Position numbers and translations under genes: made by a program. This document shows positions 1-64,000 of a stretch of 64,000 nt of DNA, one piece after another. Positions within the stretch are counted from its first letter, which is position 1. Every line of letters begins with the position of its first letter. The notes under the pieces are model-generated. The model was not told the origin of the DNA and did no database searches. It saw nothing but the letters and a program-made list of their open reading frames with translations. Source of the stretch: an uncultured Prevotella sp. (GTDB lineage Bacteria; Bacteroidota; Bacteroidia; Bacteroidales; Bacteroidaceae). The stretch covers positions 62,001 through 126,000 of the forward strand of contig CAMHAM010000001.1 in assembly GCA_946183415.1 (NCBI GenBank), written 5' to 3'.

Positions 1-1
1 C

Positions 2-1177
2 AAGCGTTTCAAGGACAAGCGTGAGGGTCTGAAGAAGGAGATTGCCCGCTGGCTGGAGCTGCTCGACGATGCCAGCATCGACAGCGCCACAGGCTTTGCC
101 GACGCTTGCAAGAAGGACGAGGAGAAGTATACCGAAGTGCTGAAGCAGGGTATCACCGATGCTCTCTATGCTACACAGAACCTGGAGCGTAGTTACCGTC
201 AGCTCGATTCATTCTTCAAGACCTGTGGTACTGACAAGGTGAAGAACCTGCGTATCATCAACGTATTGAAAGAGGATATCGCAGATGCAGACTCTGGCTT
301 CGCAGGTGAGGTAGAAAACATCCTCCGCAACGGCTTCGACCGTTTGAGCCTGAAGGACGCCTACAGCCTCGTATGCGTGCCTGGTGCTGTGCTCACCGAC
401 AAGGTTGACCTGCTACAGTGGGCCAAGATGGCCTTCAAGTACAAGGTAATGCTGCTCACCGACCACGCCGACGAGTACTCGTTCGATGATCTGCAGGCCA
501 ACACCGAGGGCTACCGCGACAGCGACCAGGAACTGATGAACGTGGTGATGACCGCCAACTGGATCGTAGGCCGTGAGGCAGAGAAGATGTCGAGCGACGA
601 GGAGGACCAGAAAGCCTTCTATATCGCACCTGCTGCTGCCCTCTGCGGCAAGCTCTATGATGAGACTGCCAACATGGCTCAGGGTGCCGGTGGTAAGAAG
701 TACGGTACACTCGACGGTGTGAAGGGTGTGAAGAGTGACCTGCTGAAGTCGGAAATCGCTGCCCTGATGGACAACCAGGTGATTCCTATGGTATACTCTG
801 AGGGCCGTGTGATGGCATTCAATAACACCACACTGTACAACGGCGACCTTGACGCCATGAAGGAGTATCCTATCGTGCGCGTGTTCGACTGGGTGAAGAA
901 GGTGCTGATGAACTTCGTACACGAGGTGGCACTGGAGAACTGGGATCCGTTCAACAGCCCGAAGAACCTGAAGTCGAAGATTCAGGAGTTCCTCAACCAG
1001 TACAAGGGCTATGGCAACCTGTTCCAGAACTATGAGATCGGTGAGCCCCGTCAGGATCCTATAACCAAGCAGATCACCTGCGACATTACGCTGACGCCGT
1101 TCTACGCAGCCAAGAACTTCGTGATCAAGGTTGCCGCTGACAAGAAGGACAAGGAAGCTGCTATGGCAAGTGCATAA
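2..1177 (+). CDS. tssC: T6SS contractile sheath large subunit TssC (5' end outside window)
   Basis: This is the C-terminal part of the large sheath subunit, which assembles with TssB around the Hcp tube in the cytoplasm. The frame is open from base 2 with no start, so the N-terminus lies upstream. The visible part runs through the mixed alpha/beta body, with the segment FNSPKNLKSKIQEFLNQYKG, and ends in a strand-rich tail containing CDITLTPFYAAKNFVIKV, as expected of a TssC C-terminus that takes part in the sheath handshake. Two Hcp genes follow directly, the usual order in Bacteroidetes loci. TssB should lie just upstream, outside the window. The identification rests on these motifs and the context. 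Confidence 0.85.
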   Translation, partial: KRFKDKREGLKKEIARWLELLDDASIDSATGFADACKKDEEKYTEVLKQGITDALYATQNLERSYRQLDSFFKTCGTDKVKNLRIINVLKEDIADADSGFAGEVENILRNGFDRLSLKDAYSLVCVPGAVLTDKVDLLQWAKMAFKYKVMLLTDHADEYSFDDLQANTEGYRDSDQELMNVVMTANWIVGREAEKMSSDEEDQKAFYIAPAAALCGKLYDETANMAQGAGGKKYGTLDGVKGVKSDLLKSEIAALMDNQVIPMVYSEGRVMAFNNTTLYNGDLDAMKEYPIVRVFDWVKKVLMNFVHEVALENWDPFNSPKNLKSKIQEFLNQYKGYGNLFQNYEIGEPRQDPITKQITCDITLTPFYAAKNFVIKVAADKKDKEAAMASA

Positions 1178-1235
1178 AAGCTAAATCCCAGAGACTTATA
1201 ACAATAGTATTAATCATTTTAAAATTTAAACAATT

Positions 1236-1628
1236 ATGGCAAAGACACCAGTTGTATTAAAAGTAGCAGACTACAAGGACCGTGAGGTACAGATGGTAAC
1301 TTACGAGTTTGATCAGGAAACCGACCGTGAGGGACAGATGACGGGTATCCCCCGCTTCCAGATGCTCCGCGTACGTGTAAAGGCCCTCAACGACGGCACC
1401 CCAGAGCTGATGGCTTGGATGTGCGACCGCTTCCTGAAGAAGGACGGCTCGGTCCAGTTCCTTGAGACCAAGACCCTGAAGGTGATGAAGGAGATCAAGT
1501 TCAGTGGTGCCTACTGCGTGAACTTCGAGGAGAAGTGGGAGGACAAGATTGGTCACTACGAGGAGATCCTGATCTCTTGCCAGAACATCGAGGTAGGCTC
1601 AGTGAAGTTCGAGAACGAGTGGGCTTAG
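1236..1628 (+). CDS. tssD: T6SS tube protein Hcp/TssD, copy 1
   Basis: This 130-residue Hcp-family protein should form stacked rings of the inner tube that is expelled by sheath contraction. The Bacteroidetes Hcp pattern is visible: a strand followed by an exchange loop (TYEFDQETDREGQ), a central VRVKALNDGTPELMAWM segment, and a C-terminal YEEILISCQNIEVG strand. It starts 58 nt after tssC in an AT-rich spacer. It is clearly paralogous to the next gene, sharing VKALNDG.PEL and HYEEI(L)LSCQ, so two tube isoforms are made from adjacent genes. Two isoforms could form mixed tubes or carry different cargo; that is inference. Confidence 0.88.
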   Translation: MAKTPVVLKVADYKDREVQMVTYEFDQETDREGQMTGIPRFQMLRVRVKALNDGTPELMAWMCDRFLKKDGSVQFLETKTLKVMKEIKFSGAYCVNFEEKWEDKIGHYEEILISCQNIEVGSVKFENEWA

Positions 1629-1692
1629 TTCTTAGACAGAGTAACAGAATAATAGAATTTTAAAAATTTTAAGAAAAGAAAGGAAATAGAAT

Positions 1693-2091
1693 ATGGCAGA
1701 TAATGTAACCCCGGTTCTGTTGACCGTTAAAGATTTCGCACCCCGTGAAGTGCTGTTGGTAGACTATAAGTTCAACCAGGCAACTGACACAGAAGGTCAG
1801 GTAGCAGGTATCGTTCGTGGTGGTCAGATCACCATTCGCGTGAAGGCTCTCAACGATGGTAACCCTGAACTGCTCAACTGGATGATCAATCCTGCTGACC
1901 CGCGCGACATTACCGTGGACTTTCAGAACACCAAGGATGGCTCAGCCATGAAGCAGCTGAAGGGTACAGGCTGCTACTGCGTGCACTACAAGGAGTATTG
2001 GGCAGACGGCGAGGAGCACTACGAGGAGATTCTGCTCTCTTGCCAGAAACTCGAGAACGGTCCTGTGGCCTATGAGAATCCCTGGAAGTAA
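1693..2091 (+). CDS. tssD: T6SS tube protein Hcp/TssD, copy 2
   Basis: This is a second 132-residue Hcp-family protein. It shares the fold signature of copy 1 (DYKFNQATDTEGQ, IRVKALNDGNPELLNWM, HYEEILLSCQKLENG) but diverges elsewhere, so it is a diverged paralogue and not a recent copy. The 64-nt gap before it is AT-rich. A stable hairpin follows immediately downstream (2111-2151), which may set the ratio of tube-protein message to the rest of the operon. Either copy could be the main tube subunit. Confidence 0.88.
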   Translation: MADNVTPVLLTVKDFAPREVLLVDYKFNQATDTEGQVAGIVRGGQITIRVKALNDGNPELLNWMINPADPRDITVDFQNTKDGSAMKQLKGTGCYCVHYKEYWADGEEHYEEILLSCQKLENGPVAYENPWK

Positions 2092-2110
2092 TCTCCCTGG
2101 GTAAGCTTAC

Positions 2111-2151
2111 CCCATCTGGCCTCGTCCCGGAAGCGACAGAGGTCAGATGGG
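2111..2151 (+). terminator. Intra-operon hairpin after the Hcp pair
   Basis: Arms at 2111-2123 and 2139-2151 pair over 13 bp with one G-U. There is no U-run after the stem, so this is more likely an mRNA-stabilising or attenuating hairpin than a full intrinsic terminator. Its place right after the abundant tube-protein genes fits differential expression. Confidence 0.5.
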
Positions 2152-2191
2152 AATTATCGTATATAATAATTAATAAGGTTTAAGGATCTAT

Positions 2192-2617
2192 ATGGCATTA
2201 ATGGCGCGTCTGCAGTTTGGCGACAATATGGCAGGGCTCTACTCGAAGGAGTACCTCGTGATGGATTGTCATTTGCATTTTTCACGGCATCACGACCACT
2301 TCAAACCTGATACCGATGCCCAGGCTGAGAAGGTGGAACTGGTTGTGGTTGCCCCCGGTAAGGAAGACCTGAACTTCTACGAGTGGTATATCAATAATGG
2401 CGTCCAGAGCGGAAGGATTATTTTCGACATACAGACAGTAACGAGTCATCATCCCGTTGAGAAGGTGATCCTCTTTGAGAATGCCTGTTGCTATTCCCTT
2501 GAGGAGGAATACCATATCGACACCCAAAGGCGGCGCTGCCTCAGACTCTCGCTTGTTGCTGAGGAACTGACTATTAATGACACGGTTTTTAAGAACCTTT
2601 ATGCGAAAGGCAAGTAA
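2192..2617 (+). CDS. Hcp-fold T6SS protein, divergent copy 3
   Basis: This 141-residue protein has the layout of Bacteroidetes Hcp proteins: an N-terminal ARLQFGDN strand, a loop, LNFYEWYINNGVQSGRI in the centre, a strand with KVILFENACCYSLEEEYHID, and a C-terminal LRLSLVAEELTIN strand. It is longer and less conserved than the two upstream tube proteins. It lies 100 nt beyond copy 2, after the hairpin, and 27 nt before the next gene. It could be a specialised tube ring, a ring adapting the tube to VgrG, or a cargo-carrying Hcp. I favour a tube-spike adaptor or minor Hcp from its position just before vgrG. Confidence 0.65.
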   Translation: MALMARLQFGDNMAGLYSKEYLVMDCHLHFSRHHDHFKPDTDAQAEKVELVVVAPGKEDLNFYEWYINNGVQSGRIIFDIQTVTSHHPVEKVILFENACCYSLEEEYHIDTQRRRCLRLSLVAEELTINDTVFKNLYAKGK

Positions 2618-2644
2618 GTGACGCTGTAAAGACAAATTAGAACT

Positions 2645-3127
2645 ATGCCAAAGTATTCAGACCATCTCAAAGCCGTCCTCTATCCCGATAACTTCCAGGA
2701 GGTAGGGGAGAATGTGGAGAAGCGGCTTTGTCAGACCATCCAGCATTTCTCCTATAAGTGTCAGCGCAGCCGCAATGAAGCCGGCTTCCCTTATGGCGGC
2801 ACGACCCCTACAGAGTTACAGTTCACCGTCAGGCTCGAATCGACCGACGGCAGCAGGCTGTTCTATCAGCAGATGCAGTGCAACGAGCTCTTCTCCTATA
2901 CGTTCATCTTCAATGCCACCTATAATCAGTTTGACCGCCTGAAGGCCTACGACGACGCCATGATTGCCAAAGGGTTCGTGGTCGATGTCAAGGAGGACTA
3001 CGACGCAACGATGACCGAAGACGGCACGTTGCAGCAGATCCTGGTCACGGTCACCCTGCTCCTTAGCTCTATTACCTATATGGGCAAGGATGATAATTAC
3101 AAGGTGCTCGAAGTCACCCGCCATTAA
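2645..3127 (+). CDS. T6SS-associated beta-rich protein, possibly Hcp-like
   Basis: This 160-residue protein has no signal peptide or membrane segment. Its strands alternate: ELQFTVRLESTDGSRLFY, LFSYTFIFNATYNQFDRL, KGFVVDVKEDYDA, LVTVTLLLSSITYMG. The order resembles an Hcp barrel with a long N-terminal extension (residues 1-55), and KGFVVDVKEDYD lies where the Hcp proteins have AYCVNFEEKWED. It is not the gp25-like TssE, which is encoded at 15668. It starts 28 nt after the third Hcp-like gene and ends 19 nt before vgrG, which places it among tube or spike parts. The family assignment is tentative. Confidence 0.5.
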   Translation: MPKYSDHLKAVLYPDNFQEVGENVEKRLCQTIQHFSYKCQRSRNEAGFPYGGTTPTELQFTVRLESTDGSRLFYQQMQCNELFSYTFIFNATYNQFDRLKAYDDAMIAKGFVVDVKEDYDATMTEDGTLQQILVTVTLLLSSITYMGKDDNYKVLEVTRH

Positions 3128-3146
3128 TTCATAAACAAGCTTAACC

Positions 3147-6100
3147 ATGTCAGAAGTCAAGTTATATCTTTTCAGCGATCCGAACCAGAAAGGCAGCGGC
3201 ATCGGCTTGAACCAGTCAGGCCAAGTGCATTTTACCGATCTGCGTGTCGAGGTGCTACCTTCAAAGACTGACAGTAGCGGCAATGTGACGACCGTCACGA
3301 TGACCACGACCATCAAGGGCACTATCACGGCCCTCTTGTCGAAGCTAGATTACACGAAGCAGATGTATGAGCCAGGTGTGATCAATGCCACCTTGTCGCT
3401 GACGGCGATGGGGATTGAAGAGCCCGCCTACAAGCAGGTGAAGAAAGACAAGAACGGGAAAGTGCTTGAGACGAAGGAAGGCGGTCATTCGACTGGCTTG
3501 AGAAAATCGGTTCCCATTACCCGCGACAAGATCATGTCCGCGCTGTCCCATGCGAAGGCAGAGCTGAGGATTGACGGCAATGTCGTAGCAGAGCACTATT
3601 TTGTCTATAAAGTCCGTACCCTGCATAAAAAGAATGCAGAGAGCGATGTTTCCGTCGAGCTGACCATCTACAGCGAGGACAAGCTGCTGACCCTGGAGAA
3701 ATACTCTAAGGCATATACTGCTAAGAAATTGGGTGCCGACATCTTCAAGTCGGAGATAGGCAACTTTAACCTCTCCGACGACACATCCTACGGCGTCAGC
3801 CTGCAGCTACTCTCTTACGACAGCGACAAAAAGGAGCTGCGTCAGCCTTATCTGGTGCAGTATAATGAGTCGTTCTACGACTTCCTCAAGCGCACGGCCA
3901 ACCGTTGCGGCGAGTTCCTCTACCATGAGGGCGGCAAGTTGCATCTCGGTGTCGCGCTCAACAGGCTTGATCTCGATACGAAGGATAAAGATGGTAATAT
4001 TCTGGCGACGCCCGTCGACTATGCAACAGTGGCTCACGAGCGTTATTACGAGAGCCTGTACGACGGCGATGTCTTCAGTAATGGAGATACTGTCGAAGAT
4101 TATGCATACAACTATCTGAATAAGGAGGAGAATGCTGAGCATTATGCCAATTCGAAGAATGGCAAGTTCCATTACAATGATCCGCTCGTGACCGACGAGT
4201 ATCTCGATGATATCGGTACGAAATATACCACCTTTGGGGGTGAGTATGATGAGATAGAGAAAATTGCCATGAGCCAGCTCCTGAAGGCTCTCTCGGGTAC
4301 GTCTTTCTCGGAGATTGTCGACAATTTCGCGCTTGCCGCGGTTTCAAATGCCGTTGAGGCGGCTGTCAATGAGGGCAGTAAGAACGGTGACAACAGGGAT
4401 GCGAACATCTCCCCCTGGAAGGATGGCGATAAGCCGAAAGCGGGCACAGAGGATCAGTGGAACGGCAACGAGACGCTCCGGCAATTCGGCACATACGGCA
4501 AGAAGAAGTCGCGGATCAGCGAAAATAGTGTCAACCTCAATGCTATGTTCTACTCGCTGGTGCGCAAGGCAGAGAAGAAAGTCGGCGAGGATGCCGTGTG
4601 GCTGGAGTTTGGCGAGGATGCCCAGAATCTGAAATTGGGTGATGTCGTCAAGGTCGAAACCATTTCTTACCTCGTTGTCAAGATCTTCGGCAAATATGAA
4701 TACAAGTCGGAAAGTGAGACCGAGATGATACAGGAAGTGGTGGCTATTCCGCTATATACGGTGCCCAGCACTTCATCCACAGCCGACATGATAGCCATCC
4801 CCTTTGCCTTGAAGAAAGAAGTGGCTGTGAGGGAGGCTCATCCGCAGTTGGCTTTTGTGGCCGAGAACCTCGATCCGATGAAGATCGGTCGTGTGCGTAT
4901 CAGGTTCGCCTGGCAGGAGGAGAGTGGCGATGTCTCGCCATGGATTCGTGTGGCTTTGCCTTTTGCCACCAATGGCGGAGGTATCAAGTTCAAGCCCGAG
5001 AAGGGCGACGAGGTGCTGGTAGCCTTCGAGGAGGGCAACGTCGAGCGCCCCTATGTCTCCGGCTATCTGCTGTCCGAGCGCAGTAATGAGTCGTGGGGCT
5101 CTTTGTCCGACCGTGTCATCATGTCGAAGAACGGTCACGGCATCACCTTTACCGACGGAGCGGGCTCTGATTTCTTCTATAAGAATCTCGGCCCCATGAA
5201 GGGACTTTTCAGGAGCTGGTTCCCGACTTCCGTCTGGCCCGATACCCTTGAGGACAAGGCCAGTTGCGCTGCTCTCTCGGGAGGCATCAAGCTTCGCGAC
5301 CAGTACGGCCTCTATGAGATATCGGCATCCTCAGATGAGCGCACGGTGAAGATCGAGTCGGCTATGGGCGATGTCACGCTCAATGCCTTTACGGGCATCA
5401 CCGTTTCTGCGCCCAACGGCAACATCAAGATTGCAGGAAAGAATGTCGAGATAGCCGCCAGCAACGTTCTGAAGCTGTCCTCGGGCAGTGCGCTCAAGGA
5501 CCGTTTCTTCCCGAACTCTGCGAGCGGCGACATCTCCCTGCCGAGCGTGGGTGGCATTGCCATTAAGACGACATGGGACACGGTCCTGGGGCTTGGGAAA
5601 GGGCTTGTAGGCAACATCGTCGACAAGTTGCTCGACCTGTCGCTCATCAGAACCGTGCTCGAGGTTGTGCTCCGGCCTATCGACGGCACCACCAGCATCA
5701 AGTCCTCTACCTTCCTTGAAATCCAGGCCGGCAAGGGCTCTGTGGAGATACCACCGGAGCGGGTGATCAAGAACGCCGATCCTAAAACATTCCCCGATGT
5801 CCGCAATGCCCTCGATGCCATCGCATCCACAGTGGTCAACAATGTCGAGACCATTAATAACGCCGCCCAGCAGCTGGCAGAAAAACTTAATCGGTATAAA
5901 GACTTGTCGGGCGATGCTGATGGCATGATCAACAAGAGTGAGGGCGCCATCGGTCTGGCTACCGTCAAAGGCAAAGGGTGGAAGGCCTCGGCCGACCAGC
6001 TCAAGGAGGATGATGTCGCGTTTAAGTGGGACGCAGTCGGCTTGAAGGATGAAGAGCTCGTCAAGGAGGATGACGCTAAGCAGAAAGCCAACGATGAGAT

Positions 6101-6986
6101 CAGTAAAATAACAGGCACCGCCGCTGAGCCCAAGCAGGATGACGCCCGCTACACGGGAGACAATCCGGCCGGGAACTATGACGACGACCATAAAACGTGG
6201 CAGGAAGCCTATGATAAAAACTTTAAGGATGCGAATGCTGCCATTAACGCGAGGAATCAGGAGCGCAAGGACAAGCGCACGACGCTCGTCGGCTGCGTGA
6301 ACGACTTGGCTTCGGCCTTTTCCGGTGTGTTCAAGGCCTTCGATGACATCAAGAAAATGGCAAATCTGGTGTCTCAGAATACCATCACGGAAGACAATAA
6401 GAACAAGGCGATTGCCAGCATTAAGAAGTATGGCGATTACATCGGAGCCAGCGACCACAAGCTCTTTGATGCCCTGGCCAATAATAAGGTTGACAAAGAC
6501 ACCGACTTTACGCAGGAGATCGGTGACGACGTAAAGAAGATGTGGAAGCGGAAAGCCATCATCGACTATCTCGGTCAGGTAACCCAAACCGTGAACGATG
6601 CCTTCAGTGGTGACACCGTCATGATTGCCTCGCTCGTGCCCATCGATGTGATGAACGATATTCTCTGGGGTGCTGGCATCGATGCGATGTTCACCGAGAA
6701 GCAGATCTCATGGGGAGGCGACATGCTTGATCATATCAAGGACTCGACAATCGGGGCAGTGAAGGAATGGGCCAAGGATGATATCTGGCACCCGATGAAG
6801 TCATTCGGGCTGTCGGTCGTTGGAAAGCACCGTTGGAAGACGGGCGTCCACGGCAAGATCCTGATGTCCGACTCGCCGAGCATGACTATCAGTTTCGACA
6901 GAGACGGCAATCCCGTCAGGCAGTTGAACACCGTGGGCTCCGACAAGAGTATTTTTGAATTAAGGGACTACATTAAATCATTGTAA
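3147..6986 (+). CDS. vgrG: Large VgrG/TssI spike protein with C-terminal extension (copy 1)
   Basis: At 1279 residues this is about twice the usual Bacteroidetes VgrG. Residues 1 to about 520 look like the gp27 hub (YLVQYNESFYDFLKRTANRCGE is a conserved hub segment). Residues about 560-640 form the gp5-like OB domain, ending in EGNVERPYVSGYL. A short beta-helix follows near 700-770 with FTGITVSAPNG. The last 500 residues are a helical, charged extension with no motif I recognise, ending in a short strand-rich tail. The extension may be an effector domain or a loading platform (an evolved VgrG). The next gene begins 1 nt after the stop. A paralogue lies at 53330. Confidence 0.88.
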   Translation: MSEVKLYLFSDPNQKGSGIGLNQSGQVHFTDLRVEVLPSKTDSSGNVTTVTMTTTIKGTITALLSKLDYTKQMYEPGVINATLSLTAMGIEEPAYKQVKKDKNGKVLETKEGGHSTGLRKSVPITRDKIMSALSHAKAELRIDGNVVAEHYFVYKVRTLHKKNAESDVSVELTIYSEDKLLTLEKYSKAYTAKKLGADIFKSEIGNFNLSDDTSYGVSLQLLSYDSDKKELRQPYLVQYNESFYDFLKRTANRCGEFLYHEGGKLHLGVALNRLDLDTKDKDGNILATPVDYATVAHERYYESLYDGDVFSNGDTVEDYAYNYLNKEENAEHYANSKNGKFHYNDPLVTDEYLDDIGTKYTTFGGEYDEIEKIAMSQLLKALSGTSFSEIVDNFALAAVSNAVEAAVNEGSKNGDNRDANISPWKDGDKPKAGTEDQWNGNETLRQFGTYGKKKSRISENSVNLNAMFYSLVRKAEKKVGEDAVWLEFGEDAQNLKLGDVVKVETISYLVVKIFGKYEYKSESETEMIQEVVAIPLYTVPSTSSTADMIAIPFALKKEVAVREAHPQLAFVAENLDPMKIGRVRIRFAWQEESGDVSPWIRVALPFATNGGGIKFKPEKGDEVLVAFEEGNVERPYVSGYLLSERSNESWGSLSDRVIMSKNGHGITFTDGAGSDFFYKNLGPMKGLFRSWFPTSVWPDTLEDKASCAALSGGIKLRDQYGLYEISASSDERTVKIESAMGDVTLNAFTGITVSAPNGNIKIAGKNVEIAASNVLKLSSGSALKDRFFPNSASGDISLPSVGGIAIKTTWDTVLGLGKGLVGNIVDKLLDLSLIRTVLEVVLRPIDGTTSIKSSTFLEIQAGKGSVEIPPERVIKNADPKTFPDVRNALDAIASTVVNNVETINNAAQQLAEKLNRYKDLSGDADGMINKSEGAIGLATVKGKGWKASADQLKEDDVAFKWDAVGLKDEELVKEDDAKQKANDEISKITGTAAEPKQDDARYTGDNPAGNYDDDHKTWQEAYDKNFKDANAAINARNQERKDKRTTLVGCVNDLASAFSGVFKAFDDIKKMANLVSQNTITEDNKNKAIASIKKYGDYIGASDHKLFDALANNKVDKDTDFTQEIGDDVKKMWKRKAIIDYLGQVTQTVNDAFSGDTVMIASLVPIDVMNDILWGAGIDAMFTEKQISWGGDMLDHIKDSTIGAVKEWAKDDIWHPMKSFGLSVVGKHRWKTGVHGKILMSDSPSMTISFDRDGNPVRQLNTVGSDKSIFELRDYIKSL

Positions 6987-6987
6987 T

Positions 6988-8970
6988 ATGGCAACGATAT
7001 TTGACGATTGGAAAACTGCACTCGACAACTTTCAGTTGAAGGTGTCCAACGACCTGAAGGATATCCGGCAACAGAAGGCGGAAATTCAGCAGCTGAAGAC
7101 CGAGATTTTCAACAAAGTGGCGCAGGGACGGTTTATCCGCGACGACCAGCGTCTGGTGCTTTCAGCCCCTGAGATCATCATCGGCAATGTGGATGCCAGT
7201 GGTATGTTGTATTCTGAACAAGGCGCTATCGTCATCCGAGGACAGCGAGTCGGCGTCGAGGGCGTCGGTGAGCATGGTGTCATCGAGAATCGTGCGCCAA
7301 AGATTTCACAGATAGCTGTCGATCCAGGGCCAGATGGTGTAGATGCCGTCGTGCGAAGTTGCTCGTCGATAGTCAGCCAGGCCAAGCAGATTACCATCCA
7401 GAGTAATCAAGCTGCTGAGAACGGCTATTTCTCTCGTTCGCCAAAGGCTGACGGTGTCAGCGTGTGCATTCACTCCGACAAAACCGTCGATATCGATGCG
7501 GCCTTATCGGTAGAAGCTCGCGCCAGCGATATCGACGAACAGCTGACGAACCTGAATTCGGCTGTCACCAGTCAGACGCTTGATGCGGGTGAGGCGGTGT
7601 TGGCAGTCAGCACGCTGACTACGCAGATGAATGGACTGCTGGCCCTCCAGGATCCGCTGACAGTGAATGAGCTGATGATGAGGACGACGGTGACTGAGCT
7701 TGACGACCTGACTGAGCAGTTCTACAACCTGTTGCCGACGATCTACAATGCCATGGAGACGGCAGTAAGCAGGCTGTCGAGGCTGGCTGAAACCAAGCGC
7801 CGCATTAAAGTCTTGACGGACGAGAAGACGGAGTTAGACCAGGCAAAGGCTGATTTCGACACGAAGTGTACCGATGCCGTCCTGCATGTCAATGCAGAGC
7901 AGATGTTCTTCAAGTCGGCTGACGGTGACGGGAAGATCCGCACGAACAAGGAGGCCTCCATCAGTGTCCAGACGGGCAAGGTCGATGTCACTACCTTGAA
8001 ACCTGATGGTACGCAGATTGATGAAAGCCATGTGAACATTAATTCCAATGAGGTGAATGTGTTGACAGGCTATGAAAAAAAGAATGAGAACGGAGAGACA
8101 GAAGGGAACGTGATGGATGGGAGTTTCACCGTGTGTTCAAAGACAGTCTTGTTCTCGGCCTACGGGGATAATAACGGCGATTTTGTCCAAACCGCCGACA
8201 GCAGCTTCGATATCTCGATGGAGAACATGTCGTTCTTGTCCAGGGATAAAGACGGCAATGCTGCAGGCAAGTTCCGCGTGTTTGCAAACGACCAGGCGTA
8301 TGAGACTTGCGACAAGGACGGCAACTCGACTGGCTCTTTCAGCGTGCGTGCTAAAGACACGAAGATCCAGTCGCTCGACAAGGATGCTAACGCGACAGGC
8401 AGTCTGACTGTGAAGGCAGAGAAGATGACGCTCGCATCAACCGACAAGAGCGGCAAGGCCATCGGACAGTTCAGTCTGAACAGTAAGGATGTCTTCGTCA
8501 AGTCGATGGATACCGACGACAAGGGGGCTGACAAAAGTCTCGCTGCTGGCGGTAACATGGTACTTGTGGCAGAGAAGATGTTCGTGGGTCGTACAGACAA
8601 GGACAATACCAGCAAAGAGTTGCAGCTGTCCTCCGACAAGACCGGTGTCTACGGCACAACAACTGCCGAGATACAGCAGGGCGAGGCCAAATCCCTGGTG
8701 CAGCTTACCGGTGGCAAAGCTGTTGTCGGTGGAAATAATGTAGATATATATGGCAGTACGGCCGTTATCGGCACTACGGATTTCGAGGACACTGTATACG
8801 CACCAGAGATTGTCGTAGACAACCTGACAGCAAAGACCTCATTCAAGAGTAAGAACATCTCTGATGGTGTCGGTATACCGGGTTCTCCTCCGACTGACAA
8901 ATTCAGTGCGAAACTTTCACAGACCGATGCGCCGAAGGCAAAGACGGATGAAGGAGAAGGTAATAATTAG
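6988..8970 (+). CDS. VgrG-associated beta-repeat protein of unknown function (copy 1)
   Basis: This is a 660-residue protein without signal peptide. Residues 1-45 are helical and charged. A strand-rich block at about 50-110 includes LVLSAPEIIIGNVDASG. A helical hairpin region covers about 175-290. Residues about 418-508 contain four copies of a 22-residue repeat starting DKDGN or DKSGK, followed by G.F.V.A and a K..SLDK turn. The tail is acidic and disordered. The regular repeat suggests a beta-helix or prism that could lengthen or clasp the VgrG spike. It lies between vgrG and the adaptor-like gene and has a full-length paralogue in the second island at 57063, sharing (L)SAP(E/K).IIGNVD and the N-terminal DDWKT. 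No family name is recognised. Confidence 0.75.
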   Translation: MATIFDDWKTALDNFQLKVSNDLKDIRQQKAEIQQLKTEIFNKVAQGRFIRDDQRLVLSAPEIIIGNVDASGMLYSEQGAIVIRGQRVGVEGVGEHGVIENRAPKISQIAVDPGPDGVDAVVRSCSSIVSQAKQITIQSNQAAENGYFSRSPKADGVSVCIHSDKTVDIDAALSVEARASDIDEQLTNLNSAVTSQTLDAGEAVLAVSTLTTQMNGLLALQDPLTVNELMMRTTVTELDDLTEQFYNLLPTIYNAMETAVSRLSRLAETKRRIKVLTDEKTELDQAKADFDTKCTDAVLHVNAEQMFFKSADGDGKIRTNKEASISVQTGKVDVTTLKPDGTQIDESHVNINSNEVNVLTGYEKKNENGETEGNVMDGSFTVCSKTVLFSAYGDNNGDFVQTADSSFDISMENMSFLSRDKDGNAAGKFRVFANDQAYETCDKDGNSTGSFSVRAKDTKIQSLDKDANATGSLTVKAEKMTLASTDKSGKAIGQFSLNSKDVFVKSMDTDDKGADKSLAAGGNMVLVAEKMFVGRTDKDNTSKELQLSSDKTGVYGTTTAEIQQGEAKSLVQLTGGKAVVGGNNVDIYGSTAVIGTTDFEDTVYAPEIVVDNLTAKTSFKSKNISDGVGIPGSPPTDKFSAKLSQTDAPKAKTDEGEGNN

Positions 8971-8986
8971 GATATTATAACCAGAT

Positions 8987-9700
8987 ATGAGAAAAGCGAT
9001 TGAAATACTAATAGGGGAGATGGAGAGTAAGCTGGGTGGCTATGCTGCTTTGCTGAACTACCATTACCTGAACCTGTGTGTGAAGGCAGAACCAGTGGCC
9101 CTCATCTCCATTTCCGTGAGAGACAATGAGGGTGAGCAGCGCAACCTGGAAGATGTGGCCTTTGCCATGTTGGCAGATGACTATACGTATGAGATTATCC
9201 CGAAAGATATGCGTCTGCTCTTTGCCATCTGTAAGGGCCTGCTGAAGGATCATCCTGAGCTTAAACAAGAGGTGATTACACCGGAAGACGATAAACGGCT
9301 CTTCCGCGATGAGGAGAACGAACAGCATATACTGTGTACCGTGCCGAAGGTGGACGATAACCGTCATGACCTCCTGATGGATGCCGTTAAGGCGCTCTAC
9401 GACCAGTGCAAGGTAGAGGTTGACAAGACCAATGTGGCCTATGCTGCAAAATTGGCCACCAAGATAGCTGGGTTTCCGCCAGAGGAGATCGAGGAGGCGA
9501 AAAACAAGCTGGAAGAGGGTCAGCAGAAATATGCCAAGATTTTTGATGGCTATCTCTCTGCCAAGCAAAAGGAAATCGAGGATGCCTATCAGCACTATCT
9601 GAACGAGCAGGCCGCCAAGCGGAATAAGGCTGACGAAACGTTAGCTGCCCGTGGCGAGCATGCAGGCCGCCAAATGCGTGTAGGAGATATTGATGAGTAA
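8987..9700 (+). CDS. Conserved VgrG/PAAR-module protein, possible adaptor or chaperone (copy 1)
   Basis: This 237-residue cytoplasmic-type protein has a compact N-terminal domain (YHYLNLCVKAEPVALISISV) and a long helical, coiled-coil C-terminal half (IEEAKNKLEEGQQKYAKIFD). Its paralogue at 59067 keeps NLC(V/I)KAEPVALI, HPE(L/F)KQEV, a VDDN segment and a KEIEDAY/KDIEDAY helix. It lies between the 660-residue protein and the PAAR-like gene in both modules. T6SS adaptors and chaperones that load tips or effectors often sit in this position, so that role is inferred. No catalytic motif is visible. Confidence 0.7.
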   Translation: MRKAIEILIGEMESKLGGYAALLNYHYLNLCVKAEPVALISISVRDNEGEQRNLEDVAFAMLADDYTYEIIPKDMRLLFAICKGLLKDHPELKQEVITPEDDKRLFRDEENEQHILCTVPKVDDNRHDLLMDAVKALYDQCKVEVDKTNVAYAAKLATKIAGFPPEEIEEAKNKLEEGQQKYAKIFDGYLSAKQKEIEDAYQHYLNEQAAKRNKADETLAARGEHAGRQMRVGDIDE

Positions 9701-9720
9701 CTAATTAATAATTAAGGAAT

Positions 9721-10107
9721 ATGGGAAATTTCGTAACAATGGGAGCGATGCTCCAGTGTAATCAGGGAATGGCACCCTGCTCGTTAATAGTGACCGTACC
9801 TCTGCGCCCGAAATGCATGAACATGCTGATGGCTACGACGATGGACTTCACGCCGGCAAACATCCCGACCTTCGGCATGTGCCGCTCGATGGCCAATCCG
9901 ACGGTCTCCGCCGCCACGTCGGCCGCGATGGGCGTGCTGACGCCGATGCCGTGCGTACCGGTGATCCCTGCTCCCTGGGCGCCGGGCAGTGCGATGGTGA
10001 AGGTGATGAACATGCCAGCACTGACCAACAATAGTAAATGTATGTGTACCTGGGGCGGTCAGATATCCATCACCAGCCCGGGTAACACGATGGTGTCAGG
10101 CAAGTAG
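9721..10107 (+). CDS. PAAR-like spike tip protein, DUF4280 family (copy 1)
   Basis: This 128-residue protein begins MGNFVTMGAMLQCNQGMAP and has regularly spaced Cys, Met, Pro and Gly residues, matching the DUF4280 PAAR-like family. Such proteins cap the VgrG trimer as a sharp cone, probably metal-bound by conserved Cys. Motifs include TFGMCRSMANP, PCVPVIPAPWAPGS and CMCTWGG. It is short, with no fused toxin domain. It starts 20 nt after the adaptor-like gene. A second copy at 61959 closes the other module. Codon choice at 9880-9960 is richer in GC than in that second copy. Confidence 0.85.
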   Translation: MGNFVTMGAMLQCNQGMAPCSLIVTVPLRPKCMNMLMATTMDFTPANIPTFGMCRSMANPTVSAATSAAMGVLTPMPCVPVIPAPWAPGSAMVKVMNMPALTNNSKCMCTWGGQISITSPGNTMVSGK

Positions 10108-10132
10108 GATAGAGAAGGTGTTAGGAAAGAAC

Positions 10133-11122
10133 ATGATGAAGAAAGGCATCGTAGGCTTGTTCATGGCTTGTCTGTCGGGGGCTGCCAACGCGCAGTATAT
10201 CCCGGCTTACCAGCCTGACTCCTTTGCTGTGAAGGCTGCGGATGTGGTCTACTGGCACAAGGGTAACCTGCTGAAGCATTTAGAGATGTCGCTGACGGTG
10301 GGAACGTCGGGCGTCGGTATCGACCTAGCCGTTCCGCTTTCCCAGTACGTACAGGTGCGTGCGGGCTATGACTACATGCCCCCTTTCAAAAAGACGTTTA
10401 GTCACAAGGTGCTTGGTAATGGTAAGGAACCTGTAGCCTACGACGCGAATGGCAACCGCCAGGAGACTCCCTTCAACAGGATTTCCGAATACTATTACAA
10501 GCAGCACGGCTATGAGTTGCAGGATCATGTCGACCTGAAGGCTAAACTGACGATGAGCAACTTCAAACTGTTGTTCGACGTCTATCCGCTGAAGTACAAC
10601 AAGAGTATTCATATCACGGCGGGCGTCTACATCGGACCAGCGCAGTTTGCCAAGGTAAACGAGGCTGACGGCCAGACGGAGATGATGGATGCCATCCTGA
10701 CCTATAACAAGGAATACAGGGCGGCTACCGACGGCTCCCTTAAGGACATGGGCCTGTTGTCGATCCAGATGGGTAACTACTCGCATAACTTCCAGCAGGG
10801 TGACAAGCAGCGACTGATGAATGCCGCCTACGAGATGGAGCCGACAGCCGAAGGCAACGTGGAGATCCTTTGCACGTCGAACAGCATCAAGCCCTATCTG
10901 GGCTTAGGCTATGGCGGTCTGCTTTCCCCGAGCCGTAACGACTGGAAGATCACGGTGGAGCTGGGTGCGATGTTCTGGGGCGGTACGCCCACATTAAGAA
11001 CCCATGACGGTACAGACCTCACGAAGGACATCAAGGACTATCCCCACTCGATCACGAAGATCGTGAAGGCTCTGAAGGTCTATCCTGTACTGAGTGTGAG
11101 GATTGCCAAGACATTGTTCTAA
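10133..11122 (+). CDS. Secreted outer-membrane-barrel-like protein in the T6SS operon
   Basis: About 329 residues when started at the ATG at 10133; an in-frame GTG at 10118 would add five residues and is less likely. The first 20 residues are a signal peptide ending in ANA or NAQ. The rest alternates short polar and aromatic strands (VQVRAGYDYMPPF, MSNFKLLFDVYPL, HITAGVYIGPAQF, KPYLGLGYGGLL) and ends in YPVLSVRIAKTLF, with a terminal Phe as in many beta-barrels. It is probably an outer-membrane protein. Lying between the PAAR and PEGA genes, it may form part of an envelope anchor of the apparatus; that role is inferred. Confidence 0.65.
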   Translation: MMKKGIVGLFMACLSGAANAQYIPAYQPDSFAVKAADVVYWHKGNLLKHLEMSLTVGTSGVGIDLAVPLSQYVQVRAGYDYMPPFKKTFSHKVLGNGKEPVAYDANGNRQETPFNRISEYYYKQHGYELQDHVDLKAKLTMSNFKLLFDVYPLKYNKSIHITAGVYIGPAQFAKVNEADGQTEMMDAILTYNKEYRAATDGSLKDMGLLSIQMGNYSHNFQQGDKQRLMNAAYEMEPTAEGNVEILCTSNSIKPYLGLGYGGLLSPSRNDWKITVELGAMFWGGTPTLRTHDGTDLTKDIKDYPHSITKIVKALKVYPVLSVRIAKTLF

Positions 11123-11138
11123 CCCAAAAGCGACCTGT

Positions 11139-12503
11139 ATGAGACGAATCCTGACCTTACTCCTGTTGACCGGACTTCTGATACCAGCAATGGCTCAGAA
11201 GATCAGTATCGAAGGGTTTAAGAAGGTCAAGAAGGATTTGTTGAATCAGACTCCCCTGCCGGTGGACAAGACGCAGGCGACGATGGATTTCCTGACCGAC
11301 GAGAAGGGATTCACGTTCAAGGCCGATGGCAAGGTAGACGTACAGCCCGAGGAGGCAGACGGAAAGATTACCGTGCTGACACCCCACAAAACGAAGTTCC
11401 TGGTCATCAAACATCCCGACTACGGGCAGTATACGTGGAAGGTGCCGGGCAAGGGACTGAAGAAGAAAAAGCATTACCAGGCGAATCTGCTGAGTGACAA
11501 GCCTGGAAAAGAATATAAGCTGGCGAAGCAATGGGTGGTGTTCCAGGTCGTGCCCCAGGATGCCATCGTTCAGGTAGACAGCACCACGATTCTCACGCGT
11601 GACGGCCGTGCTCAGTTCAATCTCACTATAGGCAAGCACCCCTACCGCGTGGACTCACCCTTCCACGAGGCTGTGGAGGATACGCTGGAGGTGACGGATA
11701 GCGTGAAACTGATCCTGCCAGTCGTGTTGCAGTCGTTCTACTCCTACATCAACGTGAAGCAGCCGATGCTCGACGCAGTCGTGTTCGTCGATGGCTTCCC
11801 AATCGGTAAGGGAGAGGCGACCAGCGGTCATCTGCATACCGGCGATCATCGCCTGCAGATCTACCGCCTAAGAGAATGTTATTACGACTCGGTCTTCAAC
11901 ATCAGGAAGGCAGAGAAGAAAGTCATCGAGCTGTCCTATGCGGATCTGAAGCCCAGACCGCAGATAGCGAAGATGGCTGTTGCCGCCCAGGTGCCCGAGC
12001 CTGTAGTGGCCGATACATTGGCAGCTGTGCCCGACTCCCTGGCTGCTGGCAAGGACTCGCTCAACGTTGGTCCTCAATATGCTCAGGTGACCATCACGGC
12101 ACCTGACGACAGCACCCGGATATGGCTGAACCGTGAGCCTATGGGTGTCGGCAAGTGGGAGGGACAGCTCGAACTGGGCTATTACACCGTCAATACGCTG
12201 AAGGATGGTCTGGAGTCGAAGACCTACCCGTTCTGGGTTGACGACACACTCCCGAAAGTGCTCGACCTGAGTGCCCCGCAGGCGAGCTACGGTCTGTTAA
12301 ACGTTCATAGTAACGTGATCGGTGCGACCGTCAAGGTGAACGGTGTGGAAGTGGGGCAGACCCCTTGTGTGGTAGAGAACCTGCCGGCCTCGAAGGAGGT
12401 CCAGTTGCAGTTGACCAAACGAGGCTATTTCGATGCGCATGCCGTCCTGACACCCATCGGGAACGACATGCTGGATGTAGAACTTAAAATGAGAAAGAGA
12501 TAA
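11139..12503 (+). CDS. Secreted PEGA-domain protein of the T6SS operon
   Basis: The start chosen is the ATG at 11139, because MRRILTLLLLTGLLIPAMAQ is a signal peptide directly after it; the longer frame overlaps the previous gene. The mature protein of about 434 residues has several PEGA-like beta units. The clearest are near 205-260 (DAVVFVDGFPIGKGEATSG) and at the C-terminus (GATVKVNGVEVGQTPCVVE). A Ala/Pro/Asp-rich linker separates them. PEGA domains are common in surface-layer and envelope-bound proteins. Its stop codon is followed at once by the E1-like start, so it is translationally linked to the ubiquitin-like genes. It may be a periplasmic scaffold of the secretion machine. Confidence 0.7.
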   Translation: MRRILTLLLLTGLLIPAMAQKISIEGFKKVKKDLLNQTPLPVDKTQATMDFLTDEKGFTFKADGKVDVQPEEADGKITVLTPHKTKFLVIKHPDYGQYTWKVPGKGLKKKKHYQANLLSDKPGKEYKLAKQWVVFQVVPQDAIVQVDSTTILTRDGRAQFNLTIGKHPYRVDSPFHEAVEDTLEVTDSVKLILPVVLQSFYSYINVKQPMLDAVVFVDGFPIGKGEATSGHLHTGDHRLQIYRLRECYYDSVFNIRKAEKKVIELSYADLKPRPQIAKMAVAAQVPEPVVADTLAAVPDSLAAGKDSLNVGPQYAQVTITAPDDSTRIWLNREPMGVGKWEGQLELGYYTVNTLKDGLESKTYPFWVDDTLPKVLDLSAPQASYGLLNVHSNVIGATVKVNGVEVGQTPCVVENLPASKEVQLQLTKRGYFDAHAVLTPIGNDMLDVELKMRKR

Positions 12504-13634
12504 ATGAGTCATGGCTTTGATCAACAGCAGGTAGCTGCCGCCCGTGTGATGGTGGTCGGTTGCGGTGCCTTAGGAAATGAGGTGCTGAAGAACCTGGTGT
12601 TGCTGGGTGTGGAGCATATCGTGGCTGTCGACTTCGACATCGTCGAGGTTGGCAACCTGTCACGCTCCGTGCTTTTCTCGAAGCAGGACGCCGATGACCG
12701 CCGTCTGAAGGTGGAGGTGATCGCTGAGCGTCTGAAAGCCATGAACCCGGCCGTGGAGGTGAAGACCATCTGCGGCGATATCGCCTATGATGTCGGCCTG
12801 GGACTGATACGCCAGATGGATGTCGTGATAGGTTGTGTCGACAGCCGATGGGCACGTTACTGCATCAACCGTCTTTGTATGCGTGCAGGTATCCCTTGGG
12901 TCGACGGTGGCATTGAGGAACTTGAAGGAACGGCCCGTGTGTTTGTGCCTGGCAGAAACTGCTATGCTTGTAACCTTGGGCCAGAGGGACTGAAAGATAT
13001 GGCCAGAAGAATGCCCTGTTCGGGAATCATCCGGCGTCAGGAACAGACTGGGCATGCCCCCACAACGTCGGTGGTTGCTTCAGTCATAGGTGCAGTAGAG
13101 GCGCAGGAGGCTATGAAGTTGGTACATCGTGACGCTTTGGAACAGGGTAAACTGACTTCACTCTGTGGGAAGATGTTCTACTACGATGGTCAGCATCTGA
13201 CTACGAAGTTGATAAACTTCCAGGCTTATGATGATGATTGTGCCATGCACGATATATGGACACCGATAAAGCCGTCGGCACTTACTGTCGGAAAAACTGT
13301 GGCTGAGACTTTGGCTGAAATCCGTCGGGTCTTTGATGCCCAGCAGGCTGCGGTGTGTCTGGAAAACGACTGTTTCGTGGACTATATCGTGGAGCGTTCC
13401 AACGACAGAAGGACTCAGGTGATGCGTCCAGGTCATGCAGTCGAGCAGTTCGTTGAGTGTGATAAGGTGTTGCGTGGCATTCCCCTGAGCTGCATGTACC
13501 AGCATGAGTTCCGGGAAATCGACAAACACTTCCCCTATCCCTCGTGCACCCTGTCGCAGCTGGGAATCCCAGCCCGCGACGTGTTGCATGTTGTGGCCGA
13601 CGGGAAAGACTATTATCTTGAAATGACAGCGTGA
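12504..13634 (+). CDS. E1-like ubiquitin-activating enzyme (ThiF/MoeB/E1 superfamily)
   Basis: A 376-residue adenylating enzyme. Residues 12-24 form the nucleotide loop VVGCGALG, followed by acidic VDFD (42-45) and NLSR (51-54), then CVDSR (111-115) and GG....G (134-142), all typical of ThiF/E1 proteins. CYAC at 153-156 with CAMH at 246-249 could make the zinc site. Cys172 in MPCSG, ahead of APTTSVVAS, is a candidate catalytic Cys. Residues about 255-376 add a domain not found in MoeB or ThiF, ending LGIPARDVLHVV, possibly the ubiquitin-fold domain that E1s use to hold E2. It starts directly after the PEGA gene stop, and its TGA overlaps the ATG of tssG. It is expected to activate the Ubl encoded at 17865. 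Confidence 0.88.
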   Translation: MSHGFDQQQVAAARVMVVGCGALGNEVLKNLVLLGVEHIVAVDFDIVEVGNLSRSVLFSKQDADDRRLKVEVIAERLKAMNPAVEVKTICGDIAYDVGLGLIRQMDVVIGCVDSRWARYCINRLCMRAGIPWVDGGIEELEGTARVFVPGRNCYACNLGPEGLKDMARRMPCSGIIRRQEQTGHAPTTSVVASVIGAVEAQEAMKLVHRDALEQGKLTSLCGKMFYYDGQHLTTKLINFQAYDDDCAMHDIWTPIKPSALTVGKTVAETLAEIRRVFDAQQAAVCLENDCFVDYIVERSNDRRTQVMRPGHAVEQFVECDKVLRGIPLSCMYQHEFREIDKHFPYPSCTLSQLGIPARDVLHVVADGKDYYLEMTA

Positions 13635-14458
13635 TGAAACTGGAGAGAAACTTATATCAAATCAGGGCCGAGGTGCTGTTGAACTATCTCTATCCGGAGA
13701 TGGAGGACAGTTGGCTTGTGCAGAGCAAGGGTACGTTCTACCGGAACTACAACCAGGACTTGTTGGAACTGAATCTTGAAGAGCATAAGGTGCAGCTGGC
13801 CCGCGACGGTTTCATGAAGCTGCTTCCGGAGGGCCTGCTTACGAAGGATACCGACTTGAAGGGCGAGGATGTGGCCCAGAAATTCAAGGAGCTGGAATGG
13901 CGCAAGGAACTGCTGACCGAGGCTTTTGCCCCCTTCGACACCTATGTGTTCTACAAGAAGCTGACGATCGAGCGCTACACCTCGGAGCTGCTGGAGCACA
14001 AGCTGGAGTACGTGCTCAAGACATACTTCGACTTCGACCTGGCGTCGGAGCCCAGTCCGCTTGTCAGGGAGGCGGCAGTCCTGCTGCCTTTTGTCAACGG
14101 CCTGCGTGGCGACTTCGGCTTCATATCCAGCTTGCTCGGTGCTTTGATGGATTGCGAGGTAGAGCACTCGGAAGGCCGCTACAGCGATATCGACACCACT
14201 CTGTGCTGGCTGCCGGAGGTGAGGTACAGGCTGCTGATCCCTGGCCTGACGGCTGAGGAATATAGGAAGAAGACGGAGCAGCTGCAGCCCCTTATTGACT
14301 TCGTGAAGGAGTGGCTCATCCCCTTCGAGGTGTGTTGCGACATCTGCATCAGGGAGCACCCCGACGCTGCCGGCAATCCGCACGAGTGCTTGACACTCAA
14401 CTATAATACAGAATTGAGCAGTCAGACTGCAGAAACAGAAGAAGAGAATATAAATTAA
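13634..14458 (+). CDS. tssG: T6SS baseplate subunit TssG (T6SSiii type)
   Basis: A 274-residue cytoplasmic protein. The ATG at 13634 overlaps the E1-like stop codon (TGATG), so the two are translationally coupled; a GTG at 13631 is the alternative. The segment LARDGFMKLLPEGLL at about residue 55 resembles the conserved LPEGLF segment of Bacteroidetes TssG, and it lies beside tssK, tssE and tssF, which make up the baseplate wedge with TssG. The C-terminal 25 residues are acidic and Ser/Thr/Glu-rich. The assignment rests on this motif, length and neighbourhood. Confidence 0.7.
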   Translation: MKLERNLYQIRAEVLLNYLYPEMEDSWLVQSKGTFYRNYNQDLLELNLEEHKVQLARDGFMKLLPEGLLTKDTDLKGEDVAQKFKELEWRKELLTEAFAPFDTYVFYKKLTIERYTSELLEHKLEYVLKTYFDFDLASEPSPLVREAAVLLPFVNGLRGDFGFISSLLGALMDCEVEHSEGRYSDIDTTLCWLPEVRYRLLIPGLTAEEYRKKTEQLQPLIDFVKEWLIPFEVCCDICIREHPDAAGNPHECLTLNYNTELSSQTAETEEENIN

Positions 14459-14467
14459 GGTAAGATA

Positions 14468-15661
14468 ATGGATCTGAATTCGAAAATCAACTGGTTCCCA
14501 GGTATGGAAGTCACCGCCAAGACCTTCATCGGTCTGGAGGAGAAGCTGGATTTTCAGCAGCAGATAGCCATACGTGCAGCCTTGGGCAGTACGCGGATGG
14601 GCATGCTTCCCGGTGCAACTTTGAACTGTGAGGGCATCTTTGTCAAGAATACCTATGAGATAGAGCGGCTCCAATGCATGGCCCTCCTTCCGTCGGGGAG
14701 GATCGTCCACGCCGACGAGCAGGCAGTCGTGTCTATTCCCATGCTGTTCGGCGAGAGTTATTACCTGACAATAGGTATCGGCGATACCACGACGGAGTTT
14801 GAGAAAGAGGGCGTACCGTACGTGCGTCCGCACTATGAGTACGCCATCAAGTCCCTTGAGGAGGTAGAGCAGAGCGACGTGATGCCGCTTGTCCACTTCA
14901 TCGTGAAGGAAGGTGTCTTCTCCATCGACAGCGACTACATCCCTCCGTGCCTGATGATGACGAGCGATCCGCATTTTGCTGCCTATCTCGATATGTTCAC
15001 CGACCTGATGGCCGTCATCAGCGAGCACGAGAACCTGGAGGAGGGCGACGGCAAGCGGGCCATGATGCGCTATCTGTTCGTGCTGAAGGGCTTCAGCAGG
15101 AAGAACAGCGTCCACGATTTCGTCATGCAGCTGCAGGAGATTGCCCACGCGATAGACTATTTCATATTCAAGCCTCACTCGGACCAGGCCTATGAGGTGA
15201 TAGAACCCTCGCAGGTGGATATCCGCTACTGGCTGGAGTGGTTCTATAATTACATGCAAGGGGCTGTCACGGTGCTCGACAAGGTGGTGCTTGTCGACAA
15301 CACCATAGACTACGACGCTCTGCTGAGGCAGGCCAAAGAGGAACTCTACGCCCAGTTGCATGAGGAGCTGATCGTGAAGTTGCTCTCGGAGACGAAGGAG
15401 GAGCTGATGAGGCTTGTCAGGGAAGAACTGACCAACTCACTCGACGCCCAGACACGCACGCTGACCGACTATATCGACAACACGATGAAGCCGCAGCTGC
15501 GCGAGCAGATACAGTCAGAGATGAAGGCGGAGATAGAGCGCATGAGAGACGACCTGACGGACAGCCTCTACGACCATCTGTATACAATACTCTTCGAGCA
15601 CCTCTTCAATGCACTCTACGTGCCGGAGCCCGAAGACGAGAAATTCGTACCACTTATATAG
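14468..15661 (+). CDS. tssK: T6SS baseplate-membrane linker TssK
   Basis: This 397-residue protein has the TssK opening (INWFPGMEVTAKTFIGLEEKL), in which the baseplate protein begins with a W.(P/E)GM segment, and LLPSGRIVHADEQAVVSIP in the shoulder domain. From residue about 285 a long amphipathic coiled coil replaces the usual neck and head (EELYAQLHEELIVKLLSETKEEL and following). It is slightly shorter than proteobacterial TssK. TssK trimers link the wedge to the membrane complex. It starts 9 nt after tssG and ends 6 nt before tssE. Confidence 0.82.
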   Translation: MDLNSKINWFPGMEVTAKTFIGLEEKLDFQQQIAIRAALGSTRMGMLPGATLNCEGIFVKNTYEIERLQCMALLPSGRIVHADEQAVVSIPMLFGESYYLTIGIGDTTTEFEKEGVPYVRPHYEYAIKSLEEVEQSDVMPLVHFIVKEGVFSIDSDYIPPCLMMTSDPHFAAYLDMFTDLMAVISEHENLEEGDGKRAMMRYLFVLKGFSRKNSVHDFVMQLQEIAHAIDYFIFKPHSDQAYEVIEPSQVDIRYWLEWFYNYMQGAVTVLDKVVLVDNTIDYDALLRQAKEELYAQLHEELIVKLLSETKEELMRLVREELTNSLDAQTRTLTDYIDNTMKPQLREQIQSEMKAEIERMRDDLTDSLYDHLYTILFEHLFNALYVPEPEDEKFVPLI

Positions 15662-15667
15662 TAAGCT

Positions 15668-16123
15668 ATGCCATTCCTGTCCATACCCCTGGAGGTGAAG
15701 AAGAAAGGCTTTGCCAGAGAAAAGAGCCTGAAGAAGTCGCTCGACGAGTCGCTGTACATGCTGTTGACGACGCCCCGCTACAACAATGTGTCGGATCCCG
15801 AGTACGGCTTCATCTTCAACAATATGCGCTTTGAGATCTTCGACGAGCATGAAGGCGTTATCTACAACTCGGGCGACACGATCTACGATCGCGGCTTCAA
15901 GGATATCTACAGCAAGAAGATATCCGGCTCGTCGAAGAACATGAACACGTTTGCCGCCGAGTTGAAGGAGGTGGTGAAGAGCTACGAGAAGCGCCTGAGT
16001 GACATTGCGGTGACGATGACCTACATACGCGAGGAGCGTCTCATCTATGTCACCATCAAGGGAGTCATCATACTTACCAAGGAAGACTATGTGTTCACCA
16101 GTACGCTGAGAGTATGGAAATAA
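15668..16123 (+). CDS. tssE: T6SS baseplate wedge protein TssE (gp25-like)
   Basis: A 151-residue gp25/GPW-family protein. Residues 20-45 contain SLDESLYMLLTTPRYNNVSD, where gp25 proteins have an I..LL.TR.G segment that initiates sheath polymerisation. A central helix (MNTFAAELKEVVKSYEKRL) is followed by three C-terminal strands (RLIYVTIKGVIILT). This matches the size and order of T6SSiii TssE. Its place between tssK and tssF (13 nt) supports the call. Confidence 0.8.
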   Translation: MPFLSIPLEVKKKGFAREKSLKKSLDESLYMLLTTPRYNNVSDPEYGFIFNNMRFEIFDEHEGVIYNSGDTIYDRGFKDIYSKKISGSSKNMNTFAAELKEVVKSYEKRLSDIAVTMTYIREERLIYVTIKGVIILTKEDYVFTSTLRVWK

Positions 16124-16136
16124 ATGACCAATAATT

Positions 16137-17861
16137 ATGAAACAGACGATATTTGAAAACAAGCAGAGAGCCGATGAGCTGATGCGCGAGGCCATACGCA
16201 TCTGGCGCCAGAGCGACCATGGAGACCAGCTTGAGGGAATCGAGCAGGATCCTGTGTTCTCGCTCCTGATGACGGCCCTGGCCTACCAGTCGAACGAGAC
16301 GGAGAGCTTCCTGGAGCAGATGAAGTCTGACGTGCTTGACGACTTCGCCCGTTTGCTGACGCCCTATGAGGTGGGGCATGCCATACCGGCCACGGCTGTG
16401 GTGGAGACTTCCCTGCAGTCCGGGCTGAACGAGATGGAGCTGACGGAGCAGCATGTCTTTACTCTGCCGGAAACGGAGGCCCGCTTTATCTCGCTCCTCC
16501 AGACGAAGGTGTTCAATGTCTCCGTCCGCTCGGTGGTGAGAATGGATGGCCGCCGGTGGAGAGTATCGCTGAAGTTCGACAGCCCCGTCTCGGATCTGTC
16601 GGGCTTCTGCTTCGCCGTCAAGAACCATAACTTCAAGAATCTCAGATTGTCGGTGAAGGGACAGCTGCTGCCTCTGGTCAGTCCCTGGGATTTCTCAGAG
16701 CTTCCCCTCATGCCGTGCTTCAGTATCGACAGCATCCTGTATAATCGTACCCAGACTTACAGGGCTGCGGCCAGTTGCCTGGATCTCTTTGCTCGGCAGA
16801 ACATCCGTCTCTACTACATCAAGAAGCATCAGGGAAGCAAGTATATCCCTTCTGAGACCGACAGCATCGACCTGGTGTTTGAGTTCACGGGCATCAGGGA
16901 CGGTTTCCTCTTCGACCGCAACAACCTCTTTCTGAACAGCGTCATTCTCGTGAATGCCTCCGTGCACACCGTTGACATATCCTCTACCACGCCCATCGTC
17001 CGTGTGGCAGGCTTCCAAAGCCCCAGCTCGGATGGCGAGAACGTCAGTCAGCAGTTCCTGCACATGCTGCGCCCGTCTTCGGACCAGATCTATGGTAAGG
17101 TGCCCGTCGAGGTACGCAGGGTGGCGGCTGACCGGTTTAACCAGGGTAGCCTGGTGGCGTTGTTAAACACCCTGATCAGCAGGTACTATACTGATTTCTA
17201 CGCCTTCTCCAATCTCCGTGAAGAGGCCAGCGACAAGGTGATGCAGAACCTGATCGACATCCTGTTACGGATGAGAGACTCAGCCAGGGCCGACCTTGAG
17301 CAGCGCGTACCGGGTGTCTACCTGCTGCTTCGCCCCGAAGCCGGCAAGCAGAACCTGCCAACCTCGCTCTCAGTGTCGTATGTCACGACGATGGGGTCCG
17401 CCGTCAATTCGTCTCTGACGGCAGATGTCTCGTTTCAGGTGCCTAATGGCTTCGACAATGTGGCTACCCGCCAGATCGGTGCCCCAGTGCCCGGCAGCGA
17501 CGAAATGATCGACGAGGTTGAGGAGGCCAGTATGACCCGCTACTACATGACGACCCACGACCGGCTGGTAACCCCCGCAGACCTGAAGTTGTTCTGCTAC
17601 ACGGAACTGCAGACCCGGTACGGCATAACACACAGTATGGTGAAGCAGGTGACCGTCAGCCACCGTCATCAGCAGGAACGCTCGGAGGTTGGCTATGAGA
17701 TCCTGGTGGAGATCGTTTTGAACGACAATGCCTTCATCCGTCGTGGCTTTGAGGAAAAGATCCCTCAGACGGAAGCACTGATGCGCGCCATGATGAGTGT
17801 CAGGTCCACTAATATATACCCGATACAAGTAACCATTCAGATAGATAAGCAAAATCAATAA
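16137..17861 (+). CDS. tssF: T6SS baseplate protein TssF (VasA family)
   Basis: A 574-residue protein of the TssF/VasA family, the main wedge component pairing with TssG. The N-terminal part has EGIEQDPVFSLLMTALAYQ followed by a long helix (ESFLEQMKSDVLDDFARLLTP), the usual TssF start. The middle has strand-rich domains (DLVFEFTGIRDGFLF), and the C-terminus has VTPADLKLFCYTELQ and a ferredoxin-like ending. Length is normal. Its stop is separated from the Ubl start by only three bases, so the ubiquitin-like gene is very likely made from the same message at a linked rate. Confidence 0.88.
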   Translation: MKQTIFENKQRADELMREAIRIWRQSDHGDQLEGIEQDPVFSLLMTALAYQSNETESFLEQMKSDVLDDFARLLTPYEVGHAIPATAVVETSLQSGLNEMELTEQHVFTLPETEARFISLLQTKVFNVSVRSVVRMDGRRWRVSLKFDSPVSDLSGFCFAVKNHNFKNLRLSVKGQLLPLVSPWDFSELPLMPCFSIDSILYNRTQTYRAAASCLDLFARQNIRLYYIKKHQGSKYIPSETDSIDLVFEFTGIRDGFLFDRNNLFLNSVILVNASVHTVDISSTTPIVRVAGFQSPSSDGENVSQQFLHMLRPSSDQIYGKVPVEVRRVAADRFNQGSLVALLNTLISRYYTDFYAFSNLREEASDKVMQNLIDILLRMRDSARADLEQRVPGVYLLLRPEAGKQNLPTSLSVSYVTTMGSAVNSSLTADVSFQVPNGFDNVATRQIGAPVPGSDEMIDEVEEASMTRYYMTTHDRLVTPADLKLFCYTELQTRYGITHSMVKQVTVSHRHQQERSEVGYEILVEIVLNDNAFIRRGFEEKIPQTEALMRAMMSVRSTNIYPIQVTIQIDKQNQ

Positions 17862-17864
17862 GAT

Positions 17865-18182
17865 ATGGAAGATTTCTTTTTGGACATTTCATACAAGAAC
17901 AAAGTTGTCAGATTCAAGGTCGTGAATCCTGACGCACCGTTGAGTACGTTGATAGATAATCTGCGTCACTCTATCGGTGAAGACGGTCGTCTGATTTTTG
18001 ATTTTCCGTCGATAGATCAGACAGGTGCACCTTTAGACTATTTCTTTGGCAAGGAGGACCCCGAGGTGCACGAGGTGAGGGTGCTGCGTCCCCGCATAGG
18101 TCGCGAGGACCAGAAGCTGGCCGACTATCATGTGAAGAACGGCGACCTGGTATATCTCGTGCCAGATCCTATTCCGGGCTGA
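17865..18182 (+). CDS. Ubiquitin-like beta-grasp protein ending in glycine
   Basis: A 105-residue protein with the beta-grasp order: strand FFLDISYKNK, strand VVRFKVVNPDAPLSTL leading into helix LIDNLRHSIG, later strand HEVRVLRPRIG, then LADYHVKNGDLVYLV, which lines up with the L.DY......L.LV end of ubiquitin. It finishes DPIPG, so the mature C-terminal Gly is already exposed and no JAB-type processing is needed; none is encoded in this window. Resemblance to YukD-like Ubls is also possible. It lies 3 nt after tssF and 19 nt before the E2-like gene. It is expected to be adenylated by the E1-like protein and passed to the E2. Confidence 0.82.
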   Translation: MEDFFLDISYKNKVVRFKVVNPDAPLSTLIDNLRHSIGEDGRLIFDFPSIDQTGAPLDYFFGKEDPEVHEVRVLRPRIGREDQKLADYHVKNGDLVYLVPDPIPG

Positions 18183-18201
18183 TAAAGGTAATGGTGAAGG
18201 G

Positions 18202-18798
18202 ATGAAGGTGCTAGAGAGTCAACAGTATGATCCCCGTCAGCTCAGCGGGCGTAATCGTCGTCTGCTGTATGAGTGGCGGCAGCTGGAGGAGAGACTGGCT
18301 GCCCGTCGAGACATCTCCTTCAGCATCGTCAGAAGGAATGCCGCAGGGCTGCCCGTTGCGTACTTGATAGACTATCATCTGAGAAGCATCTGCGGCGTGG
18401 AGCATATGGACAGCCTGAATGAGGATGGTGTGGAGAACAGGCCGCTCTTCTCCGAGGGCTTCCGGATGGCGCTGGAACTCCCGACAGGCTACCCAGATGT
18501 CGATGCTCCTCCGATGCTGAACTTCCTGACTGTGGACGCCTCCGGGCAGCCGATTCCGCATCCCTGGCATCCCAACATCCGATACTTCGGAGCATTTGCA
18601 GGGAAAGTGTGCATCAATATGGCAGACACCTATACAGATCTGCTGTGGGGCGTAGAACGGGTCGCCTCGTATCTGAGATACGATACCTATCACGCCATCA
18701 TGGAACCTCCCTATCCCGAAGACCTGAAGGTTGCAGCGTGGGTGAGGCATCAGGGAGAACCGAAAGGCTGGATTTATTTTGAACAAAAGAATAATTGA
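18202..18798 (+). CDS. E2-like ubiquitin-conjugating enzyme (UBC fold)
   Basis: A 198-residue UBC-fold protein. Residues 15-35 form the first helix (GRNRRLLYEWRQLEERL). Strands include MALELPTGYPDVDAPPML (89-106). The active-site stretch has HPN at 123-125 and the candidate catalytic Cys137 in GKVCIN, 14 residues beyond His123 (in UbcH5-type E2s the gap is 10). Trp149 matches the conserved Trp after the Cys, and PPYPEDLKVAAWV near 169-181 matches the usual loop and last helix. All the key E2 elements are present, so it looks active. It is preceded by the Ubl gene, and the next gene begins 3 nt after its stop. Confidence 0.85.
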   Translation: MKVLESQQYDPRQLSGRNRRLLYEWRQLEERLAARRDISFSIVRRNAAGLPVAYLIDYHLRSICGVEHMDSLNEDGVENRPLFSEGFRMALELPTGYPDVDAPPMLNFLTVDASGQPIPHPWHPNIRYFGAFAGKVCINMADTYTDLLWGVERVASYLRYDTYHAIMEPPYPEDLKVAAWVRHQGEPKGWIYFEQKNN

Positions 18799-18801
18799 CA
18801 T

Positions 18802-19956
18802 ATGAATATCAAGAAGATCATACTCATGATGACGGGTTGCCTGATGGCGCTTGGGCTTCATGCACAGACTGTCAGGACCATCACGGTGGCCCAGGGACAG
18901 TCGTATACGGATCACTTGTCGTTGAAGGTGGATTCGAAGGATATGGATATGATGGTGAAGTTCGTGTTCGACGAGGATGCCAACCAGCTATCGGTTAGTC
19001 TGATTTCCTATCGTACTATCTTCGTGTTTTGGGATCGCGTCAGGCTGAAGCCACTGGTAAAGGGACGCAGGATACGCCCGGACCAGTTGCCATACGTTGC
19101 CGCCTATGACCCGAAAGACAAGTTCAAGATCACCAGGCTCTTCAAGTCGACGGTTCCCAAACCCCGTAAAACCTTCTATTTCCAGCGTTGGATGGACTAT
19201 GACGGTCTGCAGCCAGTTCCTCAGGAGTATAATATGGTTAACGACTACATCACACAGACGTTCGACATCCTGAACAAACGTGACCTGGTGACTTTCACGC
19301 TCCATGACATCTTCCTGATGGACAAGATCGAAAAGAAAAAGTATAATCTCTATGAGATTCCATTCGGCCGCGATGTGAACATCGAGTATCAGGTAACCAT
19401 TCAGCGTAACCCCTGTCTGAACTTCACTGACGAGATTGCTTCTACCCAGAAAGCGTTGGAAGGTGTGATGGGAAGTTTCAAGACGTTGCAGAAGAACTAT
19501 GGTAAGGGTAAGGCTTTGTCACAGGAAGCCCTGAAGGCCTTTGAGGATATGAAGAGTAATCTGCTCGAGCAGTACCCGCCTAAAACCGATACCACTCCTT
19601 GCCAGGATCTGACAACTGTCCAGGATACATATAATCAGTATATCGACTCAATCAAGGCGATTCGCTGCGTTTTAGCCGAGGATCCTGCTGATGGTGGAGA
19701 ACTGAATATTCCTACCGACAATGGTAAGGTCATACTGATGAAGGCGCGTCAACTTGACCGTATTGTCTCTCAATGGTTGGTCAGCAAGGATGCTTTCGAG
19801 CGTCGTGACCTGGTACAATCAGGCCAAGGACTGATAGATGAGGTCAACAAAATCTTAGGCAATCGTCAGGGCGGTAGTCCAGCACAGCGACAGGCCATCA
19901 CGATGTTCCGTGCGGCAGAGCGCTATTTTAACAATACATGTAAGAGTAACAAGTGA
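18802..19956 (+). CDS. Secreted periplasmic T6SS-associated protein, family unknown
   Basis: A 384-residue protein. Residues 1-21 are a signal peptide (MNIKKIILMMTGCLMALGLH, then AQ). Residues about 25-210 are strand-rich with aromatic and basic patches (YRTIFVFWDRVRLKPL, RKTFYFQRWMDYDGL). From about 215 it is helical. No catalytic motif or lipobox is seen. It follows the E2 gene by 3 nt, and its TGA overlaps the GTG of the next gene. T6SSiii systems use a set of envelope proteins (TssN to TssR) in place of TssJLM; this could be a diverged member, but I cannot say which one. Confidence 0.6.
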   Translation: MNIKKIILMMTGCLMALGLHAQTVRTITVAQGQSYTDHLSLKVDSKDMDMMVKFVFDEDANQLSVSLISYRTIFVFWDRVRLKPLVKGRRIRPDQLPYVAAYDPKDKFKITRLFKSTVPKPRKTFYFQRWMDYDGLQPVPQEYNMVNDYITQTFDILNKRDLVTFTLHDIFLMDKIEKKKYNLYEIPFGRDVNIEYQVTIQRNPCLNFTDEIASTQKALEGVMGSFKTLQKNYGKGKALSQEALKAFEDMKSNLLEQYPPKTDTTPCQDLTTVQDTYNQYIDSIKAIRCVLAEDPADGGELNIPTDNGKVILMKARQLDRIVSQWLVSKDAFERRDLVQSGQGLIDEVNKILGNRQGGSPAQRQAITMFRAAERYFNNTCKSNK

Positions 19957-20858
19957 AAAGTCATACGAAGTTGCGAAGTAGGCTGAGATACATACAGCTG
20001 TTACTGTGGGCAATGATGCTTGCAGTAACGGTTCGTGCTCAGGAGACTCCTGCAACGTCCTCTTCAGATTCGCTGGCTATCAAGGCTGAGATTATGGCTC
20101 GTCTGACCTTGTTTATGGACGACCTTAACCAGTTATATGTGGTAGAGCAGATGAAGATATCTCTCAATGATGTCAGTATATCACCAACACTTGTGGGGAC
20201 CTTTCAGGATCGCATCAACTATCTCAACCAGTCATATAATGCATTGGATGTCAAGTGGACTACCTACTATCAGGCTTCGCAGTTGGATATTGCCGCTGAC
20301 GAGGAACTAATGGAGGAGGTGGCCAAACTGGAGCAGCTGAAGCAGGTGGTGAAGGACTCCCTTGACATAAGGACCCAACAGGTGGATGCCATTGCCAAGT
20401 TCGCTTCTGCAGACAAGTTCATCATCAGTCATGTTGACGTTTACAAGAAGCTCTATAAGAAAGCCTTTAAGCTATCGCTTCTGAAGAAGTTCGGACCTAT
20501 GTTGGAGAAGGTGAAGGCCAAGGAACAGGTGGTGTTCGGTGAGCTTCAGACAAACTTTGAGCAGGCTAAGGCTGCAAGTGAGATGGTTCCTTCGCTTCAG
20601 ACTAGGATGGAAACGCTGGATGAACAGTATGTCATCATGAAGAGCGTGTCGGAAAAGGTACAGTCCTTGGAGTATAAACCATGGATGCAACGTGTGAAGG
20701 ACTATGTGATGGGGCTGGCTGCCGTGGCGATCATATTAATGTTCGTCAATGGTCTCTGGTCTAAGTTCAAGGCATATAAGGAAAAGGCAGCGAGCCTGAA
20801 GAAGTATAATGATATGTTGAATAATAATGGTAAGGATACAACTTATCCCACCATCTAA
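19953..20858 (+). CDS. Secreted coiled-coil protein with C-terminal membrane anchor
   Basis: A 301-residue protein starting at the GTG at 19953, overlapping the previous stop by four bases. An N-terminal signal or anchor (YIQLLLWAMMLAVTVRAQ) is followed by long coiled-coil helices (residues about 45-245; EELMEEVAKLEQLKQVVKDSL) and a C-terminal membrane helix at about 250-268 (YVMGLAAVAIILMFVNGLW) with a basic cytoplasmic tail. With a cleaved signal it would be a periplasmic rod tethered to the inner membrane, a reasonable part for a trans-envelope assembly. The family is not recognised. Confidence 0.6.
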   Translation: MKSHTKLRSRLRYIQLLLWAMMLAVTVRAQETPATSSSDSLAIKAEIMARLTLFMDDLNQLYVVEQMKISLNDVSISPTLVGTFQDRINYLNQSYNALDVKWTTYYQASQLDIAADEELMEEVAKLEQLKQVVKDSLDIRTQQVDAIAKFASADKFIISHVDVYKKLYKKAFKLSLLKKFGPMLEKVKAKEQVVFGELQTNFEQAKAASEMVPSLQTRMETLDEQYVIMKSVSEKVQSLEYKPWMQRVKDYVMGLAAVAIILMFVNGLWSKFKAYKEKAASLKKYNDMLNNNGKDTTYPTI

Positions 20859-20868
20859 AGATAAGAAC

Positions 20869-23286
20869 ATGGATATGAAGATGAAAATAAGCCGGTTACT
20901 ATTGTTAGCACTGATGACATTCATGATCGTCAGCTGCGATGACAAGTTGTCAGGTGAGAATGTCAATCTTGATGAAATTTTTAGTCCTGATTCTCCCGAA
21001 GATCGAGAACAGAATACTGAGCCAATGAAGGTCGTCGGTATCAAGTTCTCTCCAGATTACAAGACACTCAGACTTTTTACTAGTGTCGTTCGTAGCATGG
21101 GTTTTTATTCTTTCACGGATACTAGTAAGGTGTATGTGAAGGGTTATGAAGTTATCAGTGGTATTGAGAATACTTCTAAGGGACGTCCTCGTCTTGTAAA
21201 AGTCATCAATAGTGAAGGTGATGAAGTGAAACGGCGCAATATCAAGTTGAACGTTCTGGTAGATCTGAACTTACCTCAGGATATTGTTGATAAGGAATGC
21301 AACACCGTGAGGGAAATGATGACTGTTTTCACATCCCCTAGTCTCTACGTGACGTTTATGCATGGTAAGGAGGTATCGGAGACGATGGCACCCACGGATT
21401 ATGTACTGAATAATTATTTTGTCTCCTACGCTGACAGTGTCAAATATCTATACCGATCCATCCTCCTGAAAAAGAAAGAGATGGAAGACCGGGTCGGTGT
21501 GTGGTCAGGTAATCAGAAGATGAGTTTGGTTGTATTCTCCGACGAACGGGTATATTCAGATGAAGATGAGCCGTATGATCCAGAACATTTCGAATTGGAG
21601 GAGCAACTGGTGGGAGACATGCCTGCAGAAGGTGATTCACTTACTATTCAGTGTGTGTATTTCTCTGGGAGTGGTATACACGATAGCGACCAAGGTTCCA
21701 ATGTCCTTCAGGTGCTTTGTAAGAACTATCATGGTCTCTACCAGAAGACTTACGATTGGATCAAACTGAAAAATTCGATTCTTCGTATTGGTAATGAACC
21801 ATTTATTGCTAATGAGTTTATATTTGAGAATCCTGATGGTAAAGTCTATCGTGGTAATCCTCATCAGATGAAGATTGAGGTCTATGATAAGGAAAATGAT
21901 AGTCTGATAGGGTGGACTAGTTGTGCACTTTTTCTGGGTAATGCCTACAATCCTGTTATTGTCAATGGCTATCCTGTTTTCTGGGTATTCATTCAGGGAC
22001 TGGGTCTTGCAATATTCATCTTTGTAATTGTTTACATGGTGTTCCAATTCCTTATACCTTACATTCGCTATATGCTGTTCAAGCGTAAGTACGTGGTCAA
22101 GTATATCAGGGGTATTAATATGAGTGTAGGGAATGTGTATATTGACAAGACCTGTTATTTCTGCAAGGCTCCCTTTGAAGACGGCGATGAGGTGGTGGCC
22201 AAGTGTGACCATGTGATGCATAAGTCTTGTTGGGACGAAAATGGTTATCACTGTCCGGAATTTGGTAGGAACTGTCAGCATGGCTCACATTATTATAATC
22301 ATAAGAACCTCTTTGATCCGAAGAATGCTTCATTCTATATGAAATGGACCTTGACAGCGATAGCTGCAGCTTTTTTAGCATGGTTGTTCTATATGATATA
22401 CGCCACAAATTACACATTGAGCAATGAAGAGCTCGTGGCTCAGATGCGACAAGCCCGTCTAGAGGTTATTGGTACATCAGCTATGTTTGGCGTCGAAGAA
22501 GATCAGATGCGCCACATGCCTGCATTTGGCCTGATCATGGGTTTCTTCCTAACGTTAGCTTTATCTGTTTTGGCTGTCAGAAGACAACAGATTAGCCGTC
22601 GTGTTGCCAACATCTTCATGCGTGCGCTTATCGTGGGTGTGGCATCTTATTTCATTTTTTTGATTGTTGGTACTATAACGTTCTCATTTGAACTAGGAGC
22701 TCTCTCATTCTTGATCGATTGGATACCATGGTCTATGATGGCGGTTTTGATAGCCTATATTTCTACAATAGGTACAAGGATTGTCCTTCGTAGGTCTTTA
22801 GTGCTCGTTGCGGGTGGTCTTGGTGTGTTGTCAATGTATCTGTGGTCATTCCTCTTCCGTGGCATCTATCAGTTGGATATTCGTGCCCTGCTACTTTTCA
22901 GTTATATACTCTTTGCTATTGTCCTAGCTGTTGCAGTGGCTGCAATGGCTCCGAAGTCAGAACGTTATTTCCTCAATGTGAAAGGAGCCGTGAAGGAAAT
23001 GGATGTGGCTATTTATAAATGGTTCTTCAATAATCCAAACGAGATTGTCACCCTTGGTAAGTCTATCGACTGTTCGTTGCATATGTCATGGGATCTTAAG
23101 GGTAAGGTGGCGCCAGTTCAGGCTGAAATCAAAATGGTTGATGATGCACTACGACTGACGGCCTTGGAGGAGGGTGTCATTGTCAATAATAAGCCATTGG
23201 GTGTGGGAAAGGGTATTTGGCTATACCACAATACTTCTTTCTTGATTGGCGACACAACTTTCACCTACATTGAGCGTGATTTATAA
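20869..23286 (+). CDS. Membrane lipoprotein with RING-H2-like zinc cluster and FHA-like domain (candidate E3)
   Basis: The start is set at the ATG at 20869 because it gives a lipoprotein signal (LLLLALMTFMIVSCDD); an ORF start 42 nt upstream is less likely. Of 805 residues, about 30-365 are extracytoplasmic. A membrane helix lies near 375-395. A cytoplasmic cluster follows: Cys429, Cys432, Cys446, His448, His451, Cys454, Cys462, Cys469, a RING-H2-like pattern with an atypical C-x6-C last pair. Several membrane helices follow (about 490-700). The C-terminal 90 residues resemble an FHA domain (VTLGKSIDCSLH, then VIVNNKPLG and FLIGDTTFTYIE). It is the last gene of the operon. An E3 role for the Ubl and a phospho-dependent role for FHA are inferred. 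Its base composition is clearly richer in AT than its neighbours. Confidence 0.75.
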   Translation: MDMKMKISRLLLLALMTFMIVSCDDKLSGENVNLDEIFSPDSPEDREQNTEPMKVVGIKFSPDYKTLRLFTSVVRSMGFYSFTDTSKVYVKGYEVISGIENTSKGRPRLVKVINSEGDEVKRRNIKLNVLVDLNLPQDIVDKECNTVREMMTVFTSPSLYVTFMHGKEVSETMAPTDYVLNNYFVSYADSVKYLYRSILLKKKEMEDRVGVWSGNQKMSLVVFSDERVYSDEDEPYDPEHFELEEQLVGDMPAEGDSLTIQCVYFSGSGIHDSDQGSNVLQVLCKNYHGLYQKTYDWIKLKNSILRIGNEPFIANEFIFENPDGKVYRGNPHQMKIEVYDKENDSLIGWTSCALFLGNAYNPVIVNGYPVFWVFIQGLGLAIFIFVIVYMVFQFLIPYIRYMLFKRKYVVKYIRGINMSVGNVYIDKTCYFCKAPFEDGDEVVAKCDHVMHKSCWDENGYHCPEFGRNCQHGSHYYNHKNLFDPKNASFYMKWTLTAIAAAFLAWLFYMIYATNYTLSNEELVAQMRQARLEVIGTSAMFGVEEDQMRHMPAFGLIMGFFLTLALSVLAVRRQQISRRVANIFMRALIVGVASYFIFLIVGTITFSFELGALSFLIDWIPWSMMAVLIAYISTIGTRIVLRRSLVLVAGGLGVLSMYLWSFLFRGIYQLDIRALLLFSYILFAIVLAVAVAAMAPKSERYFLNVKGAVKEMDVAIYKWFFNNPNEIVTLGKSIDCSLHMSWDLKGKVAPVQAEIKMVDDALRLTALEEGVIVNNKPLGVGKGIWLYHNTSFLIGDTTFTYIERDL

Positions 23287-23291
23287 TACAG

Positions 23292-23325
23292 AATCATCCC
23301 CGTCCAAGTCAGGACGGGGATGATT
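23292..23325 (+). terminator. Terminator of the T6SS operon
   Basis: A perfect 14-bp stem (23292-23305 and 23312-23325) around a 6-nt loop stands just after the last T6SS gene. Only GTTGG follows, so the T tract is weak. It lies in the gap between the convergent T6SS operon and mscL and may serve both. Confidence 0.75.
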
Positions 23326-23366
23326 GTTGGTTGGCTGCTTGTGCCAGAATGTAACCCTGATTACTG

Positions 23367-23786
23367 TTATTTGTTTTTCAACAGATCACGAATCTCAGCA
23401 AGGAGTTCCTCCTGTGTAGGACCTTTAGGAGCCTCTGGCTCAGCGGGTTTCTCTTTCTTCAACTTGTTCATGCCTTTGATCATCAGGAAGATACAGAATG
23501 CGATGATAATGAAGTCGAGAATGTTCTGGATAAACTGTCCGTAGGCGAGAACAGTGTCACCAGCTTCTTGAGCAGCTGCTAACGTCTTTGCGGATCCTCC
23601 GCTGAAGTTGACGAATAAGTCAACGAAACTTACACCACCTGTAACCTGGCCGATGACCGGCATCAAGACATCGTTGACGAGTGAGGTGACAATTTTACCA
23701 AACGCACCGCCGATGATTACACCGACAGCCATGTCCATCACGTTGCCCTTCATGGCAAACTCCTTGAATTCTTTTAAAAATCCCAT
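23367..23786 (-). CDS. mscL: Large-conductance mechanosensitive channel MscL
   Basis: A 139-residue MscL: an N-terminal amphipathic [20 protein letters not shown], the first membrane helix with the gate glycines ([23 protein letters not shown]), a periplasmic loop, a second helix ([16 protein letters not shown]) and a charged C-terminal bundle ending [12 protein letters not shown]. It opens under membrane tension to release solutes during osmotic downshock. The length is normal. It is convergent with the T6SS operon and divergent from gapA. Confidence 0.95.
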
Positions 23787-23954
23787 AATCTTTTCTGTTT
23801 AATGTTTAACGAATCATGTTTATTGATTGAATTGTAATCTGCATTTAGCAATCCCTCAAGCGACATTGGTTAGAATGATGCACTTTTCGGGGTAATTTCG
23901 CGCGTTTAATTTTTATTAAGACATAAATCAAGTGCAAATATAGGAATTTTTTTG

Positions 23955-23963
23955 TAACTTTGC
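23955..23963 (+). promoter_or_regulatory. Bacteroidetes -7 element for gapA
   Basis: TAACTTTGC matches the Bacteroidetes sigma-ABfr -7 consensus TAnnTTTG, about 80 nt ahead of gapA. The matching -33 TTTG is not clear. The long leader, rich in A, may serve translation of this abundant protein. Confidence 0.6.
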
Positions 23964-24045
23964 ACTCGAAAACGAAAAAAAGTGCAATTTTAGCATAAAA
24001 AAGTTAGCAAAGATTAGGTTAAACCCATTTAAATAATTAAGTAAA

Positions 24046-25071
24046 ATGACAAAAGTAGCAATTAACGGTTTTGGCCGTATCGGTCGCCTCGCTTTCCGTC
24101 AGATGTTCGAGGCTGAAGGTTATGAAGTAGTAGCAATCAACGACTTGACAAGTCCTAAGATGCTCGCTCACCTGCTGAAGTATGATACCGCTCAGGGTGG
24201 TTTCTGTGGCAAGATTGGTGAGAACAAGCACACTGTAGACTGCACAGACAACTCTATCATCGTTGACGGCAAGGAGATTACCATCTATGCAATTCCTAAC
24301 GCTGCTGAGCTGCCTTGGGGTAAGCTGGACGTAGACGTTGTCCTGGAGTGCACAGGTTTCTATACTTCAAAGGAGAAGGCTTCTGCCCACCTGACAGCTG
24401 GTGCTAAGAAGGTTGTTATCTCTGCTCCTGCAGGAAACGATCTGCCCACCATCGTTTACAATGTAAACCACAAGACTCTGACTCCTGCTGACGCCGTTAT
24501 CTCTGCAGCTTCTTGTACAACGAACTGCCTGGCTCCTATGACAAAGGCCCTGAACGACTTTGCTGCTATTCAGAGTGGTATCATGACAACTGTTCACGCT
24601 TATACTGGCGACCAGATGATCCTCGACGGTCCTCAACGCAAGGGTGACGTTCAGCGTGCACGTGCCGGTGCCCAGAACATCGTTCCTAACTCTACGGGTG
24701 CTGCCAAGGCCATCGGTCTCGTTATCCCCGAGCTGAACGGTAAGCTGATTGGTGCTGCACAGCGCGTTCCGACTCCTACAGGTTCTACCACTATCCTGCA
24801 CGCTGTTGTAAAGGGTGAGGTAACTGTTGAGGATATCAATGCTGCCATGAAGGCTGCTGCCAACGAGTCGTTCGGCTATACAGAGGAGAAGCTCGTTTCT
24901 TCAGACATCATCGGTATGAAGTACGGTTCACTCTTCGACGCTAACCAGACCATGGTTTCTAAGATTGGTGATGGCAACTCACTCGTTCAGGTTGTTGCAT
25001 GGTATGACAATGAGAACTCTTACACTTCTCAGATGGTTCGCACCATCAAGTACCTCGCAGAGCTGAAATAA
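24046..25071 (+). CDS. gapA: Glyceraldehyde-3-phosphate dehydrogenase
   Basis: A 341-residue type I GAPDH that catalyses the NAD-dependent step of glycolysis. It has the NAD fold start ([17 protein letters not shown]), the catalytic Cys in [13 protein letters not shown], the anion-binding [10 protein letters not shown] and the C-terminal [15 protein letters not shown]. The length is normal. It stands alone with its own promoter and terminator. Codon use is strongly biased, as expected for a highly expressed gene. Confidence 0.97.
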
Positions 25072-25093
25072 TACTCTCAGAAGATAAAAAAAG

Positions 25094-25125
25094 GCCGTCA
25101 GATTTTGTCTGATGGCTTTTTTTTT
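25094..25125 (+). terminator. Intrinsic terminator after gapA
   Basis: A stem of nine pairs (25094-25102 with 25108-25116, one G-U) is followed by a run of nine T, immediately after gapA. Confidence 0.85.
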
Positions 25126-25126
25126 A

Positions 25127-25135
25127 TATATTTGC
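25127..25135 (+). promoter_or_regulatory. -7 element for the TMEM43-like gene
   Basis: TATATTTGC matches TAnnTTTGC, right after the T-run of the gapA terminator and about 85 nt before the next start. Confidence 0.55.
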
Positions 25136-25219
25136 ACCGACTTTACATAATAACGCCCGATGATAGTTACGAATTTGGAATAAACATTATTGTTATCTTA
25201 ACCAATAAAACTGAAGATT

Positions 25220-26626
25220 ATGGCATTTACAGAAACAACGACAGTGGGCTATGGCTCACGAGTAGGAAACTCATTCAAGGCTATCGGCAGTGGTCTGCTG
25301 CTTTTCGTGATTGGTACTGCACTTCTTTGGTGGAACGAAGGCCGTGCTGTGAAGACTGAGAAAATGCTCGACGAGGCGGGAAGCGCCTATGTGGAAATGG
25401 AGAATCCTAACAAGAAGGATGCCTCGCTTGAGGGCGAACTGATCTGCGGAACGGCTATGGCGACTACCGAAGACTCACTCTGCGATGCACAGTTCGGTAT
25501 CGGTGCCAAGGCTATTGCTATCAGGCGTACAGTGGAGTACTATCAGTGGGTGGAGCATGCCCAGGAGAAGCGTGAGGACAAGTTGGGCGGCAAGGAAGAG
25601 ATCACCACCACCTATACCTATACCAAAGAGTGGGTGAGACGACCGGTGGAGTCGGCTCAGTTCAAGGATCCTGCCTACCAGAAGAAAAACATGGTGCTGA
25701 CCACCGTTGATGACCAGGAGCAGTGGGCAGAGAACGTGTCATGGGGTGCCTATCAGCTGACGGAGTCGCTCATTCACAGCATCTCATCAAGCGAGGGCAT
25801 GGAGCTTGCGCTCAGCGAGGACTTGCTGAAGCAGTTTGACAAGAGCACCCAGACGGCATACGAGCGTTTCTATGGCGTGCAGAAGAAAAACCAGCAGCCT
25901 ACCCAGCAGCCCGCCCAGCAGCAGGCAATACCTGACTCTATACGAGCCCTGCTTTCTGATTCTGCCAAGGCGGTGCTTGACTCATTGCAGGCCGTCAATG
26001 ACTCGATCAACAGGCAGATGGAGAATGCGGAGAACAAGAAAGACTTGGAGTATGTCCATCAGGCCAGCAATGTGCTCTACTTTGGCCGCGTGCCTGGCTC
26101 GCCTGAAGTGGGGGATGTGCGCGTGTGCTTTGAGAAAATCGTACCGGCAAAGGTAACGGTGATGGCTGTTGTCGACGGCGACAGTTTCAAGCCTTTCAAG
26201 GCCAAGAACGGCAAGCGCTTCCAGACGCTCGTGATGGGCAAGAAGAGCGGCGACGAGATCATCGAAGCCGAGAAGGAGGCCAACACGATGATTCTCTGGT
26301 TCCTCCGTATCGTTGGTGTGTTGATGGTTATCGGCGGACTTAAGGGTATCTTCGGCTTCCTCTCGATGATACTCAAGGTTGTGCCCTTCGTGGCTAACAT
26401 TGTCGGCTGGGGCATTGGAGTGGTTTGTACGGTTATCGGCATTGCCTGGTCGCTCATCGTCATTGCCATTGCATGGCTCTTCTACCGCCCGCTGCTGGGC
26501 ATCAGCCTCTTAGTGCTTGCAGGCTTCCTGATCTGGGTGTTCGCCTTCAAGGGCAAGGACAAGCTGAAAGAGATGGCCTCTGGCATGAAAAAGGATAAGC
26601 AGTTGAATCCTGTACTAGAAAAATAA
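25220..26626 (+). CDS. TMEM43-family membrane protein
   Basis: A 468-residue protein of the TMEM43 family. It has an N-terminal membrane helix with the family motif (SGLLLFVIGTALLWWNEGRAV), a large extracytoplasmic domain (residues about 45-350) with TYTYTKEW and a low-complexity QQPTQQPAQQQ insert near 225, and a C-terminal cluster of three or four membrane helices. The bacterial function is unknown. The human relative is an inner nuclear membrane protein. The following gene starts 7 nt later, so the two may be co-transcribed. Confidence 0.85.
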   Translation: MAFTETTTVGYGSRVGNSFKAIGSGLLLFVIGTALLWWNEGRAVKTEKMLDEAGSAYVEMENPNKKDASLEGELICGTAMATTEDSLCDAQFGIGAKAIAIRRTVEYYQWVEHAQEKREDKLGGKEEITTTYTYTKEWVRRPVESAQFKDPAYQKKNMVLTTVDDQEQWAENVSWGAYQLTESLIHSISSSEGMELALSEDLLKQFDKSTQTAYERFYGVQKKNQQPTQQPAQQQAIPDSIRALLSDSAKAVLDSLQAVNDSINRQMENAENKKDLEYVHQASNVLYFGRVPGSPEVGDVRVCFEKIVPAKVTVMAVVDGDSFKPFKAKNGKRFQTLVMGKKSGDEIIEAEKEANTMILWFLRIVGVLMVIGGLKGIFGFLSMILKVVPFVANIVGWGIGVVCTVIGIAWSLIVIAIAWLFYRPLLGISLLVLAGFLIWVFAFKGKDKLKEMASGMKKDKQLNPVLEK

Positions 26627-26633
26627 GAAGACA

Positions 26634-28253
26634 ATGAAAAAACTATTATCAATCATGGCCCTGTGTCTGTGTGCTCTGGTGGGCATGCAGGCACAGAGTA
26701 TCCAGGATGGTTCGAAGTGGTGGGACGGTATGGTGCTCTATATCGCTTCCGTGAACGAGACATATGGATCAGTTGAGATGAACGGTATCTGGGCGCATCC
26801 GGGAAGTTTCAAGTTCAAACTCTCGAAAGTGATGGACAAGCAGGGAAAATATGTGCTCGCTGCAGATGCACCAGATGCTATTCTCCCTGTGCGTGGCGAG
26901 TTAGGGTGGAATGTGGATTATATCCGTCAGGAAGGCATGAACTTCCTTGCCATCCGTAAGCCCAACGGCGATGTCTGTCATACGCTGGTGCTGACACCCG
27001 ACAATGTGGAGAACTGCTCCGCTCAAGAGAAGTGGGCAGAGAGTCAGCCGGTGAGCGACATTATCACAGGCATGCTGCTCAACCCGACTTATCTGGGTCA
27101 GTTCCCGAAGGCTCAGCTGCGCCTGATGCGTAATGAGATCCTGGCCCGTCGTGGATGGAAATTCCAGTCGCAAGACCTGAAGGATTATTTTGGTAAGCAG
27201 TCGTGGTATAAGCCTGTGACCAACAATAATACTATCAGGCTCAATATCATCGAGCAGACCAACCTGCAGCTTATTAAGAGTGAGGAGGCTGTGCCTGAGA
27301 GAGACAGAATCAATAGCGAGAAATTCGCAAACCTGCCAGGCCGCAGTCCTGTGGCCGAAGACTTCCCCGGTGGGTTGGCTGATGACGGTCGCGGACCTGA
27401 TGAGATCGATGGTGAGCAGGTATGGACCGTTACCACCGAGGCTGAGTTCCTGGGGGCTCTGGGTAGTAACTGTACAATTCTCATCGGCGACGACGTGCAC
27501 CTGAACCTTTCGCGTGTTCTGGAGGACGATATGTTCTTCAAGAAAGTTCCTGGTCGCCGCTGGTCTTCAGATGCTACTGCCATCATCTCGAAGGAGCCGC
27601 TGGTGGTCAGCGAGGATGTGTTCGATGGCAGGCAGCTGACGCTCGTCAACTTCAGCAACCTTATTATAAAAGGCGGCAAGAACTCCAGTATCGAGGTGGA
27701 TCCGCGCTATGCCTACTGCCTCAATTTCCTGAACTGCGACCACTGCGAGGTGCAGAATCTGACTATTGGCCACACGGAACTGGGTAATTGTTCGGGTGGT
27801 GTCATCGGTGTTAGGGGCGGACAGAAAAACGTTGTGAAAGACTGCGACCTCTACGGTTGCGGCACCTACGGCATAGACCTGATTGAGACGACTGACTTCG
27901 GCCTGATGGACTCCAACGTCCACGACTGTACATACGGCATCATCCAGATGCGCAGTTGCATGGCGGTTAGGTTCGACAGGTGCGACTTCTTCCATAACCG
28001 TGAGTACGATCTGGTTGAGGCCTGGGGCTGCGAGGGTGTCTCGTTTCAGGACTGCCGCTTCTATGCCAACTGGGGCGATGCCAAACTGTTCAATCTCGAC
28101 AACACATTCTATCTGTCGGGCTGCAAGATCTATCATCCCACGGAGAATCTCGGCTCCGTCGATATGGCGGATCAGTCGGGCAAGAAGAACCTCTTTCACC
28201 CGAATCCCCTCGACACGAGCATCATGTCACGCGGACTCGGACCCAAGAATTGA
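26634..28253 (+). CDS. Secreted YARHG-domain and parallel-beta-helix protein
   Basis: A 539-residue protein with a signal peptide (MKKLLSIMALCLCALVGMQA, then Q). A YARHG-type segment near 160-185 contains RLMRNEILARRGWKF. The C-terminal half (about 320-520) has regularly spaced strands and Cys, His and Asn turns (CEVQNLTIGHTELGNCSGG, KDCDLYGCGTYGIDL), typical of right-handed parallel beta-helices of the pectate-lyase type. No obvious catalytic Asp/His cluster can be assigned. It could bind or cut a surface polysaccharide, but that is only a guess from the fold. It opens a run of five secreted-protein genes. Confidence 0.7.
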   Translation: MKKLLSIMALCLCALVGMQAQSIQDGSKWWDGMVLYIASVNETYGSVEMNGIWAHPGSFKFKLSKVMDKQGKYVLAADAPDAILPVRGELGWNVDYIRQEGMNFLAIRKPNGDVCHTLVLTPDNVENCSAQEKWAESQPVSDIITGMLLNPTYLGQFPKAQLRLMRNEILARRGWKFQSQDLKDYFGKQSWYKPVTNNNTIRLNIIEQTNLQLIKSEEAVPERDRINSEKFANLPGRSPVAEDFPGGLADDGRGPDEIDGEQVWTVTTEAEFLGALGSNCTILIGDDVHLNLSRVLEDDMFFKKVPGRRWSSDATAIISKEPLVVSEDVFDGRQLTLVNFSNLIIKGGKNSSIEVDPRYAYCLNFLNCDHCEVQNLTIGHTELGNCSGGVIGVRGGQKNVVKDCDLYGCGTYGIDLIETTDFGLMDSNVHDCTYGIIQMRSCMAVRFDRCDFFHNREYDLVEAWGCEGVSFQDCRFYANWGDAKLFNLDNTFYLSGCKIYHPTENLGSVDMADQSGKKNLFHPNPLDTSIMSRGLGPKN

Positions 28254-28273
28254 AGAAATAAAAAATTGAAGAA

Positions 28274-28749
28274 ATGATGAAGAAACTAATAACTATCGCC
28301 CTTCTGGCCTTTATCGGCCAGACGGCAAGTGCGCAGTTCGGCAATCTCCTGAACAGAGTGAAGAGCTCTGCCAAAAGTAGTGTGGAGAATGCTATAGTAA
28401 ACGAGGCTAACAAAGCCGGAAGGGATGCCGTAAAGGCCAGCGTGAACAAGCATCAGGAACTGCAGATCGTGGGCAGCGGCACCGTGATGTATATATATAT
28501 AATAGGTGGCGGATGGGACACCCATCAGCGCAGTGTCGAATTGATCCGTGAACCTGGGCATCTGCAGTATCAGGTGTTCAACTGTCCGTCGCTCTATACT
28601 GGCTGTCGTCAGATCCAAGGCGAATGGGGAGGGCTGGAGTGAACAACTTCGGCAACGCATACGACCGGAACTACTTCCGCTGCGTCATCAGCGACGGACT
28701 GAAGACCCGCGAGAAACCAAATGAAAATCTTTCAGATTATGCAGAATAA
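28274..28749 (+). pseudogene. Frameshifted gene for a small secreted protein
   Basis: The 122-residue open frame begins with a signal peptide (MMKKLITIALLAFIGQTASA, then Q) and a helical part, and stops at 28642. From about 28620 a different frame stays open to 28749 and reads like protein (NNFGNAYDRNYFRCVIS, KTREKPNENLSDYAE). A one-base change near the GGGGAGGG run (28625-28633) would join them. A TATATATATATAAT tract at 28490-28503 lies inside the first part. Its true family cannot be told. It may be a genuine pseudogene, an assembly error, or a slipping frame. Confidence 0.5.
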
Positions 28750-29923
28750 ACTATTATCATTCGTATTACTCCTGACAGGCTGCTTGTCTGTGAGTACTGT
28801 CTTGGCTCAGGACCCTTCTGGCCTCGTGGATATCGAGAAGGGCTGGAATACCAAGACCATTAACAATGTATCAAACGGCAGTTTCGGCGTCATGCTGGAG
28901 CGCTTCGACCAGACGTGGCCTACGTGGATGGTCTCCAGCGTGAGGGATGCGATGGAGAAGGGACAGTCGAAGGTGGTGCTCGATGAGGAGACCGCGCTCA
29001 AGGTAATCATCGATGCCAAGAACGGCTATGCCGAGGTCAGCGATGCAGGCACCGATGGCGAGTATATGTCGGCCTGCTACTGGAATCGTCCCAATGGCCA
29101 CAAACTGTTGGCCGTATGCCTGGGCGATCCCACCGACCCCTTTATCGAGTTCGTGTGCTTCTACGACTATGACCCGCAGAAGAAGGCCCTCATCCCTGAA
29201 CCCAGCATCCTGGCAGGCTTCAGGAAATGGACTGTCGAAAAACCCTACTTCTGCAATCTGCCTAAGCAGGGGAAGAACCTCACTATCGACGAATACAATG
29301 AGAAGGGTCATCTTCGTCACACCTTCACATGGAACGGCACAAAGCCCGTCTTCTCAAAGACGGAGGAAGTGGACGATACTGACACGGGCATCGTGGTCAA
29401 GGCGAAGGGCGCCCAGCCCAATATCAAGGACTTCGTATCGGCCATCCTCTCGCAGGAGGATATGGGTGAGGGCTTCGGTGGCGTGCGGCAGAGCTGGGAT
29501 CTGTATCGTAACGGTATGAAGCAGATGCCTGGCGATGAGATCATCGTCGACGTGCGCAACGGCTACATGGGCTATGAGTCGAAGGACGATGAGAGCCGTC
29601 AGGTCATCGAGTGCTGCTACTGGAACTGTGCCGACGGGAAGCATAAGCTCTTGGCCGTCAGCATTGACTGCTTCCAGGCAGGACAGCCCGTCATGACAGA
29701 GACTACGGGTGTCAACTTCTACATGTATGACAATGCCACGCGCAAGCTAAAGGTGGCCTACGGCCAGGAACTCGGACTCGATTACGAAACGCCTCCCGGC
29801 TGCACTGGCGTGACGCACGAACTCCCCCGTCAGGGAAAAACGATTGTCATCAACAGTCACCTGCCCTCGGGTAAGATTGCCAGGCGCTTCACCTGGAACG
29901 GTACGAAATTCATTAAGGAATGA
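28739..29923 (+). CDS. Secreted protein with two internal repeats, function unknown
   Basis: About 394 residues from the ATG at 28739, which gives a clean signal peptide (MQNKLLSFVLLLTGCLSVS up to LAQ); an ATG 18 nt upstream would also work. The mature protein contains two similar halves: 30-200 and 215-394. Each has a (V/I)(I/V)DA/VRNGY segment, a CYWN core, HKLLAV, and a closing (L/I)(R/A)(H/R)(T/R)FTWNGTK. This points to an internal duplication. No enzyme motif is seen. It is probably periplasmic or outer-membrane-facing. Confidence 0.7.
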   Translation: MQNKLLSFVLLLTGCLSVSTVLAQDPSGLVDIEKGWNTKTINNVSNGSFGVMLERFDQTWPTWMVSSVRDAMEKGQSKVVLDEETALKVIIDAKNGYAEVSDAGTDGEYMSACYWNRPNGHKLLAVCLGDPTDPFIEFVCFYDYDPQKKALIPEPSILAGFRKWTVEKPYFCNLPKQGKNLTIDEYNEKGHLRHTFTWNGTKPVFSKTEEVDDTDTGIVVKAKGAQPNIKDFVSAILSQEDMGEGFGGVRQSWDLYRNGMKQMPGDEIIVDVRNGYMGYESKDDESRQVIECCYWNCADGKHKLLAVSIDCFQAGQPVMTETTGVNFYMYDNATRKLKVAYGQELGLDYETPPGCTGVTHELPRQGKTIVINSHLPSGKIARRFTWNGTKFIKE

Positions 29924-29956
29924 AAATGAGGTGTTAACAGATAGATAGTTTATGTT

Positions 29957-30517
29957 ATGAAAAGAATTTTTATATGTATGCTCCTGATGCTGTCATGCCA
30001 TTGTGGTATGCAGGCACAGTCAGACAATCCCCGGGTGGCAGAGATCCGCAAGATGTACGCCAAGGCTAAGCAGGATATCTCTGATGCCCAGAAACTGGCA
30101 AAGGAAGGTCAGCCTGCCAATGAGACGGTGGTCAATAGCAACTATATGCTGCCTGGCAGCGGCCCTGGCAAGTGTACGACACATTATTATTATACGTTAG
30201 AGGAGGATGAAAACCTTGGTCGTTATTTTTTCAATCCATATTTCATCACCAACAGTTATAATGTGGCAGCTCACAAGTATTATCAAGAATTCTTATATGA
30301 CAAGGAGGGCAATCTGGCTTTCTATTACGAGAAGAACAATCAGAGCGGCAAAGACGAGGAGACCCGCCTTTACTTTGCCGATGAAAATCAGAAAGCCGTC
30401 GATGGCATTGTCTATGAGATTAACACAAGGAGTCGTACGATAGAACCACCTTTTGCCCTTCGGATAGGTCAAGAACTGATGACAGCCTTCCATAACTTAA
30501 TGAACCGTGAATTCTAA
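29957..30517 (+). CDS. Small secreted protein, function unknown
   Basis: A 186-residue protein with a signal peptide (MKRIFICMLLMLSCHCGMQA, then Q). The mature part has a helical start (AEIRKMYAKAKQDISDAQKLA) followed by strands with many Tyr and Asn (YYYTLEEDENLGRYFFNPYF, YHEFLYDKEGNLAFYYEKN-like pattern). No family recognised. It lies 33 nt after the repeat protein and 13 nt before the lipoprotein gene, so it is likely part of the same small operon. Confidence 0.6.
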   Translation: MKRIFICMLLMLSCHCGMQAQSDNPRVAEIRKMYAKAKQDISDAQKLAKEGQPANETVVNSNYMLPGSGPGKCTTHYYYTLEEDENLGRYFFNPYFITNSYNVAAHKYYQEFLYDKEGNLAFYYEKNNQSGKDEETRLYFADENQKAVDGIVYEINTRSRTIEPPFALRIGQELMTAFHNLMNREF

Positions 30518-30530
30518 AGTACTCGATGAT

Positions 30531-31625
30531 ATGAAGAAACTCATGCTATTAGCAGCCGTAGCCCTGACGTGGACAGCCTGCGGCAACAAGACCGGCCAAG
30601 CAGCAGTGGATGCCGACTCCACACAAGTGTTCGAAGTGCCCGACACGCTCAACTCTGTCGAGGCTGTCATCGCTCAGGTTGACTCCGTCTATGCTTACTG
30701 GAACTACCAGCGCCTGAACTACAAGGAAGGCATGCCCACGCTCGACGAGCGCTTCGGCACGCGTGAATGGCAACAGGTACGCAATGATGCACTGGAGGCC
30801 GACAGGGACTGTGAGTGCGGTGGCTTCTTCGACTTCGGCGATGAAGGTCCGCTCGACCCCTGGACCTACGACTGCTACGAGGGTACGGTGAGTGCCGACA
30901 GCGTCAAGGTCGAATTGCTGCCCAACGGCACGGCCGATGTCAGGTTTCTCGTCAAGGACGCCGTCACCATCAAGGGCATCCCCATGCGCTGGCTGATGCG
31001 TGTGGAGGACGGCCAGTGGCGCGTGGCGAACATTATCTTCGAGAAGGACGGAGGCATCGACTTGCTCTCAAGTCTCAGGGACTATGGCTGGGAGTATAAG
31101 ACCGACAAGCAGTTCAGCATCGCCAAGATCTATGATGACATCGTCAGTATGGCTGAACCTCTATTTACAGGCTATGACCCCATCGAATTCCATGAGTACG
31201 CTCTCATCGATGTCGACCACGACGGGCAGGCAGAGCTTTGGCTCCGCAACAACGAGGCGCGCTACAGCATCATCGTCTCACTCGCCGACAACGACCCTCA
31301 CATCCTCATCGATGCCAACGAACGTTCGGGCATATCCTTCTTCCCGGGTGCCATCCAGTCGAGTGGTGGCTGCGGCACGGGTTGTAACATGGCCGAAATC
31401 ACGGTGCTCAAGGGCAGCAAGCTGGCCTACAGGCTCAACAATATGGAGCAGTACGACTTGGAGGGCGAGCTCTCTGAAAACGGATGGGAGAAGGACGGCA
31501 AGGAAATCCCTTCCGAGGAAGGCGAGAAGCTGTACAAGTCACTTGGAAAGCCGGTCGAGCTCTACACCAACTGGCACGGCATAAGCATCGAGCGCAAGCC
31601 TGATCTTTCCGACTACGCAGAATAA
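30531..31625 (+). CDS. Lipoprotein, function unknown
   Basis: About 364 residues from the ATG at 30531. This start gives a lipobox signal (MKKLMLLAAVALTWTACGNK) and avoids overlap with the previous gene, unlike the ATG 24 nt earlier. The middle holds a Cys pair (DRDCECGGFFDFGDEG). The region 225-245 reads YALIDVDHDGQAELWLRN, a calcium-type D.D.DG.(A/P)EL turn as in FG-GAP-like or EF-hand-like loops. The rest is strand-rich. It ends with a DLSDYAE tail that is also seen at the end of the frameshifted gene at 28749. Confidence 0.65.
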   Translation: MKKLMLLAAVALTWTACGNKTGQAAVDADSTQVFEVPDTLNSVEAVIAQVDSVYAYWNYQRLNYKEGMPTLDERFGTREWQQVRNDALEADRDCECGGFFDFGDEGPLDPWTYDCYEGTVSADSVKVELLPNGTADVRFLVKDAVTIKGIPMRWLMRVEDGQWRVANIIFEKDGGIDLLSSLRDYGWEYKTDKQFSIAKIYDDIVSMAEPLFTGYDPIEFHEYALIDVDHDGQAELWLRNNEARYSIIVSLADNDPHILIDANERSGISFFPGAIQSSGGCGTGCNMAEITVLKGSKLAYRLNNMEQYDLEGELSENGWEKDGKEIPSEEGEKLYKSLGKPVELYTNWHGISIERKPDLSDYAE

Positions 31626-31701
31626 CGCGTAAGGCAGGGTTATTGCCAGAGGGGGCGCTGCCCGGGAATGTGTACCGCTTCGTAAGAAAAAGAACGTAAA
31701 A

Positions 31702-31734
31702 TTTGGGATTGTGAAAGAATTAGCGTATCTTTGC
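31702..31734 (+). promoter_or_regulatory. Promoter of miaA
   Basis: TTTG at 31702-31705 and TATCTTTGC at 31726-31734 are separated by 20 nt, close to the Bacteroidetes consensus. The expected transcription start is at about 31740, so the miaA message is nearly leaderless. Confidence 0.75.
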
Positions 31735-31741
31735 ATTCTGA

Positions 31742-32671
31742 ATGCATAGGATGATAACGATACTGGGACCGACGGCTTCGGGAAAGACGCCCGTGGCAGC
31801 AAGGTTGGCGGCAGAGATCGGCGGGGAGGTGATCTCGGCCGACTCGCGGCAGGTGTATCGGAGGATGGACATCGGTACGGGCAAGGATCTCGAAGACTAT
31901 ACGGTCGGGGAGTCCGGGGCGGTCGTGAGGTATCACTTGATTGACATCCGCGAGCCGGGTACGAAGTATAATCTCTTTGAGTATCAGCAGGACTTCTTCG
32001 ATGTCTACCAGCAGATTCAGGCGCGCGGTGCCGTGCCCATACTCTGTGGTGGAACGGGTCTCTATATCGAGGCCGTGCTCAAGGGATATAAGCTCTCGCC
32101 CGTACCGCAGGACCCGGAGCTGCGCAGCCGTCTGGAGGGCACGCCGCTCGCCGAACTGACAGAGATGCTCCAGGCACTGAAGGCCCGGACGGGGTCGAAC
32201 ATGCACAACACGACCGACGTGGATTCCTGTCAGCGGGCTATCCGCGCCATTGAAATAGAGACCTACAACTTGCATCATCCGACACCAAGGCGGGAGCTGC
32301 CGCCCGTTGACTCCCTCATTATCGGGATCAGCATCGATCGCGAACTGCGCCGCGAGAAGATTACCCGCCGGCTAAAGGCCCGTCTGGACAGCGGGATGGT
32401 AGAGGAGGTGAGGGCCTTGCTCGACGAGGGCATCCCTGCCGAGGATCTCATCTACTATGGCTTGGAGTACAAGTTCGTCACGGAATATCTGACAGGCAAG
32501 CTGACCCGCGACGAGATGTTCCAGCGCCTGGAGATTGCCATCCACCAGTTTGCCAAGCGGCAGATGACCTGGTTTCGCGGTATGGAGCGCAGAGGGTTCG
32601 AGATACATTGGATCGATACAACCCTTCCGATGGAGGAAAAGATAGAAAAGATAAAACAGTTATGGCAATAG
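31742..32671 (+). CDS. miaA: tRNA dimethylallyltransferase MiaA
   Basis: A 309-residue MiaA, which adds a dimethylallyl group to A37 of tRNAs reading U-starting codons. It has the P-loop GPTASGKTPVA, the SADSRQVYR motif, IDIREPG, and the tail segment FAKRQMTWFRG. A second ATG at 31751 (MITILGPTASGK) is an equally good start; upstream sequence shows almost no leader. The stop overlaps the start of the DAG-kinase-like gene (ATG at 32662), so the pair is coupled. The length is normal. Confidence 0.93.
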   Translation: MHRMITILGPTASGKTPVAARLAAEIGGEVISADSRQVYRRMDIGTGKDLEDYTVGESGAVVRYHLIDIREPGTKYNLFEYQQDFFDVYQQIQARGAVPILCGGTGLYIEAVLKGYKLSPVPQDPELRSRLEGTPLAELTEMLQALKARTGSNMHNTTDVDSCQRAIRAIEIETYNLHHPTPRRELPPVDSLIIGISIDRELRREKITRRLKARLDSGMVEEVRALLDEGIPAEDLIYYGLEYKFVTEYLTGKLTRDEMFQRLEIAIHQFAKRQMTWFRGMERRGFEIHWIDTTLPMEEKIEKIKQLWQ

Positions 32672-33597
32672 AGACTTCGAAGTGGGGCATTCTTTACTGT
32701 CCCAAGGCAGGTATCTCCAACAAGCGCAAACGTTGGGAGAAGATTCAGAAGGTGCTTGATGAGCGCCATGTGGCTTATGACTTTGTGCAGAGCGAGACGG
32801 CCGACAGTGTGGAGCGCCTGATGAGGATGATGATATCCAATGGCTATAAAACCATTGTCATCGTTGGTGGCGACTCGGCGCTGAACGATGCTGTGAACTG
32901 CCTGATGATGGAGGAGAAGGCGGTAAGGGACAGCATCGCCCTGGGCGTGATCCCCAACGGTGTGATGAACGACTTCGCCCGTTTCTGGGAGTTCGATGAA
33001 GACAATGTCGGGCAGACTGTTGACTGGCTTATAAAGAACCGCGTACGTAAGGTTGATCTCGGATGCATCCGATACACAAACGCCAAGGGCGAGAAGTGCC
33101 ATCGTTACTTCCTCAACTGCATCAACATCGGTATGACGGCCGACATCATGAACCTGCGCCGGCAGACGCGCCGTCTCTTCGGCTCGCGTACCTTGTCGTT
33201 CATATCCTCACTCTTCGTCATGCTCTTCCACCGCATGGAGTATAAGATGAAGCTGCGGATCAATGCCGACGAGATCGACCGTAAGGTCATGACCGTCTGC
33301 ATCGGCTCTGGACCCGGTTACGGACAGACGCCCAATGCGGTTCCTTATAACGGCATGCTCGACGTGTCGGTGGTCTATCATCCCGAAGTGGTCCAGCTCA
33401 TCGAAGGCTTGTGGCTGCTGGTCACGGGCCGCTTCCTGAATCATCGCAGTGTGCACCCATACCGTACGAAAGAGGTGAGGGTAGAGCATGCCAAACATGC
33501 GATGGTCGGTGTTGACGGACGACTGATGAAGACCCCCGTGGGACCGTTCGTCGTCAACGTCGAGCAGGAAGTGGTTAACTTCCTGATACCCCAGTGA
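32662..33597 (+). CDS. Diacylglycerol-kinase/LCB5 family protein
   Basis: About 311 residues from the ATG at 32662 (MAIETSKWGILY); an upstream ATG at 32608 lies inside miaA and would add unrelated residues. The fold matches lipid kinases of the YegS/DgkB type: an NAD-kinase-like N-terminal lobe and a beta-sandwich C-terminal lobe. The signature loops are altered: the usual GGDGT.NE reads GGDSALNDAVN, and the usual GTGNDFAR reads NGVMNDFAR. ATP or substrate specificity may therefore differ. The role in lipid metabolism is inferred. Confidence 0.8.
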   Translation: MAIETSKWGILYCPKAGISNKRKRWEKIQKVLDERHVAYDFVQSETADSVERLMRMMISNGYKTIVIVGGDSALNDAVNCLMMEEKAVRDSIALGVIPNGVMNDFARFWEFDEDNVGQTVDWLIKNRVRKVDLGCIRYTNAKGEKCHRYFLNCINIGMTADIMNLRRQTRRLFGSRTLSFISSLFVMLFHRMEYKMKLRINADEIDRKVMTVCIGSGPGYGQTPNAVPYNGMLDVSVVYHPEVVQLIEGLWLLVTGRFLNHRSVHPYRTKEVRVEHAKHAMVGVDGRLMKTPVGPFVVNVEQEVVNFLIPQ

Positions 33598-33626
33598 GAA
33601 TCAAAAAGTTTGTTAAATCACTATGA

Positions 33627-33635
33627 TATATTTGC
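33627..33635 (+). promoter_or_regulatory. Possible -7 element of the glycogen operon
   Basis: TATATTTGC fits the -7 consensus, about 80 nt before the debranching enzyme gene. A TTTG at 33609 is only 14 nt upstream of it, too close for a standard -33. Confidence 0.45.
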
Positions 33636-33713
33636 CAGACTCCCCAAAAATGTATACCTTTGGGGTGTTAAAGACTAATATGTTCAATAATTAAATACCT
33701 TTTTACAGGAACT

Positions 33714-35693
33714 ATGAGCTATTTACGATTTGAAAAAGCCGTGATGACTAACCTTCAGGAGAGTCTCCGTCGTGAATTACTCCGTACCAACCGTTCAGGT
33801 GCCTATAGCAGCTCTACGCTTGTAGACTGTAACACGCGTAAGTACCACGGTCTGCTGGTCGTTCCCGTTCCTGAGCTCGATGATGAGAACCATGTTCTGC
33901 TGTCATCGCTCGACTGTACGGTCATCCAGCATGGTGCCGAATTCAACCTCGGACTCCACAAGTATCAAGGCAACAATTTCAGTCCTAATGGACACAAGTA
34001 CATCCGTGAGTTTGACGCCAGCCTCGTGCCTACCACGACTTACAGGGTTGGTGGCGTAATCCTTAAGAAAGAGGTCATCTTCCAGCACTACGAGGATCGC
34101 ATCCTCATCCGTTATACACTGGTCGATGCCCACTCTGCTACCACGTTGCGGTTCCGTCCGTTCCTGGCCTTCCGCTCGGTTCGCCAGTTCACCCACGAGA
34201 ACTCTACGGCCAGCCGTGAGTATCAGGAGATCGACGGCGGTATCAAGACCTGTATGTATGCAGGCTATCCCGACCTTTTCATGCAGTTCTCAAAGAAGAA
34301 CCAGTTCGTCTTCCAGCCCGACTGGTATCGCGGTGTGGAGTATCCGAAGGAGCAGGAGCGTGGCTACGCCTCGAACGAGGACCTCTACGTGCCCGGCTAT
34401 TTCGAGATGCCGATCAAGAAGGGCGAGAGCATCGTCTTCTCCGGCTCTACCTCGCAGATCAAGTCGTCTTCACTGAAGAAGCTGTTCGAGGAGGAGGTGG
34501 CCGACCGTGCGCCCCGTGACAACTTCTATCACAGCCTGGTGGCAGCTGCCCATCAGTTCCACCTCCGCGACCGCCGCAGTGGCAGTTCGAAGGAACTCGA
34601 CGACAGCGACGACCGCTATCTGCTGGCCGGCTATCCCTGGTTTAAGTGCCGTGCCCGCGACACGTTTATCTCGCTGCCCGGACTGACGCTTGCCATCGGC
34701 GAGCAGGACTACTTCGAGCACGTGATGAAGACCTCGGAGAAGGGCCTCCGCGAGTTCATGGAGGGGAAGCCTCTGAGCGTGAAGATCTACGAGATCGAGC
34801 AGCCCGACGTTCCCCTGTGGGCCATCTGGGCCATCCAGCAGTATGTCAAGGATGCCGGCAAGGACAAGGGCTATGCGATGTATGGCCAGCTGGTTACCGA
34901 CATCGTGGACTATATTATAAAAGGCGGTCACCCCAATCTCCGTCTCGACGACAACGGCCTGGTCTATTCCAATGGACGCGACCGTGCCGTCACGTGGATG
35001 AACTCTACGGCCAATGGCCGTCCGGTGGTTCCGCGCTCGGGCTATATCGTTGAGTTCAATGCCCTCTGGTATAACGCCCAGAAGTTCTGTGCCGCTATGC
35101 TGGCTGAGCAGGGCAAGGCCAAGGAGGCTGAAGAGCTTGAGAAGCGTGCCGAACTGACCAAGCAGTCGTTTGTCGACACCTTCGTCAACGAATACGGCTA
35201 TCTGCTTGATTATGTCGATGGCACCATGATGGACTGGAGTGTCCGTCCGAACCAGATCTTCGCCGTAGCACTCGACTATTCTCCGCTGTCTCAGCAGCAG
35301 ATGAAGAGCGTAGTGGATATATGTACGCGCGAGTTGCTCACCCCGAAGGGCCTCCGTTCGCTCTCACCGAAGAGCGGCGGCTACAACCCCATCTACGTGG
35401 GGCCGCAGACCCAGCGCGACTACGCCTACCATCAGGGCACCGCATGGCCTTGGCTGGGCGGATTCTATATGGAAGCCTCACTGAAGCTCTACAAGCGTTC
35501 GCGCCTGAGTTTCATCGAGCGTCAGCTCGTGGGCTATGAGGATGAGATGGACTACCATGCTATCGGTACCATCTCCGAGCTGTTCGACGGCAATCCGCCG
35601 TTCCACGGCCGTGGCGCTATGTCGTTTGCCATGAACGTGGCCGAAATCCTGCGCACGTTACAGCTCTTGGACAAGTATTCATATCAAAAATAA
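33714..35693 (+). CDS. Glycogen debranching enzyme, GH133 type
   Basis: A 659-residue protein of the amylo-alpha-1,6-glucosidase family. The N-terminal domain (1 to about 270) starts with TNRSGAYSSSTLVDCNTRKYHGLLV, the usual opening of bacterial GDE proteins. The C-terminal (alpha/alpha)6 barrel contains YLLAGYPWFKCRARDTFIS, where the GYPWF segment forms the active site, and the substrate-binding YHQGTAWPWLGG. It removes glycogen branch points. It opens a three-gene cluster with the GT4 and GH57 genes (12 and 36 nt gaps). Confidence 0.92.
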   Translation: MSYLRFEKAVMTNLQESLRRELLRTNRSGAYSSSTLVDCNTRKYHGLLVVPVPELDDENHVLLSSLDCTVIQHGAEFNLGLHKYQGNNFSPNGHKYIREFDASLVPTTTYRVGGVILKKEVIFQHYEDRILIRYTLVDAHSATTLRFRPFLAFRSVRQFTHENSTASREYQEIDGGIKTCMYAGYPDLFMQFSKKNQFVFQPDWYRGVEYPKEQERGYASNEDLYVPGYFEMPIKKGESIVFSGSTSQIKSSSLKKLFEEEVADRAPRDNFYHSLVAAAHQFHLRDRRSGSSKELDDSDDRYLLAGYPWFKCRARDTFISLPGLTLAIGEQDYFEHVMKTSEKGLREFMEGKPLSVKIYEIEQPDVPLWAIWAIQQYVKDAGKDKGYAMYGQLVTDIVDYIIKGGHPNLRLDDNGLVYSNGRDRAVTWMNSTANGRPVVPRSGYIVEFNALWYNAQKFCAAMLAEQGKAKEAEELEKRAELTKQSFVDTFVNEYGYLLDYVDGTMMDWSVRPNQIFAVALDYSPLSQQQMKSVVDICTRELLTPKGLRSLSPKSGGYNPIYVGPQTQRDYAYHQGTAWPWLGGFYMEASLKLYKRSRLSFIERQLVGYEDEMDYHAIGTISELFDGNPPFHGRGAMSFAMNVAEILRTLQLLDKYSYQK

Positions 35694-35705
35694 GGAGGGA
35701 CGACT

Positions 35706-36977
35706 ATGAAAGTATTAATGTTTGGATGGGAGTATCCTCCTCACGTATTTGGTGGACTCGCCACTGCTAACTATGGAATCTCTGAGGGCCTGAAGGCTCA
35801 AGGTGATATCGAGACTGTGCTCTGCCTGCCTCATCCTTTCGGCGATGAGAGCCAGCATGCCTGCCGCATCGTTGCCATGAACGCCGTGCCCATTGCCTGG
35901 CGTGACGTCGACTATGACTATGTCAAGCAGCGTGTGGGCAACATTATGGACCCTGACTATTATTTCAAGCTCCGCGAGCATATCTATGCCGACTTCAACT
36001 ACATGAATGTCAACGATCTCGGTGCCATGGAGTTTGCGGGAGGCTATCCCGGCAATTTGCACGAGGAAATCAACAACTACTCGATCATCGCTGGCCAGGT
36101 GGCCCGGGCCGAGGAGTTCGACATCATTCATGCGCACGACTGGCTGACCTTCCCTGCCGGCATCCACGCTAAGCAGGTCAGCGGCAAACCGCTCTGCATT
36201 CATGTCCACGCTACCGACTTCGACCGCTCTCGTGGCAAGGTGAACCCGACGGTCTACTCGATTGAGAAGAACGGCATGGACTGGGCCGACTGCATCATGT
36301 GTGTGTCGGAGCTGACCCGTCAGACGGTTATCAATCAGTACCACCAGGATCCGCGTAAGTGCTTCACCGTGCATAATGCCGTATATCCCCTGCCCGAGGA
36401 GTATCAGGCTATACCGCGCCCCGACCATACGGGCAAGGAGAAGGTGGTTACCTTCCTGGGCCGCATCACGATGCAGAAAGGTCCTGAGTACTTTGTCGAG
36501 GCCGCTACGATGGTGCTCCACCGCACGCGCAATGTCCGCTTCTGCATGGCCGGTTCGGGCGATATGATGGATGCGATGATCCATCTGGCAGCCGAGCGCG
36601 GTATTGCAGACCGATTCCATTTCCCGGGCTTCATGCGCGGCAAGCAGGTCTATGAGTGCCTCAAAGACTCTGATGTATACGTTATGCCTTCCGTTTCCGA
36701 GCCTTTCGGAATATCTCCGCTGGAGGCCATGCAGTGCGGTACGCCTTCTATCATCTCGAAGCAGTCGGGCTGTGCTGAGATTCTCGACAACTGTATCAAG
36801 GTTGACTACTGGGACATCCACGCCTTGGCCGATGCCATCTATTCGATCTGCCACAACGAGTCGCTCTTCCAGTATCTCAAGGATGAGGGCAAGCGCGAGG
36901 TTGACCAGATTACGTGGGAGAAGGTGGGCACCTGGATTCGCACACTCTATCGCCGCACCCTCGGATGGGAACAGTAA
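35706..36977 (+). CDS. Glycosyltransferase family 4, glycogen-synthase-like
   Basis: A 423-residue GT-B enzyme. It begins KVLMFGWEYPPHVFGGLATA, typical of starch and glycogen synthase-like GT4 or GT5 proteins, and has IIHAHDWLTFPAG and the C-terminal EPFGISPLEAMQCGTPSI acidic motif that binds the nucleotide sugar. In Bacteroidales this gene stands between the debranching enzyme and GH57 and is thought to make or extend glycogen. Donor specificity (ADP- or UDP-glucose) cannot be read here. Confidence 0.88.
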   Translation: MKVLMFGWEYPPHVFGGLATANYGISEGLKAQGDIETVLCLPHPFGDESQHACRIVAMNAVPIAWRDVDYDYVKQRVGNIMDPDYYFKLREHIYADFNYMNVNDLGAMEFAGGYPGNLHEEINNYSIIAGQVARAEEFDIIHAHDWLTFPAGIHAKQVSGKPLCIHVHATDFDRSRGKVNPTVYSIEKNGMDWADCIMCVSELTRQTVINQYHQDPRKCFTVHNAVYPLPEEYQAIPRPDHTGKEKVVTFLGRITMQKGPEYFVEAATMVLHRTRNVRFCMAGSGDMMDAMIHLAAERGIADRFHFPGFMRGKQVYECLKDSDVYVMPSVSEPFGISPLEAMQCGTPSIISKQSGCAEILDNCIKVDYWDIHALADAIYSICHNESLFQYLKDEGKREVDQITWEKVGTWIRTLYRRTLGWEQ

Positions 36978-37013
36978 ACTAATTAAGAATTAAGAATATA
37001 AGAGTTAAGAGTT

Positions 37014-38387
37014 ATGAAAACAATTTGTTTATATTTCGAAATACATCAGATTATTCATCTGAAGCGCTACCGTTTCTTCGACATCGGTACCGATCATTAT
37101 TACTATGATGACTACGAGAATGAGCGTAGTATCACCGACATCGCTAACCGCAGCTACATGCCCGCCCTGAACACGCTCCACGACATGATTAAGGAGAATG
37201 GCAACTACTTCAAGGTGGCCTTCTCACTGTCGGGAACAGGCATCGAGCAGCTTGAGATGCATGCGCCGCAGGTCATCGAGAAACTGCAGGAAATGAATGA
37301 GACCGGTTGCGTGGAGTTCCTCGCCGAGCCTTACAGCCACGGCCTTTCCTCACTGGCCAACAACGAGAAGCACGAGGAGACCTTCGCCCGCGACGTGAAG
37401 AAGCAGGCCGACAAGATCGAGGAACTCTTCGGCAAGCGTCCCACCGTGGCCCGTAACTCATCTCTCATCTATAGCGACGACATTGGAGCACAGATTGCTG
37501 CCATGGGCTTCAAGGGTATGCTCACCGAGGGTGCCAAGCACGTACTCGGCTGGAAGTCGCCCCATTACGTATACCACTGCAATCAGGCTCCCAACCTGAA
37601 GCTGCTGTTGCGCGACGTGGAACTCTCCGACGATATCTCTCTGCGCTTCAACAACTCCGAGTGGGACGGCTATCCTCTCTTCGCCGATGCCTATATCGAC
37701 CGCATCGCCCGTATGCCCGAGGAAGAGCAGATCATCAACATCTTCATGGAACTGTCGGCCCTGGGTATTGCTCAGCCACTCAGCTCTAACATCCTCAACT
37801 TCATCCATGCGCTGCCTGCCTGCGCCAAGGCCAAGGGCATCAACTTCATGACTCCGACGGAGATCTGCAAGGCCTGCAAGAGCGTCAGCCAGCTCGACGT
37901 GCCCGATACCCTCTCTTGGGTTGACGAGGAGCGCGACGTCAGCTGCTGGCTTGGCAACGCCATGCAGCACGAGGCCTTCAACAAGCTCTACTCTGTGGCC
38001 GATCGTCTGCTCATTGCCAACGATCCCCGCATCAATCAGGACTGGGACTATCTGCAGGCTTCCAACAACTTCCGCTTCATGACCACCAAGCCCTCGAACG
38101 TGGGTCTCGATCGTGGTATCTACAGCGGACCGTTTGATGCCTTCACCAACTACATGAACATTCTCGGTGACTTCATCAACAGGGTGAACGCCCTCTATCC
38201 GCTCGATATTGACAACGACGAGCTTGAGAGCTTGCTCACCACCATCAAGAACCAGGGTGACGAAATTGAGATGAAGGACAAGGAGATTACCCGTCTGAAG
38301 GCTCGTCTCGAGAAACTTGAGCCGAAGGCAAAGGCTCCGAAAGCAGAGAAGAAACCTGCTGCCAAGAAGAAGGCTGCAGAGAAGTAA
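37014..38387 (+). CDS. Glycoside hydrolase family 57 alpha-amylase-like enzyme
   Basis: A 457-residue GH57 protein beginning KTICLYFEIHQ(I)IHLKRY, the family's first conserved region (YFEIHQP.RL). EFLAEPYSHGL near residue 103 is the second region; in GH57 the nucleophile Glu and catalytic Asp lie in later regions. Residues about 415-457 are a charged helix with a Lys/Ala tail (KAPKAEKKPAAKKKAAEK), which may bind a polymer or be disordered. It likely cuts alpha-1,4 bonds in stored glycogen in the cytoplasm, since no signal peptide is present. Confidence 0.9.
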   Translation: MKTICLYFEIHQIIHLKRYRFFDIGTDHYYYDDYENERSITDIANRSYMPALNTLHDMIKENGNYFKVAFSLSGTGIEQLEMHAPQVIEKLQEMNETGCVEFLAEPYSHGLSSLANNEKHEETFARDVKKQADKIEELFGKRPTVARNSSLIYSDDIGAQIAAMGFKGMLTEGAKHVLGWKSPHYVYHCNQAPNLKLLLRDVELSDDISLRFNNSEWDGYPLFADAYIDRIARMPEEEQIINIFMELSALGIAQPLSSNILNFIHALPACAKAKGINFMTPTEICKACKSVSQLDVPDTLSWVDEERDVSCWLGNAMQHEAFNKLYSVADRLLIANDPRINQDWDYLQASNNFRFMTTKPSNVGLDRGIYSGPFDAFTNYMNILGDFINRVNALYPLDIDNDELESLLTTIKNQGDEIEMKDKEITRLKARLEKLEPKAKAPKAEKKPAAKKKAAEK

Positions 38388-38416
38388 TTCGTCTTCTCCA
38401 AGTATTTTCTCTCATA

Positions 38417-38456
38417 TAGGTGCGTGTATCTTTAGGGATGCACGCACCTAATTTTA
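38417..38456 (+). terminator. Terminator of the glycogen cluster
   Basis: A perfect 10-bp stem (38417-38426 with 38441-38450) is followed by ATTTTATT, 30 nt after the GH57 stop. Confidence 0.8.
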
Positions 38457-38491
38457 TTCGCCCCTATTACCATTTTTATTCAACTAATTAC

Positions 38492-38818
38492 GGCTCAGTT
38501 CGAAAAGCCTGTTGAATTCTATCAGTATACTGCGCGCGTATTGTATTGAATACGCATAAAAGACGCGACCCTTCCGACCCTTGTGACCCCTAACCGCCTT
38601 TTACGGGATGACACAAGGGGCAGAAGGGTCACGTCTTTCTGCTATATGACTACTATAGGAGAAATAGTAGTGACGATTCCATATTCAGATGAAGACTTTC
38701 TGCTTCCAGATACAATAGTCGTAGCAAAAATTCCGTCCATTGTATTTTTAGTTCCAAGGGTTGGAATTATACCTGCAATGTTTGCTTGACTCTTTCAACA
38801 GGCTTTTCGGACTGAGCC
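38492..38818. repeat. 327-bp element with 25-bp terminal inverted repeats (MITE-like)
   Basis: Arms at 38492-38516 and 38794-38818 match at 24 of 25 positions as inverted repeats. Inside, a second near-perfect inverted repeat spans about 38558-38637 (roughly 27-nt arms). The element carries no transposase gene. A 68-codon open frame inside it (38583-38789) shows no sign of being a gene. It fills most of the gap between the glycogen cluster and glnN and looks like a non-autonomous mobile element. Target-site duplication could not be confirmed by eye. Confidence 0.6.
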
Positions 38819-38854
38819 AGAACAACTACTGGCAGTTCCTGGGCAACGTGATGC

Positions 38855-41077
38855 CTAACGGATGAACAGCAGCTCGCGGTATTTTGGGAGTGACCAGAGA
38901 CCGTCTTCGACAATCATCTCGAGCTGATCGGTCTCATAGCGGATGGCCACCATCTTCGGACATACGGTATCGTGATAGGCGATGGCGCGCTCGTGGATGT
39001 TGTAGATGCGGTTAGCCACGCGACGAGCCTCTGTGAGATCCTCGACAAGCTGTTCGATGCGCTCCGTACGCTCGGCAATCTCTTGGATGAGCTTCATATT
39101 ACGTGCTGAGAGGCGGTTGGCTTCGTCCTCGGGGAAGACATCCTTCATGCCCTGTACGTTCTTGATGAGCTGCGACTGGTAGTGGGTAGAGACAGGGATG
39201 ATGTGATTCATCGAGAGGTCGCCCATCACGCGAGCCTCTATCTGTACCGTCTTCACATAAGTTTCCCATTTTACCTCGTTACGAGCTTCGAGCTCCTTAC
39301 GGTTCATGACCTTGGTGGTCTCAAACATGCGGACGCTGGAATCGTCGAGATAGTGCTCGATAATCTTCGGACATGACTTCTCTACATCGAGTCCGCGACG
39401 CGCAGCTTCCTTCACCCATTCGTCGCTATAGCCGTTGCCATCGAAACGGATGGGCTTGCAGGTCTTGATGTCTTCGCGCAGTACATCGATGATGGCCGAC
39501 AGCTTGGCCTCGCCCTTTGCCATGCGTTTGTCGACACGTTTCTTGAAATCCTGAAGGGCTTCTGCCATAGACGAGTTAAGGACAATCATCGCTGAGGCAC
39601 AGTTGGCTGACGAGCCTGGTGCACGGAACTCAAAACGATTACCCGTAAAGGCGAAGGGCGATGTGCGGTTGCGGTCGGTATTGTCGATGATGAGGTCGGG
39701 AATCTGTGGAATATCGATTTCCATACCTCGCTTGCCCTTGAGGGTGAACAGATCCTCTTTGTCGCTCTGCTCGATGTGATCGAGAAGTTCGGTGAGCTGT
39801 TTGCCCAGGAACGAACTGATGATTGATGGTGGCGCCTCGTTGCCACCCAGGCGGTGGTCGTTGGTAGCACTCACGATAGATGCCTTCAGCAGACCGTTGT
39901 GGCGATAGACTGCCATCAATGTCTCGACGATGAAGGTGACGAAGCGCAGGTTCTCCTCAGGTGTCTTGCCTGGGGCGTGGAGCAGGATACTGTTCTCATT
40001 GGGCGAAGCGCCTGGGATAGCACGCTCGGCAGTGAGACTCCAGTTATTATGCTTTCCTGAGCCGTTGATGCCATCGAAAGGTTTCTCGTGGAGCAGCACG
40101 CGGAACCCGTGGTTACGGGCCACGCGCTTCATGAGTGACATCAGGAGCATGTTATGGTCGACGGCGAGGTTACACTCCTCAAAGATCGGGGCCAGTTCGA
40201 ACTGGTTGGGAGCCACCTCGTTGTGTCGCGTCTTACAGGGAATGGCCAACTCGAGGGCCTGAATCTCCAGATCCTTCATGAAAGCCTGCACGCGGTCGGG
40301 GATGGTGCCGAAATAGTGGTCGTCCATCTGCTGGTTCTTCGCACTCTCGTGACCCATCAGCGTGCGACCTGTCATCAAGAGGTCGGGGCGGGCAGAGTAG
40401 AGACCTTCGTCGACGAGGAAATACTCCTGCTCCCATCCGAGGTTGACGCGCACTTTCTTCACGTTGTCGTAGAAATACTGACAGACGTCGGTAGCGGCCT
40501 TGTTCAGGGCGTGTATAGAACGTAGCAGCGGTGCCTTATAGTCGAGCGCCTCGCCTGTATAGGCGATGAAAATGGTGGGGATACAGAGTGTGTCGTCGAT
40601 GATAAAGACAGGCGACGTGGGATCCCAAGCAGAGTAGCCGCGAGCCTCGAAGGTGTTACGGATACCGCCGTTAGGGAAACTTGAGGCGTCGGGCTCCTGC
40701 TGTACGAGCAGTTTCCCTGAGAACATCTCAATCATCCCCCCCTTGCCGTCATGCTCGACGAAGGCGTCGTGTTTCTCGGCAGTGCCTTCAGTCAATGGCT
40801 GGAACCAGTGAGTATAGTGGGTGACACCCATTTCGAGCGCCCACTGCTTCATGCCTAAGGCGACGGCATCGGCAATAGAACGGTCGAGACGGGCACCATT
40901 GTCCATCACGTCGATCAACTTGGCATAGACATCTGCAGGCAGATACTTATACATCTTTTGACGAGTAAACACATACTTGCCGAAATACTCTGAGGGACGT
41001 TCGGAGGGTGTTGGCACCTCTACGGCCTTTTTCTTGAAGGCTTCCTCTACGACTTGGAATCTAAGTAAGTTTGACAT
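38855..41077 (-). CDS. glnN: Glutamine synthetase type III
   Basis: A 740-residue GSIII, the large dodecameric form typical of Bacteroidetes, which makes glutamine from glutamate, ammonia and ATP. Motifs: FEARGYSAWDPTSPVFI, the glutamate/ammonia site segment NQFELAPIFEE, and GINGSGKHNNWSL, the GSIII form of the ATP-binding region. The C-terminal part (about 590-740) is helical. It is the last gene of a minus-strand run starting with aguA. The length is normal for GSIII. Confidence 0.95.
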   Translation of the reverse strand: MSNLLRFQVVEEAFKKKAVEVPTPSERPSEYFGKYVFTRQKMYKYLPADVYAKLIDVMDNGARLDRSIADAVALGMKQWALEMGVTHYTHWFQPLTEGTAEKHDAFVEHDGKGGMIEMFSGKLLVQQEPDASSFPNGGIRNTFEARGYSAWDPTSPVFIIDDTLCIPTIFIAYTGEALDYKAPLLRSIHALNKAATDVCQYFYDNVKKVRVNLGWEQEYFLVDEGLYSARPDLLMTGRTLMGHESAKNQQMDDHYFGTIPDRVQAFMKDLEIQALELAIPCKTRHNEVAPNQFELAPIFEECNLAVDHNMLLMSLMKRVARNHGFRVLLHEKPFDGINGSGKHNNWSLTAERAIPGASPNENSILLHAPGKTPEENLRFVTFIVETLMAVYRHNGLLKASIVSATNDHRLGGNEAPPSIISSFLGKQLTELLDHIEQSDKEDLFTLKGKRGMEIDIPQIPDLIIDNTDRNRTSPFAFTGNRFEFRAPGSSANCASAMIVLNSSMAEALQDFKKRVDKRMAKGEAKLSAIIDVLREDIKTCKPIRFDGNGYSDEWVKEAARRGLDVEKSCPKIIEHYLDDSSVRMFETTKVMNRKELEARNEVKWETYVKTVQIEARVMGDLSMNHIIPVSTHYQSQLIKNVQGMKDVFPEDEANRLSARNMKLIQEIAERTERIEQLVEDLTEARRVANRIYNIHERAIAYHDTVCPKMVAIRYETDQLEMIVEDGLWSLPKYRELLFIR

Positions 41078-41099
41078 ATATTTTAGTTTTTTGAAGTTT

Positions 41100-41888
41100 T
41101 CATAAGGTTGCCAGACTGATGCCCATCAGGATGCGGGCGTTGCCGGCAGCTGGGTTGGCGTGTACCTCGACGAACACGGGGAGCTTGAAGGTGCGATTCA
41201 GCGGGAAACACTTTGTGGCGCGCAGCGAGGCCATGCAGACACCGAAGCCGCCAGCGTAGAAGTAGCCCTTATAGCTCCCCACGATCGGGTGGCCTGAGTC
41301 GTCGACATCGTCATAGAGGATTTCGATGCCGGAACTCTCGTAGGGGCAGACACCGAGGCGGACATCCCAGTCGAGGTCGAAGTATCTGAAGGGTACGGCA
41401 AGCTCAACGAACGATGAGTAAGCTCGCTTGCCGTCGACCCTGAAGTCGTTGCCGGCAAAGATGGTGCGCCAGGTGAGTGAGCCGTATTTGCACTCATAGC
41501 CAATCTCGCCTTCAATCTGATGCCCGCTGGTCAGACTGTTGTGGGAGAAGTAGCGGCTGTCGATGGTGCCTTCAGCCCACATGTCGCTGATACCGATGTT
41601 GAATCCTTTATAGCGGTAGTTGAGGTGTATGTCGAGCTCTTCGAGATCTTCGCTCCTGAAGCCTGTGCTGCCTTCGAGGTTGAGGTCGAACCCTTTCCAG
41701 GTGATACCTATCTCTGGCTGGAAGCATACGTTGCCGAGGTCTTGGCCGCGCCACATGTAGTGACTGACGATGGCGGCATCGAGGTAAGGCTCGGGCTTAT
41801 CCTGAGCCAAGGCGGTGAATAGCGAGCAGAAGGTGAGCAATAGGCTGCACATCACCCTGCGAAATAATAGATTACTTTTCTTTATCAT
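41100..41888 (-). CDS. Secreted, outer-membrane-barrel-like protein
   Basis: A 262-residue protein with a signal peptide (SNLLFRRVMCSLLLTFCSLF up to ALAQ). The rest alternates amphipathic strands (AAIVSHYMWRGQDLGNVCFQ, NLEGSTGFRSEDLEELDIHL, KLPVFVEVHANPAAGNARIL) and looks like a small 10- or 12-stranded barrel, reminiscent of the TorF or MipA-like barrels. It lies between aguB and glnN with 14- and 22-nt gaps. A role in taking up the operon's substrate is possible but unproven. Confidence 0.65.
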   Translation of the reverse strand: MIKKSNLLFRRVMCSLLLTFCSLFTALAQDKPEPYLDAAIVSHYMWRGQDLGNVCFQPEIGITWKGFDLNLEGSTGFRSEDLEELDIHLNYRYKGFNIGISDMWAEGTIDSRYFSHNSLTSGHQIEGEIGYECKYGSLTWRTIFAGNDFRVDGKRAYSSFVELAVPFRYFDLDWDVRLGVCPYESSGIEILYDDVDDSGHPIVGSYKGYFYAGGFGVCMASLRATKCFPLNRTFKLPVFVEVHANPAAGNARILMGISLATL

Positions 41889-41902
41889 CTGTAAACTTCC
41901 AA

Positions 41903-42787
41903 TTAATCAATAAACCTACTTGTGATATTTGTATAAGCGTCGATGCGACGGTCGCGCAGGAAAGGCCACCAACGGCGTACCTGCTCCGAATGGTCGAGGT
42001 CGATCTCTACGATGATGCTCTCTTCCTCGTCGGTCGAGGCTTCGTAGATGAGTTCGCCCTGAGGGCCAGCTACGAACGAGGTGCCCCAGAATTGGATGCC
42101 ATTCGTCTGCCTGGAAGGGTCGGGCTCGTAGCCCACACGGTTGACGGTGACGACGGGTAGCCCGTTGGCTACGGCATGTCCTCGCTGTACGGTCTGCCAG
42201 GCCATACGTTGGCGCTGCTGCTCCTCGGGCGTGTCGCTCGACTCATAGCCGATGGCTGTGGGGTAGATGAGCATCTCAGCCCCCTGCAGGACCATCAGGC
42301 GTGCTGCCTCGGGATACCACTGATCCCAGCAAACGAGCACCCCCAGTCGGCCCACCGATGTCTGTATCGGGTGGAAGCCCAAGTCGCCCGGCGTGAAGTA
42401 GAATTTCTCGTAGTAGGCGGGATCGTCGGGGATGTGCATCTTACGGTAGATGCCTGCGACGGAGCCGTCGCTCTCTAGCACGACGGCCGTATTGTGATAG
42501 AGTCCAGGTGCGCGCTTCTCGAAGAGGGAGGCGACGATGACCACACCGAATTGTTTGGCCAGTTCTCCAAAGAGTTTCGTTGATGGCCCGGGGATAGGTT
42601 CGGCAAGATCGAAATTGTCTACGTTTTCTGTCTGGCAGAAATAGAGTGAGTTGTGCAACTCCTGGAGCACGATGAGCTGTGCGCCTCGCTTCGCCAGGTC
42701 GCTGATGCCCTCTGCCAGTCGAAGAATGTTGTTACGGGTGTCAGCAGTGTTATGCTGCTGCAGGAAGCCTATCTTTAGTTCTCTCAT
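41903..42787 (-). CDS. aguB: N-carbamoylputrescine amidase
   Basis: A 294-residue nitrilase-superfamily enzyme that hydrolyses N-carbamoylputrescine to putrescine, ammonia and carbon dioxide. The catalytic Glu lies in VLQELHNSLYF, Lys in YRKMHIPDDP, and Cys in VCWDQWYPEAARL. The match in length and the neighbouring agmatine deiminase support this substrate over other nitrilases. It is cytoplasmic. It starts 21 nt after aguA. Confidence 0.93.
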   Translation of the reverse strand: MRELKIGFLQQHNTADTRNNILRLAEGISDLAKRGAQLIVLQELHNSLYFCQTENVDNFDLAEPIPGPSTKLFGELAKQFGVVIVASLFEKRAPGLYHNTAVVLESDGSVAGIYRKMHIPDDPAYYEKFYFTPGDLGFHPIQTSVGRLGVLVCWDQWYPEAARLMVLQGAEMLIYPTAIGYESSDTPEEQQRQRMAWQTVQRGHAVANGLPVVTVNRVGYEPDPSRQTNGIQFWGTSFVAGPQGELIYEASTDEEESIIVEIDLDHSEQVRRWWPFLRDRRIDAYTNITSRFID

Positions 42788-42808
42788 TTTCTTTCACTTT
42801 TCATTTTG

Positions 42809-43792
42809 TTATTTTTTCATTTCCAAAGGAAACTGCATGGTGCAGCAGTGGAGCGACCCGTGCTGCTTGATGACGCTCCTGCAGTCTATCCCCACGATTT
42901 CCCTCCCTGGGAATACATTGCCAATCAGGCGAAGCGCTTCTTCATCCAAATCGGGCTGTCCGTAGGTCGGACAGAGTACAGCACCGTTGACGATGAGGAA
43001 GTTGGCATAGGTGGCAGGCAGGCGCTCGCCGTTGTCGCAGATGGGGCGGGGCATAGGCAACTTGACCAGCCGATAGGGCTTGCCCTCAAGCGTGCGGAAG
43101 GTTCTCAGCTGCTCTTCCATCAGCCGCAGCTCCTCGTACTGCTCGTCCTCGGGCTCGTCGCAGCCGACATACAATAAGGTGTCGTCGGGACAGATGCGCA
43201 CCAGCGTGTCGATATGCCCGTCGGTATCATCGCCGGTCAGCTGCCCGTGGTCTATCCACAGGATGCGCTCAGCATGGAGTTCGCGCTTCAGCCGCTCTTC
43301 GATCTGTGCTTTCGTCATGGGCTGGTTGCGATGGGGAGCCAACAGGCAGCAGGAGGTGGTGAACACCGTACCGCGTCCGTCGCTCTCGATCGAGCCGCCT
43401 TCGAGCACAAAGTCGAGACAGTCGACATATTCGCCTTTCACCTCCCCTTTGTCATAGAGGCGGCGGTTGATGGCGTTATCGAGTTCAGCAGGGAACTTCT
43501 CGCCCCAGCCGTTGAAGCAGAAGTCGAGTAGTCGCACATGTCCTTCATCGTCAACGAGTGTGATAAACCCATGATCACGGGCCCAAGTGTCGTTGCTGGG
43601 CTGTCCGGCGATGAGCAGATGTTCGCGCTTACGGATTTCGCGAGCCATTTCCTCATAGGTGTCAGTAATCTCCTGGAGCATGGGCGCCCAGTCGGTACCT
43701 GAGTGTGGCCAGGTTAGTTGCACGCCCCATTGCGGCTCCCATTCTGCAGGCAGGCGCCACCTTGATGATTGCTGTTGATTGTTGAAACTCAT
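42809..43792 (-). CDS. aguA: Agmatine deiminase
   Basis: About 327 residues from the ATG at 43792 (MSFNNQQQSSRWRLPAEWEP); a frame starting at 43870 would run through the promoter region and is rejected. Motifs: LPAEWEPQWGVQLTWPH, VDCLDFVLEGGSIESDG-like GGSIE, THIDTLVR-like GHIDTLVRI, and the catalytic Cys in LHCCTMQFP. It converts agmatine to N-carbamoylputrescine and ammonia. It is the first gene of the four-gene agu-glnN run. Confidence 0.93.
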   Translation of the reverse strand: MSFNNQQQSSRWRLPAEWEPQWGVQLTWPHSGTDWAPMLQEITDTYEEMAREIRKREHLLIAGQPSNDTWARDHGFITLVDDEGHVRLLDFCFNGWGEKFPAELDNAINRRLYDKGEVKGEYVDCLDFVLEGGSIESDGRGTVFTTSCCLLAPHRNQPMTKAQIEERLKRELHAERILWIDHGQLTGDDTDGHIDTLVRICPDDTLLYVGCDEPEDEQYEELRLMEEQLRTFRTLEGKPYRLVKLPMPRPICDNGERLPATYANFLIVNGAVLCPTYGQPDLDEEALRLIGNVFPGREIVGIDCRSVIKQHGSLHCCTMQFPLEMKK

Positions 43793-43801
43793 AATTTTGG
43801 C

Positions 43802-43810
43802 GCAAAGGTA
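43802..43810 (-). promoter_or_regulatory. -7 element of the aguA run
   Basis: On the minus strand TACCTTTGC lies 10 nt before the aguA start, predicting an almost leaderless message. Confidence 0.6.
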
Positions 43811-43853
43811 CGAAAAAAAGCACAAAAACTGATGGTGAATAGAGTTTTTTTTG

Positions 43854-43862
43854 TACTTTTGC
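43854..43862 (+). promoter_or_regulatory. -7 element of the ABC gene pair
   Basis: TACTTTTGC lies 14 nt before the start at 43876, in the intergenic space shared with the divergent aguA promoter. Confidence 0.55.
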
Positions 43863-43875
43863 AAAAACAAAGACG

Positions 43876-44475
43876 ATGATTGAGGTAAAAGATGCTACGA
43901 TTGCCGTTGGCGGGAAGACGCTGGCAGAGGGGCTTTCCTTTATGGCAAAGGACGGTCAACTTACCTGTATTACAGGTGCGGAAGGGGTGGGGAAGACCAC
44001 GCTTCTGCGCACACTGATTGGCTTTCTGCCTGTCGCTCAGGGCTTTGTCAGTGTCGACGGAGAACTGCTGACAGTCGATTCTGCTCAGGCCTTCCGCTCT
44101 CTGATGATTTATCTGCCACAGGAGATGAGGTTGCTTGCCCATCAGCTCAATCAGCCTTCTTGGCCTGAAAGCGAGGCAGATGAATATGCCGTCTGGAATC
44201 AGTTGCTGCCTCGTGCCTGTCAGCAAGAACAGCCTGAGCCCCTTGCCCCTGAGAAGATTTTTCGTCTGGTGGAAAAGACGCTCAGCGAGGGTCGCGACAG
44301 ACGGATCATCATCGCCGACGAACCTGCTGCCTTTCTCCCAACAGACCTGACGCTGCGCATGCTCGAACTGTTGCGCCGTGAAGCTGCTGAGGGTAAGACG
44401 GTCCTGATAGCCAGTCGCAAGCCTCAGATGATCGAGTATGCCAACCAGGTGATTGAAATGAGGAGTGTGGAGTGA
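43876..44475 (+). CDS. ABC transporter ATP-binding protein, FetA-like
   Basis: A 199-residue ATPase with Walker A GAEGVGKTT (residues 37-45) and Walker B RIIIADEPAAF. The signature motif is degenerate: the usual LSGGQ before Walker B appears as TLSEGRDR, which is unusual. Q-loop YLPQEMR is present. It is paired with a UPF0014-type permease 22 nt downstream. Such pairs resemble E. coli FetAB, which exports iron. Substrate here is unknown. Confidence 0.8.
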   Translation: MIEVKDATIAVGGKTLAEGLSFMAKDGQLTCITGAEGVGKTTLLRTLIGFLPVAQGFVSVDGELLTVDSAQAFRSLMIYLPQEMRLLAHQLNQPSWPESEADEYAVWNQLLPRACQQEQPEPLAPEKIFRLVEKTLSEGRDRRIIIADEPAAFLPTDLTLRMLELLRREAAEGKTVLIASRKPQMIEYANQVIEMRSVE

Positions 44476-44497
44476 GGAGTGAGAAATAAATAAGAAT

Positions 44498-45262
44498 ATG
44501 AATTCAGAAATGATACTGCATATTATTCTCGGGCTGTTCCTGCTGCTGATACCTGCAGGTCTGCTCTATTACTTGGAGCGCAAGATGCTCCGCCCGTTCT
44601 TGGTGTCTGTAGCCCGTATGGGCATACAGTTGTTAGTGCTCTGCCTTGTGGTTTGGGCGCTCTACAAGGTAGGCAGCCCTTGGCTGCTCGCTGTGTGGAT
44701 GGTGCTGATAGCCGTAGGTTCCGGGGGGCTTGTGCTCAAGCGCTGCGGACAGAAAGGGCTGCGCTTGTTGCCTGCTGTTAGTGGTGGTCTGTTGGTGAGT
44801 GTTGCTTTCGTGGCCTTATGGCTGTTGGCTCTCGTGCTGCCCGTCAGGGTGTTCGATCCCCGTTGGTTTGTGCCAGTCACGGGTCTGCTGATGGGGCATG
44901 CAGCAGCGATGACCATTCGTGGGCTGAGCACCTATCTCTCTGCCCTCAAGACTGATGAACAGCAGTATGAGTTCCTACGTGGCAATGGGCATACCCATTT
45001 CAGGGCGTTGTGCCCTTTCCTGAGTCGCATTCTGGCAGCAGTCATCTCGCCCTCAATGGCCAATCTGCGCGTGCTGGCGCTCACCTCAATGCCCTTGTTG
45101 CTTGTAGGTTTGCTCATGGGCGGACTGTCACCCATGAATGCTTTTGTCGTCATGCTTATGATGACTGTAGCGTGTGTCGCCGTATCAGTTCTTTCGGTGG
45201 CTGTTATCGTCTTGTTCGCTGATCGTATCCTTTTCGATCAGTACGGCAAACTTATATTTTAA
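44498..45262 (+). CDS. ABC permease, UPF0014/FetB family
   Basis: A 254-residue protein with about seven membrane helices. It has the family traits RKMLRPFLVSVARMGIQLL near residue 30 and EQQYEFLRGNGHTHFRALCP, an amphipathic coupling-helix region before the last helices (LTSMPLLLVGLLMGGLSPMNA). It works with the ATPase just upstream. FetB relatives help remove iron under oxidative stress. The function of this copy is inferred. Confidence 0.85.
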   Translation: MNSEMILHIILGLFLLLIPAGLLYYLERKMLRPFLVSVARMGIQLLVLCLVVWALYKVGSPWLLAVWMVLIAVGSGGLVLKRCGQKGLRLLPAVSGGLLVSVAFVALWLLALVLPVRVFDPRWFVPVTGLLMGHAAAMTIRGLSTYLSALKTDEQQYEFLRGNGHTHFRALCPFLSRILAAVISPSMANLRVLALTSMPLLLVGLLMGGLSPMNAFVVMLMMTVACVAVSVLSVAVIVLFADRILFDQYGKLIF

Positions 45263-45273
45263 GTTGTTTTATC

Positions 45274-46083
45274 ATGGAAAAGAATATCGTTTGGATCATG
45301 GCTCTGGTGATGGTAGTGCTATCATGCAAGGGCCGACAGAATGGCGCGAATGCGCAGGTGGCTGATGCTCTCTATGCGACAAAGAAGGCAAAGACGGTGC
45401 GAATGTACGAGATTCCAGCACCGTTGAAGGACCGTTCGGAACAGATACTATACCGCAAGGGCTATACCACCTCATATAATCAGCAGACGAAGACGCCCAA
45501 TTGGGTGGCGTGGCACCTGACAAATGCCCACACCAAAGGCCCTCACCAGCGCAGTCAGGAGGTCTTTGCTGAGGATATGAATGTCAAGAGTCCCCGTGCC
45601 ACCAACAATGACTATTATAACTCGCGCTACGATCGTGGTCACATGTGTCCTGCAGGCGATAATAAGTGGGATCGGCAGGCGATGACCGAGTCGTTCCTCT
45701 TTACGAATATCTGTCCGCAGAATCACGGCTTGAATAAGTACGAGTGGAATGACCTTGAGATTCTCTGTCGTGAGTGGGCGCAGCGTTATGGTGCCATCGA
45801 CATTGTCTGTGGGCCGCTGTTTGGCGCCGCTGATCGTCAGAAGACCATCGGACGTAACAAGGTGTGGGTGCCTGAGTCGTTCTTTAAGGTCATTCTCTGC
45901 CGTCAAGGCAAGGCAAAGGCCATCGGATTCGTCTATCGTAACGAGGGCAAGAAACAGCTGATGGAGGACGCTGTGCGCACAGTTGACGAGATTGAAAGGC
46001 TGACGGGGATGGACTTCTTCCCTGAGCTCGATGATGCGACGGAGAACCGTGTAGAGGCTCAGGCAAGGCTGAGCGACTGGTGA
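45274..46083 (+). CDS. Secreted DNA/RNA non-specific endonuclease, lipoprotein
   Basis: A 269-residue NUC1/EndA-type nuclease. A lipobox signal (IMALVMVVLSCKG) suggests a surface or periplasmic lipoprotein. The active-site motif reads YDRGHMCPAGDN (DRGH, residues about 124-127), followed by NICPQNHGLNKYEWNDLE, whose Asn binds magnesium. It cuts DNA and RNA without sequence preference, for feeding or defence against foreign DNA. It follows the permease gene by 11 nt but looks functionally separate. Confidence 0.9.
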   Translation: MEKNIVWIMALVMVVLSCKGRQNGANAQVADALYATKKAKTVRMYEIPAPLKDRSEQILYRKGYTTSYNQQTKTPNWVAWHLTNAHTKGPHQRSQEVFAEDMNVKSPRATNNDYYNSRYDRGHMCPAGDNKWDRQAMTESFLFTNICPQNHGLNKYEWNDLEILCREWAQRYGAIDIVCGPLFGAADRQKTIGRNKVWVPESFFKVILCRQGKAKAIGFVYRNEGKKQLMEDAVRTVDEIERLTGMDFFPELDDATENRVEAQARLSDW

Positions 46084-46112
46084 AAACGTTAAAAACGCTT
46101 AATTAATAGGTG

Positions 46113-46137
46113 AGCCGAGGTGATGTCTCGGCTTTTC
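46113..46137 (+). terminator. Terminator after the nuclease gene
   Basis: AGCCGAG and CTCGGCT form a 7-bp stem followed by TTTTCTTT. It overlaps the space where the Nif3-gene promoter begins. Confidence 0.75.
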
Positions 46138-46141
46138 TTTG

Positions 46142-46150
46142 TAATTTTGC
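46142..46150 (+). promoter_or_regulatory. -7 element of the Nif3-like gene
   Basis: TAATTTTGC ends only 3 nt before the GTG start at 46154, so the transcript would be leaderless or the GTG is not the true start. Confidence 0.5.
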
Positions 46151-46153
46151 AGC

Positions 46154-46939
46154 GTGAAAATAAAAGAAGTGCTGAGCGCCCTTGAACGTTTCGCGCCTCT
46201 GCCCTTGCAGGAAAGTTGGGATAATGCTGGCTTGCAAGTAGGACTGACAGAGACGGAGGTTTCAGGGGCATTATTGTGTTTGGACGTCAACGAACGTATC
46301 GTCGACGAGGCCATTCGTAAGGGGTGCAATCTGATTGTGTCCCACCATCCGCTGCTGTTCAGGGGACTGAAGACCATCAGTGATCTGACTGACGTGCAGC
46401 GCACCGTGATGAAGGCCATTGAAAACCGTCTCTGCGTGATCTCCATGCATACGAATATGGACAACGCAAAGGGTGGGGTGAACTTCCGTATTGCCCGGAA
46501 ACTGGGGCTAAACGATGTGCAGTTCTTTGCTTCCAAGCAGATAGATGGCATCGAGGCGGGTAGTGGTGTTGTAGGTAAGCTTGCCGAGCCTATGGCAGCA
46601 GATGATTTCATCCTCAAAGTGAAGAAAACCTTCGGGGTGGAGTGTGCGATGTGCAATGAGTTGCTACGCCGTCCTGTCAGAAAGGTTGCCATCTGTGGTG
46701 GGGCAGGGGATTTCCTGCTCGACGAGGCTCTGAAGACGGGGGCCGACGCTTTTATCACGGGCGAGATGCACTATCATCAGTATTTCGGCTACGAGCAGCA
46801 GATCCAGATATGTGTCATTGGTCACTATCAGAGCGAGCAGTTCACGGCAGAGGTCTTTCAGGAAATCATTCAGGAGGCTTGTCCTGACGTGAAAACCTGC
46901 ATAGCAGAAACCTGCACAAATCCCATTTTGTATATTTAA
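46154..46939 (+). CDS. Nif3-like dinuclear metal protein (YbgI family)
   Basis: A 261-residue member of the NIF3/YbgI family, which forms toroidal hexamers with two metal ions per site. Motifs: FAPLPLQESWDNAGLQVG, the metal-binding VSHHPLLFRGLK, and C-terminal DAFITGEMHYHQ and VIGHYQSEQF. GTP cyclohydrolase-like or unknown activity has been proposed for the family. It starts with GTG. The next gene (zinc-ribbon protein) follows after 40 nt, a frequent pair in Bacteroidetes. Confidence 0.9.
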   Translation: MKIKEVLSALERFAPLPLQESWDNAGLQVGLTETEVSGALLCLDVNERIVDEAIRKGCNLIVSHHPLLFRGLKTISDLTDVQRTVMKAIENRLCVISMHTNMDNAKGGVNFRIARKLGLNDVQFFASKQIDGIEAGSGVVGKLAEPMAADDFILKVKKTFGVECAMCNELLRRPVRKVAICGGAGDFLLDEALKTGADAFITGEMHYHQYFGYEQQIQICVIGHYQSEQFTAEVFQEIIQEACPDVKTCIAETCTNPILYI

Positions 46940-46979
46940 ATCATAGAAACATTATATTGTTAAATTGTAAATTAAAGTT

Positions 46980-47834
46980 ATGGCAAAGAAAGATCCTACA
47001 GATTTGTCAGTTGAAGAGAAGCTGAAAACCCTTTACCAGCTTCAGTCTGCTCTCTCGGCTATTGATGAGAAACGAGCATTGCGAGGTGAACTTCCCCTCG
47101 AAGTACAGGACCTTGAAGACGAGATCGAAGGTCTGACAACGCGTGTTGATAATATCAAGAACGACATCAACGAGTTCCAGAAGGCTGTTTCGCAGAAGAA
47201 GGGCGAGATTGCCGACGCTGAGGCCAGCGTAGCCCGTTACAAGGCTCAGCTCGATGAGGTGAAGAACAATCGTGAATACGACACTCTGAGCAAAGAAATT
47301 GAGTTCCAAACACTCGAGATTGAACTCTGCAACAAGAAGATCCGTGAGGCAAACACCCGCATCCAGGAGAAACAGAACGAGCTGGCACTCAACGAGGTAG
47401 CCATTAAGGAGCGCGAGGGCGATTTGGAAATCAAGCGCAACGAGCTTGAGGAGATTATGACAGAGACCCGTGCAGAGGAGGAGAAACTGAAGGAGAAGGT
47501 GAAGGATCTGGAGTCGAAGATCGAGAGCCGTCTGCTCACCTCTTTCAAGCGTATCCGCAAGAACGCACGCAACGGCCTGGGTATCGTCTACGTGCAGCGT
47601 GATGCCTGCGGTGGTTGCTTCAACAAGATTCCGCCCCAGCGTCAGCTCGACATCAAGATGCACAAGAAGATTATCGTGTGCGAGTACTGTGGTCGTATCA
47701 TGATCGATCCGGAACTGGCAGGCGTAAAGATTGACAAGGCAACAGGCTCAGAGGAGAAGAAGACGACTCGTAAGCGCGCCATCCGCAAGTCGGCTACCTC
47801 GAAGAAGGTCACCGATGCCAACGATATGGCGTAA
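46980..47834 (+). CDS. Coiled-coil protein with C4 zinc ribbon
   Basis: A 284-residue protein of the C4-type zinc-ribbon family often found next to Nif3. Residues 30-185 form a long antiparallel coiled coil. Residues about 205-245 hold the zinc ribbon: CGGC, 20-odd residues, then CEYCG. The C-terminal 40 residues are basic and may bind nucleic acid. No enzyme activity is known for the family. The predicted coiled coil explains the many internal repeats of E and K. Confidence 0.88.
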   Translation: MAKKDPTDLSVEEKLKTLYQLQSALSAIDEKRALRGELPLEVQDLEDEIEGLTTRVDNIKNDINEFQKAVSQKKGEIADAEASVARYKAQLDEVKNNREYDTLSKEIEFQTLEIELCNKKIREANTRIQEKQNELALNEVAIKEREGDLEIKRNELEEIMTETRAEEEKLKEKVKDLESKIESRLLTSFKRIRKNARNGLGIVYVQRDACGGCFNKIPPQRQLDIKMHKKIIVCEYCGRIMIDPELAGVKIDKATGSEEKKTTRKRAIRKSATSKKVTDANDMA

Positions 47835-47843
47835 TTGCTTGTG

Positions 47844-48293
47844 TCATAGATTTTGGTAGTCTGGGATTTCCTTCAGGAACTCATATTTCTGATTGGCGTA
47901 ATCCATCTTGCAGCAATAGTGCTGGAGCCCGTTGCTCACTATCAGGTAATCCACTTTCAGCAGGAGATTGTAGACCGATATCTGGTCGAAAGTCTTCTGC
48001 TGAAGTTGTATAGTAGGGGCCTTGTATTCGATAATCATCTTGGGCTGTGTTTCCTTATTATATAATAAGGTGTCGCAGCGCAGCCGCTTCTCGCCCATGC
48101 GCAGCTCAATCTCGTTGCCCATGAGTCCCTGAGGGTATCCCTTGTGGTCGATCAGGAAATGCACGAAATGCTGGCGCACCCATTCTTCAGGCGTCAGTGC
48201 CACGTATTTTCGACGCAAAAAGTCAAAAATCAGTTGTTTATTTTCCCTCTCAACGACTTTTACGGGGTATGGGGGTAGGTTTAATCGATACAT
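47844..48293 (-). CDS. HsdR N-terminal-like nuclease-fold protein
   Basis: About 149 residues from the ATG at 48293 (MYRLNLPPYPVKV), preferred over one at 48323. It resembles the small Bacteroidetes proteins carrying a type I restriction HsdR N-terminal domain: residues 60-110 contain RCDTLLYNKETQPKMIIEYKAP, the D...E.K core of PD-(D/E)XK nucleases. It stands alone without restriction or modification partners. It converges with the zinc-ribbon gene and is divergent from holA. Role unknown. Confidence 0.8.
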   Translation of the reverse strand: MYRLNLPPYPVKVVERENKQLIFDFLRRKYVALTPEEWVRQHFVHFLIDHKGYPQGLMGNEIELRMGEKRLRCDTLLYNKETQPKMIIEYKAPTIQLQQKTFDQISVYNLLLKVDYLIVSNGLQHYCCKMDYANQKYEFLKEIPDYQNL

Positions 48294-48350
48294 TTTTGCA
48301 ACTTTTGATAACTTAGGCCGCATCTCGGAGATAAAAATAATCGAGATTAT

Positions 48351-48382
48351 TTTGTATTTCGCTCGATTTGCACTAACTTTGC
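48351..48382 (+). promoter_or_regulatory. Promoter of holA
   Basis: TTTG at 48351-48354 and TAACTTTGC at 48374-48382 are spaced by 19 nt, an exact match to the Bacteroidetes promoter layout, 34 nt before the start. Confidence 0.8.
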
Positions 48383-48415
48383 AGCAAAGTTACACATAAT
48401 ATTCGAAAAAACATC

Positions 48416-49444
48416 ATGGCTGAGGCTAAAAATATCACTTTTCAGGGTATCATGCACGATTTGCAGGAGCGAAAGTTCGTCCCCGTCTATTATCTGGTGG
48501 GCGATGAGCCCTATTATATCGACCAGATAGCCGATTATATCGCAGAGCATGTTTTGCAGCCTGAGGAGCGTGATTTCAACCAGACGATCCTGTTCGGATC
48601 CGACGTGACAGCAGCGCAGATAGCCGATACAGCGCGCCGTTATCCGATGATGTCCGAATATCAGGTGCTGATTGTGAAAGAAGCCCAGAATATCAAGAAT
48701 ACAGAGGCCATCGAGAAGTATCTGAAGGCTCCGATGAGCTCCACGATTCTTGTGATGTGTCTGAAAAACAGCAAAATCGACGGTAGGAAGAAGGAACTCG
48801 TGAAGAATATCCAGGCTGCTGGCGTGCTTTTTGAGAGCAATAAGCTGAAGGATCGCGAGCTTCCGGCTTTCATCGAGAAGTATCTGAAGGCCCGTGAGGT
48901 GAGCATCGACCCCAAATCGACGCAGATGATAGCCGATAACATCGGTTCTGACCTGAGTAGGCTGACGAGTGAGCTCGATAAGGTGATTCTTTCACTGGAT
49001 CAGAAGGATAGGAGAGTGACACCCCAGATTGTGGAGGACCAGATTGGAGTGAGCAAGGAGTTCAATGGATATGAGCTTCGTGATGCCATTGTCAACCGAA
49101 ATGTGTACAAAGCAAATCTAATCATCAAATATTTTGACGAAAATCCGAAGGCAGGTAGCATCTACTCATTTCTCCCGATGCTCTTCAATTACTTCCAGAA
49201 TCTGATGATAGCCTTTTATGCACCGAATAATAAGAGCCAAGAGGGGGTTGCTGAGTGGTTGGAATTGCGAAATGCGTGGGCAGCGAAAGAGTATATGACT
49301 GGTATGCGAAACTACTCTGGAATGAAAGTGATGCAGATAATTTCCAAACTACGCGAGATTGATGCGAAAAGTAAGGGTCTCGACAATCCAAATACCCCTC
49401 CTGGGGAGCTGATGAAAGAATTGATTTTTTACATTTTGCACTAA
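48416..49444 (+). CDS. holA: DNA polymerase III delta subunit
   Basis: A 342-residue HolA-like protein, the clamp-loader subunit that opens the sliding clamp. It begins with a degenerate P-loop-like segment (FVPVYYLVGDEPYYIDQIADY) and has the usual three-domain AAA-like layout: LKNSKIDGRKKELVKNIQ, then DNIGSDLSRLTSELDKVIL, and the collar helices at the C-terminus. The length matches. It has its own promoter and is followed by a long non-coding AT-rich gap. Confidence 0.9.
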   Translation: MAEAKNITFQGIMHDLQERKFVPVYYLVGDEPYYIDQIADYIAEHVLQPEERDFNQTILFGSDVTAAQIADTARRYPMMSEYQVLIVKEAQNIKNTEAIEKYLKAPMSSTILVMCLKNSKIDGRKKELVKNIQAAGVLFESNKLKDRELPAFIEKYLKAREVSIDPKSTQMIADNIGSDLSRLTSELDKVILSLDQKDRRVTPQIVEDQIGVSKEFNGYELRDAIVNRNVYKANLIIKYFDENPKAGSIYSFLPMLFNYFQNLMIAFYAPNNKSQEGVAEWLELRNAWAAKEYMTGMRNYSGMKVMQIISKLREIDAKSKGLDNPNTPPGELMKELIFYILH

Positions 49445-50220
49445 TTTAGCCCGATTTCCGTTGCTAGAATTTCTAAAAATAGCGCTTTTCGTGAGCGCTT
49501 TTTTAGGCCTAAATCCCTGTAAAATCAGGGGGTTCAACCAATTTTCGACCCTCCAAAACTCGCGTATTTTCAACTTTCTTTCCCTCTGTCCAGAATACGC
49601 GCGAAATGGTAAATTTCGCCATTTTCAGGAGACTCCGATTTTGCTTTCACTTTCTTTAAGATTTTACTTTCTTAATTTTGATTCTTAAATCCGAATTTGT
49701 AGGCAAGCAAATTTGAGTTTGATAAGGCGATTTTTAAGTTTAGAAATTAAAATCAGTAAAATGATATTTCGGTTTGTATTTGTAAACTTTGTAATTCGTG
49801 TTTGTATATACATAAATATTCATAGGTGTTATTATTACAATAACCAATTTAAAACCAATTAGTTATGTGATTTATTGTGATTTTACACCCACATAAATGG
49901 ACGTTTAGGTATACAATCTTGCATAATATACCCCCAGTATATATACAAATGTGTAAATACCTATTTTATACCCAGTTAGTTATGCAAAATCCGCTCAAAT
50001 ATAGCTTTGTAAGGCTTTAGTCATCCGAATTTGCGTTTGTAATTCTAAAGCTAAATATTTAGGTTCTCACCCTTTTGATTTACAAATATAAAACTGCAAA
50101 CTAAAATTATAAAATCTTAAATTCTCTCTACATTTGTTGTTATTCTCAGATTTTTGTTTTACCTTTGTAAACTGAAAGAAAAACGGGTGAAAACACCCCT
50201 TAAACACATACGACAAGAAA
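49445..50220. other. 776-bp AT-rich gap between holA and the XRE regulator
   Basis: No credible protein is encoded here. The region is strongly AT-rich and full of TTTG and TAnnTTTG-like matches. A short T-rich piece at 49497-49504 after the paired GCGCTTTT/GAGCGCTTTT could end holA. A promoter for the next gene lies at its right end (50137-50168). The rest shows no tRNA or recognisable RNA. It may be decayed sequence or hold an unrecognised small RNA. Confidence 0.5.
50137..50168 (+). promoter_or_regulatory. Promoter of the XRE regulator gene
   Basis: TTG at 50137-50139 and TACCTTTGT at 50160-50168 are 20 nt apart. A small hairpin (GGGTG and CACCC, 50185-50198) lies in the 5' leader. Confidence 0.55.
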
Positions 50221-50697
50221 ATGAAGGATCGAATCAGACAGATTATGGAGTCTCAGCACATGACTCAACAGGTGTTTGCTGACTACATCGGCGTGGGTGC
50301 AGCCACCCTTAGTAGCATCTTCAACGATCGCACACGCCCTACCCTCAACATCGTGGAAGCCATCAAAAAGAAAATTCCTAACATCAATACTGATTGGCTG
50401 ATGTTTGGATCTGGCAGTATGTATCAAACTGATCAAGATGCTGACGATGCCCCTTCAGCACCCTCAACAGAGTCTCAACGACCAAGATCGATGATGCTCG
50501 ATTTTGATTCGCAAGCCTCGCCTACCCCGATAAATGTCGCTTCACAGTACCAGAATTCCAATAGTGTAAGAAATACACGACCAGAAATTGTTCGTGAAGA
50601 GGTAAAAATCGTTGACAGACCGCAGCGTCGTGTAATCGAAATCCGCGTCTTCTACGACGATCAGACGTGGGATACTTTCGTGCCAGCCAAGAAATAA
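50221..50697 (+). CDS. XRE-family transcriptional regulator
   Basis: A 158-residue protein. Residues 1-65 form a helix-turn-helix of the Cro/C1 type (QHMTQQVFADYIGVGAATLS, with FNDRTRPTLN in the wing). The middle is disordered and Ser/Pro-rich. The C-terminal 45 residues (RRVIEIRVFYDDQTW) are strand-like. No ligand domain is recognised. It lies just before pyrK, on the same strand with a separate promoter, and may control its own long AT-rich promoter or the pyrK operator; this is speculation. Confidence 0.85.
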   Translation: MKDRIRQIMESQHMTQQVFADYIGVGAATLSSIFNDRTRPTLNIVEAIKKKIPNINTDWLMFGSGSMYQTDQDADDAPSAPSTESQRPRSMMLDFDSQASPTPINVASQYQNSNSVRNTRPEIVREEVKIVDRPQRRVIEIRVFYDDQTWDTFVPAKK

Positions 50698-50699
50698 AT

Positions 50700-50731
50700 T
50701 TTGTGGATTCAAATAAAAGTTGTACCTTTGT
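50700..50731 (+). promoter_or_regulatory. Promoter of pyrK-pyrD
   Basis: TTTG at 50700-50703 and TACCTTTGT at 50723-50731 are 19 nt apart, the ideal Bacteroidetes spacing. The -33 element overlaps the end of the XRE gene region (stop at 50697). Confidence 0.8.
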
Positions 50732-50754
50732 CGCCGTAATAACAAAGGTACAAC
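50719..50754. promoter_or_regulatory. 13-bp perfect inverted repeat over the pyrK -7 element
   Basis: Arms at 50719-50731 and 50742-50754 are exact inverted repeats around a 10-nt spacer. The left arm contains the -7 element and the right arm ends 5 nt before the ATG. It may be an operator for a dimeric regulator. Because the left arm is upstream of the expected transcription start (about 50737), it cannot act as a complete RNA hairpin from this promoter. Confidence 0.6.
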
Positions 50755-50758
50755 ATTT

Positions 50759-51535
50759 ATGAAGAAATATTTGCTCGACCTGAGGGTCAAGTCTGTAGAG
50801 CAGATTCATCAGCGTTATGTGCTGATCAGGCTTACCGACGAACAGCCGCTGCCTGAGATGCTTCCTGGACAGTTTGTCGAAATCCGTGTCGACGGCTCCC
50901 CGTCTACCTTCCTGCGCCGTCCTATATCTATCAATTTTATCGATCGTGAGCACAACGAGCTGTGGCTTTTGGTTGCAGCCGTTGGCGAAGGCACCAAGAA
51001 GCTGGCTCAGCTGCAGCCTGGCGCCCTGCTTAACTGTCTGCTGCCTCTGGGCAATGGGTTCACGATGCCGTCGTCGAGCGACGAGAATATTCTGCTCGTA
51101 GGTGGCGGTGTCGGAGTGGCTCCTTTGCTCTATATGGGTGCCGAGATGGCTGCCAGGGGCTTTGCGCCCACCTTCCTGCTTGGTGCACGCACCGCTAAGG
51201 ATCTGCTGATGCTCGATAATTTTAAAAAGTTCGGGCGCGTGTACGTGACGACCGAGGACGGCTCAGAGGGCGAGAAAGGCTTTGTCACCAATCATTCGCT
51301 GCTCCAGAAGGAGTCGTTCTCCCGTATCGCCACCTGTGGTCCAACACCGATGATGAAGGCCGTTGCCGCTTTCGCTCGTAAGGCTGATGTGGAGTGCGAG
51401 GTGTCGCTTGAGAATCTGATGGCGTGCGGACTTGGTGCCTGTCTCTGTTGCGTGGAGAAGACCACCGAGGGCAATCTGTGTGTGTGCAAGGATGGACCTG
51501 TGTTTAATATTCGTAAGTTGTTATGGCAAGTTTAG
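50759..51535 (+). CDS. pyrK: Dihydroorotate dehydrogenase electron-transfer subunit PyrK
   Basis: About 258 residues from the ATG at 50759; the frame upstream of it crosses the promoter and is discarded. It carries the FAD-binding barrel ([12 protein letters not shown]), the NAD domain ([16 protein letters not shown]) and the 2Fe-2S cluster near the C-terminus ([13 protein letters not shown] and a Cys in LCVCKDGP). It moves electrons from PyrD to NAD in pyrimidine synthesis. Its end overlaps the pyrD start by 13 nt, so the two are coupled. Confidence 0.95.
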
Positions 51536-52428
51536 GAGTAAAGATCAATGATTTAAAGCTGAAGAACCCCGTGATGACCGCATCGGGCACCTTTGGCTAC
51601 GGACTGGAGTTTGCCGACCTTGTGCCCCTCGATGGCATCGGCGGCATCATCGTCAAGGGCACTACCCTTCGTCCCCGTGAGGGCAATGATTACCCCCGTA
51701 TGGCTGAGACTGCCAGCGGCATGCTCAATTGCGTGGGGCTTCAGAACAAGGGCGTCGATTATTTCTGTGAGCACATCTATCCGCAGATTAAGGACATCGA
51801 CACCAATATGATTGTCAACGTCAGTGGTTCGTTGCCCGACGACTACGCTGAGTGCGCCGCCCGCATCGATGCGCTCGACGGGATTCCGGCCATCGAGCTC
51901 AACATCTCCTGCCCTAATGTGAAGGATGGCGGCATGGCCTTTGGCGTCACCTGTGCAGGTGCTTCGAGTGTGGTGAAGGCCGTCCGCGAGCGTTATCACA
52001 AGACGCTCATCGTAAAGCTCTCTCCCAATGTGACGGATATCACCGAGATAGCCCGGGCCGTCGAGGCTGAGGGCGCCGACAGCGTGTCGCTCATCAATAC
52101 GCTGATGGGAATGGCCATCGACATTGAGAAGCGCCGTAAGGTGCTGTCGATAGGCACGGGCGGACTTTCCGGTCCCGCTGTGAAGCCTGTAGCCCTTCGT
52201 ATGGTGTATCAGGTGGCCAAGTCGGTGAAGATCCCCGTGATCGGATTGGGAGGCATCTGCTCTGCCAAGGATGCCATCGAGTTCCTGATGGCCGGAGCCA
52301 CAGCCATCGAGATCGGTACCGCCAATTTCCTCGATCCCGCTGTCAGCATCAAGGTGCGTGACGGCATCAACTCGTGGCTCGACGCTCACGGCTGCCATTC
52401 CGTCCAGGAGATCATCGGTGCCCTGTAA
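51523..52428 (+). CDS. pyrD: Dihydroorotate dehydrogenase B catalytic subunit
   Basis: A 301-residue class 1B DHODH that oxidises dihydroorotate to orotate with FMN. Motifs: [41 protein letters not shown] and [17 protein letters not shown]. The catalytic Cys of class 1 enzymes fits the flexible loop region. It works with PyrK, whose gene overlaps the start. The length is normal. Confidence 0.96.
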
Positions 52429-52532
52429 TTGCGATGGAGGTCCCCACCTAAACAAGTCGGCTACGATCGCCTGCGTAGTCGGCTACGATTGGCAATCAGC
52501 TTCCCAACGACCGCCGATCGGCTGTGCGCTCC

Positions 52533-52713
52533 ACGCTCCAACGCTCCAACGCTCCATCTGCGAATTCCGTTGTTGCATTGAGTGGCTATATAGTATCTTA
52601 TTAAATTTATATATATTATAATATATATAAATTATTTATATATAATACATCAGCATGAAGCGCGAATATAGAAAACACCAAATGGAGCGTTGGAGCGTTG
52701 GAGCGTTGGAGCG
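52533..52713. repeat. Inverted arrays of an 8-nt repeat flanking an AT-rich palindrome
   Basis: ACGCTCCA occurs three times in a row at 52533-52556; its reverse complement TGGAGCGT occurs three times plus a partial copy at 52683-52713. Between them lies an almost pure A/T palindrome. The arms could fold into one long stem. This is typical of a small intergenic repeat element (REP-like). Confidence 0.6.
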
Positions 52714-53029
52714 CGCGATTGATTTCCTGCATAAAAGCATTCAGGGCTTGCATCGCTGCAGGCCCTGAACTTTGTACTAACCAAAATTAACTAACTAACA
52801 ATAACCAATTCTTATGTATGAAAAAACTATTCTCATGTGTTTTGACGATGCAAAGGTACGGCGGAATCTCCGCTCCTGCAAATCTGTTCAGCGAATCGAC
52901 TGAAATCTTCAGCGAAAAAGGCAATGGCGGGACGATGCAAAAGTGTTAAAAAACGAAAAAGTCTAAGAAATGTGTGGTATTTAAAAAAAATGTGTGTATC
53001 TTTGCAGTATACTAATTCTATAATATATT

Positions 53030-53245
53030 ATGGCGAAATTGACATTGACAATCTATGGGTCATCACTAACAGGATGTGGTTTGAGAAGACCGACGACGGC
53101 AGCGGCCTCCAAGCTAACTGCGGGTTTGAAGAAGCGACAAACTCCGATGGCAGATGGCGGGTTTTGTCGCTCTTTTATGCACATGTCGCAACTTTATCAG
53201 GAAAAAAACAGAATAATTGCTTGTATTTCGCTATTTTTTGTGTAA
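53030..53245 (+). pseudogene. Possible relict of a VgrG-like 5' end
   Basis: A 71-codon frame starts MAKLTLTIYG, close to the start of the following VgrG (MARLRLTIGN), then diverges without recognisable protein features. It is preceded by a -7-like element at 52997-53005. It may be a remnant of an earlier vgrG start left by recombination, or coincidence. Confidence is low. Confidence 0.25.
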
Positions 53246-53251
53246 CTTTGC
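53221..53251 (+). promoter_or_regulatory. Promoter of the second vgrG island
   Basis: TTG at 53221-53223 and TAACTTTGC at 53243-53251 are 19 nt apart. The start codon lies 78 nt downstream. This gives the island its own expression, separate from the main T6SS operon. Confidence 0.75.
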
Positions 53252-53329
53252 AATCGGTATTAGTAATAATCACCTAAAAATATAAATAGGTTCTATCCTG
53301 AAAGTATTCAATAAGTAAAAATAGAGATT

Positions 53330-56300
53330 ATGGCAAGATTAAGACTTACAATTGGCAACATCTCGGTATCGACGGAAGTTGAGACTGGCCGCATCGCTTT
53401 GCGGAGGGGCCTCCTGGGAATGGACGGCTACGACGTCAGTCTCGTAGATTTCAGTTTCAAGAAGAAGATGTATCAGCCCACGGAGCTGCTGGCTGACCTG
53501 CGGATAAACATGTCGTTAGGTTCAAACACCAGCTGGAAGGCTATCAGCAGACAGAATGTAGAAAAACTGTTCAAGCACAAGCGCGTCTCCCTGGAGGTGC
53601 TGAGGAACGACGGCGACGAAAACGACGGCGAGCTGATCGACGTGGTGGGCGACGACTACTTCGTGCACGAGGTGCGCCCCTGCTATAATCCCGACTCGAT
53701 GACGGTGAAGCTGAAGATCTACAGCCTCGACAAGCTGCTGACGCTGTCGCGCTACTGCAAGAGCTGGACGGCCAAGAAGCTGAGCGAGCACATCCTGAAG
53801 AGCGAGCTGTCGAACTACAAGGTGCCCTACAACCAGAATGAGCACATCGCCTGTGACGCCTCGACGATGAAGCACCTGCTGAAAGACGGACAGGAGCATA
53901 TCTTCCCCTATCTCGTGCAGTACAACGAGAGCTTCTACGACATGCTCATCCGTACCTGCAACCGCTGGGGTGAGTTCGTCTATTGGGAGGACGGCAAGCT
54001 GCACATCGGCTGCGACACGGAATCGAAGCAGGCAAAGGCCGTCAGCGGCTACCACTCGATCACCTTCCAGGACTTTGCCTCGGAGCAGCCCATCAAGGAG
54101 GGGAGCACCTATGTGTCGGAGGCACCCTACGAGAACAATGTACTGAATAGCAAGGTGGTGAAGGACGGCGCAGCCATCGTCTTTGGCACCATCGAGAACA
54201 TGACCGATATGAAGACAGGTGGCGACTTCTACTGGCTGCGGAAGGTGGGCCAGGTGCTGACGAACAGCAAGCCGATGATGAACTTCATTTTCGACACCGC
54301 CGTCAACGACCTGATCGCCTGGGGGCAGCAGGATTCGCTGGTGAGCCAGTGGAACGATGCCCACAACGATGCCTACTTCATCAAGAAAAAGAAGCCAGGG
54401 ATCTCGACGCTCGACGAGCAGTACTCGGCGGACAAGAAAACGCTGAACCAGTGGTCGGAGGCCAAACCTTTCGTCGGCCCCACGGAGTATGCCAAGATCC
54501 TGGCAGGGGAGGCGGCCGCCGAGCAGAACATCATCGAGATCGACTACGACACGACGTGGCCCGGACTGAAGCTGGGCGACATCATCAAGGCCAACGACGA
54601 GGAGTTCGTCGTGGTGGAGATCGCCTCGCGGGATACGGACAAGTTCGTGGTGAAGGCCATTGCCAAGGAAGGCGGCGTGTTCTATCCCACGATGATCCCG
54701 GCAGGACACATCCGTACCAGCGGTCCGCAGGTGGCACTGGTGGTGGATGCCGACGACCCCCTGAAGAAGAACCGCGTGCGTCTGCAGTACCCCTGGCAGC
54801 TGACTGGCGTGAATCCTGTCTATGAGGAGATTATGGCCAAGAACCTGAAGGGGCATGACATCAGCGACGCCACGCCCTGGCTGCTCTACGCCTCGGCGTC
54901 GGGACCGACCAAGGCCGGTGTGCACGGCCGTCACTATCTGGCAGAGAAGGTGCTCGTGAACTATGCCAACAACAACGTGGAGCGCCCGTTCGTGGTGGGT
55001 GCCGTCTCGACGGACACGCCGGGCTCGATGAAGGCCGCCTCGGCCGTGATGCAGGCGCCCAACGGCACGTATATCAAGGTGCACGAGGGTATGGGCAAGG
55101 GAGCCACGGCCTTCATGGCCAACTTCACGCCGGGCCTGAGTCTGGCCAACGGCTTCGTGAGTTTCCCCGACTTCTTCGGCTCGGACAACGAGATGAGCAA
55201 GGCCTTCGAGGGCGGCGTGGAACTGGGCGACAAATACGGTATCTGGAACATCAGTTGCTCTACCGACAAGCGTGCCATCAACATTAACTCGCCCTGGGGC
55301 AACGTGGCCATCAACGCCTTCACGGGCATCACGATCAACGCGCCCAACGGCGACGTCAGGATCAAGGGCAAGAACGTGTCGATAGAGGCGGGCAACAACC
55401 TGAGCCTTAAGTCGGGCACGAACATCACCAACAAGTTCATCTCGACGTATGGCGGCGGTGCTGTCTTCAACATGACCAGCTTCATGTACGACGCGGCGTC
55501 GATGGCCGCCAAGAAGCTGGCCTCGATGGTGGAGAGCGTGTTCGACCTCTCGCTGATCCGCTCGCTCATCGAGGTCTTTTGGCGGCCTCAGGAGGGTGCG
55601 CTCTCCATCCAGTCGAACCGTTACCTGAAGATGGGCGCGGGCGGAGCGATGCCGGGCTATCCGGATGCTGCCTACCTGCATCCGAAGAAGCGCGACAAGC
55701 GCGACGAGAAGTTGCTTGAGAAGCAGCTGCCCGACACCCTGAAGATGGGTCCGGCGATGGCAACGCTGGTGAACAAGTTGCCGAAGATAGCGGAGACGAT
55801 GGTGGAGCGGTACTATGAAAGATACCACGACTGCATCGTTAAGAAATGGGACTTGGAGCACGCTATCGGGCAGCTGAAAAACTATAGCGACATCAATGAT
55901 AATGACAAAGCGGTGTGCAAGGATTATAACGACCTGAAGCAGATGCTCTGGGATGCTGCGACCAAGAAGATTACGGAGGCTGATATGGACTTTAAAGCCA
56001 ACTGTGCCAGCGACAGTAGTGATGACGTGAATCTTTTAGCTTATTATAGATGCAAATCTGCTGACGTGGATGGTTACAACAAGTGCAAGAATGACATGGA
56101 TAAAATCTATGCATACATCCTGAAGCGCCGTGTGGAGTGCAAGAAAGATGTGGTTGACAAGGCCAACGCCCTGCTTGAGAGCATTAACAGGCTGCGCACG
56201 GATCCGCAGAAACTGGGCGACCTGCACGCCGCCGGCATCAGTCCTGAGGACCGGCATGCGCCCGCCGGTGCTGTGAAGGCACTGCTGGCTGCCATCTCGG

Positions 56301-57031
56301 CAGAGAAATGCAAGGACACTGCTTTCTTCAAGTATGCCTGCAACGAACAAGGCGCGATCACTGATGACAGGACTGAACTGACGTTACATCGCCTCTTCAA
56401 CATCAACTTCCACGAGAAAGCCCTGATGCGCCGGGCAGCACTGAACCTGATGGAAGGCTGGGGGATGGAGTCGAAGCCCGTCGAATTCAAGTTGAATGGC
56501 AATAAGATCGAAAAGAGTGGATTGGCTGAAAAGCCGGCACGCCCCGCCAGCGACGCCGATTTTGAAGACGAGGGCAAGTGGAGCGTCTATGTCAGCAGCC
56601 TGCAGTTCACCAAGCCGATAGCGAAGACGGGCAGTTATCTCGACGAGGCTGTATCAACGCTCTTCGATCCCACCAACCTCAAATTGGCTACGACCTTCCA
56701 GGAATATTACTCCTGGAGCAACCCCAAGGCGGGTCAGATACTGTTCGGCACGGGTGCGACCTACAGCATGAAGGCCGACGGAACCATCAGTCGGTTGGAG
56801 ACACACTGCAATCAGGCGAAGATATCAAGTGCACTGCTCAGCGAGGAAGACCAGGCGGCCTTCGACCAGCTGAACATGGATGTGCAGAATACGCTGAAAA
56901 ACCTCGGAAGTGAGCATGGAAATGCGCCTATCGTGGTGGTTAACCCGAACCCGAACCCGAATCCCGCCGGCGATGATAACGAGAACGGCGGCGGCAACGA
57001 CGACAGCTTTGTCTTAGAGAGTTTATTATAA
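53330..57031 (+). CDS. vgrG: Large VgrG/TssI spike protein with C-terminal extension (copy 2)
   Basis: A 1233-residue VgrG. The hub domain (about 1-440) shares YLVQYNESFYD with copy 1; the OB domain lies near 468-555 and ends NNVERPFVVGAV; the beta-helix is near 655-700 with FTGITINAPNG. The remaining 500 residues are helical and charged with several Cys, then end in a PNPNPNP spacer and an acidic Gly/Asn-rich tail. The tail differs from copy 1, so the extensions are the variable parts. Two different spikes probably allow two tip or cargo sets. It is the first gene of the island. Confidence 0.88.
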   Translation: MARLRLTIGNISVSTEVETGRIALRRGLLGMDGYDVSLVDFSFKKKMYQPTELLADLRINMSLGSNTSWKAISRQNVEKLFKHKRVSLEVLRNDGDENDGELIDVVGDDYFVHEVRPCYNPDSMTVKLKIYSLDKLLTLSRYCKSWTAKKLSEHILKSELSNYKVPYNQNEHIACDASTMKHLLKDGQEHIFPYLVQYNESFYDMLIRTCNRWGEFVYWEDGKLHIGCDTESKQAKAVSGYHSITFQDFASEQPIKEGSTYVSEAPYENNVLNSKVVKDGAAIVFGTIENMTDMKTGGDFYWLRKVGQVLTNSKPMMNFIFDTAVNDLIAWGQQDSLVSQWNDAHNDAYFIKKKKPGISTLDEQYSADKKTLNQWSEAKPFVGPTEYAKILAGEAAAEQNIIEIDYDTTWPGLKLGDIIKANDEEFVVVEIASRDTDKFVVKAIAKEGGVFYPTMIPAGHIRTSGPQVALVVDADDPLKKNRVRLQYPWQLTGVNPVYEEIMAKNLKGHDISDATPWLLYASASGPTKAGVHGRHYLAEKVLVNYANNNVERPFVVGAVSTDTPGSMKAASAVMQAPNGTYIKVHEGMGKGATAFMANFTPGLSLANGFVSFPDFFGSDNEMSKAFEGGVELGDKYGIWNISCSTDKRAININSPWGNVAINAFTGITINAPNGDVRIKGKNVSIEAGNNLSLKSGTNITNKFISTYGGGAVFNMTSFMYDAASMAAKKLASMVESVFDLSLIRSLIEVFWRPQEGALSIQSNRYLKMGAGGAMPGYPDAAYLHPKKRDKRDEKLLEKQLPDTLKMGPAMATLVNKLPKIAETMVERYYERYHDCIVKKWDLEHAIGQLKNYSDINDNDKAVCKDYNDLKQMLWDAATKKITEADMDFKANCASDSSDDVNLLAYYRCKSADVDGYNKCKNDMDKIYAYILKRRVECKKDVVDKANALLESINRLRTDPQKLGDLHAAGISPEDRHAPAGAVKALLAAISAEKCKDTAFFKYACNEQGAITDDRTELTLHRLFNINFHEKALMRRAALNLMEGWGMESKPVEFKLNGNKIEKSGLAEKPARPASDADFEDEGKWSVYVSSLQFTKPIAKTGSYLDEAVSTLFDPTNLKLATTFQEYYSWSNPKAGQILFGTGATYSMKADGTISRLETHCNQAKISSALLSEEDQAAFDQLNMDVQNTLKNLGSEHGNAPIVVVNPNPNPNPAGDDNENGGGNDDSFVLESLL

Positions 57032-57062
57032 TGAATAGTGAATAATAAATAGTGAATAAGTT

Positions 57063-59033
57063 ATGGCAGACTATATAATTGACGATTGGAAGACGATGCT
57101 TGGCGAGTTTCAGGACTGCGTGCAGAAGGACCTGGAAGAAATCCACAAGCAGAAAGCAGAGATACAGCAGATGAAGGCCGAACTCCACAAGGAGATGGAG
57201 GGCTTCAAGTACTATCGCGACGAGAATTGCCTGATTCTCTCGGCCCCGAAAGTGATTATCGGCAATGTCGATGAGAGCGGCGACCTGCTGGGCGGCATGG
57301 GCGAGGTGATCATCAAGGGGCACGGCGTGGAGTTGAACGGCGTGGGCGAGACGGGACATATCGTCAGCCGCGCACCCAGCATCCGGCAGACTGCCGTCGA
57401 TCCCGGCAGCGACGGACAGGAGAATATCGTCTGCAGGACGTCGGAGATCACGTCGCAGGCCTGCAACATCGTGCTGGAGAGCAACGACGCCACCGATGCC
57501 TTCTCCATGATGCCGGCATCGGCAGGCAAGGGCGGCGTCCGCATCCATGCCGACAACGCCATGCAGCTGGAGGCCGCCGTATCGAGCGAGCAGCGCAAGA
57601 GCCAGATAGAGTCCTCGGTGGATGCACTCACCAAGCAGATCTCAGAACTGGAGAAGCAGAAGACGGCACAGAAGCAGCAGGTGGATGGCGCCTTTGAAAC
57701 GATGAAGTCGCTGCTCGACCAGGAGGAGGAACTGGATTCGGCCGACGCCATGGTGGGCCGCGTGAACACCCTCGATATGTTCGACATACACGAACAGGTG
57801 GAGTCGGCGCTGCCGATGCTCTGTCAGGCGGCGATGGCCTACGTGAAAACCATCTCGCAGCTGGCCGAGGCCAACAGGATGAAGAAGGCGCTGGAGACCG
57901 AAAAGGGCACCATCAAGGAGGGTGACGACTTCAAGCAGAACACCACGGGCGCCACGATGCAGATCAAGGCAGAGACTATCAATATAGCGACAACCGACGG
58001 CGACGGCAACCTGCACACCAATCTCGAGGCAGGCATCAGCGTGAGGACCCCGAGAATGGGCGTCGCGATGATCGACGACGAGGGCAAGCTCGTGGAGGAC
58101 AGCACCTTCTCCGTGAGGAGCGAGAACATCAACTTGCTGACAGTAGCCCCCGAGAACGAAGGCAAGAACCTGAACGCAACGGGCAACGTGACCATCGCCT
58201 CGAAGAACGTCACCATCGAAGCCGTTGACTATGAGGAGAAGGATGGCCTCTACACCGAGAAGGAACTGACGGCAGACAGCAAGGTGAGCATCACCGCCAA
58301 GACCGTAGAGGTGGCTACGACGAACCCGAAGAACATCGAGCGCGACGACGACGGCAACATCACCAAGGGCGAATATACCGCCGAGGGCGACGTCATCTTC
58401 AAGTCGAAGAACTTCACCGTAGAGAGCATCGACTACGAGGTGGCCGACGGCACACCGAAGATGAAGGCACTCACGAAGGACGGCAAGGTGGCCTTCCGCG
58501 CCGAGAAGACCGACGTGCTGGCAGCCGATGTCGAGGGCAAGGCTACAGGCAGCATCAACCTGAACGCAAAGGCTATCAGTGCGAAGTCGATGGATGTCGA
58601 TAAGGAGAGTCTGGCCGACTCTGCCCTCGCAGCAGGCAGCACAATGACGCTCGTATCAGAGAAGATGTACGTAGGTGCGAAGTCGAAGGATGTGAAGTCG
58701 AAGAAGCTGCAGGCCGTGAGCGAGGAGATGGGACTCTTCGCCGACAAGACCTTCGAGGCCCAGCAGGGCGAAGGCAAGGCTGTGGTACAGCTCGACGGCG
58801 GCAACGCCTCTGTGGGCGGCAGCAAGACCGATGTCTTTGGTGCTACCACCATCAACGACAAGACGGAGGTCAAGGGCGAGATCAAGGCACCGAAGGGAAC
58901 CTTCGATGGTCTGGAGGCCAAGAGCGCCTTCAAGTCACCAAGCATCGACGATGGCGCGGCTGCCGGAGGCGGCGGTGGCGGCGGCAGTCTGAGTGCCAAG
59001 TTGAGCATCGAGGAAGTGAAAAGTGATGAGTGA
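57063..59033 (+). CDS. VgrG-associated beta-repeat protein of unknown function (copy 2)
   Basis: A 656-residue paralogue of the protein at 6988, sharing the N-terminal DDWKT and QKAEIQQ(L/M)K helix, the SAP(E/K)VIIGNVD block, and a late segment EAQQGEGKAVVQLDGGNASVGG, which matches IQQGEAKSLVQLTGGKAVVGG in copy 1. The middle repeats (about 350-530) are less regular than in copy 1, with S(K/V)NVTIEAVDYE and SKNFTVESIDYE as one visible pair. It is encoded 31 nt after vgrG2. It most likely forms part of the spike or protects it before firing. Confidence 0.75.
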   Translation: MADYIIDDWKTMLGEFQDCVQKDLEEIHKQKAEIQQMKAELHKEMEGFKYYRDENCLILSAPKVIIGNVDESGDLLGGMGEVIIKGHGVELNGVGETGHIVSRAPSIRQTAVDPGSDGQENIVCRTSEITSQACNIVLESNDATDAFSMMPASAGKGGVRIHADNAMQLEAAVSSEQRKSQIESSVDALTKQISELEKQKTAQKQQVDGAFETMKSLLDQEEELDSADAMVGRVNTLDMFDIHEQVESALPMLCQAAMAYVKTISQLAEANRMKKALETEKGTIKEGDDFKQNTTGATMQIKAETINIATTDGDGNLHTNLEAGISVRTPRMGVAMIDDEGKLVEDSTFSVRSENINLLTVAPENEGKNLNATGNVTIASKNVTIEAVDYEEKDGLYTEKELTADSKVSITAKTVEVATTNPKNIERDDDGNITKGEYTAEGDVIFKSKNFTVESIDYEVADGTPKMKALTKDGKVAFRAEKTDVLAADVEGKATGSINLNAKAISAKSMDVDKESLADSALAAGSTMTLVSEKMYVGAKSKDVKSKKLQAVSEEMGLFADKTFEAQQGEGKAVVQLDGGNASVGGSKTDVFGATTINDKTEVKGEIKAPKGTFDGLEAKSAFKSPSIDDGAAAGGGGGGGSLSAKLSIEEVKSDE

Positions 59034-59066
59034 AAATGAATAATTTTTAGTTTAAAGAGAAGAGAT

Positions 59067-59702
59067 ATGAAACGTGCTATATCCAATCAATATAATCAGC
59101 TGAACGAGAAGCTTACGGGCTATGTGGCTATGCTGAATTTCCGATACCTGAATCTGTGTATCAAGGCAGAACCTGTCGCACTGATACCCGTCAAGGTGAG
59201 CGTTGAAGGCGAGATGAGAAATCTGGAGCAGGTGGCCTATACCGCCAAGAAGGATGACTACCGTTTCTGGATTGTACCGAAATACGACGATGACCTGACA
59301 GCCATCGCCGAGGGCATCGCCAAGGTGCACCCGGAGTTCAAGCAGGAAGTGGGGGAATACAAGTCCGAAGGTCTCGCCGGCGAGGGCAGTGAGCAAACCG
59401 TGAAGTACCTGCAGCTGACGATGCCCGAGGTGGACGACAATCTCTACGACGCGATGAAGGATGCCGTCGATGTGTTCTATCAGGAATGTAAGACACTGAT
59501 GGAGGCTGCCATTACCAAGGCGAAGGCAGAGATTGCGATTCTGTCGGTAGGGGAGCCTGAAGAAGATGTCGAGGGTATGAAGAAAGTCATTGATAAACTC
59601 ACCCAGAAGACTGAGGAACATCGCGACAAGTTGCGTGACCAGAAGTTGAAGGACATCGAGGATGCCTATAAGAACTGGCTGAGTCAGGCCGATATGATGT
59701 AG
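59067..59702 (+). CDS. Conserved VgrG/PAAR-module protein, possible adaptor or chaperone (copy 2)
   Basis: A 211-residue paralogue of the protein at 8987. Conserved parts are NLCIKAEPVALIPV, HPEFKQEV, MPEVDDNLYDAMKDAV and the C-terminal helix KLKDIEDAYKNWL. It is shorter at its C-terminus. The arrangement next to a VgrG and the 656-residue protein is the same as in the first module, so the three probably act together. Function is not established by sequence. Confidence 0.7.
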   Translation: MKRAISNQYNQLNEKLTGYVAMLNFRYLNLCIKAEPVALIPVKVSVEGEMRNLEQVAYTAKKDDYRFWIVPKYDDDLTAIAEGIAKVHPEFKQEVGEYKSEGLAGEGSEQTVKYLQLTMPEVDDNLYDAMKDAVDVFYQECKTLMEAAITKAKAEIAILSVGEPEEDVEGMKKVIDKLTQKTEEHRDKLRDQKLKDIEDAYKNWLSQADMM

Positions 59703-59722
59703 AAACAAACAAATAGAATGTG

Positions 59723-60187
59723 ATGGAGAATGAATTTGAAGTGACAAAGGACGGCTCGACGCTAAACGTCTTGCTGGATGACGAACTCTCAGTCGGCAAT
59801 GCCCCCGCTTTGACGGAAGAGCTGTCCAAATATCGTAATCAAGGCATAGATAAAGTTGTGTTCGATGTCACTGGACTGATCTATCTTTCAAGTGCCGGTC
59901 TCCGATGTATCTTCTATGCTTTTCAGGAGCTGGGCCAGGAACCGGAGATCGTGTTCGAGAATTGTGCCAAGGAGATCTATGAGGTGCTTGATCACGTCGG
60001 GATGACCTCTGTCATCAAGTTTGAAAAGAGCCTCAAGAAGAAAGAGCTGTATCGGAAAAGAAAATTATGTAATCTGAACATGGGGGAAATCGGGCAGCTT
60101 AACAAGGAACGGAAAAAGGGACTCGATGATTTCGCAGCGAACAACGATGTGGTCTGCTACAGTATGAAAATGGGGCAGGAAGACTGA
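59723..60187 (+). CDS. STAS-domain protein (anti-sigma-factor-antagonist type)
   Basis: About 154 residues from the ATG at 59723 (an in-frame GTG at 59720 adds one). Residues 10-105 form a STAS domain: LNVLLDDELSVGNAPALTEEL, a VVFDVTGLIYLSSAGLRCIF stretch with the DxTGLxYLSSAGL motif whose Ser is the usual phosphorylation site, and a final helix. Residues 105-154 add a basic tail not found in SpoIIAA. A SpoIIE phosphatase follows 21 nt later, the typical phosphatase/antagonist pair of partner switching. No matching anti-sigma kinase is encoded in this window. Confidence 0.88.
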   Translation: MENEFEVTKDGSTLNVLLDDELSVGNAPALTEELSKYRNQGIDKVVFDVTGLIYLSSAGLRCIFYAFQELGQEPEIVFENCAKEIYEVLDHVGMTSVIKFEKSLKKKELYRKRKLCNLNMGEIGQLNKERKKGLDDFAANNDVVCYSMKMGQED

Positions 60188-60208
60188 TCTTTAGCCAGAA
60201 TAATCCTA

Positions 60209-61945
60209 ATGAAGAAGTATCTTATCCTGCTTTTGACGTGTCTGTGCTTTCCAGCTCAGATGGCTGCTCAGAGTGATGAAGAGGAAGAGCAGCTCTATAA
60301 TAACTGGTATGATCAGATTATCTATGTCCTTGATAATGTCAGTAGCAGGAGAGCCATCGACATGATTGGCGAGATGAGAGACTATGCTGACAGGCACGAC
60401 AGCAAATACGGTTTCTTCATGGTGACCTATCTCAGTGCTCATATCGCTAAGGATGTGGGACTGTATGAACGCGCAGAAGAATTGATGCTCCAATCCATCG
60501 ATTACAAGAAACGTAATTTCCCTACGATGAAGCCGATGATACAAGTCTATGATTTCCTGACAGATATCTATAACGATAGAGGTCAAGGGGAAAAAGCCAT
60601 TCAGGCCTTAGACAACGCCCTGAAGCATAAGGCATGGAGTAGTGAAGACCGTATAGCGCTGCTGTCTATGAAGTGCGAGGCTGTAGCTGGAATAGAACCC
60701 CTTGATACTGCAAGGTTTATGAAATACTACGGAGAGATGCACGACGCCATCAGAAGCAACTATTACAAAGGCGATGCAAACACCAGAACAGAGTGCTATC
60801 ATGCTAAGTTCACGCACGACTATTCGAGGTTGCTCGACTTGGCTGAGAAGATAAAGAATAAAGCGGAGAGGCTGAAGTTCAAGATTTCTGCCTATGACGA
60901 ATTAGAACGGAATCAGGAGGCTATCGACTCTTTTAGGGTGTATAAAGCCTGGACAGACAAACAGTACAATGAGGAAATGCGCAAACTCACTGAGATGAAT
61001 GCTCTGGAGTTAGAAGCAACCCGTGCTGAGAATGAGACGTCCACCCTGCAACTCCATCATCAGCGGGTGATGCTGATTGTCATCGTATGCGGATTTCTCT
61101 TCATGTCTGCCTATATTTATCGACGTCTGCGCCAGATACGTCAATTGAAGAAGGCTTACGACCAGTTGGAGGAAGTGACCACTCAGAAAGAGCGCATAGA
61201 GAGCGAACTGCGTATCGCCCGCAATATCCAGATGTCGATGTTGCCCGATGACTTCCCAGAGCGTCCGGATTTCGACATCTATGCCAGTATCGATCCCGCC
61301 AGGGAAGTAGGAGGCGACCTCTACGACTTCTTCGTGCGCGATAATCAGCTTTTCTTCTGCATCGGTGATGTCAGTGGTAAGGGTGTACCAGGTGCCCTGT
61401 TCATGACGGTGACTAAGAGCCTGTTTCGAGCCTACTCTTCTGATGAGTGTATGCCCGACCGCATCGTTTCGCAGATGAACCATAATCTGAGCGAGAATAA
61501 CCATCAGCACATGTTCGTTACGCTGTTCGTCGGTGTTCTCGACCTCAGTTCGGGCTTGTTGCGCTACTGCAATGCCGGCCACGAGGCACCTGTTATCATC
61601 CATCGCGAGGTCAGTCTGCTGCCCGTAAATCGTATATTCCCCGTAGGGGCTGTTCGTAATACCTCGTATCAGACTCAGGAAATCATCATAAAACCGCAGA
61701 CTACAATCCTGCTTTATACCGATGGACTCAATGAGGCCTTCAATGCAGACAAGAAGATGTTCAGCGAAAAAGGCATTCTCGAAGAGGCGAATCGTGCCCT
61801 TCAGTCTGGGCGACTTTCTCCGAAAGAACTGATAGAGGGGATGGCACAAGCCGTTCATGATTTCGTCGGTGATACCCAGCAGAGCGATGATCTCACCATG
61901 CTGGCAATCTTTATAGCAGATACCGATAATATTCACAATCTATAA
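60209..61945 (+). CDS. Membrane-bound SpoIIE-family PP2C phosphatase
   Basis: A 578-residue protein. A signal peptide or anchor (KKYLILLLTCLCFPAQMAAQ) is followed by a helical, TPR-like periplasmic part (25 to about 270). A membrane helix at about 284-304 (VMLIVIVCGFLFMSAYIY) leads into a coiled coil and a SpoIIE phosphatase domain (about 345-578) with DPAREVGGDLYDFF, FCIGDVSGKGVPGALFM, LLYTDGLNEAFN and QQSDDLTMLAIF, which hold the metal-binding Asp residues. It likely dephosphorylates the STAS protein upstream after sensing a periplasmic signal. It lies inside the vgrG2 island, before the PAAR gene. Confidence 0.9.
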   Translation: MKKYLILLLTCLCFPAQMAAQSDEEEEQLYNNWYDQIIYVLDNVSSRRAIDMIGEMRDYADRHDSKYGFFMVTYLSAHIAKDVGLYERAEELMLQSIDYKKRNFPTMKPMIQVYDFLTDIYNDRGQGEKAIQALDNALKHKAWSSEDRIALLSMKCEAVAGIEPLDTARFMKYYGEMHDAIRSNYYKGDANTRTECYHAKFTHDYSRLLDLAEKIKNKAERLKFKISAYDELERNQEAIDSFRVYKAWTDKQYNEEMRKLTEMNALELEATRAENETSTLQLHHQRVMLIVIVCGFLFMSAYIYRRLRQIRQLKKAYDQLEEVTTQKERIESELRIARNIQMSMLPDDFPERPDFDIYASIDPAREVGGDLYDFFVRDNQLFFCIGDVSGKGVPGALFMTVTKSLFRAYSSDECMPDRIVSQMNHNLSENNHQHMFVTLFVGVLDLSSGLLRYCNAGHEAPVIIHREVSLLPVNRIFPVGAVRNTSYQTQEIIIKPQTTILLYTDGLNEAFNADKKMFSEKGILEEANRALQSGRLSPKELIEGMAQAVHDFVGDTQQSDDLTMLAIFIADTDNIHNL

Positions 61946-61958
61946 TAAAATAAGTAAT

Positions 61959-62351
61959 ATGGGAAAACTTGTAACGACAGGAGCAATGCTCCAATGTAGT
62001 TTTGGTACGGCACCAACATCTCTGGCTGTTGCTGATCCAACGCGACCTAAATGTGGTAATATGTTAATGGCGACGATTCAGGATATGGCGCCTGGTACAA
62101 ACATACCGACTTTTGGTATGTGTCAATCTATAGCAAACCCTCAGGTGCAAACGGCTACATCTGCTGCTATGGGAACATTGACGCCACAGCCCTGTATTCC
62201 CGCCATCGTGTCGGCTTGGGCGCCAGGTAGTGCGCAGATGAAGGTGAAGAATACGCCAGCCCTGACCGATAGTTGTACGTGTTCGTGTATGTGGAATGGA
62301 ATTATCTCAATTAAAAATCCAGGAAACGCTGCCAAAGCGAATGTAAAATGA
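61959..62351 (+). CDS. PAAR-like spike tip protein, DUF4280 family (copy 2)
   Basis: A 130-residue paralogue of the protein at 9721, with MGKLVTTGAMLQCSFGTAP, TFGMCQSIANP, PCIPAIVSAWAPGS and SCTCSCMWNG. Cys positions match those of copy 1. It closes the second island and is followed by a clear terminator. Its DNA is markedly richer in AT than copy 1, so the two modules have not been homogenised recently. It should cap the VgrG2 trimer. Confidence 0.85.
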   Translation: MGKLVTTGAMLQCSFGTAPTSLAVADPTRPKCGNMLMATIQDMAPGTNIPTFGMCQSIANPQVQTATSAAMGTLTPQPCIPAIVSAWAPGSAQMKVKNTPALTDSCTCSCMWNGIISIKNPGNAAKANVK

Positions 62352-62360
62352 ATAACATTT

Positions 62361-62386
62361 AGGGCTGCCAATCGGCAGCCCTTTTT
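62361..62386 (+). terminator. Terminator of the vgrG2 island
   Basis: GGGCTGCC and GGCAGCCC form an 8-bp stem with a 4-nt loop, followed by five T, right after the PAAR gene. Confidence 0.85.
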
Positions 62387-62407
62387 CGAAGGCAAACATC
62401 ATAAAAT

Positions 62408-62435
62408 TTGAGGGCTGTCAACTGACAGCCCTCAA
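62408..62435. terminator. Second hairpin, likely bidirectional terminator
   Basis: TTGAGGGCTGTCA and TGACAGCCCTCAA form a perfect 13-bp stem with a 2-nt loop. It shares most of its sequence with the terminator 47 nt upstream, with compensating changes in both arms. It lies between the converging island and aroC. Confidence 0.65.
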
Positions 62436-62572
62436 CCAACACAAAAACTAAACTAGACTTAACTAAAGCATATTGGGATTTTCACAAACCCGCTAATGCA
62501 GTTGCAAATATACGACATTTCAGTCTGTCTTCCAAAAAAAAATTGAATTTTCTTGCAAAACAAATACATTTG

Positions 62573-63646
62573 TTACTTTTTTAATGACTGGTTTGCAAGA
62601 TAATAGTCTAAAATCGTCATTGCAGCCATCGCCTCGACTACGGGTACGGCGCGAGGCAGAACACAGGGATCGTGCCGCCCATGAGCAGTGAATCGGGTGG
62701 GGGTGCCCTCCGTATCGATGGTCTCCTGTTCTGATAGGATGGTTGCTACGGGTTTGAAGGCCACACGGAAGTAGATATCCTGACCGTTGGAAATACCTCC
62801 CTGAATACCTCCACTATGATTCGTATCTGTTGTCACCTCACCGTTGACGCAGCGGAAGACATCATTCTGCTCGGAACCTCGAGCGGTGACACCTGCGAAT
62901 CCCTCACCATATTCAAATCCTTTTACGGCATTGATGCTCAGCATCGCTGAGCCTAAGGCTGCATGGAGCTTGCCGAACTCGGGTTCTCCAAGACCTGCGG
63001 GACAGCCTTTGACAACACAGGTGATGATGCCCCCGATGGTGTCGCCCTCAGCCTTTAGCTTACTGATCAGGGCTTCCATCTGGGCAGCTTTCTCTTCGTC
63101 GGGACAGCGCACAGCGTTCGTCTCGGTCTTCGAGAGGTCATACAGATGGTAATCGCGCTCCAAGGCTATGTCGCCAACCTGCGAAGTATATGCCTGTACA
63201 CTGATTCCCAGTTGGTTGAGCACCAGTTTGGCCAGCGCTCCGCCTACGCAGCGGCTGATGGTAATACGGGCAGAAGACCGCCCGCCTCCGCGATGGTCGC
63301 GTATGCCGTACTTCTGATGGTAGGTGTAGTCGGCATGTGAGGGGCGGTAGAGGCAGCGCATATTCTCATAGTCCTGAGAATGCTGATTGGTGTTTCGCAC
63401 GATGAAGCCGATGGGGCATCCTGTCGATTTCCCCTCGAAGACTCCACTCAACAGTTCCACCTTGTCGGGCTCTTGCCTCGATGTGGTAATCTTACTCTGT
63501 CCTGGGCGGCGACGGTTCAGCTCGCTCTGAATGAAATCCAGATCGATGTCAATACCTGGCGGCATGCCGTCGATGACGCCTCCAATGGCTTCTCCGTGAC
63601 TCTCGCCAAACGTTGTCAGCCTGAATTGGTTACCAAAACTATTCAC
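62573..63646 (-). CDS. aroC: Chorismate synthase
   Basis: A 357-residue AroC, which makes chorismate from EPSP with reduced FMN at the end of the shikimate pathway. Motifs: [63 protein letters not shown] and [18 protein letters not shown]. The length is normal. It starts next to the slyD-like gene on the same strand (43 nt gap), so the two may be co-transcribed. Confidence 0.96.
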
Positions 63647-63689
63647 CCCTCTAAATGCTTTCAGTTATTAATCTAATTCCGTTAATTCT

Positions 63690-64000
63690 TTAATGACAAT
63701 GGCCACATCCGCAGCCGTCCTCGTGGTGATGATGACCTTCGCAGCCTTCTTTCTGGCAGTCGTCGCAGTTGCAGCCTCCATGATGGTGCCCACAACCGCC
63801 TGTCAGATGCTTGATCAAGTGCTGGATCTCTTCGTCGGTAGCATCGCGATTCTCAATCACGGTTCCTACGAAGTTGAGTACCTTACCTGCAAGAGGGTGG
63901 TTGGTGTCGATAGTCACACCGTCTTCCTCGATCTTCTTGACTTTTGCCATAAACTGATGGTCCTCATTGTCCATCAGGGTGATAACGGCGTCCTCGAAGA
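63690..64000 (-). CDS. slyD: FKBP-type peptidyl-prolyl isomerase, SlyD type (5' end outside window)
   Basis: The C-terminal part of a SlyD-like protein; the frame stays open to the window edge (FEDAVITLMDNEDHQF upstream of the first visible Met), so the N-terminal FKBP strands lie outside. The loop with VTIDTNHPLAGKVLNFVG is the typical end of the insert-in-flap and FKBP domain. The tail from about residue 60 of the visible part is rich in His, Cys and Gly (HHHGGCNCDDC, EGHHHHEDGCGCGHCH), the metal-binding tail of SlyD that carries nickel or zinc. Confidence 0.9.
   Translation of the reverse strand, partial: FEDAVITLMDNEDHQFMAKVKKIEEDGVTIDTNHPLAGKVLNFVGTVIENRDATDEEIQHLIKHLTGGCGHHHGGCNCDDCQKEGCEGHHHHEDGCGCGHCH

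What the first reader, a model, noticed from the sequence alone, without database searches (positions are those of the whole stretch)
12504..23286. Complete ubiquitin-like E1-Ubl-E2-RING set woven into a T6SSiii operon
Seen: an E1-like protein with nucleotide loop, DxD and CxxC/CxxH zinc motifs; a 105-residue Ubl; an E2-like protein with HPN and a downstream Cys; and a membrane protein with a RING-H2-like Cys/His cluster. All lie on one strand among tssG, tssK, tssE and tssF; E1 overlaps tssG and the Ubl starts 3 nt after tssF. Known: bacterial E1/E2/Ubl/RING operons exist, and T6SSiii loci carry their own envelope genes. Inference: the cascade may conjugate the Ubl onto a T6SS part, an effector or a membrane protein, controlling assembly or secretion. 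I cannot say whether this combination has been reported.
Basis: partly seen in the sequence, partly recalled or inferred. Interest (0 to 1): 0.95.

Follow-up and report, generated by a model that had tools for sequence, protein, structure and literature searches.

The report
Ubiquitin-like cascade inside type VI secretion
A group of gut bacteria carries, in the same operon as the baseplate genes of a contractile toxin-injection machine (type VI secretion), a predicted complete ubiquitin-like tagging set (activating enzyme, tag, conjugating enzyme and membrane RING protein), which likely attaches the tag to a part of the machine and so would control its assembly or firing.

Summary
E1, Ubl, E2 and a membrane RING protein lie on one strand with tssG-K-E-F. 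The arrangement is fixed: of 80 related loci kept, all have TssF-Ubl-E2 and 70 have the whole ten-gene block in order. Catalytic residues are near-invariant: E1 C172, E2 HPN and C137, eight RING zinc ligands, a Ubl ending in Pro-Gly (80 of 80). The Ubl model is a beta-grasp; the RING protein reads as lipobox/vWA/TM/RING/multi-TM/FHA. In 399 sampled genomes all 14 with the E2 are among the 33 with T6SSiii-type TssC. TssN, hub of the known Bacteroidota membrane complex, is absent from these genomes except one that also holds a canonical system; TssO, P, Q and R were not found in the stretches read. A second T6SS lineage carries the set plus a JAB peptidase with an intact JAMM motif; a stand-alone relative occurs where TssC was not found. 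I read it as a T6SS variant with a built-in, membrane-tethered Ubl conjugation step, probably on the baseplate or membrane complex. Conjugation and substrate are inferred. No report was seen in ten searches of an open-access library (capped lists); the key 2011 survey could not be read.

The parts
1..1177 (+). TssC (sheath), 3' part; the gene starts upstream of the window (L004 16813-18177)
   Evidence: PF17541 TssC E 1.2e-82; full gene in L004
1236..1628 (+). TssD (Hcp) copy 1
   Evidence: PF17642 1.2e-25
1693..2091 (+). TssD (Hcp) copy 2
   Evidence: PF17642 9e-23
2192..2617 (+). TssD-like copy 3
   Evidence: PF17642 1e-12
3147..6986 (+). VgrG (TssI)-like, 1279 aa
   Evidence: TIGR01646 2.1e-18, under its cut-off
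9721..10107 (+). PAAR-like (DUF4280) tip protein
   Evidence: PF14107 2.5e-29
11103..12503 (+). PEGA-domain protein with signal peptide (by sight), directly before E1
   Evidence: PF08308 1.8e-13; family found in 64 of 95 related loci searched
12504..13634 (+). E1-like Ubl-activating enzyme; conserved C172, zinc set C153/C156/C246/H249
   Evidence: ThiF 3.7e-51; SUMO E1 subunit 2 E 3.4e-21; C172 in 76 of 77 rows, the other a gap
13631..14458 (+). TssG (baseplate), by order and remote homology
   Evidence: family matches the canonical tssG-slot protein at E 9.2e-11 (L141); no Pfam hit
14468..15661 (+). TssK (baseplate)
   Evidence: TIGR03353 1.1e-5; PF05936 0.0038; both under their cut-offs
15668..16123 (+). 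TssE (gp25-like baseplate)
   Evidence: PF04965 9e-9, over its cut-off
16137..17861 (+). TssF (baseplate)
   Evidence: family matches canonical TssF at about 1e-17 to 1e-23, itself a weak PF05947 hit
17865..18182 (+). Ubl, 105 aa, predicted beta-grasp, C-terminus ...PIPG with no extension
18202..18798 (+). E2-like enzyme, HPN 123-125, catalytic C137
   Evidence: UQ_con 7.9e-4; HPN and C137 in 81 of 81 rows
18802..19956 (+). g384, conserved envelope protein (signal peptide by sight), not folded
   Evidence: found in 85 of 95 related loci searched
19953..20858 (+). g301, signal peptide and one TM near the C-terminus (by sight), not folded
   Evidence: found in 79 of 95 related loci searched
20827..23286 (+). 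membrane RING protein: lipobox-like C37, periplasmic vWA (about 137-321), long helix 384-422 read as TM, RING 443-483, several helices 504-705 read as TMs, FHA-like 714-816; likely E3 and membrane hub

Best explanation
This is a type VI secretion cluster in which none of the known Bacteroidota membrane-complex genes TssNQOPR was found and which carries, in one operon with its baseplate genes, an E1-like, a predicted ubiquitin-like, an E2-like and a membrane RING-type protein, which are predicted to attach the ubiquitin-like protein to a component of the machine, likely at the inner membrane, and so would control its assembly or firing. Inferred steps: E1 adenylates the C-terminal Gly105 of the Ubl and takes it on C172; the Ubl passes to C137 of the E2; the RING protein, held in the inner membrane with a periplasmic vWA and a cytosolic FHA domain, brings charged E2 to the baseplate side; the Ubl is put on a lysine of a baseplate or membrane-complex protein, marking or licensing docking of the baseplate. 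In the sister lineage a membrane-anchored JAB protein would remove it. Shown by calls: gene content and order, co-occurrence, residue conservation, no TssN over the cut-off in the genome and no TssNQOPR hit in the stretches read. Predicted: folds and topology. Not shown: conjugation, substrate, effect on secretion.
For: Ten-gene block complete and in order in 70 of 80 loci; the other ten have genes beyond contig ends or (L035, L039, L046) an out-of-order g301 hit. E2 in 14 of 399 family genomes, all among the 33 with TssC over the cut-off (hypergeometric P 3.5e-17, not corrected for relatedness). Active-site conservation. E1, Ubl and E2 are as conserved as or more than the baseplate proteins (mean pairwise identity 0.59, 0.78, 0.59 against 0.46-0.52; TssC 0.95 in 14 rows) and their identity matrices track the baseplate ones (E1-TssK r 0.88, E2-TssF r 0.83). 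TssN over the cut-off in 15 of 38 genomes examined, exactly those with canonical TssC; no TssN, O, P, Q or R hit in the window or related stretches, while the same models hit canonical loci. Ten canonical genomes show no E1, Ubl, E2 or RING hit in their T6SS stretches except a 70-residue open frame at E 0.0093. A second T6SS lineage carries the set plus a JAB domain with an intact HxHx7SxxD motif in five of five aligned rows. Of seven named strains, six have this as their only TssC and no TssN over the cut-off; by matching coordinates three of the seven are genomes already counted in the 399. Folds.
Against: No conjugate, substrate or phenotype is known. No JAB gene was recognised in the window's cluster, so reversibility is unexplained there. 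The window's E2, Ubl and RING fall under Pfam's cut-offs. The cassette also exists in two genomes where TssC was not found, so it is not intrinsically a T6SS part. Five genomes with a related TssC have neither E2 nor TssN, so the set is not needed by every TssN-less system. A published survey (PMC10781749, section read) states that all T6SSiii it detected have the TssNQOPR complex or part of it; either its models did not count these clusters or homologues exist that my models miss. Apart from the RING protein, the envelope genes of the two lineages do not match each other.
Confidence: 0.5

Rival explanations
1. The Ubl is conjugated, but to a secreted part (Hcp, VgrG, PAAR-like tip or an effector) or to an incoming phage or rival, as an effector-tagging or defence step rather than an assembly step.
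For: The E1 resembles E1 proteins of defence operons (PADLOC E1-E2 family 2.1e-15; Cap2 5.4e-7). The stand-alone relative sits with an nSTAND NTPase and an ion channel, with a PAAR-motif gene close by on the other strand. In three of six second-lineage stretches (L101, L104, L106) the Ubl is the next gene after the PAAR-like one. Recalled, not read: BIL systems are reported to conjugate a Ubl to a phage tail fibre.
Against: In the window's lineage E1 and Ubl flank tssG-K-E-F in the 76 of 80 loci that reach E1, while the place of the PAAR-like, PEGA and RRF-like genes varies; E1, E2 and Ubl correlate less with the PAAR-like gene (0.57, 0.62, 0.55) than with TssK (0.88, 0.79, 0.78). No E2 hit in 50,697 phage or 72,556 plasmid records.
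Confidence: 0.22
2. The Ubl is a non-covalent scaffold (as YukD or the EccD Ubl domain in type VII secretion), and E1, E2 and RING act as binding partners rather than as a conjugation chain.
Against: Invariant E2 HPN/C137, E1 C172, C-terminal Gly and RING ligands are hard to explain without catalysis; a JAMM-bearing protein accompanies the set in a sister lineage.
Confidence: 0.12
3. The cassette is a separate regulatory or housekeeping operon that merely shares transcription with the T6SS.
For: Stand-alone relatives exist in two genomes where TssC was not found.
Against: Genes are interleaved with the baseplate genes (E1 before tssG, Ubl and E2 after tssF) in 70 complete loci of 80; two T6SS lineages with different gene orders both carry the set.
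Confidence: 0.08
4. E1 and Ubl serve sulfur transfer or peptide biosynthesis (ThiF/MoeB-like).
For: The E1 core matches ThiF/MoeB models.
Against: Every such model listed scores far below its cut-off (25 of 26 matches shown); an E2 and a RING protein accompany it.
Confidence: 0.03

Closest known systems
Canonical Bacteroidota T6SSiii with TssNQOPR membrane complex (PMC10781749, passages and one section read; GA1-GA3, PMC4714493, passages read)
   Same: T6SSiii-type TssC and TssD (Pfam), baseplate genes, Bacteroidales hosts; a vWA domain and a multi-TM protein with a cytosolic C-terminal domain occur in both
   Different: TssN, O, P, Q, R not found; carries E1-Ubl-E2-RING and other envelope genes; TssC forms a separate deep clade (with a long-branch warning)
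Bacterial E1-E2-Ubl-JAB conjugation operons (Iyer 2006 PMC1779556, passages read; CBASS Cap2/Cap3, PMC11153139, abstract and outline seen; BIL and Burroughs 2011 recalled, not held)
   Same: E1, E2, Ubl; JAB peptidase in two sister groups; Ubl fold matches the bacterial Ubls of 8tyx/8tyz
   Different: Inside a T6SS operon; separate E1 and E2; a multi-domain membrane RING protein; no JAB gene recognised in the window's cluster
FtsH-ternary conflict systems with a tri-ligase Ubl set (PMC7159879, passages read)
   Same: E1, E2, RING and JAB with a Ubl
   Different: There Ubl and E2 are in one protein and tied to AAA+/vWA effectors, not to a T6SS
EccD/YukD of type VII secretion
   Same: beta-grasp Ubl in a secretion system
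   Different: The Ubl here is free, ends in Gly, and comes with E1, E2 and RING
Threonine-phosphorylation control of T6SS (kinase plus FHA; recalled for Pseudomonas)
   Same: FHA-like domain on the RING protein; a related T6SS cluster without the Ub set carries kinases and FHA proteins
   Different: Modification by a protein tag rather than phosphate

Membership tests
T6SSiii | T6SSiii-type sheath and tube (Pfam TssC PF17541, TssD PF17642) | tested here: met
T6SSiii | baseplate TssE, F, G, K | tested here: met
   TssE over its cut-off, TssK under; TssF and TssG by remote homology and order
T6SSiii | TssNQOPR membrane complex | tested here: not met
   no TssN over its cut-off in G000 (87% complete); no N, O, P, Q, R hit in the window or related stretches (O, P, Q, R not searched in whole genomes); profile comparison of envelope genes gave probability under 3%
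Bacterial Ubl conjugation system | E1 with ThiF fold and catalytic Cys | tested here: met
Bacterial Ubl conjugation system | E2 of UBC family with HPN and Cys | tested here: met
   window under the cut-off, homologues over it; motif in 81 of 81 rows; not folded; profile A1 found no PDB sequence at E 0.1
Bacterial Ubl conjugation system | Ubl with beta-grasp and C-terminal Gly | tested here: met
Bacterial Ubl conjugation system | JAB-type deconjugase | tested here: inconclusive
   none among the window proteins scanned; present in the sister T6SS lineage and stand-alone form; Prok-JAB over its cut-off elsewhere in three of seven class C genomes, in G000 at C1:10508-10825, about 90 bases from a ThiF gene and not linked to the T6SS
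Bacterial Ubl conjugation system | covalent Ubl-substrate adduct | not testable with these tools
   needs biochemistry
RING E3 ligase | eight zinc ligands in RING order | tested here: met
   C3H2C3 ligands invariant in 52 of 52 rows; the last pair is C-x6-C instead of the usual C-x2-C (usual spacing recalled); no RING model over its cut-off
RING E3 ligase | ligase activity with cognate E2 | not testable with these tools
   needs biochemistry
TssN | homology to PF17555 | tested here: not met
   RING protein and Ubl against the TssN profile: probability 1.0% or less; no Pfam TssN hit in the window proteins

The most novel reading that the evidence does not exclude
The conjugated Ubl replaces TssN. 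Canonical T6SSiii docks its baseplate through TssN, whose built-in cytosolic domain is EccD-like (ubiquitin fold); these TssN-less systems would supply that fold as a free Ubl and attach it covalently, by a membrane E3 that is itself the hub of a new vWA/FHA membrane complex, so that building the injection machine depends on a ubiquitin-like modification and can be reversed by a JAB enzyme in the sister lineage.
Probability: 0.2. Interest if true: 0.96.

Novelty: new variant of a known kind. Interest (0 to 1): 0.87.

Why it matters
Ubiquitin-like conjugation in bacteria is known to me mainly from defence operons and sulfur chemistry. If this set acts on the T6SS, it would be a protein-tagging step built into a bacterial secretion machine, with a membrane RING E3. 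It would also mean that a lineage of gut and rumen T6SSs uses an uncharacterised membrane complex instead of TssNQOPR. Both are testable in named strains that hold the cluster (Xylanibacter ruminicola D31d, Mediterranea massiliensis, Millionella massiliensis).

Tried and rejected
Rejected: chance assembly of motifs (TssF-Ubl-E2 together in 80 of 80 loci); ThiF/MoeB sulfur transfer (scores far under cut-offs); RING protein as a fused TssN or TssR (hhalign probability under 1%); Ubl as a TssN fragment (at most 1.0%, so the novel case rests on fold analogy alone); presence on plasmids or phages (no E2 hit in those collections).

Led nowhere: E2 profile A1 against PDB sequences gave 0 hits at E 0.1; the six-row profile of the second lineage gave weak E2 hits (best UBE2K 0.0014). 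The Ubl profile hits polyubiquitin chains at 1.5e-6, but only by adding up repeats; no single stretch passes, and the best single-ubiquitin hit is a variant at 0.01. The RING profile hits RNF24 at 0.16. Conserved lysines (TssE K84 81/81, TssK K196 78/79, g301 K249 76/77, RING protein K723 and K731 77/77) do not single out a substrate. VIA-align rows for the RING protein covered only residues 128-322, so its other domains were compared by Foldseek alone. E1, E2, g384 and g301 were not folded (both jobs went to the Ubl and the RING protein).

Rows left out: A1 used 22 rows (window and 21 of 120 listed proteins); E1 alignment 77 of 81 possible rows (four loci end before E1); RING structure alignment 52 of 75 available rows; Ubl structure alignment 67 of 81; class C rows in the TssC tree capped (11 used), tree of 27 rows, 25 different, with a long-branch warning. 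Of 120 confirmed loci, 80 were kept.
Full report
Observation. The ten genes at 12504-23286 are on one strand, with gaps from 19 nt down to overlaps: E1, tssG, tssK, tssE, tssF, Ubl, E2, g384, g301, RING protein. Upstream are TssC, three TssD-like proteins, VgrG, a PAAR-like protein and a PEGA-domain protein; before the window lies an 845-residue frame that looks like the ClpV ATPase (L004; named by sight). The next gene downstream is on the other strand.

Conservation. The E2 has 628 homologues at E 1e-3 or better among 768 candidates. In genome contigs 120 relatives were confirmed and 80 kept, from records titled Prevotella and kin, Bacteroides, Mediterranea, Caecibacteroides, Parabacteroides, Alistipes, Millionella, Paludibacteraceae and unnamed Bacteroidales. 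In all 80, TssF-Ubl-E2 are together; in 70 of 80 the ten-gene block is complete and in order. Of the other ten, eight lack genes where the contig ends (read from positions), and L035, L039 and L046 have a g301 hit out of order. Mean pairwise identity: Ubl 0.78, E1 0.59, E2 0.59, TssE 0.52, TssK 0.50, TssF 0.48, TssG 0.46, RING protein 0.40, PAAR-like 0.68, TssC 0.95 (14 rows only). Identity matrices of E1, E2 and Ubl follow the baseplate ones (E1-TssK 0.88, E2-TssF 0.83, Ubl-TssK 0.78), somewhat less than the baseplate proteins follow each other (TssF with G, K, E 0.89-0.92).

Active sites. E2: H123, P124, N125 and C137 in 81 of 81 rows. E1: C153 and C156 in 76 of 77, C246 and H249 in 77 of 77, C172 in 76 of 77 with one gap. 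Ubl: ends DPFPG (66) or DPIPG (14), 80 of 80 loci. RING: all eight ligands invariant in 52 rows. Across lineages all eight E1 rows aligned keep C172 and the zinc set; the five second-lineage RING rows keep all eight ligands; the two stand-alone rows have lost several and read like a U-box (DPIT; resemblance recalled).

Co-occurrence. In 399 genomes of the family, E2 occurs in 14 and TssC over its cut-off in 33 (36 at E 1e-3). All 14 are among the 33 (P 3.5e-17, relatedness ignored). TssC scores fall into three classes: A (canonical, 15 genomes), B (12) and C (7, the window's class), one genome having both A and C. TssN over its cut-off is in the 15 A genomes and no other of the 38 examined; two weaker hits (G636, G759) lie in open frames of 698 and 662 residues on other contigs. 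The second-lineage E2 profile found 16 of 38: seven C, seven B and two stand-alone genomes. A TssC tree separates C (100/100), A (100/100) and the three E2-bearing B rows (98/93), the last nested among the three E2-less B-like rows; it carries a long-branch warning. In a phylum-wide sample E2 was found in 3 of 395 genomes, one of them the window's own, and with the stand-alone E2 as query in 4 of 395, one weak at 1.9e-5: the set is rare in that sample.

Two lineages and a stand-alone form. Six of the seven E2-bearing class B genomes were read over 20 kb (L101-L106). The common order is TssB-TssC-Hcp-VgrG-PAAR-like-Ubl-E2-envelope genes-JAB protein-RING-E1-TssG, with insertions in some. The simple ORF picker showed Ubl in four of six, RING and E1 in five of six (hidden in L105 by a longer antisense frame, as I read it) and TssK in one, because the stretches end near TssG. 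In L102 and L103 no Ubl was picked, but the shorter loci of the same genomes (L017, L018) show it beside E2. The JAB protein was found in five of six; it has a TM helix by sight, and HSHPG...S..D in all five. RING proteins of all three groups are homologous (hhalign 100%); the other envelope genes of classes B and C do not match each other. The stand-alone form (L107, L108) is nSTAND1-E1-Ubl-E2-JAB-RING-like/vWA/FHA-ion channel, in two genomes where TssC was not found (whose own controls are blank; the same model rings in 33 genomes). Five B-like genomes have neither E2 nor TssN: the clusters of three were read (G351, G586, G558) and show no Ub set, and the one scanned (G351) carries four Ser/Thr kinases and FHA proteins. 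One contig (G488) ends too early and one (G431) was not read.

Membrane complex. Models built from ten canonical genomes (named by Pfam TssN, TssO and TssR; TssP by its PKD domains; TssQ by position, with a sub-cut-off TssO match) find nothing in the window, in 95 related loci (L006-L100) or in the class B and stand-alone stretches, but hit the canonical loci. These stretches do not span whole clusters in every case, and O, P, Q and R were not searched in whole genomes. Profile comparison of the RING protein, g384, g301, the PEGA protein and class B envelope genes with TssN, O, P, Q and R gave probabilities under 3%. So these systems either use another membrane complex or have diverged past recognition. 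PMC10781749 (passages and one section read) reports that TssNQOPR are each essential in B. fragilis, that TssN binds TssK and has an EccD-like domain, and that TssR has a vWA domain; it also states that all T6SSiii it detected had the complex or part of it, which my finding does not fit unless its models passed these clusters by. The RING protein shares that kind of parts list (vWA outside, several TMs, a small cytosolic C-terminal domain) without detectable homology.

Function. Among seven named strains, six have class C as their only TssC and no TssN over the cut-off (one weak hit, 9.2e-4); B. mediterraneensis An793 has both A and C. By matching coordinates three of the seven are the sampled genomes G759, G688 and G614, so they are not independent. 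PMC11204068 (passages read) reports that a B. mediterraneensis strain expresses TssD in the chicken gut at a level like that of ribosomal proteins; which system that TssD belongs to I do not know.

Literature. Ten searches in an open-access library showed no report of a T6SS with an E1-E2-Ubl-RING set; several matched more papers than they listed. PMC4714493 (passages) has no 'ubiquitin', 'ThiF' or 'RING' in its main text. A December 2025 preprint (PMC12694586, passages) still speaks of three genetic architectures. The 2011 survey of prokaryotic RING fingers was not held, so prior notice of these loci cannot be excluded.

Verdict. A real, conserved and striking combination: a T6SS variant with a built-in Ubl conjugation set. 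My estimates: that it belongs to the T6SS 0.95, that it conjugates 0.8, and, given that, that the substrate is a baseplate or membrane-complex part 0.5.

Noticed in passing
L176-L177, L178-L179, L180 (unnamed family genomes): TssN-less, E2-less T6SS clusters; the one scanned (L176/L177) carries four Ser/Thr kinases, FHA proteins, an M23 peptidase and a peptidoglycan-binding protein around TssG-K-E-F: phosphorylation seems to sit where the Ub set sits in the sister lineage.
   Followed up: partly
L107, L108: Stand-alone nSTAND1-E1-Ubl-E2-JAB-vWA/FHA-ion channel cassette in two genomes where TssC was not found; its RING-like part has lost zinc ligands and reads like a U-box.
   Followed up: partly
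L102-L106: Second T6SS lineage with a JAB protein (TM by sight plus JAMM motif) next to the RING gene.
   Followed up: partly
window 53330-62351: A second island with VgrG-like and DUF4280-like proteins but no T6SS core genes, whose proteins resemble those at 3147-10107 by sight.
   Followed up: no
window 8987-9700: A 237-residue protein with a ribosome-recycling-factor-like match (PF01765 4.5e-8) in the T6SS cluster, in 54 of 95 related loci.
   Followed up: no
L071 (Bacteroides mediterraneensis An793): Carries both a canonical TssN-type and a Ub-type T6SS; the same genome appears in the sample as G614, by matching coordinates.
   Followed up: partly
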